A stretch of 64,000 nucleotides of DNA from Arctopsyche grandis. Taxonomy: Eukaryota; Arthropoda; Insecta; Trichoptera; Hydropsychidae. A model generated the notes under the pieces. That model saw only the letters and a program-made list of their open reading frames with translations. It searched no databases and was not told the origin of the DNA. The DNA lies in NCBI RefSeq assembly GCF_051622035.1, contig NC_135357.1, forward strand, positions 21,256,256 through 21,320,255, read 5' to 3'. How positions within the stretch are numbered: the stretch's first letter is position 1; the number at the start of each line of letters is the position of its first letter. The position numbers and the translations under genes were made by a program. Of this stretch, positions 1 to 64,000 are shown one piece after another.

Positions 1-304
1 TAAATTTCTAATACACCCTTAACAAACTATTCAGTACGTTTAAATGGCATTGTAAAAATCAACGAGAAGCACTAGAAATTTGATGAATAACTGTCAAATC
101 TTAGTTATTCCTCCTTGGCCGAACGTCCTCGTCAAGGTAACTTTGAATTTTACCTGGGAATGACGGACCACAAAACCTTAGAGACAAGCAATTATTTCAC
201 ACTGTTAGTTGCGACGTGCCACTTGAAAAAACATCAGTACCATTGTGTTAGTTGTTAATAATTTGCGGAGCAAGGGGAGGAATTTTGACAGTGAAAACCT
301 GTCG

Positions 305-428
305 ATGGAACTGGAACGGGATGAAGTGAAGTTGGTCGTTGGAATTTGGACACATCCGCGTTGGTCGCGTCGGATCGAGAGGCCGCGCGACCGCACGCTG
401 CTCGAAGAGTTGTTTAAAGTGAGAGGAG
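305..428 (+). CDS. Possible first coding exon of an unidentified gene
   Basis: From the ATG at 305 an open frame of 41 codons runs to a consensus-like donor (GGAG followed by GTGAGT at 429). The peptide is charged (it starts MELERDEVKLVVG and contains THPRWSRRIE) and I do not recognise it. Base composition between about 300 and 860 is clearly richer in G, C and CpG than the AT-rich surroundings, as seen at 5' ends of insect genes. No acceptor exon could be matched downstream, where the sequence becomes transposon-rich. It may equally be a chance frame; confidence is low. Confidence 0.25.
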
Positions 429-1003
429 GTGAGTGGGGTGTCGAAAGTTCGACCAGACCGCAGATCCTGACGCATTCAGGTGCGCAGATGCTGCCAATAT
501 TCAATGGCAACTGACAACTGACAAGTAGCAACTGGCAACTGGCAATTGGCAGACGTACCTGTAATATGGTGGATGCGGCGTGAGGGGAACTACGTACAGA
601 ACAGCGCTACTGCCGGACTCAAAGTGAACGCAGGTGAGCCAGGTGGGGGCCACGAGGGGGTCAGGAGGGGGCTCTGTTGCCACTCCGCAGTGCTGCCGGG
701 CTGGAATTTATCGCGCAGGTAACAACTCACCTGGCCCAAACTTGTATCATCACTCCTCACTCTCGCCAACACCGCTACTGCGTTGCTACACACCACTGAG
801 GTACACTTTTTCTTGGCAAAAGCTAATTTGCCAACATTCAGCTGATTCAGTCGGCAAGGGCGATTCGTATTTTGACGTAGAACTACAATAGTCACCTTTA
901 CGAGATTATCTCCCACGTGATTACGATTTTAAACGGTAGTAATTAGTTAGCGTGGTGATTTGCAGTCAGTTCTAGTACAAGTTGTTGCTTCTAAGTTATC
1001 GAA

Positions 1004-1960
1004 ATTGTAAATAGGTTTTTGAGCTCTTTTTCCTATTATGCTGTAGACTAACATTAGAATAATATAATACTGTGATTACTAACCAAATTAAATTAAATTG
1101 TAAAATAGAAAATGATCAGTAGATCAGTAGCTATTAAAATAGATATAAGAAGTATTGTGAACATAATTTCGTAATAATAAAAAGCATTTAAAATAAATTA
1201 AAAAAAAAGTTATCGAAAAAATCGACCGTGTGTTTTACAATGGAGAAATAAAACCATGTGCAAAATCTCGGTCTCCGTGATGAGACAGAATGTTAAATGA
1301 CAGAAAACGCAAATATCGGAAGGCAAAGATCTAAAATCGAAAGATTTTAAGTCGAAAGATAAAAAAAAAATGGTGCATGGTAAACGGAACATACTCACTT
1401 AATTTGCGCGAGCAGGATACAACAGGAACAAGAGGAACAGGCTTTTCCTCCCGTGTTAATGTGCGCGCGCAGAATACGGGAGGAAAAGCATGTTTCTGTT
1501 GTATCCTGCTCGCGCAAATTAAGTGAGTATGTACCGTTTACCATGCACCATTTTTTTTTTTGATCTTTCGACTTAAGATCTTTCGATTTTCGATCTTTGC
1601 CTTCCGATATTTGCGTTTTCTGTCGTTTAACATTCTGTCTCGTCACGTAGACCCGCAAAATCTATATATGTACCTACACTTCATAGATTACCTAAACACA
1701 ATCTGCTTTAGGTCATCGACTTTAGAGAGTCTTTAATTAATATTATGTATTAGATGTATTATGAACATTTATAAGGATTGTAAATAGGTTTTTGAGCTCT
1801 TTTTCCTATTATGCTGTAGATTAGAATATTATAATACTATGATTACTAACCAAATTAAGTTAAATTGTAAAATAGAAAATGATCAGAAGATCAGTAGCTA
1901 TTAAAATAGATATAAGATGTATTGTGAACATAATTTCGTAATAATAAAAATTATTTAAAA
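1004..1960. repeat. Pair of diverged ~190-bp direct repeats around a foldback element
   Basis: The segment at about 1004-1195 recurs at about 1777-1960 in the same orientation with roughly ten percent difference (shared blocks include TTTTTGAGCTCTTTTTCC and GAACATAATTTCGTAATAAT). The foldback element at 1269-1654 sits between the copies but does not abut either one, so this is probably an older tandem duplication into which the element later inserted. Confidence 0.7.
1269..1654. mobile_element. Foldback transposon, family A, copy 1 (386 bp)
   Basis: The two halves are long inverted repeats: the left end GGTCTCCGTGATGAGACAG is matched on the opposite strand by GGGTCTACGTGACGAGACAG, and complementarity continues to the centre near 1460. 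It is flanked by the perfect 9-bp repeat GCAAAATCT (1260-1268 and 1655-1663), which marks the insertion. It has no coding capacity. A second copy lies at 20556-20965. The superfamily is not identifiable from these ends. Confidence 0.85.
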
Positions 1961-2239
1961 ATCAAAAATATACCTACACGCCAGGTAGGAAACAAGCTAT
2001 GTTTGTCAGGTAATTCTTAAAGAGGGGGTAGGGGGGGGCGTCTTCTCCATTGTTCCACTTTAGTTAAGTATGTTTAGCGTTGCAAATTACACGTTCGAGC
2101 ACATTAAAGCAATTCGCTATACCGTCCGTAAAGAAGTTTGATTCGAAAATGTGCGTAATTTTGTATGAATTATCGTAATAAAAGAAACTGTTGTTAATTC
2201 CAATAATGTTCACTAATCAAATGTACAAAATAATTATAA

Positions 2240-2803
2240 TCTATATATAATTGAATGTCTGCTTGTCTGCCTGTTTCGTATAGGCTCCTAAACCACTCAA
2301 CCGATTACGATGGAACGTTCAGGATTTGTTGTACGCATGTCCGGGAAGATTACTGTGAAAAAAAAATGGGAAAACCTAATAATAATATTCGTAATTATGA
2401 TTTTACCAAAGCGAAATTATGAAGCGCCATTGTGTAGTCAAGGAAATGTGTTTGTTGGCAACCACGTTAACAGGTTGGTTTATGACGACACGGCGTTGAA
2501 GAGAGGTTACTCCACGGCGTTGAAGAGACGTTACTCCACGGCGTTGAGCTCCAGCCGTCACTTGAAACGGGAACGGGAATTGCATGCCTTAGGGCCGGGC
2601 TGCACCGTGCGACTTGTGAGCGACTTGGTTGAGGGTGACCAGACCAATGCATGCAGGTAGATGGGACATGCTACACCCGTCAACTTGTTTGTCGCACACA
2701 TTTCCATACATTTTTTCGTGTCGCGCAACTTGTCGGCCGACAAAGTTGCACGGTGCGGCCCGGCCCTTATTCCGGCATCGCAACACATGCCGGGTTCGGC
2801 TAG
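2240..2803 (+). mobile_element. Non-autonomous Helitron, family 1, copy 1
   Basis: Starts TCTATATATAA and ends GGGTTCGGCTAG, between a host A (2239) and T (2804), the Helitron signature of TC at the 5' end, CTAG at the 3' end and insertion into AT without duplication. The 5' part (GGCTCCTAAACCACTCAACC) and the CCGGGTTC-rich 3' end recur at 8320-8687 and, inverted, at 26669-27671. The interior contains a short three-unit tandem repeat near 2490-2545. No protein-coding potential. Confidence 0.8.
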
Positions 2804-5080
2804 TGATGAAATAAAAAATATGTAGTGTTTTCATTTCCACGATAAATTCTAAATAAGGGAGTACTTAACGCAGTCTTTCTTCACAAATCATATTTTTAAT
2901 CATTTAAATTTTCTCATGTATGTATATTTTTCAGATAATTTTATAAAAGCACCACAGGCGAAAGTTTATTTGAAGTGAATAAACTTCATTGTGGACAATT
3001 GAATCGAAAATAGTGTTAAGAGAAATTATGTGATCATTTTTTTTATGTATTCGTGTAGTTGTAATGTATTTGCCTTTAATGTTTAATGAATGAACTTGAA
3101 TGAAATATTACAATTTTAAGGGGTGTACTTTTTATTTAAAAGTTAAATTTTTCATTTGTTTTATTTTCAAGATAAATATAACATAGACTAAATTTATTTG
3201 TTACTAATTGTTACTTTTGACAAGAAAAAGTCTAATACGAATCAAAATAGATATCAAAATTTTATTGAATTCCAAATCGATAAGTCCCTACAGCTTCTTA
3301 AATCTACAATTATAATGATTTCATTGTATATATTTTGATTTGTGTATATGATTTGTATTTTATGTACATTAGTATAATATTGCCAATTTGTATATTATTC
3401 AAACCATTACCACAAACTAAGAAAAAAGCTCAATTTCCTGCATGCATTCTAATAATGAAAACACATCAAAGATACAAATAATCATAATCAATAAAATTAT
3501 ACTGTATTATATTAAGTATGCATTTGGCTCTCAGGAAGGTGGGAGAGGCAGAGAATCATAAAGCTGAAATCTGAATTTTATTTATAACAGCTTTATGACA
3601 ACTTGATAAATTTTCAGTCATAAAAGTTATATTATTTCACTTATATTTAAATTATGATGTAAATAAAAATTATCCATTTGATAAACCGGAAATACGCATT
3701 TTTCCCAAAAGTCAAAAAATGTCACGATTTTTTCAAAATCACTGAGCTGTGTCAACTGGAAATGGTGATTTTCTCTGGAATAAATATTTCGTTATTTTTT
3801 GTGGCATACTCAAAATTTTGTATCTTCAAAAATATTGCAATTTTTATCTAAATAACGATATTAGGTTTCAGAAAAACTTATATAAAACCTTTAAAAATAT
3901 ATATAAAAAGTCGGATAACCTGATCTTTAGCCTGAAACATATGTATGTATGTACATATGTATTGTATGTACATATGTATATGTATATAGATATAAAAAAA
4001 AAACTTTTAATAAATTTCATCATTTACATCACTCTAATATCTGATTAGAAATTTTTCCGATATACCACGACGAACGCTGTCACATAAATCAAATAATACT
4101 GAGTTGACACGATACGATTGCATTCGGATCGAGTCCGCTAATTTGGTCACTCGGACGTCGCCACGTTTCGAATAATGTGCGCTCGTACCGTGTGCGCTCG
4201 TACCGTGTCAACCCGGTATAATAAATAATATAATACAAAACCGAAGATAAATGTATGTTAACATAAATAATATTCGAGCCCAATGGGTTGCGATGTTGCC
4301 ATAAGCGTGTGTCGGTGTCTCTATGTACCGTTGGTCGAGCAAGCTGAGCGGCACCAACTTTGGAACCATACACCCAACTTTAGGAAGCAGCATCAGCCAG
4401 TCCACAGTCCAAGAATTGACCAAAAACAAAACACAACAAAATACCCTATCGGTGGGGGCGCAACATTGCGCAACACTCATGACCTTGAGTGACATGTGCA
4501 CAAATTTGCATGAACGCTTATACGCCAACACGTGCATTGGGAAAAATCCCCTATTGTAATTATTTTATTGTAATACACCGAAAAAATAACTTTTTCAGAA
4601 TATGATTGACAACATAACAATTGCAACTTCATTAGACAAAATAAACTTTCGAAATTAAATCTTTCAGTAGATGTGAAAAAAAATGGCATAGTATGAATTC
4701 ACATGTACGTGCAAGTATACATAAATATAGTGTATGTATAATATATATGTACCTTACTTTTAATTGAACTTTGATCTTCAAGGTTGACAGTTTAAGTGTA
4801 CGTTTGGTATGACATAACAATATTTTTCGCGAATATATGTACATACACATACATAGGTACATACAATGTAGTTGGAAGTTATTACTTTTTTCGATTCAAA
4901 AATTTTTCTAATGTTAATAATGTACATATTACATAGATATAAAAAAATGCATACATATATGTACTTCGGTTTATTAAATAGTTTTAGAAATTAAAAAAAA
5001 ATCGTGGAGTATTTCTTCGCAAACCAAATGCTGATGTCAGCACTTGAGAACTGTGCTTTAACCCGGCAGAAGATGATTAT
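2804..5080. other. AT-rich intergenic stretch, no gene seen
   Basis: No frame here resembles a conserved protein. It contains short ATGTACATATGT-type simple repeats, and GTGCGCTCGTACCGT stands twice in tandem near 4167-4200. Nothing else could be supported. Confidence 0.6.
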
Positions 5081-5088
5081 GTTATAAT

Positions 5089-5221
5089 TAAAGCCCGGAT
5101 AACCAAGCTGCCGTTCATTGTTCAAATGTTGTAAATGCATTGTTAGAGGTTTGCCGAACCTTTTTTACAAATCATTTACAACAATTGAACAATGAGCGGC
5201 ACCTTGGCTATCCGTACTCTA
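5089..5221. mobile_element. 133-bp MITE, family B, copy 1
   Basis: Inverted repeats cover almost the whole element (TAAAGCCCGGATAACCAAG at the left, the complement of TAGAGTACGGATAGCCAAGG at the right). The flanking 8-bp target duplication GTTATAAT is perfect (5081-5088 and 5222-5229). The 8-bp duplication fits the hAT superfamily. An equally long copy is at 32512-32644 with almost the same target. Confidence 0.85.
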
Positions 5222-5592
5222 GTTATAATAATTGTATCGGTTATTTTTGAAGTGGAATAAGTCAGATCAGTAAATATAAAGTAAAAACGACATATTACTT
5301 GAAATTCATTTTAAAAAGTACATTCTATAATTCCTTCTTCCATTGATCAACCAAATTTTTCAATGCTGTATATATGTACGTATATGAATGTCTTTTGTAC
5401 GTATATCAAAAGCAAAATATTATACCTTTATCAGACTTTGATAGTACGTATGTACATAACTACGCCCGTATAAAACTCATAAATTGGAAAAAATCGTAAG
5501 ATTTTCAGCTTATTGGCTGTAAAGTCTAGACTAGAGACGAAGACAAGATCAGATCCAGCATCGTCATAATCATCGTCAGCAGGGCACGTCGC

Positions 5593-5937
5593 GTGAGCCG
5601 GTCTTCGTCTCGTTCCACTTCCGTAAATTTGTGCGGTGTCGATAACCCCGACCAGCAAACCTGCTCCAACACAACCTGCTCTCCTCCTCTACACTCTTCT
5701 CCTTACTTCCCCCTCACCGACTGTGATAGCCGTGACGATGGCTCTCCACAGGGAGACTCATCATCCACCAGCACTATCAATGTATTTCGAACTATGAAAA
5801 CCGCATTAGAAATGTCAATTGACAAAATCACAACTAATAATTCAATATTGTTAAATATGTATCTTATATATAAAAAAAAGACCGTTATGTATGTGTGTAA
5901 TTCGTTTCTCATTGGCTGTCATCAAAATAGTTTCTGA
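5593..5937 (+). other. Serine-rich open frame of unknown origin
   Basis: An open frame of about 115 codons with a non-AT-biased first half rich in Ser, Thr, Pro and Cys (5593-5800), which then runs into AT-rich sequence that includes the start of a Helitron at 5862. There is no recognisable domain. Composition of the first half suggests former coding sequence, either a host exon or part of a retroelement gag-like frame, but neither can be shown. Confidence 0.2.
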
Positions 5938-6060
5938 TTGGATGTCGTTAATTTTTTTTTAATTAATAAAAAAACAAATGAATGTTTACTATTACATAGA
6001 TTAGCCATGTTTAGGCGGTTTACATTACAAATACTGAGCGAAGCTGGTTGGAACCACTAG
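5862..6060 (+). mobile_element. Short Helitron, family 2, first of a tandem triplet
   Basis: Begins TCTTATATATAAAA after a host A and ends GGTTGGAACCACTAG followed by T. Its 3' third (AGCCATGTTTAGGCGGTTTA and the following 45 bp) is shared with the next two units and with inverted copies at 26581 and 28817. Confidence 0.75.
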
Positions 6061-6293
6061 TCTATTATATAATTTCGAAAGATTCTTTGCATGTACATAC
6101 ATATGTATATAAGTTTTGGATGAAGCATTGAAAACAGATCAAAGTTTCTATGACGATCGTTGAATATATATTTTTTTCGATTCAAATAAATTTAATAAAA
6201 AAACAAATGAATATTTACTATTACTAATTAGATTAGCCATGTTTAAGCGGTTTATATTATAAATACTAAGCGAGGGCTGGTTGGAACCACTAG
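6061..6293 (+). mobile_element. Short Helitron, family 2, second of a tandem triplet
   Basis: Starts TCTATTATATAATTTCGAAAG directly after the CTAG of the preceding unit and ends ACCACTAG. The 5' TTTCGAAAG block and the 3' end agree with the isolated family members at 26581-27807 and 28817-29029, so the boundaries are those of a whole element, not of an internal repeat. Confidence 0.75.
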
Positions 6294-6507
6294 TCAAATA
6301 TCTTATTTCGAAAGAGATTTTGTATGTATTTAAGTTTTGGATGGAACCATCCAAAACAAATCAATGTTACTATGATGATCGTTGAATATTATTTTTTTTT
6401 CGATTCAAATAAATTTAATAAAAAAACAAATGAATGTTTACTATTAGGTTAACCATGTTTAAGCGGTTTATATTACAAATACTGAGCGAAGCCGGGTAAA
6501 ACCACTA
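6294..6507 (+). mobile_element. Short Helitron, family 2, third of a tandem triplet
   Basis: Starts TCAAATATCTTATTTCGAAAG directly after the second unit and ends GCCGGGTAAAACCACTAG, followed by T. Its terminal hairpin region is the least mutated of the three. Confidence 0.75.
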
Positions 6508-8319
6508 GTATTAAATAAATAACAAATACATAGTTTTATAAGTATTATATACGGAATGGTTAAATATTAATAAAAATAATAATAAGTTATCTATACAAAT
6601 CCATTTAAGCAAGGAATACAAATGTATATATATATACATATATGTATATATACTTAATATTCAAATACAATTTGAACATATAGACGTTATTTTTATTTCA
6701 AAATATTAACGCGGTGATTGTTTTTGGCTTCAGCGCATTTTTATTTTATTTATTTCTTTTATAAGTTTCGATTACATATATATAATCATAATAGTTTTTA
6801 TTTAAACTATGATACTAAAATAAAAATAATTTTTAAAAACGAAACCGCACGAAAAATTATTCTAGAGTGGAAACAAAATGGATATGGATTTCTGTCTGTG
6901 TCCTTATTTAATGTGACTTTTGTAACTGTTTTTCCTTGCCCAAATTATTTGTGTAGGTATATTTGTTTTAAGGCCTGAGATTCAATTAAAAATGAGAAAA
7001 GTTATTGTTTTAAATCTTCACGAAAGAATCTTATTTTCATCCATTTGCAGGTACCTACAGATTTCCAACATAAATGTTGTTTTGGGTATTGTTTGATTAA
7101 AGCTAATAAATATCACTTTCAATATTCCTGTATATATATAAAATCAATTACTTAGTTATTACTCACCATGTAATGTAATATATGTAAGTTTGGCTAGCCA
7201 TTTGTGGACCGCAAAATAGACGCGTGGGCCGCATGTGGCCCGCGGGCTGCCGGTTGCCGACCCCTGGGCAAAATGATCACTTTTTTTTGTAATTGTCATA
7301 CAAGTACATTTTATAATACTTTGAAGTATTCGAGAAATTGTGTTCCAGGCTCGCTTCCAGAAATGGAAATACCGCGAAGTCAGTGTAGGCATAAACGCAC
7401 AAAAGGAAGATGACCATTAGTGTGCAGCTCCGTAATTTCAAAATGTGCAATCCGGCAATCAAATTCTCACACCTTGTATATTGTACATATATATATACAT
7501 ATGTAGATAAATACATAAATCTGGAATAACCAAAAACCAGTAGACACTTGATAAGTTGTTGGCTAAAATACGCAAGTACTGTAGTTGAACATACTTGTGT
7601 ACTCGTAAAAACATACATATAATATATGTATGTATATATTTATATACATACATTCATATTGACGTACATATATACCTGCCTGCCTACTCTTGTTCAAAAA
7701 TCGTATGTACGTGTTATTTCACGTTATGTGGTTGCGAAGACAAACAAGTTTTTAATCGAAATCGCTATTAAAAACGGTATTCGAATTTATATTATAGATC
7801 GCATCGGCAGAAAATAAATTAAAACTATTCAATTTACATCGATCAACTCAAGTATATGCATATTTTATAAAAATATCTATACATCCAATACATATACAAA
7901 TTTAATATACGCTTGAATCACGTAATATGTATAATATATACACGTGATACGGGGATTATATACAGGCGCATATCTCAGAAATAAGTACCTACTCATTTTA
8001 TGAAATATTTGTATACCAAAATGTCATATTTTGACTTATTGGAGCATTATGTATAACGTAACCCTTAAAATATTGATATTAATTTTTGCAAACAAATAAT
8101 ACATAAGCCTCGTAGTTACTACCACTAACAAACTCTTCATTTTCTTCATCATTGATGGCATGATTTTTTCCCCATTAAGTTCCACTTCTGCGTTCCATTT
8201 TTCAAATATATTTGCATTGCACGTGTTTTTAACCCCCACCCGTTTCATAATTGACATTGAAATATCAAATATACGGGAGACAGGGGGGGGGATTTTTTGT
8301 CACAAAAAACATCAGCCTA
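6508..8319. other. AT-rich intergenic stretch with one hAT terminus
   Basis: No gene seen. A GC-rich island at about 7195-7266 (ending GGTTGCCGACCCCTG) reads on the minus strand as CAGGGGTCGGCAACC, a typical hAT terminal inverted repeat; the opposite end was not found, so it is probably a truncated relic. The remainder is AT-rich with TACATATGTAT simple repeats. Confidence 0.5.
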
Positions 8320-8687
8320 TCTATATATGTATATAAATAAATCTATGTTTGTCTGTCTATCTCGAATAGGCTCCTGAACCACTGAACCGATTACGATGGA
8401 ACTTTCAGGATTTGTTGTATGCATGTCCGGGAAGCTTACTGTGAAAAAAAATCGGCCGAAAACAGGATCGGAAACGGGAATAACGGGAATGAGTGGCATT
8501 GCAACGCAATAATTTAAAAATTTTTCGCGTCTTGACATGCGTTGTTAGGGTAAAATAAACTAATAATTGAATAATTTCAAATGTGTTCGCTGCCTGCGTT
8601 TTTCCGACAAATGGGAACGGGAACGAGAACGGGAATGGGAATTTCATGCGTTAATGTGGCATTGTAACGCATGCCGGGTTCAGCTAG
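8320..8687 (+). mobile_element. Non-autonomous Helitron, family 1, copy 2
   Basis: Starts TCTATATATGTATAT and ends CCGGGTTCAGCTAG between host A (8319) and T (8688). It shares the AGGCTCCTGAACCACTGAAC block and the purine-rich GGGAACGGGAACGAGAAC tract with the other family 1 copies. It is shorter than copy 1. Confidence 0.8.
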
Positions 8688-9102
8688 TATATACATACAT
8701 ATATAAGTATATATTATATACCTACATATGTATATACATTGGGAAATTCGTAACTTATCATTCCACAACTTTTCCGATTTGATTAATTGATAATGCTTTT
8801 ATATTTTTATTTTGTGTTATTTGAATAAAAAATTATTTTCCTTAAATTCATTCGAGAATATATTTTTCGGATTTTCCGTTAAAATAGTGTTTCATATGTA
8901 CATATGCGTATTCATTTATATAATTGTATGTATTATATATGATGATGTGGCCAATCAAAACTAATAGGCGTGGCGTTTTATAGATTTTCCACCTATTAGA
9001 ATGGAAGGTGTCACCTAATGGCGGGAAATCTGACCTTTAGATGCAGTACAAAGTACAGAGAACAAATTGTGTATATTTGCGACATTTGAATATACCTACC
9101 TA

Positions 9103-10683
9103 CAGTGGCGGACTGGCCATACAAGCGTACATGCCCGATGGCATGTGGGCCCCACTATCCATTAGAAAATATGGGCCCTCAGTAAAATTAAATAACTTTT
9201 TAATTTAACTATTTCACGTGTGTAAAAATTTATAGGATATTGCACTTTGGGACCTAGAGTTTGGGTATTTCAACAAAACAAATTTCTTACGATATACACA
9301 AACAACTAATGCCTGCTTTAACAGCCCAAGGATCGGTTAACTTTTTTTATTAGGCTCGAAATGTAAGTTTCAACATTTGCGTGGGCCCTTTTACCGGGCC
9401 CATTTCCAACCTCAATATTATGCATATACCAATACCTATGTAACAACTACCTACTGAAATAAAAATGGGAATAAACAAATTTTCCTGAATAATATAAACT
9501 GAATTGCTTAAAACAATTTTGATAGGACGATTCATCATCAACCAGCGATTTAAATTTACTTCATACATACTTTCAAAATAACATTTGATTATACTTCGAC
9601 GATATAGTAAGATTTAAATACACAATTTTAAACAGTTTCCGAATATTAAATCTATTCCTAATCTAGACAAATCCATGTATATAGAAACATAGGATAGGGG
9701 CCCCCTCCCCAAAATCCTGATTTTCGATTAACATTAATTGAAAATTTTATACATTTTTTGTTTTCAGGGACGTAATTTGGGGGGGGCACTCGCCCCCCTA
9801 AATTAAGGAATAGTGTGAATTTAGAAAATATTATGGATTTAATGATTAATGAGATACTATGGATCTATGAATGCTGCGTTTATTTCTTATGTACATATGT
9901 TACTTTTGGGTAACTAATAAAATAATCGCTGCTATGTGCTTTGAAAAAAAAAGATTTTATTATTTTGAAGCAAGTATATTTTGGTTTTTAAGTGGTATGC
10001 CATTAGTAACATTCTTAGAAATTGTTCATCCCATGGAGCGAATCGTTAGAAAGGTCCCCTTTACTTTATTTTGTCTCAAAAACAGATGTGTATCGTTTAT
10101 TTTTCCGAATGTACGTATATTTTTTGATATAGTGATACATTTTGATGGTCGATTTTTGTCAACCATGTGAAGATTTTTGGAAAAAAATTTTCGCCTGCGG
10201 CGCTTTTTTGGCTTTTTACATAATATTTTTTTATAATTATTCTTTCAAAAATAAGCTTAATTTTTTCATATATTATATTTTCCATTTTTATTCCGATATA
10301 AAAAAGATTTTTTGAAAAAAAATTCAATTTAACCAATCTTTGCCTGCCCCCCAAGAAAAAGCTGAAATGACGTCCCTGATTGTTTTCTACCGAAAGTGAA
10401 AGCCGCTTTTATGCCGCATTCTTTTATGATCCATTATATGACAAGGATTAAAACGAAATATACAATGTAATTTATGGATCTATTTTGCTTTTGCCATTTT
10501 TCTTGTACCTAAATTTGTTTATTCCCATTTTTGAAAATTTTATTTATTTTTTGCCCTTGATTTTTAGCGTGATGGAAAGAAGAAAATTTTGTTATATGAG
10601 GGGGGGGACAAATTTTTTTAACCCTGGGTGGGGGCCCCCTTTGACTCCTGGCATGCACTGATTTCAGTCCCAGTCCGCCACTG
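9103..10683. mobile_element. Non-autonomous hAT-like element, family C, complete copy
   Basis: Terminal inverted repeats CAGTGGCGGACTGG (left) and CCAGTCCGCCACTG (right) are flanked by a perfect 8-bp duplication CCTACCTA (9095-9102, 10684-10691). The interior is AT-rich, with tracts of GGGGCCCCC and GGGGGGG, and has no recognisable transposase. A second copy of the same element is split between 48341-48515 and 61835 onward. Confidence 0.88.
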
Positions 10684-10843
10684 CCTACCTACATACATAT
10701 GTATGTACTTACATATATGCATTTTTAATTTTAAAAAATATGATAAAATTAGATACTAAAAATTGAATGAAAACGAAATAAGAAAATAAAAATAATAATA
10801 TTTTTTTAGAAGAACTGTAACGAAATTGCTTTTTTGTTCTAAG

Positions 10844-11628
10844 TAGGGTTGACCAAGAGGTTTCTTTTTAAGAGAACATGTTCTCTTTTTTAACACAATT
10901 CTTTTGTTCTCTATCATTTTTATATTGAACCATAATGTCCTTTTTTTTCAATATTGACAAGTGTGGATAAAAGAAAGAAATAAGTTGAAAATTTCCACTG
11001 TCTGGGGTATTTTAAGTGTAGTCGTATATAATTACAAAAATATTCATGTTTAGAATTTTATAAAGAAATAAAAGAAAATAAGAAATTTTTGCATCAAATT
11101 ATTAGTGTAGATATATGTTATATGGCAACAGAAATTATGAAATTGAGAGTGAGAATGAAGATGACTAAATCCAACAATTAATTTTTAAGAGCAATTTTCA
11201 TGTTCCTAACTACATATGTATGTTCTGGTTATAATGAAAGTTGAATAAATCATATAATATTTCACTTGACGTAATTGGACTTTTGCGTAAATTTGTTATA
11301 AAAATTATTTTGATACTACATAAAAATATATAATCTTTCCTGTACTGGTGGAATTTTACGATTACCTTGCGAAATAATGGTATTTTTGGTACCTGAAATC
11401 AGAACATCGTAACCTGAGTACCGCTGCAACGTAAAAGCGTATATCAATCACCATATGTATTTAGATCTAACGCGTGCGAGCAAGATGCGTGAAAAGGTTG
11501 CGATGCTCTACCTTAAATGACGTTGTTTCACTTTAATAATAACCGGCACAATTATTAAGAAAATTTTAAAAAATAAACATTTTTTTGTTAAATGTTCTCT
11601 TTTTTGTCCATGACACTTGGCAACCCTA
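10844..11628. mobile_element. hAT-like element, family D, copy 1
   Basis: Ends TAGGGTTGACCAAGAGG and CACTTGGCAACCCTA. The 8-bp target duplication GTTCTAAG/GTTCTAGG differs at one base (10836-10843, 11629-11636). The subterminal GTTCTCTTTTT motifs recur in the copy at 34304-34939. Non-coding. Confidence 0.75.
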
Positions 11629-12071
11629 GTTCTAGGACTGAAAAACGAAATTGGAAAAATACAGTACATTTTCTCTTGAACGACAAGATTTTTTTGTTTC
11701 TAAGAAAGCTTTTGCCATATTTTATGTATGTTTGTATGTAGAACTGAAATCATAATAAACTTTGTGAAGATTCATCAACCGAAAATGGCAGTTGACTCTT
11801 GTTTATCTTTCTTCTGTTTTTTAAGAATTTTTCAATATGTGTGCTCTTCACGAAAAAACTACAATAAATATCGTTTAAATGCAAAAAATTTACAAAAAAA
11901 AACCGAAAGTGAAACTTTTTTCCCTCGGAAAGTCAAAAAAGTACCACACGATTTTTTTCTAAAACTTCTAAAGGTATTAAGCTATAAATTTAGATTTATA
12001 TTCTTTATTTACTATCTTAGAGCACTTTCATAGCTGGTATTGGTGTATTTCATTTTGGTAATTATTATATT

Positions 12072-12418
12072 CAGGGCCGACAAGAGGGGGGGGGAGGGAG
12101 TTGGGGTAAAGTTCCAGGACCCAGAGCATTCGAGGGACTGACCGATATTGATATTTTATATTATTCTAAATAAAAATAAATATATTTATTTAATGCTATT
12201 AATGATCCACACATTATTTGTGTCCATGTGAAATTATACCTGTTATATTATACTTTATTATTCAATTATTTTAAAAAATAACCAACATATAGGTATTTTT
12301 CTAATAGTACTGATAGATTTTTCGCATATTAAAAACGTATCTATAAGACTTTTTTTGTAGTTTGTCATAGGGCCTGGAATTATTTTTCCAGGGCCCGGAA
12401 TTCCTCTCGGCGGCCCTG
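12072..12418. mobile_element. Small hAT-like element, family E
   Basis: Ends CAGGGCCGACAAGAGG and CCTCTCGGCGGCCCTG are inverted repeats; flanks ATTATATT (12064-12071) and GTTATATT (12419-12426) match at seven of eight bases. Internal sequence is AT-rich and non-coding. Confidence 0.75.
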
Positions 12419-12507
12419 GTTATATTCTTACAAGAGAGAAATTTATATGGAAAAAAATGTATACTTTATTCATATACTTATATACATTTAAAAAATCACA
12501 GTATTAC

Positions 12508-12513
12508 TTTATT
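12508..12513 (-). terminator. Likely IntS8 polyadenylation signal
   Basis: AATAAA on the minus strand, about 140 nt beyond the IntS8 stop codon; another AATAAA lies near 12464. Which one is used cannot be told from sequence. Confidence 0.5.
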
Positions 12514-12650
12514 CATATTTTAGTTATAACAAAGTGTTTCGTATGTATTGTGAATTTTCAACATTTCAAATATTTCTGTTTTCAAAACTTAATTAAAAAC
12601 TACATGTAAATATTATACAAATACAATAATTTGTTGATTATTAAAAAGTT

Positions 12651-15600
12651 TTAACACACATATTGCTTGACAAGCGCTCTCATAAACTTGGCTTTTCGTT
12701 TGTTGGCAGCTTCCCTTTGAATTTCTTCATTATTATTAGAATTCAACTCGAGCATTCCCATCACCTTAACGGCCAATTGCTTTCTATGCGTCTCTCCTCG
12801 TTTATGATGCAAATTGATTAAATACTCCAAAATGCTGGTATCCCAAATACAACCATAATAGCTATCCATGGCATCAGAACACAAATGGGTCATTTCAGAG
12901 AGACATTTAAAAGCTAAAACGTAATCAATTTCTTCTAAAAATTGACACAATATTGCTGCTTGAGTTGGACAATTCAACTGAGTGCAACACTTAATCATTC
13001 TTCTAAAAATAGTTTGATCTTCAATGAGCTGCTTTGATAGTGGCTGTACGAAATTGTCAGAGAGGATTGTCAAAGCAGTCAAATATTGCTTCATAGCAGT
13101 TGCATAATGTCCACCGACCAAGCTCATGTCACCTAATAATTTTATCCAGGAAATATTGTTTGGGTAATATTTTAAAGCCTGTGTGACCAGCTGATACAGA
13201 GTGTTCGAAACGAATTGAAGTGAAATTGTGCTATTTACTTTGGCAGGCCATAAATTTATATATTCCATATTCAAATCCATGTTTGAATCATCTTTTTGAA
13301 CATTAAATAACTTTGCAAGGAGTGAAATGACAACAGAAAGAACTGTGGGATCTCGAAGTTTGGAGAAAAATGAAGTCATCCCATCTTTCATTTTACTATT
13401 AGCCGGTGGCTCTCTGTTGCTTGAACTTATAGGATTACCAGAATTACTGCGCTTCATAGACGAAGATGTAGGATGAACGATCACAAATATTGGGACAACT
13501 AAAAGTAAAATGAAATTAGAATTTGAAAATTATGGGATTTTAAACATTATGTTAAAAACTCTATATACCCATGTCCCAAAGGTCTTCGGGTAGTTTTTTA
13601 GTTGGTTTTGTCCGAAGGTGATGAGCGGCTAGCGCTGTAGCAACGGCAGCTTCAGCTTGTCCAGTTCCACGAGTTGTAGCTGCCAATTCGGCGAGTTGTT
13701 TCCATTCACCACCATTTAGTAAACAAATGAAACACTGTTCAACAATCTAAAACATAACATATTTAATGTCAACAATATTTTCTTGTGCTCACAATGGAAA
13801 GGGGTGGTGCGCAGCACCTCGATACTCCTCGTTAGTAACGATCATTGGTCAAGAAAGACCCGATGTTAAAGAAGAAACTTTAATTTTTTTTAACAATGGC
13901 CAAATTGCAAAATTGATTACCCATTCACGTTTACAGCCAAAAAAAAAGTAAAAATCAAAATATCAAATATCTATGTCGAATATGAAGTATGTATGTACCT
14001 CCATTCGGGGAATAACATTATCGCCAGACTGCAGAGCAAGAATACACATGGTTGCCTTATTTACCAACATATTCATATTATTCTTATGAAGTGGCCAATC
14101 TGCTAACATCTGTAAGCGTAATCAAAGTTTAATACATAGTAAATAGTTAAAAATGCGAACAGATAAAAAATAAAATAAAAATCAATTCAATCACACCTGA
14201 GTTATTTGCATAAGAAGTGCTTCCCAACCAACAAGCTTGCAAAGTTTATACATGACTGAATTGTTAGCTGCTGCATTACTATTCAATACAGTGCCAGCTT
14301 GATTCAATTGATTTCTTGTTTCTGTTTCTAGTATGAGAAGTAGTTCCAGTGCTGAATTATGGTCACCCATTTCCGCTTGCTGTTTCGCTTTACCTAAGAT
14401 AATATAGCTAAAATCCTGAAAGAGGCAATAAATTTTCACATTGAATTATTAGATTTAACATACATGATTCTTAAATTAAAAAAAGGGTAGCTTAAAATAT
14501 AATTAACAATATGGTATTAGGTATACTGAGTAGTTAGACTGTCATATAACACCCAGCCCTATGAAAATATATTTTTTTCTTTTAAAAATTAGTCTATTCT
14601 AAAATTTCATAATTCGACTTTTATTGAAAATTGAGACTTTTTTGCAAACTAAATCCTCTTGAAAAATACATTTAAAGCCTATCTTCTAAAATTTGTTACG
14701 CTTTAAAAACATGTTTTCATTTCGAACCTTACTTATGAGCTTTTTTATATATATGTGACCCGTAATTATAAATTGTTACATAAATACTTTCTGCACAAAA
14801 GGGAGTTTCAGCTTATTAAGAATCCTGCTGACATAAGCCTTTTTTTACAAACTTTTTATTAGTTTTTCCATTTCTCCTAATGCCGAATATCTCAATGAAG
14901 ACAAGAGAGATAGTACATTCATAAAGCTACAGTCCCTAGCGCGCGTCGAATATAAAATACTGCATATTACAGTACCATAAATCCAATTCTCTACTCTTTG
15001 CATAGTTTTACTTCAAATAAAAATACACTATACATCAGAAAAGTAAGACATCCTTACGCAAAATCTACTATATACTCACTTGGAAAGAAATAGTTAAGGT
15101 TTCTGAGGTAATTCCCAAGGAAGGAGACGGAGGGGGGGGGGGAGTTTTAGATTCAGTTATGTGCAACATTTTAAAGCGTTAAACGTAAAGGGTCATGTTC
15201 AAATGAAGCTAAATGTAAAAAAAAAATCTTTGATTAACGCTAACGTCACCATCAAAGCTAGTCATTATAATCATCTACAGAGAAGTAAATCATCTACAAA
15301 GAAGATTTACTTCAAAAATCAGTGTTTTCAAGGTCTATAAAAATGGTGTTGGTTACTTTTTTTTCTCTTGTAAGCAAAGATATTAATCAAAATTCAGTAC
15401 CAGCATTATAGTATGTGAATACTATATATAAAAACGGACTGTCGCTAAATATATTTGTATATTTGTATATTTGTATATTTGTATATTTGTATATTTGTAT
15501 ATTTGTATGTGACGGACGATCAACCATCAACCAGTATGGGGAACAAATTTTTTTTTTTTTTCATATTTTTCAGTTTTTTAATTTTTTTCATTTTTTCAGT

Positions 15601-18600
15601 TTTTTCATTTTTTTCATTTTTTCAGTTTTTTCATTTTTTTCATTTTTTCAGTTTTTTCATTTTTTTCATTTTTTTCATTTTTTCAGTTTTTTCATTTTTT
15701 TCATTTTTTCAGTTTTTTCATTTTTTTCATTTTTTTCATTTTTTCAGTTTTTTCATTTTTTTCATTTTTTCAGTTTTTTCATTTTTTTCATTTTTTTCAT
15801 TTTTTCAGTTTTTTCATTTTTTTCATTTTTTCAGTTTTTTCATTTTTTTCATTTTTTCAGTTTTTTCATTTTTTTCATTTTTTCAGTTTTTTCATTTTTT
15901 TCATTTTTTCAGTTTTTCATTTTTTTCATTTTTTTCATTTTTTCAGTTTTTTCATTGCCGGGGGCGCTGGCGGCGCTGGGGGCGAAGCCCCCGGGGTGCC
16001 AAAGGCATCGGGGCGCTGGGGGCGCCGGAGGCGTCGGCGGCGCTGGGGGCGAAGCCCACGGGATGCCGAAGGCATCGGGGACGCTGGGGGCGAAGCCCCC
16101 GGGGTGCCGAAGGCATCGGGGGGGCTGGGGGCGCCGGAGGCGTCGGCGGCGCTGGGGGCGAAGCCCCCGGGGTGCCGAAGGCATCGGGGGTGCTGGGGGC
16201 GCCGGAGGCGTCGGCGGCGCTGGGGGCGAAGCCCCCGGGGTGCCGAAGGCGTCGGGGGCGCCGGAGGCGTCGGCGGCGCTGGGGCCGAAGGCCCCGGAGC
16301 GACGGAGGCATCGGGGGCAAAGGCGTCAGGAGGTCGGCGATGCACAAAACGTAGTTCGTAATTCGTAATCACTTCGTAATTCGTGCATCAATTTCTTTCC
16401 GAAACCAGTCGATTCAATATCTTTAACTTTATTTTTATTCGAGTTTCAATTCCTTTTCGAAACCACCCGTTGAAATCAACGGGTCCAACACTAGTATGAC
16501 ATATTGTTCAGTAATCGGCAGATGACAAATGCAACTTTTAAAGTCATGTGTGTTTTTACACGATATTATTTCGTATGAAAAAATTATGAGTTTGGATTAT
16601 ATGTATTATTTTAACATATAGTTATATGTATAAATAATAGTTGTATGAAATAACTAACCTGAATGAAACTTCTTGAGAGTGACATGATAACACTTTGTAA
16701 AGGTATTGGTAATTTCCATTGAGGATTTACGGTCCACAATGGTTGAACGGGATTGGTGACCGCCAAATTTACCAAACCTTCGCGTATTTTGTCTGCTGTT
16801 GTTGCATCTATTAACTTTTGACGGAGATATCCAACCTCTAGTTCGGGAACACTTTTAAAGTTTAAATCGGGAGTTTCCCACCCTGTAACATAAATGTTTT
16901 ATATGTAGTAATAGAAAAATATTAAAAGGAAGTATCTCAAAATTAAGACCCAAGTAACCTGTCATTAAAAGCTCAATGGGAATATTATTTCCATCCTTAA
17001 ATTTGTCTAAATCTAATTCTTCCATGATTTTAATGATTTCTTCATTTTCAAACAGTTTAGGAACAGTTTTTTGCATCGAAATATTATCATTGTGACATCT
17101 CTCTTTAGTTACATATTCATTAACATCAAATATAGAAATATCATGTTCGGATGTAGCTAAATGTAAAAAAAACTCTTTGATTAACCGCTTATCATCTATA
17201 CTTAATGTGTTGGACTTCAAAACGGGCTCAAACGCCCAAAAGAGAGACTCGACGAATTTTGGGCCCATTGTATTCATTCTTCGATTAAAATCAATATGAG
17301 TGGATGGTAAATTACCATCCAATAATGACCTAACTATATTCAGAGCAACCACTTTGTTTAAGAGATCCCTTGATACTGTTGCCGTACCACTAGATGATAC
17401 ACCTAAAAAATTAAATAAAAATAGATATACATTAAATTATATACATTGTTTTAATAATTGACTTGAACGGAGATAAAAAGTAACTCTAGCCTCACTTTAA
17501 TGAAAATTTATTATATCTATTACCTTGAATATCTAATTCAACGACAAGACGATGGACTAACGGAATTTCCCGTTTCAAATTATCAGCTTCCAATACTCCA
17601 ATTAAACCTTCATATCCATTTGCTACAGCTTCATGAAGTTGATGTAAAAGCGAATTTTTTTCTTGCGAAATGTTTAAAGCTTTCATAAATCCAAATATCT
17701 CAGCTTCTGTAACACTTGCATACTCCATTTGTTCCCAATCAAAACCAGTTCTATGATTGCTATCTTTAGGATGTTTCTCTTTGAGAAGTTTCTGTTTGAA
17801 CTCATTACACAATAGAATGTACTTGCTAGCTTGTTCATATTGGCCATAAAAGAAAAAATTCGTACAAAGATCATAAGTTATTTGCATAAACAACTCATTC
17901 TCGCTGATCATTACATTACTTATTTCCCAATCATGAACCATATCAGCTGAATCTTCTGTTAAAACTGCGAAGGTATCAGTTATTGGAACTTTTATGTATT
18001 GGAATGTATTCTTTGCTTTAATTTGAGATGCTTTAGCCACTTTACTGCCAATTAAATCCATTAAGAATTTTAAACTTCGTTTCCGTGCTCCTTCAGATTG
18101 AATTAACAAATTGTCAAATCTGGGGTTTATTTGTATATAACCTGTTTCATTAGTCAATAGCCCCCTAAAAACATTAAACTTGCATAAATATGGCAAACTA
18201 AGGAAAAATGAAAAATAAAATAGTCATTATACAAACATATTTAAGAGTCCTTGTTTCGAATTACGAGTTAAAAGAGTTCTATTCACAAGAGACCTTAGAA
18301 ACCATCTATGAAATAATACAAATGAAAATTTAACACCGCCACGCTGCAAGTATTCATCAGACACGTCCTAAAATATTTATATATATGCATTAAATATGTA
18401 TTAAAAGCATTAAAACGGATATAATTAAATATGAAAATAAAATACATGTGGAGGAATTGAATATATTCCTTCAGTGGACATATATACTAGATCTTGCATC
18501 ACTTGCGATTGAATCGATGGAGGTAGTTTTGTTTCTAATATAGCTGCAAATATAAAATGAATAAATTTCAATATTAGTTTTAACGTATTTATTTGTATTA

Positions 18601-21293
18601 TTTATGTCAAAATTATATATTACAAAGATTCCATTTCAGAGTGGCAGCTACTTTCAAACATAGCACTTTCAAAGCCAAATGTTTCTTAGAATATTTTTCA
18701 CCCTCAACTATGCATAATGTTGGACTATTGGGATTTTCTGGATCAACAGATTTTGTTACTTCAGTCGGTGGAACAGGCATAATGGATGAAAATTTTACTA
18801 TCAAATCGGTGGCAGATGGATCTGTAATAACCAAAATATATAATTAATAGTTTTGAAATACATATGTATGTATGGTAGAATTTTTCCTCAAAAGGAAAAT
18901 AAAAATTAAAAGGTATGTAAATCATAAATACATTTTTAAATTAAGTACCAGTCGACTAAGCAAATTGTTGAATGCAGATAAGCGTAATATTAATATAATA
19001 TTATACACAAATCTGAACAAATCTAAAATTTTTAAATTATAGATTTTTGTTGTGTTTTTATATCTCGGTAAAAACATATTTTATTACCAAGCAGTCTTTA
19101 CGATTCCTTACGACTTAACAATTTACTTTATAAAAGTTTCCAATAAAATCTTACTAAACTACGTACGAGTATACTACGGGAAATGTGATAACCGGCTATG
19201 AAGATTAATAATAATTATTAATTTTTAACCAAACCTTACCTAATCTGATTTTAAATAACCTAGGGCAGCGGTTTCCAAACTTTATGCTACTACGCCTCCC
19301 TAAAAATAATTTTTTTTCCGCGCCTCCCTATCTTTTATTTTTTAATAGATATAATAATATAGACACGTTTTAAATAATAAAACTTTATTTAAAAAAAATA
19401 CTGAACACTACAATAGACAGAATAATAAAAAGGTTTTGCTATAACATAAATTTATACGAACACGTATATTTATTTTTATATTAAATTACTAATTAAACTA
19501 CATCTAACACATCGAAATTTAATGCGAAGGGTATTGTTGTTTATTGGCACAAAGTTTATCAAATTTTGGGGGCAATATGGAGAGTGCCACTCGTAACTCC
19601 TTTTCGACTATTAACCTAGCTCGATATTTGGTTTTCATTGCAGCTAGTGCGGAAAAGCCCGTTTCGCATAAATAAAACGTTACAAACGGTAGAAGCACTT
19701 GCATTGCTTTGCAATACAGAGATTCATACTCTCCACTAAGATTCATCCAAAATTTAGTTATGGTTTCATTTTGAAACTTTTGTTTTAGTGAGATAAAATC
19801 AACTTTTAACAAATTCTCTATTATTTATTATTATTATTTAACTAATTAACTAATTTTTACTTTTAACTAATCAACTTTTCTTTTTCGATGGTTGTCAGCT
19901 TGAATTCGTCTTCTTCATTGTAGTTAAATGGATTCTGTATCCACAAAAACTTTGAGAAATCAAGGTCTTTGAAATAATTGGAAAAATGCAACACTAAACC
20001 ATCCAAGTGGTCAATAAAAAGATTTTTACTTGCTTCAATATTGGCTGTGGCCCAGAAATCTTTGGAAAGTGAAAACATATCCAATTCATTCTTTTGTAAA
20101 TTTGATTTCCATAACTTCAAATTTTTAATGAAAGCTTTTACTTTGTCTTTTTGAACAAGTGGATGTATTTGTGATCCCTGCATTGATTTATTTAAGCCGC
20201 TCAATTTTCCAAAAGTTTAAACCAAATAGGCAAGTTTAACAATAAAATTATCGTTCGTCCACAAATATGCCTCTTCAGGTTGCTAATTAAATGTGTATAT
20301 AAAAATGAAAGAAAAATAAAAATAAACATTCATGCATTGAATTTTTACTGTTAAGCTACGATATGAAGTTTTATTTATTTGTAGATATTATGGTATGAAA
20401 ATTATTTTTTAATTAAAAGTTTTGGCGCCTCCCCTGGCAATAGTCCGCGCCTCCCCAGGGAGGCGCGCCTCCCAGTTTGGAAACCGCTGACCTAGGGGGT
20501 AAACTAACCTAACGTAATTGACCCCCTTTCCTATATGATTAATAGCAAGATTATCCGGTCTCCGTGATTTGACAGAATGTTAAATTACAGAAAACGCAAA
20601 TATCAGAATGCAAAGATCGAAAATCGAAAGATCTTAAGTCGAAAGTATCAAAAAAAAATGGTGCATGGTAAACGGTACATACTCACTTAATTTGCGCGAG
20701 CAGGATACAACAGGAACAAGAGGAACATGCTTTTCCTCCCGTGTTAATGTGCGCGCGCGGAATACGGGAGGAAAAGCATGTTCCTCTTGTTCCTGTTGTA
20801 TCCTGCTCGCGCAAATTAAGTGAGTATGTACGTGAGTATGTACCGTTTAAGGTCTTTCGATTTAGGTCTTTCGATCTTTCGACTTAAGGTCTTTCGATTT
20901 TCGATCTTTGCCTTCCGATATTTGCGTTTTCTGTAATTTAACATTCTGTCAAGTCACGTAGACCCCTCCCAGTTTGGAAACCGCTGACCTAGGGGGTAAA
21001 CTAACCTAACGTAATTGACCCCCTTTCCTATATGATTAATAGCAAGATTATCATATTGACCATAATATATAAATTATTTCAATTTCGTCATCTCTGAATG
21101 AATAATTTCTAAAAGATAAATAATGAATGTTAATCATATAATGAAACAAATTATATGGATGTCAAGTTAACCTACCAGGTGATGGTTTTGCAAGATGGTA
21201 CTTTAAAAGATCAGGGTTCAACAGAAACTCGAACCAAAGCACAGTGTCCGAAGAAGAAGGCACGGTGCCTGATCGTAATAAATCCACATCCAT
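12651..21293 (-). CDS. IntS8: Integrator complex subunit 8
   Basis: Helical-repeat subunit of the nuclear Integrator complex, which cleaves nascent snRNA and paused mRNA; subunit 8 anchors the PP2A phosphatase arm. Exons (reading order): 21293-21176, 18821-18624, 18543-18446, 18367-18237, 18197-17524, 17402-16959, 16882-16659, 14415-14197, 14109-13999, 13746-13569, 13498-12651. They total 3243 nt, 1080 codons without stop, with consistent phases. Recognisable family segments are WFEF at residues 20-23, known as the PP2A-contact motif, LKVAATLKW, FHRWFLRSLV, AILCQFLEEIDY and MDSYYGCIWD near the C terminus. It is slightly longer than the human protein (995 aa). The weakest junction is a 39-nt intron (18198-18236), which is unusually short. 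Introns 14416-16658 and 18822-21175 are enlarged by transposons. Confidence 0.93.
15187..15245 (-). repeat. Stray duplicate of an IntS8 exon fragment inside an intron
   Basis: About 50 bp within the 14416-16658 intron closely resemble IntS8 exon sequence near 17140-17195 (shared blocks AGCTAAATGTAAAAAAA and CTTTGATTAAC) in the same orientation. No splice sites frame it and it is not in the deduced protein, so it is a small decayed duplication. Confidence 0.6.
15549..15954. repeat. T-rich tandem array, TTTTTTCA/TTTTTCAG units
   Basis: About 400 bp of TTTTTTCATTTTTT and CATTTTTTCAGTTTTT alternations in a roughly 25-bp higher pattern. Read as protein it gives Phe/His/Ser-only frames, which are artefacts. 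On the gene (minus) strand it is a purine tract of GAAAAAA type inside an intron. Confidence 0.9.
15955..16330. repeat. GC-rich minisatellite with repeated GAA-loop hairpins
   Basis: Five to six units of roughly 66 bp, about 80 percent G+C in an AT-rich locus. Each unit contains the hairpin GGGGGCGAAGCCCCC (for example 15978-15992), followed by GGGTGCCGAAGGCATCGGGG and GGCGCCGGAGGCGTCGGCGG. The last unit has GGGGCCGAAGGCCCC (16281-16295), where both arms changed and pairing is kept. Long frames on both strands here are by-products of the missing stop codons. Confidence 0.9.
19266..20489 (-). mobile_element. hAT transposon, ZBED5-like, internally deleted
   Basis: Ends CAGCGGTTTCCAAACT and AGTTTGGAAACCGCTG are inverted repeats, with a perfect 8-bp duplication ACCTAGGG at 19258-19265 and 20490-20497. 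It sits in the first intron of IntS8 in the same orientation as the gene. Only the C-terminal half of the transposase remains. Confidence 0.9.
19519..20204 (-). pseudogene. Remnant hAT transposase (C-terminal half)
   Basis: Two frames, 20204-19863 and 19812-19519, hold the end of a ZBED5/hAT transposase. The second contains LLPFVTFYLCETGFSALAAM and KTKYRARL, the hAT C-terminal dimerisation region, and ends in QQYPSH as family members do. The frames are separated by a stop-containing spacer. The BED zinc finger and the first catalytic residues are absent, so it is inactive. Confidence 0.85.
20469..20555. repeat. 87-bp direct duplication, left copy
   Basis: Identical base for base to 20966-21052. 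It contains the last 21 bp of the hAT element, its ACCTAGGG target duplication and host sequence to GATTATC. It abuts the foldback element at 20556. Confidence 0.95.
20556..20965. mobile_element. Foldback transposon, family A, copy 2 (410 bp)
   Basis: Same family as 1269-1654 (ends CGGTCTCCGTGATTTGACAG and TCAAGTCACGTAGACCC; centre rich in GTGCGCGCGCGGAATACGGG). Long arms pair almost throughout. Instead of a 9-bp duplication it is bordered on both sides by an identical 87-bp segment. It lies in IntS8 intron 1. Confidence 0.88.
20966..21052. repeat. 87-bp direct duplication, right copy
   Basis: Perfect copy of 20469-20555 directly after the foldback element. Because it repeats the tip of the older hAT element, the duplication happened after that insertion. 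Confidence 0.95.
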
Positions 21294-22046
21294 GGTTTTA
21301 GGCAAAATTATCACACACAAAACAACAAATACGACCGATAAACTCTATTTACCGGTAGTCGCATTAGAAACGTCAACTGTCAAAGTATTGCCATTGAGAA
21401 AAATTAGATGCGTTAAAAAAATATGGTGACAGGATTATTCGGTACATGAATATTGCAAATAGATTTTTCCGGACACGATGATTCCAAACGATGATTATTC
21501 CGGACATCCATATTTGCGGATACTGATTTTTTCTGACCCAGATTTTTCCGGTTCCATGACAAATGCGCACTGCCAGCTAGGCACGTGATGGTTCGGTGAT
21601 TACTGGTCACAAAGTAATCGTCACAAAGTCACTAAAATCTCTATGACGGAACATCTGGCAGCCGAAAAGTCCATCATACTAACGAGAACTTGAGTGCCAA
21701 ATATTGTGTATTCGCGATTTTCATGGCAAAAATTGTCTTTGTGACCACTACAATGTGACGAATAGTCCAATTACCGCACGTGATAGCCAGGATTTTTTTT
21801 AAGGGGGGAGGGGTGAAACAAAAGCGCATCCCCTTCCCCCAAGCGTTTAAAAAAACGAAACTTCATTCTGAATTTGGAAAAGGCATTAAATGAAAATAAA
21901 AAAATTACATTTAATTTTATGCTTTTTTCTAAAGATGTTCTTCAAAATGTACCACATACATACATACGTACATACGTACAATGGGCTTCCAATTTTTTTT
22001 TCAATAAAATTATTTTGAATATATATATGTATGTACATACGGGTTT
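21294..22046. other. IntS8-Pepck intergenic spacer, left part
   Basis: Upstream of the IntS8 start codon; it should hold the promoter, but no TATA-like element could be assigned with confidence. 21420-21800 is a decayed inverted-repeat relic (TTCCGGACA motifs, GGTTCGGTGATTACTGGTCA) distantly resembling the foldback at 46790-47031. Confidence 0.45.
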
Positions 22047-22428
22047 GGTGCATCCGTTCTAAAATCGCCAGACAAACGAACGACAGATTAACAGAATGGC
22101 AGCTTTAAACGTAATTCTCGTTTTCTCGAATGATAGGTTGTACATCAGATGACGAGTAACCTTTCGATGTGCACAGATGCAATTATTAAAATTGAGTTGG
22201 ATCTTTCTGGCGAGTTTAATAAGGCAAGATTCGGAACTTATCGAATCTTGCCTTATCAAACTCGCCTGAAAGATCCAACTCAATTTTAATAATTGCATCT
22301 GTGCACATCGAAAGGATACCCGTCATCTGATGTGCAATCTATCATTCGAGAAGACGAGAATTGCATTTAAAGCAGCCGTCCGTTAATCTGTCGTTCAATT
22401 TGTCTGGCGATTTTAGAGCGGATGCACC
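22047..22428. mobile_element. Foldback element, family F (about 382 bp)
   Basis: Left end GGTGCATCCGTTCTAAAATC pairs with the right end GATTTTAGAGCGGATGCACC, and arms of about 185 bp remain complementary to a centre near 22235 (TTCGGAACTTATCGAA). No clear target duplication was seen. It lies between IntS8 and Pepck. Non-coding. Confidence 0.8.
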
Positions 22429-23019
22429 GCATCCACAAAGTATGTATCCATTTTTCATTCCATATTTTTAAACTCAGATTAAGTAAATTGTGGAAAGAAA
22501 ATTCAATTTTTTTATAACATAATTTTATTCATTAAATTTTTTTTTATATCAAAATTACAAAATAAATTTGAGACTATTTTATATGAGCATTTTCATCGTA
22601 AAAAAATAATAATTTGTAAAATAGTACTTTTATATTATATCTACATATGTATATAGTAATATACATTTAATTTCAATCAATCGTATTTATTTATCTATCT
22701 TAGACATTAAAAATATCGACCAGCGACAAAAATAAATAATGTAAAACTTTTTATAAAAAATATCAATATTCTAGTCTGCGATCAACATGAGCACACGAGA
22801 TCCATTTGTTTATAAATCCTACTAATTCCTATAAATTTTAATGGACGATAATCTATGTATATAAACCTATACAATTATTTTAATATGGCTTTTATGAAAT
22901 ATATGTACATATTACGATGTCAATGTTAATGAGTACATATGTACATATATTTTAAGGGTGGTGAAAATTACGTACATATATGATAATAAAATAATATATA
23001 TATCTAAATTAATACAAGT

Positions 23020-26000
23020 TTATAAGAGCTGCAATCTTTCACGAAGATGTTTCAGCTCGAAATGAATCTCTTCAGGTAAATCTTCTCCAACTTGTTCAGT
23101 GAAGTATTTATCTATAGCTTCAGTCTGAAAAATATTTAAAAAAAACATTTGATTTAATACATTTAATATTTATTACATATAAATCAAATGATATTTCTAA
23201 ATTAATAAACATAAAAAAGTCTGAGCGAACTCACCTCTTTTAACCAAAATTCTTTCGGTATATTGAATAATTCGTCTAAATCTACAGTCTCTTTCAAACC
23301 TTCTAAATTTAGTGAATTTTTCTTAGGCAACAAACCGATAGGACTTTCAATATAGCAAGGCTCATTATCACATCTTCTAAGCACCCAATCGAGAACACGG
23401 CAATTGTCACCAAATCCAGGCCAGAGAAATTTGCCCTAAGTGAATTATAACAAGTCAGTTCATGTTCAAATACTAATTCAGAACTATTTTTATTGACTTT
23501 CAAAAAAATAACCGTAAATTTACCTGCTTATTTTTCCTAAACCAGTTTACATGGAAAATTTTTGGTAATTTTTCAGGAGTTGTTTTCCTACCCATTGACA
23601 ACCAATGAGACAGATAATGTCCAAAATTGTAGCCGAAGAATGGTCTCATAGCAAATGGATCATGCATGATCATTTTTCCCTGTTAAAATAAAACGATTAA
23701 TTTACAAAGTACGAAATGTGTTTGGAATTTTGTATAAAAATATTATGCTTACACTATGTTCAGCAGCAGCGGTAGCTTCAGATCTCATCGAAGCACCCAG
23801 AAAAACTCCATGAGTCCAATCATTAGCTTGATAAACCAATGGAACTCCTTCAGGCCTTCGGCCACCCAGTAATATAGCTGAGATTGGTACACCAGCTGAG
23901 CTCTCCCACGCAGGATCAATTGTTGGGCATTGTGATGCTGGTGAACAAAACCTGTAAAATTAACAAGTAATTAGCATATCTCACAAAACTTATTGCTGGA
24001 TTTTTTAAATTAAAATTTATTGAAGAAATAAATTACCTTGAATTTGGATGTGCAGCCGGTTTATTACTTTCAACTTTGTCCCATGGTTGACCAAGCCAAT
24101 CAGTCACCTGAACATCTTTTGGTGGTTTCCCCATACCTTCCCAATACACACCTCCATCACTCGTTGCTGCCACATTTGTGAATATAGTATTTTTAAATAT
24201 AGTTGCCATAGCATTAGGATTTGTTTCATTTGATGTCCCTAAAATAAAAATTTCATATTTTAGTTACACTCCCTCTAAATAGAAAATAACAATTTAAATT
24301 TATCACTTACCAGGAGCTACTCCAAAAAATCCGTTTTCTGGGTTGATTGCTCTTAACTGTCCTGTCTCATCAAATTTCATCCAAGCTATATCATCTCCTA
24401 CACATTCAATCTTTAAAAACAAATACGTTAAACACTATTGAAAATCAAGTAATTTAAGACAAATCAAATATATAATATAAATCGAACTAACCTTATATCC
24501 AGGAAGACTAGGCATCATCATGGCAAGATTTGTCTTACCGCATGCGGATGGGAAAGCTGCTGCAATATATCGCTTGTGGCCTGAACGATCAGTAATACCA
24601 AGAATCTATCAGAACAATTATCCATTAATATCACAGAAAAATAAAATAATTAATAGAGTCCTTGAAATATTCAATTACCAGCATATGTTCAGCAAGCCAA
24701 CCCTCTTTTTGTGCAATCGTAGATCCAATTCTCAATGCAAAGCATTTTTTGCCTAGCAGAGAATTTCCTCCATATCCACTACCATATGACACAATTTCAT
24801 TATTTTCGGGTCTGAAACGAATTTCAATCATATATTATATGGATACCACCAAAACTAAAAGGCATTGCCTTGGATTATATAAAATATTTAATACTCACTT
24901 GTGAAGGATAATTGTTCTAGCGGGATCGCAAGGCCAACTTGGCATTTCGTGAATACCATTTGATGGCGTGCCAACTGAGTGCAAACATTTGACAAACTCC
25001 ATATTTTCTCTCATTAAAAGCTCGAGTACTTTTGACCCCACTCTGGTCATAATTCCCATAGAATAAACTACGTATGCAGAATCTGTCAATTCAATGCCAA
25101 TTTTAGACAAAGGCGAGCCAATCGGTCCCATGGAATATGGTATGACATACATAGTACGACCTGTTTAAAATAAATAATATTTAGTTTCAATAAGACATCT
25201 ATATTTTAATCTAATAATGATTAAATTATATATAATATATAACGGTTATGACTCTTACCTGTCATACATCCTGGGAATCGGTCGGCAATAGCATTGTTGT
25301 AATCTTTAGGACTTATCCAGTTCCCCAATGATGACTTTCCTCTGAGTGTGCGTGGAACGACATCATGTTGTCTCTCAGTGCAGATAAATGTGCGGCTTTC
25401 AACTCGAGCAACATCAGAAGGATTGGTGTTTGCCAACCAACTATTACAGAAAAACAACCATAGAAATACACATGTACATTAATAAATTATATAAATATAT
25501 ACATACATACATATAAAACAATAATACTTTAAAATCAATTTACTCACCAATTTTCATATTTCGGTAACAGCTTAATAGTCCCATTAGCTTGCATTAACTT
25601 TAGAAGAGTTGCACTTTCGGTGGCACTTCCATCACATATATGAACCTGATCCGGCTGACACAATGCGACGCTCTCTTCAATGTACGAAAATACCTAAATG
25701 ACAATAAATTTATTATTATTCTGTACGATTCAATGGCACAAACATAGTATAGGTACATATATATAAAATAATACCTTAGGTCCTAAATGTGCAAGATTTC
25801 CATTTATAATTCTAGTTCCTTTGATGCTATGGATCGATTTATTTTGAATCCCATATCGCATAGATACATTGCCAAAGTGGCGAAGAACTGGGCTGGTGCA
25901 TCTAGAAAAAAATATATAATAAATTTAGAAAATAACATTTACACATACTGAAAATACAATGAAAAAACCAAGTTTTATATTTAAGTATGCTTACAACATC

Positions 26001-29000
26001 GTTTGTGTTTCTACGGCTTCAGGCATATTTCTTCAAAAGTATGTGTTTTTACAAGAACCTCGATTCTATTCAAAAAATGAGATGCTCACAGTGGAAATGT
26101 CCATGAAACCAAAAGGTAATCAAGACAAGACAGAAATGCGAGAACCGAATGTGGGGTTACGATGAAACGTTTCAATTTATAGATGAGGATTGAAGCCCCC
26201 ACTCCAAATGGTCTTTATCAGTTGGAGGAGTGTTGGACGTTAAGCGATTTGATTGGTCCGCTGGGAGGTGTGGCAGCTGACGCAACCCAACAGACCGGTT
26301 GCTAATGTCGACTCTCGACCATCGACATCAACCAACAAAAATTCTTATTTAAATTCACACAACAATTCAAAAGAACAAAGCATTGCATTTTCTTATCTGC
26401 AGTGTTTTCTAAAGAAATTCAATAGCAAAAAAAATAATTTTAATATTTTCATTCCTTACCTATATGAAATTTAATATTATTTTAGCACTTAAACCAGCTT
26501 TTTTTTAAAAATGTCACTTGTACCAGTCTGGTTTTCAGCCCGTCATATGTACTTCCAAATTACATTTATTTTATAATTTACTAGTGGTTTTACCCGGCTT
26601 CATTCGGTGTTTGTAATATAAACCGCTTAAACATGGCCAATCTAATAGTAAACATTTTAATAAATTTACTAGCCGAACCCTGCATGCGTTGCAATGCCAC
26701 AATAACGCATGCAATTCCCGTTCCCGTTCCCTTTCCCGTTCTCGTTCCCGTTCCCGTTCCCATTTTTCGGAACAACGCAGGCAGCGAACACCTTGGTCGC
26801 GACGCGAAAACATTTGAAATTATAGTGAATGACACTCATTCCCGTTTTTCCCGTTTCCGTTCCCGTTTTTTTTTCACAGTAAGGCTGGCCGCGCACTAGG
26901 CAGCCAGGCTGCCGCAGCCAAAATATTGAGCAGCCAGTTTCGGCAGCCAGAGTCGACGGCCAGTAGTCACCTTTCCGTCAAGCGTAGAAGAAATAATTCT
27001 TTACCTCTTGTTTCGTAAGAAACGCAAAGCAAAGAGAAGATTTTGGATTCATTCATTCAAACAAACAGCGTTTCCAGAATTGAATGGAGAAAGATGGATT
27101 GAGATAGCAAATGGTTTCAATAAAAATGCAAATTTTCCCAATTGCATTGGTGCCATCGATGGTAAACATATATGTATGTAAGATTAATAAAACCAAGCTT
27201 TCCTCACACTTTGTATTTGTGATTTCCTACCATCTTCGTCTTTTCACATCTCGATCACTATATTCTTCTGAAGACATATCCCATATTGCCTTACGATTTA
27301 ATCCGTTAACAGATATCCGTTACAGATAATCCTTGAAAGGTCACACAGTCTCTGGGATTCTATTCGCTATCCGCGGCGTAAAACTTCTGGCTGCTACGTC
27401 AAGTGCGCGGAGACTGAAGGCAGCCACATACTAGCCACATACATTCTACCTTGCAGGCTCTGGCTGCGTGCAGCCAGCTGGCTGCCATGCAATCGTACGC
27501 GATCTATTGGCTGCCGCAGCCAGGAATTCTTGGCTGCCTAGTGCGCGGCCAGACTAATCTTCCCGGACATGCATACAAAAAATCCTGAAAGTTCCATCGT
27601 AATCGCTTCAGTGGCTTAGGAGCCTATTCGAGACACACACACACACAGACATTCATTTTTTTATATATAGATAGATTTAAATGGTTTTATTTAATTTAAA
27701 TTTATTTGAATATTCATTTGTTTTTTATTAAATTGAACATCACGGACTCTACGAACCAAACAAACAAACAAACATACATACATACTCTTTCGAAATCATA
27801 TATTAGATTATTCAATATTATTCCTTTAATATAATTCCTTTAAAACATAACATCGTCGTCTATTATATATGTAAAAGTCAGTCCTACAAGAGACTCCGAA
27901 TTCACCTCAATTTTGTCATGGTGGCGATATTGAAAACTCAACATTGATAAATAATTGATTAATAGGTGTGATATCCATTAAAATTGCAAAATCGATCAAA
28001 TATGCAAATCGAACCGTGTTAATCATTACTCATTGAGTATACTCTTCTTGACTTTACCATTCAAACTTGTTTCTCAATTCCAATAATGAATTCAATTAAA
28101 ATAAAGTAACAACGGGTTCGTCAGGTATATTTAAATAATAGCATACATATGTAGATACATACATACATACATATATGCATATGCACAAATATTTTTTTTA
28201 TTTTATTATCCAAATATAAAATAAATATTATCATCTGTGTGGATAGAATAGATAAATGATAAATAAAAAAAATTGCACATTGCACAGATAGTCACCTATG
28301 TACCTGTATATACATACATACATATATATGTAAATACTTACATAGAGTATAGATTTGCATCACGTAGTTGATGAATAATATGTGATATGTGATATTTTGA
28401 ATAATAATATAACGCTGTTTATGATAAATATGTCTACGATGTACAATTTATGTATATACGTACATATATTTATATATATAAGTACATAATATAATATGTA
28501 TCGTAGTGCAGCTATCGAGCTGGTTTCAAAGGGATTCCAGAAACCTTTTGTTCACAATTAAAAAATGTACGAAAACCTCTTGCTAAATTTATTCCATAAT
28601 AAACTTTCCCTTGCCAGTTATCTTTTTTTTTAAAATTAACAATAATGCAATATTTGTCAAAAATATGTTCACATTAAATATACATATCAACATCATGTCT
28701 GTAACCAGAGGGGGGGGGGAGCTATGGGGGCGCCAGCCTCTCCTAAATTTAAAAAATAATATTATGAGGATGATAACTTATGAATTTTTCATTCATTTGT
28801 AAATATATGTAGAATACTAGTGTTTTTACCCGGCTACACTCGGTATTTGTAATATAAACAGCTTAAACATCGCCAATCTAATAATAAACATTATATTAAA
28901 TTTATTTGAATAGTTTTATTTTATTTGAATATTCATTTGTTTTTTTATTAAATCGAACGTCACGGGATCTACGTCCCAAACAAACAAAAATACATACATA

Positions 29001-32000
29001 CAAAGTCACTTTCGAAATTATATATTAGATTACTCTGGTACTTTTTGAACTTAAATGAGTCTAGCACTTGTGTTTCATACCTTCTTAAAAAATCCTGGCT
29101 ACGACCGTGATGTGTGTACATATGTATATAGTTGTTTCGATGAAAATTAAAGCCGATGAGAGCTTCAGCCATCTGTAAAAAAAATCCGGATACCGGGAAT
29201 ATTTAAATGGTTTCAATAACTACAGTATTGGAAGAATGTTTTGTTAAAAATTGATGTTAACACTCTCCCATTGAATAAAAAGATCCCCGACTTAGACGAA
29301 TAATCTATTCTCTCCTCTTGAAACAATACGTACATACATACGTAGGTTTTATTTCAAAATATATTATTTAAATGGGGAAAAATTATATCGCGAATTTCGG
29401 GCCGTTTTGTATGAAAATCCCCAAATAAAATCGTAATACATACGTGTATGTGGGTCACAAGAACTATCGATAACAACTCGTTTTGTGTGGTAAATATCCT
29501 TGATACGTATCCGTATAAACTTATGTGATACGAGATGCACGGAATTTGTGGTACATTTGGCACTTTCAAGGTTTTCTAGTAACTGGTCTCTAGGCTGTGA
29601 TGTAATCAATTCAATAATAATATTGGACATAGTGACCGTTATCTGATTTATGACCTTTAGAAAAATGATGCAAGTTCACAGATTTTTCAAACATTGCTAT
29701 GTTATCACTTCAGACCATTGCAATCTTAATGGAGTATAATGATCAAATTTCTCCCGAAACATAATTAAAATTACCTTATCTAATCTAGTCCGGAAAAAAT
29801 AAAAGAAATCATTGTTTTATAATTTCTTCGAATATTTCGTCATTTGTTTTGTTGCGATAAGCGATCTCATCCTCAAATATGTGAAAACACTACTTTTAAA
29901 CAATAATTAAAAATAAATTACATACTATCATAATACAATGATTAAGACAGTAATTTAAAGAAAATTCGAATAAAACTCAGCAATGAAAAACCTTAATTAA
30001 AGATTTTATAAAAAAATATTTGCTTATTAAACTTAAAATGTTATTGTACTATCTTTTGAAAATCTTTTTGATTATCAGGATATTTTTATCTAAGAGGAAA
30101 AATAACATTTAAACAAAATATTGTATTTTTTGTTTTATAATTTTAAATGACACGTTTTCATTATCTTATTTTATGCAAAAAAGTTGATTCTTCTCATTTT
30201 CATTAAAGACTTCATATATTAATACTTCGATTCGAATTTTACAATAAAATACAAATGCATATATGCACACAATATTTTGGCTGATATCTTGTACATATGT
30301 GGTTGAGTACATATTCCATACCCATTATGCCATTATGATATTGCGCTGACGATAATATTGATGCTGCACCAACTCTGTGACAAAAGATTTGTGCACAAAA
30401 ATATGCATGTGAACACATATATGTACATATGTGAATACATATTCCATAGTATGTGAGTAGTGTAATTACATATTGGATAAAGATTCGAACTGCCTATACG
30501 TTTGTAATGACGATTTTGTCGCGATTCGGTTAACGTGAAAATAATTTTTGACATACAATACATAATTGATACTAATCATAAGCGTGCACGAATATTTGCA
30601 TAATTATATGTATAGCAATAAAAAGGAAAAATGATATAACATTTAAATTGTGAGCTCGACAGCAACCGATTTAAATTGCTTAACATTTCCAAATTATCTC
30701 ATGAATAATGCAATTTACAAAATGCTGGGTTGCGCTTGAACAGTCCAGCATTTTTAATATTATTTTTTCAAATTAGCTTGACTTAAGAGTGTACGAAAGA
30801 AACAAAGAATTTTGTTTTTATGTACATCGCCTTTTTATAAAAGTTTAATTACTCTAAATACTACTATTAAATTTCTGTTTCATAAGTTAAAGACCAGAAT
30901 GATTCTTGAACCAAATGTAAAGGATCTCGAAATCCGAAAATTAGCCTATTTATTGCTTTGTATGGTGAAATTGAGTCTTTATGTACCTGGAAAAATAGCC
31001 TTACGCATATACAAACAAATTAATGTGACGTTTTTAAAATCACAATCGGAGACGAGACGGTATCAAAGTCCGAACCGAAACCGTAGTCGAAGTCGTAAGT
31101 CGGAGTCGATCGATGTCGGGGTCAAAGTATATATGTATATAGAGTCGGAGTCGGTTTTTTTGTAACCAATTCCACAGCCCTAGCTATTTATGTACAAACA
31201 TGTGCATGCATGCATATGGAAATCGAGAAGCAAATTGAGTGACGAGACGAGCCCCTTTTTTTTTTTTTTTTTTTCTGCGTCGTATTCTTAGTTTCGTGAG
31301 CGGAGGCGCGGCTCGTGACGTCATTCGCAACTTCATATCAACGCGGTGCGCTGTTGCCAAGCTTAATATTTTTTTTTCGCTCGTTTTATTGTCGCTGTTG
31401 CTGAGCAACAAGTGGCAATACGTGACCCTAATAACACGAACAAAAAAACATTTAGAATGTTGACGCCGAGATAAATTAGTAGGATCGTGCTGGGGACCTG
31501 AGCTTCTTTTTTGCTATGTATGTAACTTATAAATAATGGATGCATACATAGGTAAATAATATACATAAATAACTAAATTACTTAGTAAAATATAAATATA
31601 AATATTTTTTGACCATTGTGGCGCATTAGGAATTCCTGTAATGCCACAATGGTCTGAACTTTAAAATAAATAAAGCAAAATTTCATTCAAGAATTAAGAT
31701 AGGAGTACATATGAACTTGAAAAAAGGTATTAATAAAAATTAAATGTAAACGTAATGACAAATTCAACAGAAATTCATTTTTGAAAGAACAAAAACATTT
31801 TTTCTGCATTCTAAGATTGAAAACTTAGAATGCAGAAAAAAGGGCTGCACACCAGCGCCTTGTCCATACAAACGTATTAGACTTCTCCCTTCCTCAATTA
31901 TGGCACTAGAGAAATTATTTTTTAATATGCTATGGATATCCACCATTGGGATGCATGTATCGTTTTATTTTTTTGATTAGTTATTTTTTATAGGAGCTAG

Positions 32001-35000
32001 GAGCCGCCAAACATCTATAAAATCGCCTCTTTTTTACACCCACGAAAATAGTCTAGCGTGCTTATTTAACGGTCGATTTTAAAAAAAATACGCGCATAGT
32101 TGCACAGAAAATATCTTTCTCATACCGATGATGAAATATTTTTAAAAATTGGTCCAGTTTTGGAGGAGAAAATACGAGAATACGAAACCTCGATTTTGTC
32201 GATTTAAAATACGTATTATCTGGTCGAAGCGCAACTGTCGCATTCACTCAATATACATATATATTGATATATATTGTCGCATTCACTCAATATATATATC
32301 GAAGAAAGGAACGGCAACAAAATTAAGGTTTCGGGTGTACAGCCCTCTTAAGCATAGGCGCTCAAGTGCAATTTCCCAGGAAAGACGGATTGTCTATTTC
32401 TATTGTCAACCTTTTTTTATGCTCTCTAACTTTGTAGAACAATAGAAATTGACAATAGGCAAACCCTCTTTCCTGGGAAATAGCACTCGAGCCCCTATCC
32501 TTAGTTATTATTAGAGTACGGACCCAAAGCGCGCCGCTCATTGTTCAATTGTTGTAAATGCTTTGTAAAAAAGGTTTGGCAAACCTTTAACAATGCATTT
32601 ACAACATTTGAACAATGAACGGCACGATCTATGTCCGGGCTTTAGTTATTACTACAAAATTTCCGGTATGTCAAATTTACAAAATGTTGAAGAATCAAGT
32701 GAGAATAGTAAAAAATATTGAACACATCGCAGCGAGTCAAATATCTATATGTGGTTTTGAGAATAGTTTGACTTTTGTATTAATATATCACATTATCAGT
32801 GGCGTGCGCTGAAATTCTCTCTCTTTTTGTCGTACAGCCTTACTTAATGTGCACGAACAGGATACAAGAGGAACAGCCTGTTCCTCTTGAATCCTGCTCG
32901 TGCACATTAAGTAAGGCTGTACGACAAAAAGAGAGAGAATTTCAGCGCACGCCACTGCACACTATATATAATGTCTGCAGGACTGAAATAAATCTTCAAA
33001 ATCAATTGACATGTATGTTGTTTTCGGCATTGGCTGGGTGCTCGTGAGATAATAATAGACAGCTGCATTATTATACAAATCAAGAGAGCAAAAAAGCATA
33101 GTTGACAATAGTGAATCATTTTTTATGTTAAAAGTATCGTCCCAACTAAGGATAGGCGCTCGGGTTTTATTTCACAGGAGTTGCCTATTGTCAACTTTTT
33201 TTTTGCTCTCTAGCTTTGCAGGACAGTAGAAATTGACAATAGGCAACCCCTATTTCCTGGAAAATAGAACCCGAGCGCCTATCCTTAGTCCCAACGCCGA
33301 TTTTTGTGGATAAGTAGAAAATTTCTTTCAACATAGTAAGGTCTGCTTAGACTTTTCGGGTCACTAGGCCGCAAAACAAATCTAAAGCACTATGGGGGCA
33401 CAATATTTTTTTTCTTACGGGGAGGGGAGTGGTTAGCAAATGGTTGTAAGAAGTAACGAAAACAATAGTAGAAGAAAAAGCGAATAAGAGTTCAACTTGA
33501 GAGTCCAAACAAGGGTTCAATGAGTTCAAAAGAACAACTATACCACTTTCGAGTAAAAAATGTTTATAAGATACCGTATATGTAGCTCAATATAGCTCAA
33601 TAAAAAATATACCTCAATCCATTAAACAGCTTCGGAGATAATAACAATTCAAAGAAAAATTAAAAAGATAATGGGAGATACCACTTCCGGTAAACACAAA
33701 AAATACACTTTAATGATTAACATTTCAAGAACCGATATTAAGTTTTCCAAAATAATGATTAAATAATGAAAAAAATATAAATTTTCTGAAAATACCCCTT
33801 TCGCCATGCAAATGCCCGGTGTGAGTATAACATGATTGGTATAGGAGTTTCTGTTAAAACGGCAACTTTGAATTCTCGTTTCCACTATTCATCATAGGAA
33901 ATCCAAAATTTGTATTTTTCGTTCCAACCCAATATATGTACATATATTGGATCAGACCTGCGGTCAGCATCCTTTGATAACTTTCAAAAATATAAAAGCA
34001 ACTGAAAGAATATTAAAAATATTTTCAAGAAAAATAATAAAATCAACAAATTATTTCAGTTGAAAATGACTAATAGGAAATGCTCAAGAATACATACATA
34101 TATATATATAGTTTATGTAGTACATGTAGTATATATGTACCTACATATGTATATATGTATTCCTAAACATTCCCTAATAGTCATTTTCAACTGAAATAAT
34201 TTATTGATTTTATTATTATTCTTGAAAATATTATTAATATTATTCAATTGCTTCTATATTTTTGAAAGGTACTAAAGGTCACTGACCGCAGGTTGGGCAG
34301 AGCTAGGGTTTCCAATAGGTCACTTTTCAAGAGAGCATGTCCTCTTTTTGGATAAAATTGTTTTGTTCTCTCTTGTCAAATATGCTCAAAAAGTGCTCTT
34401 TTAATATTTGGCCGAATTTTAAATATCTTTGAAATGATTAAATAAGCATTTACGATTTTTTTATAATAAAATGAGTATTTACATATACCTAATAGTGATT
34501 AATAACCAGCGAGCACATTATTTAAATATGTACATACATATATGTATGTACATAATATATTATAAGAAAATTTGAACAATTTAAATCTGATCTGATCAAT
34601 ATTTCTTTTTAATGAGTGTTATATAACTACATATATATGCAATTTACGTTACGGTATTTTCTAAAATGGAACAATTCTTAGAAGATAGTTTTCTAATAGT
34701 TATGTAAATGCAAGTAAATGCACCCGCAATGACATTTCAAGAGTTGGTAAAAAAATTCGTAAAAAAGACAATATTATTTTATGACCATAATTTTTGTAAT
34801 TTTTTGTTTGTTTTAAATTAAACTAGCACTTATTTTTATTAATACATGAATTTTCTAATCTTTAAACCGTTTTGAATTTTTCGTATAATTTAATAGTAAT
34901 AGTAATTGTTCTTTTTTTACTTCACAGTTGACAACCCTAGGCTGGGCTTGACTAACTATTTTTTACAATGTAAAATTATATTTTTTACACCCTCAACGTA

Positions 35001-38000
35001 CTGAGTTCCACTAAACAAACCTCAATTGACAAAAACTGACAATAAACCATTTGATAGAAATAATATTGTTGACCTCTGCCCTGAATAATATGCAGATATT
35101 TATTTGACGTTTTATTATTATAGATACACATAATTAAGTATCAACAAATTTGTTTTTAATAATAATTGTTGTTGTTGTTGTTGTCTACGACTTCGTGCAT
35201 GCTTAATTATAACAAAATATTATGTAAAACTACGATCAAAACATATCATATGTCCTTGAAATCATTTAAGGCAACGGTACCCAACCCGTGGTACGCGAAA
35301 AAAACCCAGTAATGGCGGACATGCAAGAATGAATGATTTACAATCATAAAGAGAAATATTTTTTATATAATTAATAAACATTATCTTAATTAATCATAGT
35401 CGACGTCAATATGTACAGCCGATGATCGAAAACCCGGCAATTGATACCGTTTTATAAAAGACAAATATAGAAATAGGTTGAATGCAACTCCACAATTTGA
35501 AAAAAAAAACGTTCTTCGAAACAAGCACAAGAGTCCCAATACATTTATTTGGTAAGGAGATTTACTTTAGAAAAGAAAATATATTATATCTACTTTGTAA
35601 TTTTGTGTTTTTATTAAAACCATTTATCAATAATAGAAACATGACGAAATAGTAGATAAATATATAAAACTTTGAGCATATTATAATTGTGACTCCGAAA
35701 ATTTCTTAACAAAACAGATCTATTGCGTTTTTACATTCCTTACCATGCAAATATTATATTATTACATTTGCAATAACAAATTTCATGAAATACAATCATT
35801 TTTATATGGTGGTACAATTTAGTGTAATGTACTACCAAGTGGTACTCGAGTCAAAAACGGTTGGGAACCGCTGATTTAAGGAAATGAAGTGTATACATAC
35901 CCGTATGTATATATGTATTAGAAATTACTTAACATAATTTAATTGAAAATATTTTGAAACTATAAGCGAAATCATGTAAATGCGACCTTTCAGTGTTATA
36001 TGTAAGTATACGTAAACATCTTATTATTCCACTTATTATCGTTTAAATAAAATCAACGTCGTTTTGTACGAGATGATGAAATCAATTCACAAGTGTTTAT
36101 TTGGCAGTAAAACGAATGTCAAATTGTAAATACTACACATGTATATTATGTACATCAGTAAGGATTAATGTAATTATGAATACATAAAGAATATGCTAAA
36201 AATATTTGCATTGCATATTTGATCTATAATTTCGTCAGCAATGTTTTGTCCGACTCCCACTTATCGCCCAGATTCATATATGTTCATATGTGTATGTACA
36301 TACATAATTAATACATACATATGTGGGTAATAATTTTAGCAAGTAAATTGAATCAAATCATGTATATTATTTGTATTAATTCATTCATTTGTAATGTCTA
36401 TATATCATTTATATGGACGATGGGGATTGCACTATCCTCTCTATCGTCTGGAATAAAAAAGTTATTATTATTAAATCATTCATCATTATTTTTATTATTG
36501 TTCAAATGTTGTATTTAGTAAAATTTATCTATTTTTAAAATCTAGCGTGTTGAAATTTATACCGATGATCAATCTCGTCCGATCTAATCAATCAAAGGAA
36601 ATCGATTAGATTATTATTTTAAATATAATAAAAACGCCTCCTTTTCAATCTAATGGACTTTGCCCGTCCGATTTGATCAACGTCATGTATTATATTATTC
36701 AACAAAATATTTCCTTGTCCCCCATTTAACACTTTTGTACTCACATAAGTATGTACATATCGGGCGTAGTCCATGGAAGTTTATCTATTTTTTTTATCAA
36801 TTTCAATGAGACCTGATCTTGATAAACATACACATGTATTTGCCACAGTACACATTTTAAAAATATGACCAGTTATTTGAATCGGGAGGCACATTTTTAT
36901 TTGAACTCAATTTCAGGGTAACAAAAAAATTATAATTAAAATAAGAAAGCCACTAAACAATTCGATATTGAACCGTACAGACACATTCACACATATCGGC
37001 AGCATTATAAAATACTATGACAGTATTTTCGATACAAATTGAGCGCAAAAGTAGAGAAACTTACCTAAGACAAAAGTACTACTTCCGGTTGCCGGATTTT
37101 GTTCAATATTTTTTTATTACTTAAATATCACTTTAAATATTATAAACTTAAAATATCAAGAAGACTTTAGAAGATTTTTTTTATTTTCATCACCTTGAAA
37201 ATTTACGATTTTTGGGCAATAAAAATATTGTCCCTTTAGGTGTGTGGTTTTTAACGATCGGGTCTTACATATGATTGTTTTCTACGATTTGAGTTGAGTT
37301 TAGTGTGAGCTGTCGAGGTTTACGGATCGAAATTGTTGAAAATAAAAATACCATGCAACAAGACACTCAACTATCATTGGAGGAGAATATAAAAATCGCG
37401 GCTTTGGCAGACTCTGGACATTCATTGCGATCAATTTCTCAACAAATGGGACGTTCTGTATCTACTGTGTCAAGAATAATGAAAAAGAAAAAAGATTCTG
37501 GAACTTTTGCTCGTAAGAAGGGGACAGGACCGAAAAGATGCACATCCGAGAGACAAGATCGCCTGATAACTCAATTATCTTTACGGAAACGGTTCAAAAC
37601 TGCTGTAGAGATAAGAAAAGAGATCTCGGATCAATTTTCAATTGAAATTAGTGATGTAACCTTAAGAAGACGACTCAGAGAAGCTGGACTGTACGATTAG
37701 AATGGTCGAAATATCACGAAAATTGGACGACATCGGATTGACGACAAGTGATATTTTCTGATGAGTCAAAATTCAACCACTTCAGCTTCGATGGTTTTCC
37801 GTATGTTCGAAGAAAAGTTGGAGAAAGATTCGACCAAAAATGTACCCTGAAGACAGTGAAGCATGCCTCAAGCCACATGGTTTGGGGATGTTTTCCTTAT
37901 TATGGAATCGGTCGAATACAGTTTATGCAAGGTTCCATTAACGGAATAGCATATAAAAAAATTCTAGAAGAAAGTTTTATCCGATCAATGGAAAACCATC

Positions 38001-40267
38001 TTTCAAATTCTGATGATGTCATATTCCAAGATGACCCTGCCCCTTGTCATCGAGCTAAATTAGTGAGTATTAATTTTATTTAATGGTATTGAATGTAATT
38101 AATAATATTTCGATCAAAAAACTGAAATATTTTTGTTACTTTTTTTTAGGTTCGGGTTTATTTGCAGGAATTGGGTGTAAAGACATTAACATGGCCTGGG
38201 AATAGTCCCGATTTAAACCCAATTGAAAATTTATGGATGGCTATTAAATATAGGATTAGTAAAACAAATGTGTCTAGCCATCAATCATTAAAAGTGACCA
38301 TTGAAAAAGTATGGTATGAAGACTTCCCCATCGACATTTTAAGAAACTTAATAGATTCTATGCCTAGCCGTATAAAAGCCGTCATAAAAGCAAAAGCAGC
38401 CGCAACAAAATATTAATTAAGTTTTTATAATTTGTAAATAATACCATGTGACTAATAAAATTAAAAGTTTACGCTCAACTGTGTTTTTTCATTCAAAATT
38501 TCATTCAACTGTGGATACTGCGTTTGGTCATAAAAACCGGCTCGGACTAAAATTCTCCCTACCTTTTTTTTGTTGTTCCTTTTCTTAAAGATTGTCGTTA
38601 AAATAAAGCACTATGATATAATCTACCATTTTAATGACTCTGGGTGTTTATTTTATGATCACTGAAATTTCAAGCAAAATCACATTTTTCTATGGTGTTC
38701 CGGTTTCCGAGACCGCAACTGTACATACTTTCACTGCAATAAATTTACATATTTGTATAAGTCCATATGTAGATACACCAAAAATTATATGTTGGTATAT
38801 ACGTATGTATGTAGGTATATTGTCTCCATCACCATTTCATAATATTCTACAATTAAATATATATTTTTGAAGCTGATAAAATCAGTCTGGTATTCATTTT
38901 CAACATAAACAGGTGTCGATAGTAAATGTTGACAAATTGAACCAAAAATACCGGTTCAAATTGGTTTTAAATGGCAAATATCAAATCAGCTGTTTGAATA
39001 CACTTATCTTGAATATTGAATGCTCGCAAGCTTCGAAATTAAACGAAAAATGGTTGAGAAATTTAGATAATATGATACTAAAAACAACAATGAATTGAGG
39101 ACATTCTAAAAAGTTTAGGATTCAACTTTTTCAAGTCATTTGAGTTCAGGGCTTAGATTAATAAATAAATCATAACTGAAAATCAAAAGTCTAATTTCTT
39201 TCGAATATACATATTATAGATTTTCCATCAATTTTACTATTTGGAATATTCATATCCAATGCCGGTCTTACACCCAATGGCGCCCTCGGGCAATTTTTTC
39301 TAAACACCCTTAGAAAAAAAAAATACTGGATTACCATCTTCTCCTTTATAACTCCTTTTTCCCGGCCTTGGAACCTTGCTACAGTTTCATGCAGTGTCAG
39401 CAAAAGCATAGAAACTCAAATGTTTGAATATAATTCTTGTAAATTGTGCCATTTTATAAAATTTAATACAATGAGTGGATTAATTTTACCTTGAACTTTA
39501 TTTGAAAGAAAGGAAGAAATTGATAAGTTCATTACATACTAATAATATCAGATTTTGAATTCGGTTTTTTTCCAGTAGATTTTTTGACTAGAATCTGCCG
39601 AGTACAAATATAGGACCTTTGGCGCTCTAATTTTAATTTTAAAGCACTTTTGGCGCATCGAGCGGTGCTCTTACTTATTTGGCGCCCGACCCAGCCCCCC
39701 CCCCTAAAACCAGCACTATTCATATCCCTATCACTAAAGGACAAAGCTGGCATCACGTGCAGGGCTGTTGAGAGAAGAGGGGACTAACTTTTAGAAAAAT
39801 CATGATAAGGATATATTTAAAAAACTGATTTAATATCGATAGCAAATAAGGAATCCGAGCTCGCCTGTATATGTACTTCAAGGATAATCAAAAATATTTT
39901 TGCCTGCGGCGAATTTCACAGTTATTGAACATAAAATATCGAATAAAGGGAAGATTTTGTTTTGAAAATTCTGAAATAATCCCCCCCCCCGCAATTAAAG
40001 GGCCCAAGTTCGTTCTTGATGGCCCTGGTCACGTAGTATGGATATATCACCTACGTGACTACTACACATAATACACATTAAACTTATGTAAATGATCCCA
40101 AAATATGAACTATGTACTTTCAGATAATCCATTATTTATTAAAATATGACGAATCAATTACGTGAAATATAAATATTGTCTTAAAACCAAAATATCAACC
40201 AGGAAAAATTAAGCTTACATATTATGTAATTGACTCACCTGGAGATCACCAAAAACACGAATACCAT
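23020..40267 (-). CDS. Pepck: Phosphoenolpyruvate carboxykinase, GTP-dependent
   Basis: Converts oxaloacetate and GTP to phosphoenolpyruvate, CO2 and GDP, the committed step of gluconeogenesis/glyceroneogenesis. Exons (reading order): 40267-40239, 25901-25775, 25693-25548, 25440-25259, 25160-24899, 24811-24679, 24605-24492, 24410-24311, 24238-24037, 23951-23753, 23679-23524, 23435-23235, 23124-23020. They sum to 1956 nt, 651 aa, with every phase matching. Motifs: P-loop FPSACGKTN with the reactive Cys at residue 315 and Lys 317; kinase-2 GDDIAW at 336-341; [15 protein letters not shown]; guanine-site FLWPGFGDN at 553-561. Residues 1-57 contain no Asp or Glu and several Arg, like a mitochondrial presequence. 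Met24 (MRYGIQ) could start a 628-aa cytosolic form. Intron 1 is 14.3 kb. Confidence 0.94.
26090..26256 (-). promoter_or_regulatory. Putative proximal Pepck promoter and non-coding exon
   Basis: On the minus strand there is a CCAAT box (26252-26256) in the sequence GCGGACCAATCAAATCGC, then CTATAAATTG as a TATA box (26175-26181). A start would be expected near 26148. A GTGAGC donor just below 26090 would splice to the Pepck exon ending at 25901, leaving a 188-nt intron. Transcripts from here would lack the distal ATG. They carry a short upstream frame (ATG at 26104-26102) overlapping the in-frame Met24. Base composition is more balanced than in the surrounding intron. Confidence 0.5.
26669..27671 (-). 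mobile_element. Family 1 Helitron, nested and itself interrupted
   Basis: Minus-strand copy starting TCTATATATAA at 27671 and ending GGGTTCGGCTAG at 26669, lying between A and T of the family 2 Helitron. It contains the family's (GGGAAC)n purine tract at 26700-26765 and is split by the Harbinger element at 26883-27554. Confidence 0.8.
26883..27554 (+). mobile_element. PIF/Harbinger transposon, deletion derivative
   Basis: Ends GGCTGGCCGCGCACTAGGCA and, inverted, GTCTGGCCGCGCACTAGGCA, with a 3-bp TAA duplication (26880-26882, 27555-27557), as expected for Harbinger. At 27092-27171 the plus strand reads [10 protein letters not shown] followed by [14 protein letters not shown], the region around the first catalytic Asp of Harbinger nuclease. 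The rest of the transposase is deleted. 27297-27383 matches the end of the LTR-like repeat at 47802-48212. Confidence 0.85.
28817..29029 (-). mobile_element. Family 2 Helitron, isolated copy (213 bp)
   Basis: Minus strand: starts TCTAATATATAATTTCGAAAG at 29029 and ends AAAAACACTAG at 28817, between host A and T. It contains the AGTGTAGCCGGG terminal hairpin segment. It lies in the first intron of Pepck. Confidence 0.78.
29030..32348. other. Pepck intron 1, stretch without recognised elements
   Basis: AT-rich, with TACATATGTA simple repeats. 31050-31160 has a GGAGTCG/GAAGTCG hexamer-like run, and 31255-31330 a poly-T followed by a short GC-rich patch. A short inverted pair, ACCATTGTGGC and GCCACAATGGT, surrounds 31610-31655. 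I see no exon or complete transposon. Confidence 0.5.
32349..32503. mobile_element. MITE, family G, copy 1
   Basis: Inverted arms TAAGCATAGGCGCTC and the complement of TAAGGATAGGGGCTC extend inward through TTTCCCAGGAAAG and CTATTGTCAA. No duplication is visible, perhaps because its right end touches the target of the next element at 32504. A copy with a clean duplication is at 33147-33287. Confidence 0.7.
32512..32644. mobile_element. 133-bp MITE, family B, copy 2
   Basis: Opposite orientation to the copy at 5089-5221 but exactly the same length. Ends TAGAGTACGG and CCGGGCTTTA. Flanks GTTATTAT (32504-32511) and GTTATTAC (32645-32652). Confidence 0.83.
32797..32957. mobile_element. 161-bp near-perfect palindrome MITE, family H (hAT-like)
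   Basis: Ends CAGTGGCGTGCGCTGAAATT and its complement; the arms pair almost completely to the centre (GGAACAGCCTGTTCC). Flanks CACATTAT and CACACTAT agree at seven of eight bases. Confidence 0.85.
33147..33287. mobile_element. MITE, family G, copy 2
   Basis: Ends TAAGGATAGGCGCTCGGGTT and its complement. Perfect 8-bp duplication GTCCCAAC (33139-33146, 33288-33295). The interior shares CTATTGTCAAC and TTTGCTCTCTA with copy 1. Confidence 0.85.
33683..33691 (+). repeat. Isolated relic of the satellite's ACTTCCGGT box
   Basis: ACTTCCGGT in a context (GATACCACTTCCGGTAAAC, then AACATTTCAAGAACCGATA) resembling the diverged half-units at 61000-61460. A decayed fragment of the same family, in Pepck intron 1. 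Confidence 0.45.
33953..34297. mobile_element. Foldback element, family I
   Basis: Arms CAGACCTGCGGTCAGC and the complement of CTGACCGCAGGTTGGG continue for about 130-150 bp (ACTTTCAAAAATATA, AATTATTTCAGTTGAAAATG). The centre is a TATGTACATATGTA simple repeat. No clear target duplication. Confidence 0.7.
34304..34939. mobile_element. hAT-like element, family D, copy 2
   Basis: Ends TAGGGTTTCCAATAGG and GTTGACAACCCTA, subterminal GAGAGCATGTCCTCTTTTT as in the copy at 10844. Flanks GGCAGAGC and GGCTGGGC match at six of eight, so it is probably older than copy 1. Confidence 0.65.
35272..35873. mobile_element. hAT-like element, family J
   Basis: Ends CAACGGTACCCAACC and CGGTTGGGAACCGCTG, each followed inward by a GTGGTAC motif. 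Perfect 8-bp duplication ATTTAAGG (35264-35271, 35874-35881). No transposase remains. Confidence 0.85.
36940..37240 (+). repeat. Dispersed fragment of the 48.5-61.8 kb satellite-bearing element
   Basis: Shares ATACAAATTGAGCGCAAA, then a run to TACTACTTCCGGTTGCCGG and ATTTTGTTCAA with the left edge of the satellite array (48885-48970). It contains one ACTTCCGGT box at 37081-37089. It lies just upstream of the Tc1-like pseudogene. Confidence 0.7.
37353..38416 (+). pseudogene. Tc1/mariner transposase (DD34E), broken, with an intron
   Basis: 37353-37700 encodes the N-terminal helix-turn-helix region ([19 protein letters not shown]), ending near REAGLYD. A deletion and frame change follow; the downstream frame resumes at 37697 and has a stop where a Trp is expected, just before VIFSDESKF. 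The catalytic triad is recognisable: Asp in IFSDESKF, Asp in FQDDPAPCH, Glu in [10 protein letters not shown], 34 residues after the second Asp. Between CHRAKL and VRVYLQEL stands a canonical intron (38063-38149, GTGAGT to TTTTTTTTAG). The 3' part, to the stop at 38416, is open. Orientation is opposite to Pepck, in whose intron it lies. Terminal repeats were not firmly identified. Confidence 0.88.
39257..39718. mobile_element. hAT-like element, family K
   Basis: Ends CAATGCCGGTCTTA and, inverted, TAGTGCTGGTTTTA; duplication TTCATATC on both sides (39249-39256, 39719-39726). GGCGCCC motifs lie near each end. Non-coding. Confidence 0.7.
39760..40027. mobile_element. Small hAT-like element, related to family E
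   Basis: Ends CAGGGCTGTTGAGAG and GTTCTTGATGGCCCTG. Flanks ATCACGTG and GTCACGTA share the central six bases. It lies about 200 bp beyond the distal Pepck exon, within the first intron. Confidence 0.55.
40239..40267 (-). CDS. Pepck: Distal first coding exon of Pepck
   Basis: ATG followed by nine codons and two bases, then the donor GTGAGT. The split codon AG plus A (first base of the exon at 25901) restores Arg and the conserved frame. It encodes MVFVFLVIS, which together with exon 2 makes a basic, acid-free N terminus. Upstream (40268-40620) on the minus strand are a CCAAT-like ATTGGT and TTACACAA, a C/EBP-like sequence; these are suggestive only. No other ATG in frame is needed. Support is by phase and context, not by homology of this short peptide. 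Confidence 0.7.
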
Positions 40268-41045
40268 TTTGAAAAGTGAGTTTCTGCTCAGACACAAACA
40301 ACTGCAGTACCAAAAGCACTAAAAACAAAGTAAAAATATGAAATTTCTTGGAATATATCAAGATGGCGGGATATATCAAGAATTTCCTCAACTTTACCTA
40401 GCCGCTTAACTTGACACTATGATCACTTCGGAGCGCAAATTTATCTAATATTAAATGAATATAACATAATAAAGTCGTTTTGACCCAGTGTCGCAATTCG
40501 ATTATAAACTAGTCCAAACTTTCCTTTGAATGTTGTGTAAGCGCTTCGTCTGCTGCAGCAGCTATGCTGGTCTGCGTTCACGAGATAGTTGACCGCCTGT
40601 CTTGACCTCATCGATCTGTCTCGTTCCGGACCAATAACTGATAAGTAGGCACATCAAAAATATATTACACGTAAATATCGTTATTTAAGTATGCTAGAAG
40701 AATACTTTAAAAATGACTAAAATCAAATTATATCATACAAATTCATTCCCAAACTCAAATTTTATTTTTTAAAGTTTAAATAAATACAAAAAAACAAAAT
40801 TCACACAAATATCAGCTATGAGAGCGTTTTCGATACACGTTTGAATAGGGAAAGCCAAAAGATCTACTTCAAGTTGTCCGATTTTTTTCACTTTATATTG
40901 CTATTAATATAATAAGCATAAAATATAAAATTTAAAAAAGTCCCACTTCCAGTTTAAAAATTTTGTTTTTATTTTAATTTGGATACTATAAAAATTATAC
41001 TGTAGGGTTTTCATAAAGGACACATATATTTTGATTATAATATGT
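40268..41045. other. Region upstream of the distal Pepck exon
   Basis: Should contain the 5' UTR and distal promoter of Pepck. 40500-40625 is more GC-balanced than its surroundings and holds ATTGGTCC and TTACACAA on the minus strand. 40860-40960 carries decayed satellite-like text (CCCACTTCCAGTTT). A transcription start could not be assigned. Confidence 0.4.
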
Positions 41046-41300
41046 AATAACCAGCAGCATAGATTAGTGACTAGCGTGTAATGATTTCAACTGAGTGGTC
41101 ACGAGTTCAATCTCTGACCCTGTTCTGCTAGCCAGACCTTGGATGTGTGACTTCAGATCGATCGTTTTCTATCGGAGTTTTCCAATTTATCTGATTCCAT
41201 TAAAACGGTTTCAACAAATTGGCAACCTTGTCCTATCTCTCGCAAAATTTGAGTTTCCAGAATCTCGAATGGTGTTATTAATAAAATACTGCGCATTCTC
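41046..41300 (+). mobile_element. Possible tRNA-derived SINE
   Basis: TAGATTAGTGACTAG resembles a pol III box A and, about 40 nt downstream, CGAGTTCAATCTCTG resembles box B (one mismatch to GWTCRANNC). A tRNA-unrelated body of about 190 bp follows. No terminal repeat or flanking duplication was identified, so the limits are approximate. Confidence 0.4.
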
Positions 41301-42770
41301 AGTGGGGGGGGGGGGGGGCTACAGAGATGAATCGGGCTATAGTCGTTCGTTGATCAAATGCAAACAAAAATAGCATGCATATGTACTATACTAAGATGGC
41401 TGCAGCTTCGTAGTCCATGTGTACATAATGTGGGGATAGTGATCGGATTTCACAACCTGTGAAATCAGACCGTGACCTCTTGTGTTTCTTGGGCTTTCAT
41501 TCTGCATCCTGCTGGCACACACGCAATCACACAATCTGGCATTCTGCTCACACACAGCCCTACTTGCTGTTGCCACGTGATATTGAAATGTCAAAAATTC
41601 TAAGATAATTTAACCACTTACGACGATTTTTTGTAAGGAATTAAGGGATGTGAAAAGATTCGGCAAAATCAGTATTCCGGTTTTCGAGATAAACTGACAA
41701 ATATTTAATATTGAGAAAACCGAACTTTGCTCGGTAAAGAGGTGATTAAAGAGAGAATGATTTTTTTGAAATATTGTACATCATTTTTGGTAGAAGTGGG
41801 CAGAAAAGAACAACTAAACTGCGCTGTTGTTATCTCGACAATTATACCCTAATTACAATTACACAATCCAAACCTGTTTAATAATATAATTCAGTAGTAT
41901 TTTTAATTTACCTGTAATACATTTACATGTATTACGCTGACCATACATCTTTTATTATTTAAGAAGACAATCCCTTTTTTCACTGCTCTGTCCTTTAGAT
42001 TTATTTATTTTCTCAAATTAACCATTTGACCCATATTTTGTAAAGTCAATGTGTGAAGTATCCATATATTTAAAATAATTGAAGCTTATGTTAATAATTG
42101 AAAAAAAAAACGAAAGGTTCTTACCATTAGATTCAGTAAAAGCCAAAATATTTAAAGATGCAATTCATAAATTTTATCAATCCTATATTGATTATTTGCA
42201 TAACTGGGACAAATATTTCGTGGAAATAGAAGTATGTATATATGTAGTATGTAAATATAAAATTCTTTAATTTTTTAAATCACGAACCTGCCATATTAAA
42301 CAAAGTTAATTCTTGTGAAAAATGTCATTTTAATTTCAATAATGTGTGTTAATATTTCATAATGTTATAAACTTATAAAGCTTTTTTTTAAGTTATAAAA
42401 CGATTCTTTATATGGTCTTTACTTTTTCAAAACAAATGTGGTCACCAAATCTGCATACAAATAATACACAAAGTACTGTGATTATGCAAAATTCCTACTG
42501 ATATGTATCTAGTATCGAATCCATATCACTGTTTAATGATTTCTATAAAATATGTGTGTCCGTGTACACCGCAATATGTAAGACTTGAGAAAAAACATTA
42601 AATCAAAAGCTTTGCTTTTTTACCCTTTCTGAAGTAAATTTGAATTTTGCAATGATAACGCATTTGGCAATTAACTTCAATATATTTCTTTAAATATTAT
42701 AAACATATTTTTATTTCATTAAATTTCACCGTAGAATCGCTGAAATGTATATATGTATATATATAGATAT

Positions 42771-42771
42771 A

Positions 42772-42822
<51 letters not shown>
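42771..42822. repeat. (AT)n microsatellite
   Basis: About 50 bp of pure AT dinucleotides, immediately followed by (ATC)n at the end of the RTE-like element. Confidence 0.95.
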
Positions 42823-42824
<2 letters not shown>

Positions 42825-43215
42825 TCATCATCATCATTTACAGCCATTCGCCATCCACTGCTGGATGAAGGCCTCTCCAACACGCTTCCACTCGTCTCTG
42901 TTTTGCGCAACACTCATCCATCATTTGGTTTTTGCCTAAGAAAAGATCCTGTTTGCACTTTTTCAGGCTACGGTTATTCTTAATGGTATTTTCTATTAGC
43001 TTGCTGTTAAAATCCCTGACATCCCTGACTATTCTCTTCTTAATTTCCTTATTTACTAGATTGTATTCTTGCTTATTATTATCCCTATCTAAATTCCTTT
43101 TATGCTTAATTAGGTTTTTTGTTTCCGCTGAAATTTTGCTTAATTTAATCTGTTTCCTGAAACCACCTAATTTCTTACCTGTTGAGGTTAGAACCGAACT
43201 AATTACAGTGTTCAA
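42823..43215 (-). pseudogene. RTE-type non-LTR retrotransposon, internally deleted
   Basis: Read on the minus strand, the frame from 43215 contains [19 protein letters not shown] and [19 protein letters not shown], the linker between endonuclease and reverse transcriptase in RTE-like elements. It then passes directly to the element's 3' end ([20 protein letters not shown]). The whole reverse transcriptase is missing. The 3' terminus is the (ATC)n/TGATGATGATG tail typical of this class. Both sides are (AT)n tracts. Confidence 0.7.
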
Positions 43216-43226
43216 TTCCTCGATGT

Positions 43227-43562
<336 letters not shown>

Positions 43563-43599
43563 TTAAACATTGTATAAAGCAGGTATGCTCATCTTTAGA

Positions 43600-44125
43600 C
43601 ACCCTCTCAATTTCAACATGAAACAAATCTCTCAAGATTTGTTTAGAATACATATAACAAAAATGTGTAAAAAGATCAGCTTTAATATTTATTGGGTTGG
43701 TTTGTTAATAACTAGTGTAGTGGAGCGTGCTTTTTCCAGGAAAGAGGGCGTTTTGGGACTATTTTCCAGGAATCGGAAAACTACAAAGTTAGAACAACAA
43801 AAAAAAGTTGAACAACAGTGTGCAGGGTCGCGCAGGCCTATGTTAATAACATTTGAAAGTGTAGTTAATCGCCATAGCTGAACTAAACTTTTAGTTTGTC
43901 TTCATTCAAAAGTTAATATGCATAGTAGGAAAGTTGAACGCAAAAATAAAAGATTAATTTCTTTAAGAAAAATGTTATATTAATAAAATTCAAAATATCG
44001 CCACCCTCCTAACAAAGGACATCCAGTCAGTGTGCATAGGATCAGTTGTTCAACTTGTTTCAGGGAGTCTTCTTTTTCACATATTATTGTGGCTGAAGCT
44101 TCGCAAGATATGCACGTGTAGTATA

Positions 44126-44185
<60 letters not shown>

Positions 44186-44742
44186 CTCGTAAATCATCGA
44201 TTTAATGATTTTTTCAATATAAAATAACTGAAGTATATATTACAGTATAAGTAAATTTTAGAGAAATTTGTCATCAATATGCTTCCTTTCAGATATTATT
44301 ATGGGACATTATTTCTGCTAAATATTACAATATATGTAACATTTAGCAATATAAAACTAAGCAAAATTTATAGCAGTACATAAACATTATATATGCCGTT
44401 TTATTTTCAAAATAAATGACATCAAAAATAGCAAAATACATATTACTGAATAGGGCAAATTTAATTGTAAAACATGTATCTTAGAATCTGATTTGTATTT
44501 TTGTGAGTTAAACCACTTTATCCTATCACTGAGTCATGTATAAGAATAACATAAATCTATGAGTAATAGAATATTCAAATTCACATCATTTAAAATTTAA
44601 AATTAACTATAAATAACAATAACTTAACAAAACTTATTTATATAACATTAAAAGTAGAGTATTAAATAACAGCACAATATAAAAATATTCTATACATTTC
44701 GCAACAATATCAGCTCCCAAAGTTGGAGCGGAATATTCGGTG
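43600..44742. other. Spacer downstream of DENND6, no gene seen
   Basis: AT-rich. An open frame at 43570-43881 has no recognisable domain. The 3' UTR of DENND6 must lie in the right part. Confidence 0.45.
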
Positions 44743-46452
44743 TCACGTGGTATTCTGTAATATAGATTTCAGATCATCGGGCAAGATTTTTGTAATATCC
44801 TCTAATTTTTCAGCCAACAAACTCATTGTATTACTCTTTAGTGGCAGATTTATTTCTTCATTGAGGTTAATAGTCTTACGAAGTTTCAACACCATGTCGA
44901 CCAATTCCACTTCTTGTCGACCAGCAGCCCAACTTGCCAAGTCGGTAGCAGCAAGTGCTTCTAATTGCAAAACCTTTAGAGTGCGTACCAATTCCCCATA
45001 TCGACGTTGAAACCAAGCACTGAAATTTGGACTCTTCAAAAATGCCCGATAAAGACCAGCCCAATCGCCTTTGATCCCACTGGTTAAATGCGGGCCAGAA
45101 TGCTGTAACATGTTCATGAAATCTTCTGGATTAAACGGATGAGGGACAGGGGCAGCTCTGAACGCAGAAATGTTCTTTTGCAATGGCATCAATGAAGCCA
45201 TGTATCGTTCGAGTGGAATCATAAAACTATGAGTTAATTCTAACATGTGTCTTCGGACGAGAGCTGCTTGCACTTCGGCGGGTCGTTCCGATCTCAGTGA
45301 TCCACCAGAGAGTCTTTTTAGTATTGTTTTATCTTTAGTCAAATATGGTTTGTATTGAGTGTATACACCAGGTGAAGAATCTGAAGTTTTTGCAGTGCCC
45401 ACTCTTTTCAACTTGGATTTGTAGGATACGGATTCGTCAAGTCGGACGGTGTGAGGCCAATGATGTAACGTTTTCGAAAAAAATGGATTCGTAACACCCA
45501 ATATTACATATGGTGGATTGTACTGTTTTTTGGTAAACTCTTTAAATTCGCTATCATGTATTGTAAAGTATGGTCTATATTCGGCACTGTATTGGAGTGG
45601 ATGAATCAAATCGACTAACGCCTGCACCATCGCCGAGCACGCTGTGGGAGACGACGCCATAACTACAATTGGTTCCGCTGTCAGTACAAGTTCCCACAAG
45701 AGATGCAGGTTAGATAAAACACAAGAAAGGGATGTATACGAGTACACGTCTCTAGGAGATACAGAAATGCTACCCGGAGGCTGTGGTAGTCCTTGAATTG
45801 CAGAGTCCGATTCAGCCTGAGATGGCAGAAAAATGTGTAACACATTGCCTAAGAGGGGAAGCAGAAGACTTCCAGTGTCGAGCGGTGGCCACAGATCGAT
45901 GTCTTTGCAGGCGGCTTCGAGACCCGCCTCTCCATGGTCGAAGAATCTCGGAGCAACGATGCCGCAAACTTTGTACATGAGGTTGATGAGAGGAAGACGG
46001 GTGAGCACAACCACACTTTTCTGGAAGTATCCCCTCGGCAGAGAGGGGTCTTTGACTTGTCGGAAGAAGACGAATCCCCAAAAGTGTGTGGGGTCGGGTT
46101 GGAGCGTGAGAGGACACCTGGCGACGTAACGTTTGAGAGGAACGGTGGATGTGGGAGCACTGGGAGCACGAGTTCGCAGCCTCACGTGGAACCGCGTGTC
46201 GCCCATACAACCCGAATTGGAATCGGGGAACGCCAGGTAGCAGAGGTTCGTCTTGTCGCACTCGGCCAGTTGCACTCCCGCCGGATGAACACTTTCCAAC
46301 GCCTGGCCCACCTCCAGGTCGAAAGTCACCACACAGATGCATTCGATCCATTGTGACAGCCTCTGGCCTCTGCCTCTGTTTCTGTCTCTGTCTCTGTCTC
46401 TGCCTCTGCCCTCGATTTCTATAGCCGTCTCCGTGGTCTGTGTCGTCTCCAT
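44743..46452 (-). CDS. DENND6: DENN domain-containing protein 6 (DENND6A/B-like)
   Basis: Rab guanine-nucleotide exchange factor family; the vertebrate member acts on Rab14 in endosomal recycling. One uninterrupted frame of 569 aa from ATG 46452 to TGA 44743 (human DENND6A is about 608 aa). The N terminus is a low-complexity Arg/Asp run (RGRDRDRDRNRGRG) encoded by a CTCTGT-type repeat. After it come CICVVTFDLEVGQALE and LAFPDSNSGC (upstream DENN), HFWGFVFFRQVKD, YFQKSVVVLTRLP, the core LWELVLTAEPIVVMASS, YFTIHDSEFKEF and PYVILGVTNPFF, then LERYMASLMPLQKNISAFR and LYRAFLKSPNFSAWF in the C-terminal part. All expected blocks are present in order, so it looks functional. The absence of introns contrasts with its two spliced neighbours. 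Confidence 0.93.
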   Translation of the reverse strand: METTQTTETAIEIEGRGRDRDRDRNRGRGQRLSQWIECICVVTFDLEVGQALESVHPAGVQLAECDKTNLCYLAFPDSNSGCMGDTRFHVRLRTRAPSAPTSTVPLKRYVARCPLTLQPDPTHFWGFVFFRQVKDPSLPRGYFQKSVVVLTRLPLINLMYKVCGIVAPRFFDHGEAGLEAACKDIDLWPPLDTGSLLLPLLGNVLHIFLPSQAESDSAIQGLPQPPGSISVSPRDVYSYTSLSCVLSNLHLLWELVLTAEPIVVMASSPTACSAMVQALVDLIHPLQYSAEYRPYFTIHDSEFKEFTKKQYNPPYVILGVTNPFFSKTLHHWPHTVRLDESVSYKSKLKRVGTAKTSDSSPGVYTQYKPYLTKDKTILKRLSGGSLRSERPAEVQAALVRRHMLELTHSFMIPLERYMASLMPLQKNISAFRAAPVPHPFNPEDFMNMLQHSGPHLTSGIKGDWAGLYRAFLKSPNFSAWFQRRYGELVRTLKVLQLEALAATDLASWAAGRQEVELVDMVLKLRKTINLNEEINLPLKSNTMSLLAEKLEDITKILPDDLKSILQNTT

Positions 46453-46789
46453 CCCGCTGCATTCCCACTCTAATTGGCTTTTCTAGCGTACTCTACAGTC
46501 TACTCGACACACCACACATTATACAGCGTATACAATCACCGATCCCAATTACTGTTACTGCCAAGTGCCAACTGCCAAAGTGCCAATTATCACTACCATT
46601 GCCAACACTGACGACCTGACAACTGACAACCTGACAACTTATTTCTATAATACGCACATCCTGAGGTGGACTCTGCTATTCTACTTACCGCTGTTTTGAC
46701 AAAATATTCAATTTTTAAATTCGATCAAGATATTATCGTAAACATTTTAATTTTATAAAAAATGGAAAAAAACGAACGTTGTATGTATG

Positions 46790-47031
46790 AACGGTTCGGT
46801 GATCACTAGTCAAATGTGAACCGGTCGCTCTAGATCGGTCACACGTGATCACCCGTCACATTAAAACTGGTCACGAGAAAACTGGTCACACCCTAAAATC
46901 GGTCAACTAGTTTTCTCGTGACCGATTTTAGGGTGTGACCAGTTTTAGTGTGACGGGTGATCACGTGTGACCGATCTAGAGCAACCGGTTGTCGTGCGAC
47001 TGGTTCACATATGACTAGTAGTCCGTTTACC
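46790..47031. mobile_element. Foldback element with rearranged centre, family L
   Basis: Outer arms pair (GATCACTAGTCAAATGTGAACC with GGTTCACATATGACTAG). The inner arm GGTCACACCCTAAAATCGGTCA has a partner on the other side. At the centre the order of the GGTCACGAGAAAACT block differs between arms. It lies upstream of DENND6. Confidence 0.75.
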
Positions 47032-47801
47032 GTATGAACAAATGCAGTAGCGGATCAATTAAAGGGGGGGTCCCAGGCGCATTTGAAATTTGAAGCCCCC
47101 ACTTCAATAAAAAAAATCGGGTGTGAGAAACCCATGACTTTATTAATGTATTTGAGGAATATAAGAAGGTCACAAAACAAAATTCGACAATTTTAAAGTA
47201 TCATATTCAATAATTTTTTATTATAACTAAGGAGCGGCGGTCGAATTTCCCACCATAAAATTACAATAGACCTCTCCATTGTCCGAGAAAGCAAGAGAGC
47301 AAAAAAAGGTTCACAATAGTGAGTCATTTTTTGTAGGTAAAAGCAACTTGGCAGCCTTGCGTTTAGTAAAATAGCGAACTCCTTAAAATTTATATTTTTC
47401 AAAAATGTTAGGACCCTTCGAGTTCCCTGTCCGAAACCCGAGGCAAGCACCTTCCCTGCCAGTGGGCAAATCCACTATAATAGTAATTAACAAAAGTAAA
47501 CCATTTTTGTGGGTAAAAGTAACTTGGCCGCCGATCTCTGGTCATCACAGAAGAAATCTGTTAATATGATGTTATTTATTTTTAGTTTTATTACCGTTTC
47601 TGACGAAGATAATATATTTTATGCAAGATATATAGTGAAATATAAAAATATCTGTTCGAATTGGAAAGCATTTTATGTGTAATGGTGAAGAGGGAGGTGG
47701 GCTTATGTACAGCACATAAGATTTTATTTTATTTTATTCAATCAATCAATGTAATCTCGTCATTACAGATCGCTCCAATGCGACGATTGTACTATACATA
47801 T

Positions 47802-48212
47802 TGTTGCGTAGGGGTGGGTGGAGGATCCAAGTAAAAGGCCTTAGTCGTTTCACAGCATTTATTGATGATTAAGGAGATACCCGCACTGGCAGTGCTTAGT
47901 CCAGAAATGACATGATATCGCCTAAGTATCGCCTTATAAGGGATAGATCTCTCAGGACATCTTCGACGTCTAGTTTGTTTACCTATTGTTATGGTCACGT
48001 ACGGATATGTCTTCCTACGACGTTCGGTCCCACGGTACAGGTCAATTCTGAGAAAGGATTAATAACGGTCATTGTTTACCCTATATGTACTTAGAGTCTA
48101 GATATAATCCTGGAAGTAAGTGCAAGCACTTAGTTAATCCGTTAACAGATAATCCTTGAACGGTCACACAGTCTCTGGGATTCTATTCGCTTAATCCGCG
48201 GCGTACGTAACA
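47802..48212. mobile_element. Possible solo LTR
   Basis: Begins TGTTGCGTA and ends TACGTAACA, an 8-of-9 inverted repeat of the TG...CA type seen at LTR ends; about 411 bp long. No flanking duplication, primer site or internal region was found. A matching fragment (ATCCGTTAACAGAT, GGTCACACAGTCTCTGGGAT) lies inside the Harbinger element at 27297-27383. Confidence 0.45.
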
Positions 48213-48340
48213 TTGCCTCCCTCTTAGGTCAAATCGTCCCGATTGACCAACAAATCGTAACTGATAAATCTACAGTAGTTACATTTATCTCTGATATAAG
48301 TCACAGTTACATTTACAATTACAGCCGTTATCTTTACAGT

Positions 48341-48515
48341 CAGTGGCGGACTGGCCATACGAGTGAACATGCCCGATGGCATGTAGGCCCCACTATCTGT
48401 TAGAAAATATGAGCCCTCAGTAAAATTAAATAACTTTTTAATTATTTCACGTTTGTAAAAATTTATAGGATATTGCACTTTGGGACCTAAAGTTTGGGCA
48501 TTTCAACAAAACAAA
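48341..48515. mobile_element. hAT-like family C, copy 2, left fragment
   Basis: Starts CAGTGGCGGACTGGCCATAC and follows the complete copy at 9103 for about 175 bp to ATTTCAACAAAACAAA, where the 13.3-kb insertion begins. The alignment continues at 61835. Confidence 0.88.
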
Positions 48516-48929
48516 GGTCAATGTGCAAATAGTATGGAAGAAAAACCCACGACGGACAGAAATGAAATTGTGAGGATATATAGATAAATGTCTCTAGTTT
48601 ATCATGGTAACGAGCGAGACGCGTCCCTATACCTGCGTGTGAGAGAGAGGGAGCGAACGTATACCTGCCGGGTACGTACATCAACATCACGCGGGACGGG
48701 CATCAACCCTTTACTTAATAAAGTTTTGTAAGCGTCGAAGGGTAGCTACCCGTGGAGAAGAAACCAAAACAAACCCGGGAGAAAAGAAAAAAAAATTCGG
48801 GTGTGACCAACCCATGACTTTATCTATGTATTTGAGGAATATAAGAAGGTTACAAAACAAAATTCGATATTGAACTAATAACTATGATAGCGATACAAAT
48901 TGAGCGCAAATATATGCAAATACTTTCAC

Positions 48930-51900
48930 AAGACAAAATTTCTACTTCCGGTTGGCGGATTTTGTTCAAATTTTTTTAATTATTTAAAATCAGTATAATT
49001 ATTATACACATTTAATATCAAGAGGATAAAAATAATTTAAAAGGTCAAAATAAAATAATGAAATATTGTTTTTAAAAAAAATACTACTTCCGGTTTACGA
49101 ATTCTGACCAAAACGTTACCAAATCTAAGTTAGTACATAAACAACACAAATATAAATTTTCAGCTTAATAAGTTAAGGGGCGTGGACAGGATCCAGGCGA
49201 CAACATTTTTGACCTTTCTAATAGGAGAAAATCCCACTTCCGGTTCATTAAATTTGCTGATTTTATTTTTTATTTTTACTAAAAACCACTATCTCTATTG
49301 TACACAATAAATATCAAGACGCTTAAAATAATTTAAAAGGTCAAAATAAAATAATGAAAAAATAATGAAATATTGTTTTTAAAAAAAATACTACTTCCGG
49401 TTTACGAATTCTGACCAAAACGTTACCAAATCTAAGTTAGTACATAAACAACGCAAATATAAATTTTCAGCTTAATACGTTCAGGGGCGTGGACAGGATC
49501 CAGGCGACAACATTTTTAACCTTTCTAATAGGATAAAATCCCACTTCCGGTTCATTAAATTTGCTGATTTTATTTTTTATTTTTACTTAAAATCACTATC
49601 TCTATAGTACACAATAAATATCAAGACGCTTAAAATAATTTAAAAGGTCAAAATAAAATAATGAAAAAATAATGAAATATTGTTTTAAAAAAAAATACTA
49701 CTTCCGGCTTACGAATTCTGACCAAAACGTTACCAAATCTAAGTTAGTACATAAACAAAACAAATATAAATTTTCAGCTTAATACGTTTAGGGGTGTGGA
49801 CAGGATCCAGGCGACAAAATTTTTGACTTTTCTAATAGGAGAAAATCCCACTTCCGGTTCATTAAATTTGCTGATTTTATTTTTTATTTTTACTAAAAAC
49901 CACTATCTCTATTGTACACAATAAATATCAAGACGCTTAAAATAATTTAAAAGGTCAAAATAAAATAATGAAAAAATAATGAAATATTGTTTTTAAAAAA
50001 AATACTACTTCCGGTTTACGAATTCTGACCAAAACGTTACCAAATCTAAGTTAGTACATAAACAACGCAAATATAAATTTTCAGCTTAATACGTTCAGGG
50101 GCGTGGACAGGATCCAGGCGACAACATTTTTAACCTTTCTAATAGGATAAAATCCCACTTCCGGTTCATTAAATTTGCTGATTTTATTTTTTATTTTTAC
50201 TTAAAATCACTATCTCTATTGTACACAATAAATATCAAGACGCTTAAAATAATTTAAAAGGTCAAAATAAAATAATGAAAAAATAATGAAATATTGTTTT
50301 AAAAAAAAATACTACTTCCGGTTTACGAATTCTGACCAAAACGTTACCAAATCTAAGTTAGTACATAAACAACACAAATATAAATTTTCAGCTTAATACG
50401 TTTAGGGGTGTGGACAGGATCCAGGCGACAACATTTTTGACTTTTCTAATAGGAGAAAATCCCACTTCCGGTTCATTAAATTTGCTGATTTTATTTTTTA
50501 TTTTTACTAAAAACCACTATCTCTATTGTACACAATAAATATCAAGACGCTTAAAATAATTTAAAAGGTCAAAATAAAATAATGAAAAAATAATGAAATA
50601 TTGTTTTTAAAAAAAATACTACTTCCGGTTTACGAATTCTGACCAAAACGTTACCAAATCTAAGTTAGTACATAAACAACGCAAATATAAATTTTCAGCT
50701 TAATACGTTCAGGGGCGTGGACAGGATCCAGGCGACAACATTTTTAACCTTTCTAATAGGATAAAATCCCACTTCCGGTTCATTAAATTTGCTGATTTTA
50801 TTTTTTATTTTTACTTAAAATCACTATCTCTATTGTACACAATAAATATCAAGACGCTTAAAATAATTTAAAAGGTCAAAATAAAATAATGAAAAAATAA
50901 TGAAATATTGTTTTAAAAAAAAATACTACTTCCGGTTTACGAATTCTGACCAAAACGTTACCAAATCTAAGTTAGTACATAAACAACACAAATATAAATT
51001 TTCAGCTTAATACGTTTAGGGGTGTGGACAGGATCCAGGCGACAACATTTTTGACTTTTCTAATAGGAGAAAATCCCACTTCCGGTTCATTAAATTTGCT
51101 GATTTTATTTTTTATTTTTACTTAAAATCACTATCTCTATTGTACACAATAAATATCAAGACGCTTAAAATAATTTAAAAGGTCAAAATAAAATAATGAA
51201 AAAATAATGAAATATTGTTTTAAAAAAAAATACTACTTCCGGTTTACGAATTCTGACCAAAACGTTACCAAATCTAAGTTAGTACATAAACAACACAAAT
51301 ATAAATTTTCAGCTTAATACGTTTAGGGGTGTGGACAGGATCCAGGCGACAACATTTTTGACTTTTCTAATAGGAGAAAATCCCACTTCCGGTTCATTAA
51401 ATTTGCTGATTTTATTTTTTATTTTTACTAAAAACCACTATCTCTATTGTACACAATAAATATCAAGACGCTTAAAATAATTTAAAAGGTCAAAATAAAA
51501 TAATGAAAAAATAATGAAATATTGTTTTTAAAAAAAATACTACTTCCGGTTTACGAATTCTGACCAAAACGTTACCAAATCTAAGTTAGTACATAAACAA
51601 CGCAAATATAAATTTTCAGCTTAATACGTTCAGGGGCGTGGACAGGATCCAGGCGACAACATTTTTAACCTTTCTAATAGGATAAAATCCCACTTCCGGT
51701 TCATTAAATTTGCTGATTTTATTTTTTATTTTTACTTAAAATCACTATCTCTATAGTACACAATAAATATCAAGACGCTTAAAATAATTTAAAAGGTCAA
51801 AATAAAATAATGAAAAAATAATGAAATATTGTTTTAAAAAAAAATACTACTTCCGGCTTACGAATTCTGACCAAAACGTTACCAAATCTAAGTTAGTACA

Positions 51901-54900
51901 TAAACAAAACAAATATAAATTTTCAGCTTAATACGTTTAGGGGTGTGGACAGGATCCAGGCGACAAAATTTTTGACTTTTCTAATAGGAGAAAATCCCAC
52001 TTCCGGTTCATTAAATTTGCTGATTTTATTTTTTATTTTTACTAAAAACCACTATCTCTATTGTACACAATAAATATCAAGACGCTTAAAATAATTTAAA
52101 AGGTCAAAATAAAATAATGAAAAAATAATGAAATATTGTTTTTAAAAAAAATACTACTTCCGGTTTACGAATTCTGACCAAAACGTTACCAAATCTAAGT
52201 TAGTACATAAACAACGCAAATATAAATTTTCAGCTTAATACGTTCAGGGGCGTGGACAGGATCCAGGCGACAGCATTTTTAACCTTTCTAATAGGATAAA
52301 ATCCCACTTCCGGTTCATTAAATTTGCTGATTTTATTTTTTATTTTTACTTAAAATCACTATCTCTATAGTACACAATAAATATCAAGACGCTTAAAATA
52401 ATTTAAAAGGTCAAAATAAAATAATGAAAAAATAATGAAATATTGTTTTAAAAAAAAATACTACTTCCGGTTTACGAATTCTGACCAAAACGTTACCAAA
52501 TCTAAGTTAGTACATAAACAACGCAAATATAAATTTTCAGCTTAATACGTTCAGGGGCGTGGACAGGATCCAGGCGACAACATTTTTAACCTTTCTAATA
52601 GGATAAAATCCCACTTCCGGTTCATTAAATTTGCTGATTTTATTTTTTATTTTTACTAAAAACCACTATCTCTATTGTACACAATAAATATCAAGACGCT
52701 TAAAATAATTTAAAAGGTCAAAATAAAATAATGAAAAAATAATGAAATATTGTTTTTAAAAAAAATACTACTTCCGGTTTACGAATTCTGACCAAAACGT
52801 TACCAAATCTAAGTTAGTACATAAACAACGCAAATATAAATTTTCAGCTTAATACGTTCAGGGGCGTGGACAGGATCCAGGCGACAACATTTTTAACCTT
52901 TCTAATAGGATAAAATCCCACTTCCGGTTCATTAAATTTGCTGATTTTATTTTTTATTTTTACTTAAAATCACTATCTCTATTGTACACAATAAATATCA
53001 AGACGCTTAAAATAATTTAAAAGGTCAAAATAAAATAATGAAAAAATAATGAAATATTGTTTTAAAAAAAAATACTACTTCCGGTTTACGAATTCTGACC
53101 AAAACGTTACCAAATCTAAGTTAGTACATAAACAACACAAATATAAATTTTCAGCTTAATACGTTTAGGGGTGTGGACAGGATCCAGGCGACAACATTTT
53201 TGACTTTTCTAATAGGAGAAAATCCCACTTCCGGTTCATTAAATTTGCTGATTTTATTTTTTATTTTTACTAAAAACCACTATCTCTATTGTACACAATA
53301 AATATCAAGACGCTTAAAATAATTTAAAAGGTCAAAATAAAATAATGAAAAAATAATGAAATATTGTTTTTAAAAAAAATACTACTTCCGGTTTACGAAT
53401 TCTGACCAAAACGTTACCAAATCTAAGTTAGTACATAAACAACGCAAATATAAATTTTCAGCTTAATACGTTCAGGGGCGTGGACAGGATCCAGGCGACA
53501 ACATTTTTAACCTTTCTAATAGGATAAAATCCCACTTCCGGTTCATTAAATTTGCTGATTTTATTTTTTATTTTTACTTAAAATCACTATCTCTATTGTA
53601 CACAATAAATATCAAGACGCTTAAAATAATTTAAAAGGTCAAAATAAAATAATGAAAAAATAATGAAATATTGTTTTAAAAAAAAATACTACTTCCGGTT
53701 TACGAATGCTGACCAAAACGTTACCAAATCTAAGTTAGTACATAAACAACGCAAATATAAATTTTCAGCTTAATACGTTCAGGGGCGTGGACAGGATCCA
53801 GGCGACAACATTTTTAACCTTTCTAATAGGATAAAATCCCACTTCCGGTTCATTAAATTTGCTGATTTTATTTTTTATTTTTACTTAAAATCACTATCTC
53901 TACTGTACACAATAAATATCAAGACGCTTAAAATAATTTAAAAGGTCAAAATAAAATAATGAAAAAATAATGAAATATTGTTTTAAAAAAAAATACTACT
54001 TCCGGTTTACGAATTCTGACCAAAACGTTACCAAATCTAAGTTAGTACATAAACAACGCAAATATAAATTTTCAGCTTAATACGTTTAGGGGTGTGGACA
54101 GAATCCAGGCGACAACATTTTTGACTTTTCTAATAGGAGAAAATCCCACTTCCGGTTCATTAAATTTGCTGATTTTATTTTTTATTTTTACTAAAAACCA
54201 CTATCTCTATTGTACACAATAAATATCAAGACGCTTAAAATAATTTAAAAGGTCAAAATAAAATAATGAAAAAATAATGAAATATTGTTTTTAAAAAAAA
54301 TACTACTTCCGGTTTACGAATTCTGACCAAAACGTTACCAAATCTAAGTTAGTACATAAACAACGCAAATATAAATTTTCAGCTTAATACGTTCAGGGGC
54401 GTGGACAGGATCCAGGCGACAACATTTTTAACCTTTCTAATAGGATAAAATCCCACTTCCGGTTCATTAAATTTGCTGATTTTATTTTTTATTTTTACTT
54501 AAAATCACTATCTCTATTGTACACAATAAATATCAAGACGCTTAAAATAATTTAAAAGGTCAAAATAAAATAATGAAAAAATAATGAAATATTGTTTTAA
54601 AAAAAATACTACTTCCGGTTTACGAATTCTGACCAAAACGTTACCAAATCTAAGTTAGTACATAAACAACACAAATATAAATTTTCAGCTTAATAAGTTT
54701 AGGGGCGTGGACAGGATCCAGGCGACAACATTTTTGACCTTTCTAATAGGAGAAAATCCCACTTCCGGATCATTAAATTTGCTGATTTTGTTTTTTATTT
54801 TTACTTAAAATCACTATCTCTATTGTACACAATAAATATCAAGAGGCTTAAAATAATTTAAAAGGTCAAAATAAAATAATGAAAAAATAATGAAATATTG

Positions 54901-57900
54901 TTTTTAAAAAAAATACTACTTCCGGTTTACGAATTCTGACCAAAACGTTACCAAATCTAAGTTAGTACATAAACAACGCAAATATAAATTTTCAGCTTAA
55001 TACGTTCAGGGGCGTGGACAGGATCCAGGCGACAACATTTTTAACCTTTCTAATAGGATAAAATCCCACTTCCGGTTCATTAAATTTGCTGATTTTATTT
55101 TTTATTTTTACTTAAAATCACTATCTCTATAGTACACAATAAATATCAAGACGCTTAAAATAATTTAAAAGGTCAAAATAAAATAATGAAAAAATAATGA
55201 AATATTGTTTTAAAAAAAAATACTACTTCCGGTTTACGAATTCTGACCAAAACGTTACCAAATCTAAGTTAGTACATAAACAACGCAAATATAAATTTTC
55301 AGCTTAATACGTTCAGGGGCGTGGACAGGATCCAGGCGACAACATTTTTAACCTTTCTAATAGGATAAAATCCCACTTCCGGTTCATTAAATTTGCTGAT
55401 TTTATTTTTTATTTTTACTTAAAATCACTATCTCTATAGTACACAATAAATATCAAGACGCTTAAAATAATTTAAAAGGTCAAAATAAAATAATGAAAAA
55501 ATAATGAAATATTGTTTTAAAAAAAAATACTACTTCCGGTTTACGAATTCTGACCAAAACGTTACCAAATCTAAGTTAGTACATAAACAACGCAAATATA
55601 AATTTTCAGCTTAATACGTTCAGGGGCGTGGACAGGATCCAGGCGACAACATTTTTAACCTTTCTAATAGGATAAAATCCCACTTCCGGTTCATTAAATT
55701 TGCTGATTTTATTTTTTATTTTTACTTAAAATCACTATCTCTATTGTACACAATAAATATCAAGACGCTTAAAATAATTTAAAAGGTCAAAATAAAATAA
55801 TGAAAAAATAATGAAATATTGTTTTAAAAAAAAATACTACTTCCGGTTTACGAATTCTGACCAAAACGTTACCAAATCTAAGTTAGTACATAAACAACGC
55901 AAATATAAATTTTCAGCTTAATACGTTTAGGGGTGTGGACAGGATCCAGGCGACAACATTTTTGACTTTTCTAATAGGAGAAAATCCCACTTCCGGTTCA
56001 TTAAATTTGCTGATTTTATTTTTTATTTTTACTAAAAACCACTATCTCTATTGTACACAATAAATATCAAGACGCTTAAAATAATTTAAAAGGTCAAAAT
56101 AAAATAATGAAAAAATAATGAAATATTGTTTTTAAAAAAAATACTACTTCCGGTTTACGAATTCTGACCAAAACGTTACCAAATCTAAGTTAGTACATAA
56201 ACAACGCAAATATAAATTTTCAGCTTAATACGTTCAGGGGCGTGGACAGGATCCAGGCGACAACATTTTTAACCTTTCTAATAGGATAAAATCCCACTTC
56301 CGGTTCATTAAATTTGCTGATTTTATTTTTTATTTTTACTTAAAATCACTATCTCTACTGTACACAATAAATATCAAGACGCTTAAAATAATTTAAAAGG
56401 TCAAAATAAAATAATGAAAAAATAATGAAATATTGTTTTAAAAAAAAATACTACTTCCGGTTTACGAATTCTGACCAAAACGTTACCAAATCTAAGTTAG
56501 TACATAAACAACGCAAATATAAATTTTCAGCTTAATACGTTTAGGGGTGTGGACAGAATCCAGGCGACAACATTTTTGACTTTTCTAATAGGAGAAAATC
56601 CCACTTCCGGTTCATTAAATTTGCTGATTTTATTTTTTATTTTTACTAAAAACCACTATCTCTATTGTACACAATAAATATCAAGACGCTTAAAATAATT
56701 TAAAAGGTCAAAATAAAATAATGAAAAAATAATGAAATATTGTTTTTAAAAAAAATACTACTTCCGGTTTACGAATTCTGACCAAAACGTTACCAAATCT
56801 AAGTTAGTACATAAACAACGCAAATATAAATTTTCAGCTTAATACGTTCAGGGGCGTGGACAGGATCCAGGCGACAACATTTTTAACCTTTCTAATAGGA
56901 TAAAATCCCACTTCCGGTTCATTAAATTTGCTGATTTTATTTTTTATTTTTACTTAAAATCACTATCTCTATTGTACACAATAAATATCAAGACGCTTAA
57001 AATAATTTAAAAGGTCAAAATAAAATAATGAAAAAATAATGAAATATTGTTTTAAAAAAAATACTACTTCCGGTTTACGAATTCTGACCAAAACGTTACC
57101 AAATCTAAGTTAGTACATAAACAACACAAATATAAATTTTCAGCTTAATAAGTTTAGGGGCGTGGACAGGATCCAGGCGACAACATTTTTGACCTTTCTA
57201 ATAGGAGAAAATCCCACTTCCGGATCATTAAATTTGCTGATTTTGTTTTTTATTTTTACTTAAAATCACTATCTCTATTGTACACAATAAATATCAAGAG
57301 GCTTAAAATAATTTAAAAGGTCAAAATAAAATAATGAAAAAATAATGAAATATTGTTTTTAAAAAAAATACTACTTCCGGTTTACGAATTCTGACCAAAA
57401 CGTTACCAAATCTAAGTTAGTACATAAACAACGCAAATATAAATTTTCAGCTTAATACGTTCAGGGGCGTGGACAGGATCCAGGCGACAACATTTTTAAC
57501 CTTTCTAATAGGATAAAATCCCACTTCCGGTTCATTAAATTTGCTGATTTTATTTTTTATTTTTACTTAAAATCACTATCTCTATAGTACACAATAAATA
57601 TCAAGACGCTTAAAATAATTTAAAAGGTCAAAATAAAATAATGAAAAAATAATGAAATATTGTTTTAAAAAAAAATACTACTTCCGGTTTACGAATTCTG
57701 ACCAAAACGTTACCAAATCTAAGTTAGTACATAAACAACGCAAATATAAATTTTCAGCTTAATACGTTCAGGGGCGTGGACAGGATCCAGGCGACAACAT
57801 TTTTAACCTTTCTAATAGGATAAAATCCCACTTCCGGTTCATTAAATTTGCTGATTTTATTTTTTATTTTTACTTAAAATCACTATCTCTATAGTACACA

Positions 57901-60890
57901 ATAAATATCAAGACGCTTAAAATAATTTAAAAGGTCAAAATAAAATAATGAAAAAATAATGAAATATTGTTTTAAAAAAAAATACTACTTCCGGTTTACG
58001 AATTCTGACCAAAACGTTACCAAATCTAAGTTAGTACATAAACAACGCAAATATAAATTTTCAGCTTAATACGTTCAGGGGCGTGGACAGGATCCAGGCG
58101 ACAACATTTTTAACCTTTCTAATAGGATAAAATCCCACTTCCGGTTCATTAAATTTGCTGATTTTATTTTTTATTTTTACTTAAAATCACTATCTCTATT
58201 GTACACAATAAATATCAAGACGCTTAAAATAATTTAAAAGGTCAAAATAAAATAATGAAAAAATAATGAAATATTGTTTTAAAAAAAAATACTACTTCCG
58301 GTTTACGAATTCTGACCAAAACGTTACCAAATCTAAGTTAGTACATAAACAACGCAAATATAAATTTTCAGCTTAATACGTTTAGGGGTGTGGACAGGAT
58401 CCAGGCGACAACATTTTTGACTTTTCTAATAGGAGAAAATCCCACTTCCGGTTCATTAAATTTGCTGATTTTATTTTTTATTTTTACTAAAAACCACTAT
58501 CTCTATTGTACACAATAAATATCAAGACGCTTAAAATAATTTAAAAGGTCAAAATAAAATAATGAAAAAATAATGAAATATTGTTTTTAAAAAAAATACT
58601 ACTTCCGGTTTACGAATTCTGACCAAAACGTTACCAAATCTAAGTTAGTACATAAACAACGCAAATATAAATTTTCAGCTTAATACGTTCAGGGGCGTGG
58701 ACAGGATCCAGGCGACAACATTTTTAACCTTTCTAATAGGATAAAATCCCACTTCCGGTTCATTAAATTTGCTGATTTTATTTTTTATTTTTACTTAAAA
58801 TCACTATCTCTATTGTACACAATAAATATCAAGACGCTTAAAATAATTTAAAAGGTCAAAATAAAATAATGAAAAAATAATGAAATATTGTTTTAAAAAA
58901 AAATACTACTTCCGGTTTACGAATTCTGACCAAAACGTTACCAAATCTAAGTTAGTACATAAACAACACAAATATAAATTTTCAGCTTAATAAGTTTAGG
59001 GGCGTGGACAGGATCCAGGCGACAACATTTTTGACCTTTCTAATAGGAGAAAATCCCACTTCCGGATCATTAAATTTGCTGATTTTGTTTTTTATTTTTA
59101 CTTAAAATCACTATCTCTATTGTACACAATAAATATCAAGAGGCTTAAAATAATTTAAAAGGTCAAAATAAAATAATGAAAAAATAATGAAATATTGTTT
59201 TTAAAAAAAATACTACTTCCGGTTTACGAATTCTGACCAAAACGTTACCAAATCTAAGTTAGTACATAAACAACGCAAATATAAATTTTCAGCTTAATAC
59301 GTTCAGGGGCGTGGACAGGATCCAGGCGACAACATTTTTAACCTTTCTAATAGGATAAAATCCCACTTCCGGTTCATTAAATTTGCTGATTTTATTTTTT
59401 ATTTTTACTTAAAATCACTATCTCTATTGTACACAATAAATATCAAGACGCTTAAAATAATTTAAAAGGTCAAAATAAAATAATGAAAAAATAATGAAAT
59501 ATTGTTTTAAAAAAAAATACTACTTCCGGTTTACGAATTCTGACCAAAACGTTACCAAATCTAAGTTAGTACATAAACAACACAAATATAAATTTTCAGC
59601 TTAATAAGTTTAGGGGCGTGGACAGGATCCAGGCGACAACATTTTTGACCTTTCTAATAGGAGAAAATCCCACTTCCGGATCATTAAATTTGCTGATTTT
59701 GTTTTTTATTTTTACTTAAAATCACTATCTCTATTGTACACAATAAATATCAAGAGGCTTAAAATAATTTAAAAGGTCAAAATAAAATAATGAAAAAATA
59801 ATGAAATATTGTTTTTAAAAAAAATACTACTTCCGGTTTACGAATTCTGACCAAAACGTTACCAAATCTAAGTTAGTACATAAACAACGCAAATATAAAT
59901 TTTCAGCTTAATACGTTCAGGGGCGTGGACAGGATCCAGGCGACAACATTTTTAACCTTTCTAATAGGATAAAATCCCACTTCCGGTTCATTAAATTTGC
60001 TGATTTTATTTTTTATTTTTACTTAAAATCACTATCTCTATAGTACACAATAAATATCAAGACGCTTAAAATAATTTAAAAGGTCAAAATAAAATAATGA
60101 AAAAATAATGAAATATTGTTTTAAAAAAAAATACTACTTCCGGTTTACGAATTCTGACCAAAACGTTACCAAATCTAAGTTAGTACATAAACAACGCAAA
60201 TATAAATTTTCAGCTTAATACGTTCAGGGGCGTCGACAGGATCCAGGCGACAACATTTTTAACCTTTCTAATAGGATAAAATCCCACTTCCGGTTCATTA
60301 AATTTGCTGATTTTATTTTTTATTTTTACTTAAAATCACTATCTCTATAGTACACAATAAATATCAAGACGCTTAAAATAATTTAAAAGGTCAAAATAAA
60401 ATAATGAAAAAATAATGAAATATTGTTTTAAAAAAAAATACTACTTCCGGTTTACGAATTCTGACCAAAACGTTACCAAATCTAAGTTAGTACATAAACA
60501 ACGCAAATATAAATTTTCAGCTTAATACGTTCAGGGGCGTGGACAGGATCCAGGCGACAACATTTTTAACCTTTCTAATAGGATAAAATCCCACTTCCGG
60601 TTCATTAAATTTGCTGATTTTATTTTTTATTTTTACTTAAAATCACTATCTCTATAGTACACAATAAATATCAAGACGCTTAAAATAATTTAAAAGGTCA
60701 AAATAAAATAATGAAAAAATAATGAAATATTGTTTTAAAAAAAAATACTACTTCCGGCTTACGAATTCTGACCAAAACGTTACCAAATCTAAGTTAGTAC
60801 ATAAACAACACAAATATAAATTTTCAGCTTAATACATTCAGGGGTGTGGTCAGGATCCAGGCGACAACATTTTTGACCTTCCTTCCGGAT
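48930..60890 (+). repeat. 308-bp satellite array, about 39 units
   Basis: Units start at TACTACTTCCGGTTTACG (49079, 49387, 49695 and so on to about 60748), spaced 305-309 bp. Each unit has two related halves of about 150 bp, each opening with ACTTCCGGTT and each containing a CAAATATAAATTT/CAATAAATATCAAG block, so the unit is an old dimer. Three variant types differ at linked sites (GCGTGGAC with TTAACC and GGATAAA; GTGTGGAC with TTGACTT and GGAGAAA; AAGTTTAGGGGCG with GGATCATT and AGGCTT). Nearly every unit has one GAATTC and one GGATCC. No significant open frame exists. Edge units are diverged. Confidence 0.97.
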
Positions 60891-61520
60891 GCTTCCGGAG
60901 GGAAAAAATCCCACTTCCGGTTTATTAAATTTAGTGATTTTTTTTTATTTTAATCACATTGATACAAGAATTATACTTGAATTTTTTCGTGAAGACCACA
61001 CATGTTTAAGGGGTCGAAAAAAATAGTGGAAGAAAAATCGAACAAGAGTAAACTGCCACTTCCGGTCGACGGACGCTTACCAAATTTTATACATAACTTG
61101 GTATTGAGCTTAAACTGATCGATATGAAATTTCAGTTCGAATAATCAAAAGGCTTTTGAGAAAAACATAAAAAACCTTGATTCTCTAGAGTAAAAGTACT
61201 ACTTCCGGTTCAGATAAAAATATTTAAAAAATATAAAATTATAAAAATTATTATTTCTAGTACATGTAAAAAAATTCAGTCCGATTAAGTTAGTAGTTTG
61301 GGAGAAAATCGAATTCAAAAACTTAAAAAAAAGAGGACACCTATAAAGGGAGGTACCATTTCCGGTCAACTTAAAAAATTGAAAAAAATTAACGTAGTGT
61401 CTATAAGAATTTCATTAACCGATACTAAGTTTCGGTTCGATAGGACTAACGGTGTTGAAAAAATCCCCAAAGTACACAGACACACACACATTTTTTCTAG
61501 ATCATTAAAACGTGATCAGT
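60891..61520 (+). repeat. Diverged half-units flanking the satellite
   Basis: ACTTCCGG or a one-base variant recurs at about 60914, 61058, 61201 and 61349, that is every 143-148 bp, with A-rich text and GAAATTTCAGTTCGA-type blocks between. These are old members of the half-unit from which the homogeneous array expanded. Confidence 0.75.
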
Positions 61521-61834
61521 AATCGATTCTGAGTTCGAATCAGTCAAAATCTCGAGTTCGAATTTTCGCATGATCACAAAACTTCATCTATTGTTACTAC
61601 GTACATAGATAAAGTAAAAAGAGTATGGCTGCTTTAGTAGCTATTTAACAGAACGACAACTTATATTTAATAGTAGTATTCGATTTTTTTAATAAATATA
61701 TTTTTGGTTCAAACTTTGTTCTCCCATGGATTCTAAATAAAATAAACATATATAATGTTAAGTGAATTTATACTCTTTCATTTTACATCATTTTCATTCA
61801 TGTCTGCGACCGGGTCGGATTGCGCCCAATGACC

Positions 61835-62919
61835 TTTCTTACGATATACACAAACAACTAATACCTGCTTTAACAGCCCAAGGATCGGTTAACTTTTTTT
61901 ATTAGGCTCGAAATGTAAGTTTCAACATTTGCGTGGGCCCTTTTGCCGGGCCCATTTCCAACCTCAAGATTATGCATATACCAATACCTATGTAACAACT
62001 ACATACTGAAATAAAAATGGGAATAAACAAATTTCCGTGAATAATATAAACTGAATTGCTTAAAACAATTTTGATAGGACGATTCATCATCAACCAGCGA
62101 TTTAAATTTACTTCATACTTTCAAAATAACATTTGATTATGCTTCGACGATATAGTAAGATTTAAATACACAATTTTAAACAGTTTCCGAATATAAAATC
62201 TATTCCTAATCTAGACACATCCATGTATATAGAAATATAGGATAGGGGCCCCCTCCCCAAAATCCCGATTTTCGATTAACATTAATTGAAAATATTATGC
62301 ATTTTTTTCAGGGACGTAATTTGGGGAGGAGGCATAGGGGGCACTATTAAGGAATAGTGTGAATATTATGAATTCAATGATTAATGAGATACTAGGGATC
62401 TATGTTTATTTCTTATGTATGTTACTTTTGGGTAACTAATAAAATAATCGCTGCTATGTGCTTTGAAAAAAAAAAGATTTTATTATTTCGAAACAAGTAT
62501 ATTTTGGTTTTTAAGTGGTATGCCTTGGGTAAAATTCTTAGAAATTGTTCATCCTATAGAGCGAATCGTGAGAAAGGTCCCCTTTACTTTATTTTGTCTC
62601 AAAAACAATGTGTAACGTTTATTTTTCCGAAAGTTCGTATATTAACGTGATCAGTGATCGATTCTGAGTTCAAATTTTCGCATGATCACAAAACTTTATC
62701 TATTGTTATTACGTACATATACATAGATAAAGAGAAAAGATATTCGGTAGAAATTAAGATAGTTTTTTAGTGACTCAGTTAGATAGTCGATTTTCGTTGA
62801 TCATGTGAAGATTTTTGGAAAAAAATTTGAAAATGTTTCATTTATTTTTTTACCCTTGATTTTTAGAGTGAAGCGGTGCCTCTATCCTCCCAAAAGTGAC
62901 TTGATTGACTCCACCGACT
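61835..62919. mobile_element. hAT-like family C, copy 2, right fragment
   Basis: Continues the element at 48515 from TTTCTTACGATATACACAAA. 62643-62783 is a foreign segment (AACGTGATCAGTGATCGATTC) that copies the right margin of the 13.3-kb insertion (61509-61625). After it the element resumes (GTGAAGATTTTTGGAAAAAA). The final terminal repeat is decayed; the end given is approximate. Confidence 0.7.
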
Positions 62920-63014
62920 GACCGACCAACATTTATCCAATCTAATAAATGTGCCTCTCTGCCGTTGCATGGTTCCGATTGAATTCCATTTCAATCTGAA
63001 CCATGGAATTTCAA

Positions 63015-63076
63015 TCTAACTGGAAACTAGTTAACCACCTGCGACATAGCAGGTGGTTAACTAGTTTCCAGTTAGA
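63015..63076. repeat. Perfect 28-bp inverted repeat with 6-nt loop
   Basis: Arm from TCTAACTGGAAACTAG to ACCACCTGC, loop GACATA, then the exact complement. It could form a cruciform; it is probably the core of a small foldback element, since parts of the arm recur at 63078-63100. Confidence 0.85.
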
Positions 63077-63384
63077 CTCGACTAGTTTCCATTTAGATTT
63101 TTTTTCAGTTTGTTGACATCTGCCTTCAACAAAGAGTTTAAGGGAATAGTGGCTTGTAATCGACATCTCTCAGTTGTAGTCGATCTCCGCTCCTCTTCTG
63201 ACGACGATGCTTTCCCGTGGATCTTCGTCCCCAACAGCCGCTAATTCTTGGCGGCGTAAGTGGACCGGTGAACTGCACTCGTCCCGGTCGACCTTTGGAT
63301 GACTCTGCATCTGCCGGATCCTGCCCTTCGTCGACAGTGTCTCCAGTTGTCCAACGGAAACGGAATCGGAACAGAAACAAGGAT

Positions 63385-63705
63385 CGGTATCCAATGAAGC
63401 CAATATGGACATATGGCATACAACTGTGGAGATGCAGTAAGCCATCCAATATCGAAAAAATGCAAAAATGCAAAAACAAAAACCAGTTTTTGAGGATTAT
63501 CACCGATGCGTATCGCTTCGTCACAAATGAAGAGATCCACAAGGACCTTAAAATCAAAAAAGTAAAAGAAGTCATCCGAGAATGCGCCGGGAGGCACGAG
63601 TTGAGACTGCACCGTCACCCTAACATAGAAGCGTTGCAGCTATTGGACACAACTCACCAGCAGAGGCGTTTAAAGCGAAAAAAGCCTCACGAATTGGTGT
63701 TCTGA
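63385..63705 (+). pseudogene. Jockey-clade non-LTR retrotransposon, C-terminal coding end
   Basis: The frame from about 63385 to the stop at 63703-63705 contains MKPIWTYGIQLW, LRIITDAYRFVTNEEIHKDL and RLHRHPNIEALQLLD, then RRLKRKKPHELVF, the conserved C-terminal end of Jockey-type reverse transcriptase proteins. The upstream part (63217-63384) is open but unlike reverse transcriptase, so the element is deleted or fused there. A 3' tail with AATAAA-rich sequence follows near 63835-63890. Confidence 0.82.
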
Positions 63706-64000
63706 ATGTGAGAGATTCAGTAGCCCAATTCACAATTTTGGGGACGGAGTGATGATTCCGTAGTGCCCGTACATGATCTGAAGAGCAAAGATATCACTGG
63801 TGATGATTTATCGGGAATCGATAAGATGGCACCAATAAAAAATAAAAATAAATCTTTACCAAGTATTCTTAAATAAATAAAGAAATTAAATTGAATTGGC
63901 TTTAGACGATTAGTTCATTGAAAATTAAAATCATTGTAGGAATGCAGAAGCCTCCTGTTTTCATTTTATCAATCATTTTAACCACATAACTTTTTCTACT
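63706..64000. other. 3' tail of the Jockey fragment and right edge
   Basis: 63706-63890 is probably the retrotransposon 3' UTR ending in an A-rich tract. Nothing is recognised beyond it. Confidence 0.5.

Follow-up and report, generated by a model that had tools for sequence, protein, structure and literature searches.

An apparently single Pepck gene in the caddisfly Arctopsyche grandis with two candidate coding first exons for mitochondrial and cytosolic enzyme

Introduction

In Colias and Bombyx, the compartment-specific forms of PEPCK are reported to differ only in alternative first exons that are placed on common exons 2-13, with a distal mitochondrial and a proximal cytosolic exon 1, each having its own UTR (PMC3556304). 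The Bombyx gene is described with 12 introns and with its mitochondrial exon on the same strand, tens of kb further upstream; the mitochondrial exon of Colias consists of 11 codons, of which codon 11 is Arg or Lys, and the cytosolic exon there consists of 22 codons (PMC3556304). Drosophila also possesses cytosolic and mitochondrial GTP-PEPCK, but obtains them from two linked Pepck paralogs, and vertebrates have both compartment forms as well, but from separate genes of independent origin (PMC3556304). The same paper describes the two-first-exon arrangement as a PEPCK strategy of the higher Lepidoptera and, in the portion of the text drawn on here, leaves the basal Lepidoptera open (PMC3556304). 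A paper of 2026 conflicts with this account, since the part of it considered here states that only PEPCK-M was observed in B. mori (PMC12837266). By the precedent of Colias and Bombyx, the general two-first-exon arrangement is already known in animals. A title on alternative PEPCK first exons was not present among the best 10 of 146 literature matches, and the titles found in a literature search on mitochondrial PEPCK in caddisflies concern mayflies and bumble bees.

Here we analyze a 64-kb stretch of DNA from the caddisfly Arctopsyche grandis (the window; positions are those of the window unless a contig or locus is named) that contains a GTP-type PEPCK gene, Pepck. A preliminary description of the window had proposed that this gene uses two promoters, the distal one yielding a long mitochondrial form and the proximal one a short cytosolic form that starts at an internal methionine, Met24. 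We consider it quite probable that one Pepck gene is equipped with two promoters and alternative coding first exons, the distal exon serving a mitochondrial form and the proximal exon a cytosolic form. The earlier proposal is supported in part: its core, two promoters with a distal mitochondrial and a proximal cytosolic product, fits the sequence, the single locus found and the Colias and Bombyx precedent. Its Met24 start after an exon ending at 26090 is probably wrong.

The Pepck Gene and its Common Exons

25901-25775, 25693-25548, 25440-25259, 25160-24899, 24811-24679 and 24605-24492, minus strand: Pepck exons 2-7, with AG/GT borders
24410-24311, 24238-24037, 23951-23753, 23679-23524, 23435-23235 and 23124-23020, minus strand: Pepck exons 8-13, with AG/GT borders
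25775..25901, minus strand: common exon 2, with 30 basic leading codons and the PEPCK core next
23020..25693, minus strand: common exons 3-13 with the stop codon, AG/GT borders and PDB matches to cytosolic GTP-PEPCK

Pepck is located on the minus strand, where its common exons 2-13 span 25901-23020. All 12 common exons have AG/GT at their borders and the frame stays open through to TAA, with 1924 coding bases in total, and the acceptor of exon 2 at 25901 reads tttttttctag/ATGCAC. Each modelled transcript has 12 introns and includes the 12 common exons. In a profile search of the genome, every exon match to PF00821 (GTP-dependent PEPCK) exceeded the Pfam cut-off (6/6), and in a structure search against the PDB residues 40-650 of the 652-aa form aligned with solved PEPCK (best E 4.8e-272). 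Since all of the distinct solved GTP-PEPCK sequences (23/23) start aligning at a residue number of at least 40 in the 652-aa form, the first 39 residues constitute an N-terminal part that has no counterpart there.

The preliminary description had suggested a search of the genome for a second Pepck gene, and this search returned one locus in 475.7 Mb: the Pfam-family matches (6/6) and the protein matches (12/12) all fall at C3:21279278-21282158. With all matches in one locus, a second Pepck gene dedicated to either compartment is unlikely, as a gene with two first exons predicts. The locus appears to be the sole Pepck gene of the genome, with the reservation that genome searches of this kind score the best candidates only and a divergent Pepck copy could escape them. 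The region between the first exons is unlike that of Bombyx, which is described with a PEPCK pseudogene at this place (PMC3556304); none was found here by tblastn between the first exons, where just a chance-level match occurred (E 5.4, 29742-29870).

Downstream of Pepck and on the same strand, an INTS8 TPR-repeat ORF is located at 12651-13529 (E 3.7e-113).

The Distal First Exon

40239..40267, minus strand: distal coding exon 1 of the putative mitochondrial form (651 aa), recognized by exon-2 phase, start context, donor and rank

The distal exon, ATGGTATTCGTGTTTTTGGTGATCTCCAG followed by gtgagt, has the start context CAAAATGG and the donor CAG/GTGAGT. It codes for MVFVFLVIS and holds the first two bases of an Arg codon, for which exon 2 supplies the third. 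The claim of the preliminary description that an exon at 40267-40239 restores the phase holds, as the junction with exon 2 at 25901 is seen to be in phase. The modelled intron of this form has 14,337 bases and the protein has 651 residues.

In order to place this exon among its competitors, we listed first-exon candidates in the region 48000-25903 (22,097 bases), each defined as a minus-strand ATG with an open stretch of at most 150 bases and an in-phase GT. Candidates were scored by donor plus start context, using textbook PWM weights, and the chance level was obtained by simulating the region 30 times with a first-order Markov model. By this score the distal exon ranks first among 395 in-phase candidates with 17.4 bits, versus 11.6 for the next, and no candidate in the 30 simulated regions reached its value. 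Its donor outscores all 11 donors of exons 2-12. When the 521 bases around the exon were searched against the 475.7 Mb genome, in a search that skips very common words, the single match was the region itself, and thus the exon does not look repeat-derived. Judged by their sequence, the distal exon and the Pepck gene structure have good support. An annotation built on exons 2-13 only might overlook the putative mitochondrial form, the coding first exon of which is 29 bp long and lies 14.3 kb away.

Two further observations concern the surroundings of this exon. Within the 14-kb intron that would follow the distal exon, ORFs at 37293-38413 resemble pieces of a Tc1-like transposase by eye. Upstream of the distal exon, a minus-strand ORF of 579 aa at 44743-46482 has an Avl9 match of 22.6 against a Pfam cut-off of 22 bits, together with SPA and DENN matches below their Pfam cut-offs.

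The Proposed Proximal Promoter and First Exon

26245..26256, minus strand: CCAAT box, recognized by sequence
26173..26182, minus strand: TATA box of the proximal promoter, CTATAAATTG, approximately 30 nt before the inferred transcript start
26027..26148, minus strand: putative proximal 5' UTR with a 12-codon uORF, its start near 26148 placed by the TATA position
25995..26026, minus strand: proximal coding exon 1 of the putative cytosolic form (652 aa), with exon-2 phase and the weak donor GTT/GTAAGC

The preliminary description had reported a minus-strand CCAAT box (26256), a TATA box (26182-26173) and a GTGAGC donor after 26090, as well as a methionine in frame at position 24, and all of these are present. 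It overlooked a proximal coding exon, ATGCCTGAAGCCGTAGAAACACAAACGATGTT followed by gtaagc, that sits below this TATA box. The exon shares the phase of the distal exon, and its last two bases begin a Leu codon whose third base is the first of exon 2. The modelled intron of the proximal form is 93 bases long, and the open frame comprises 652 aa. In the modelled proximal transcript the ATG of the uORF comes first, and the in-frame start at 26026 is the second ATG.

By the same scoring, the proximal exon ranks 28th of the 395 candidates with 4.6 bits, and the simulated regions contain a mean of 19.8 candidates each that are equal or better, so that sequence signals alone do not pick this exon. Among the 11 donors of exons 2-12, just one scores below the proximal donor at 25995 (5.0 bits). 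The exon is supported by its position below the TATA box, by its phase and by the published arrangement, and its signals are not above chance.

The 12-codon uORF at 26104-26066 in the putative proximal 5' UTR is a possible site of translational control.

Predicted Targeting of the Two Forms

25811..25812, minus strand: boundary behind an in-phase AG inside exon 2, which could act as a weak alternative acceptor and would then give 622 aa

Targeting was assessed from composition, namely charge and helical moment. The distal form was claimed to carry no acidic residue for 57 positions, and its first acidic residue is indeed at position 58. The 41-residue stretch that precedes the core contains 6 Lys/Arg and 0 Asp/Glu (net charge +6), and the maximal helical moment over 18 residues is 0.59, versus 0.36 in the proximal form. 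The proximal form has Glu at positions 3 and 6 and a net charge of +3 in its pre-core part. Composition alone favours a mitochondrial location of the distal form, the start of which (MVFVFLVIS) is strongly hydrophobic, unlike a textbook amphipathic presequence. The basic 30-residue segment of exon 2 is present in the proximal form too, and the internal Met10 of that form would open a protein that is free of acidic residues over 49 positions; the proximal form could therefore be partly mitochondrial. Its predicted cytosolic location is uncertain, with the basic exon-2 segment kept and the donor weak. Use of the internal AG before 25811 would remove the basic segment and join the proximal start to IINGNLAHL. 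The tract of this acceptor has 7 pyrimidines in 18 positions, versus 9-14 in 18 at the 12 modelled acceptors.

These features can be arranged into several models. In that of the preliminary description, the long mitochondrial form comes from the distal promoter, and the proximal transcript joins a non-coding exon with its end at 26090 to exon 2, so that the short form begins at Met24. A donor is indeed present at 26090, and its 6.3 bits exceed the 5.0 bits of the donor at 25995, which counts against our correction; Met24 is in frame as well. However, three out-of-frame ATGs come before Met24, on which ground this exon was rejected, and a short way downstream of 26090 there is a coding exon whose donor is in phase. 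We regard this model as highly improbable. The open 652-aa frame of the proximal coding exon means that the short form need not begin at Met24, and the proximal form is probably made from the coding exon 26026-25995, which is simpler than a Met24 start after a non-coding exon.

A single promoter could also serve both compartments if the proximal exon were the sole exon 1 and the two products arose through leaky scanning between the MPE start and Met10 or through the acceptor at 25811, the distal exon being there by chance. The acid-free opening of the Met10 form and the in-phase AG joining to IINGNLAHL both speak for such a model, but the distal exon is far above chance, a distal mitochondrial exon has been published in Bombyx (PMC3556304), and the pyrimidine tract of the internal acceptor is poor; we consider it unlikely. 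In a further model, two promoters act in different tissues or stages, and a signal in common exon 2 sends both forms to one compartment. Such a signal could reside in the basic segment that both forms have in common, but TargetP told the two forms apart in Colias and Bombyx, according to the part of the source used here (PMC3556304), and the proximal exon brings two acidic residues near the start, which makes this model improbable as well.

In the preferred model, the shared exons 2-13 would be fed from two promoters, each having a coding first exon of its own. The distal exon 40267-40239 together with the basic start of exon 2 would form an acid-free presequence of approximately 40 residues that leads to mitochondrial import, and the proximal exon 26026-25995 would supply an acidic start and hence a cytosolic enzyme. 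The gene model, its phases and the one locus of the genome search are read from the DNA itself; that both promoters are transcribed, and where each form goes, we infer.

Evolutionary Meaning of the Arrangement

Trichoptera is the sister order of Lepidoptera, and as the host of this gene is a caddisfly, the two-first-exon strategy may predate Lepidoptera. The features of the lepidopteran type that are found here by sequence are a single gene and two in-phase coding first exons upstream of exons 2-13. Exon number, order and strand match those described for Bombyx and Colias (PMC3556304), and the junction Arg here comes after 9 codons. In contrast to Colias as described there, where the proximal coding exon has 22 codons and the distal one 11, the exons of A. 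grandis have about 11 and about 10 codons, respectively, and its common exons exceed those of Colias by about 20 codons (1924 vs. 1863 coding bases; PMC3556304). Judged by layout, the arrangement in A. grandis is probably homologous to that of Colias and Bombyx.

The chances stand about even that Lepidoptera and Trichoptera (together Amphiesmenoptera) inherited the two-first-exon strategy from a common ancestor and that it is older than their split. If so, one gene served two compartments by promoter choice, where flies and vertebrates used gene duplication instead, and a documented route of splitting an enzyme between compartments would extend from the higher Lepidoptera to their sister order. 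It would also matter for which PEPCK regions and outgroups are chosen in insect phylogenetics, and for the question of the basal Lepidoptera that was left open in 2013, in the part of the source used here (PMC3556304).

Other Features of the Window and the Genome

No tRNA or Rfam match was found within the 64-kb window. A satellite array with a unit of 307 bp occupies 49052-60880, in about 38.5 copies with a 97 percent match.

Elsewhere in the genome, an mtDNA-like stretch (L012, 1891-5290) lies inside a 42.7 Mb nuclear contig (C1) and carries trnM, trnQ (reversed), trnI, ND2, trnW, trnC, trnY and COX1 in this order, as well as a head-to-head inverted copy of the block from tRNA-M-Q-I through ND2 to tRNA-Y. 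Being located in a nuclear contig and having an inverted copy, it is taken as a nuclear insertion or an assembly error, and the order in the living mtDNA may differ. The ditrysian tRNA order is M-I-Q; an order other than this, together with the L-fibroin match described below, is consistent with a caddisfly host. The order trnM-trnQ-trnI is reported for Arctopsyche (Trichoptera: Hydropsychidae) and Cephidae in the part of PMC9501032 considered here, and the term also occurs in papers on Phasmatodea. The genome further contains one partial L-fibroin match, which covers profile positions 144-219 of 242 (E 9e-11).
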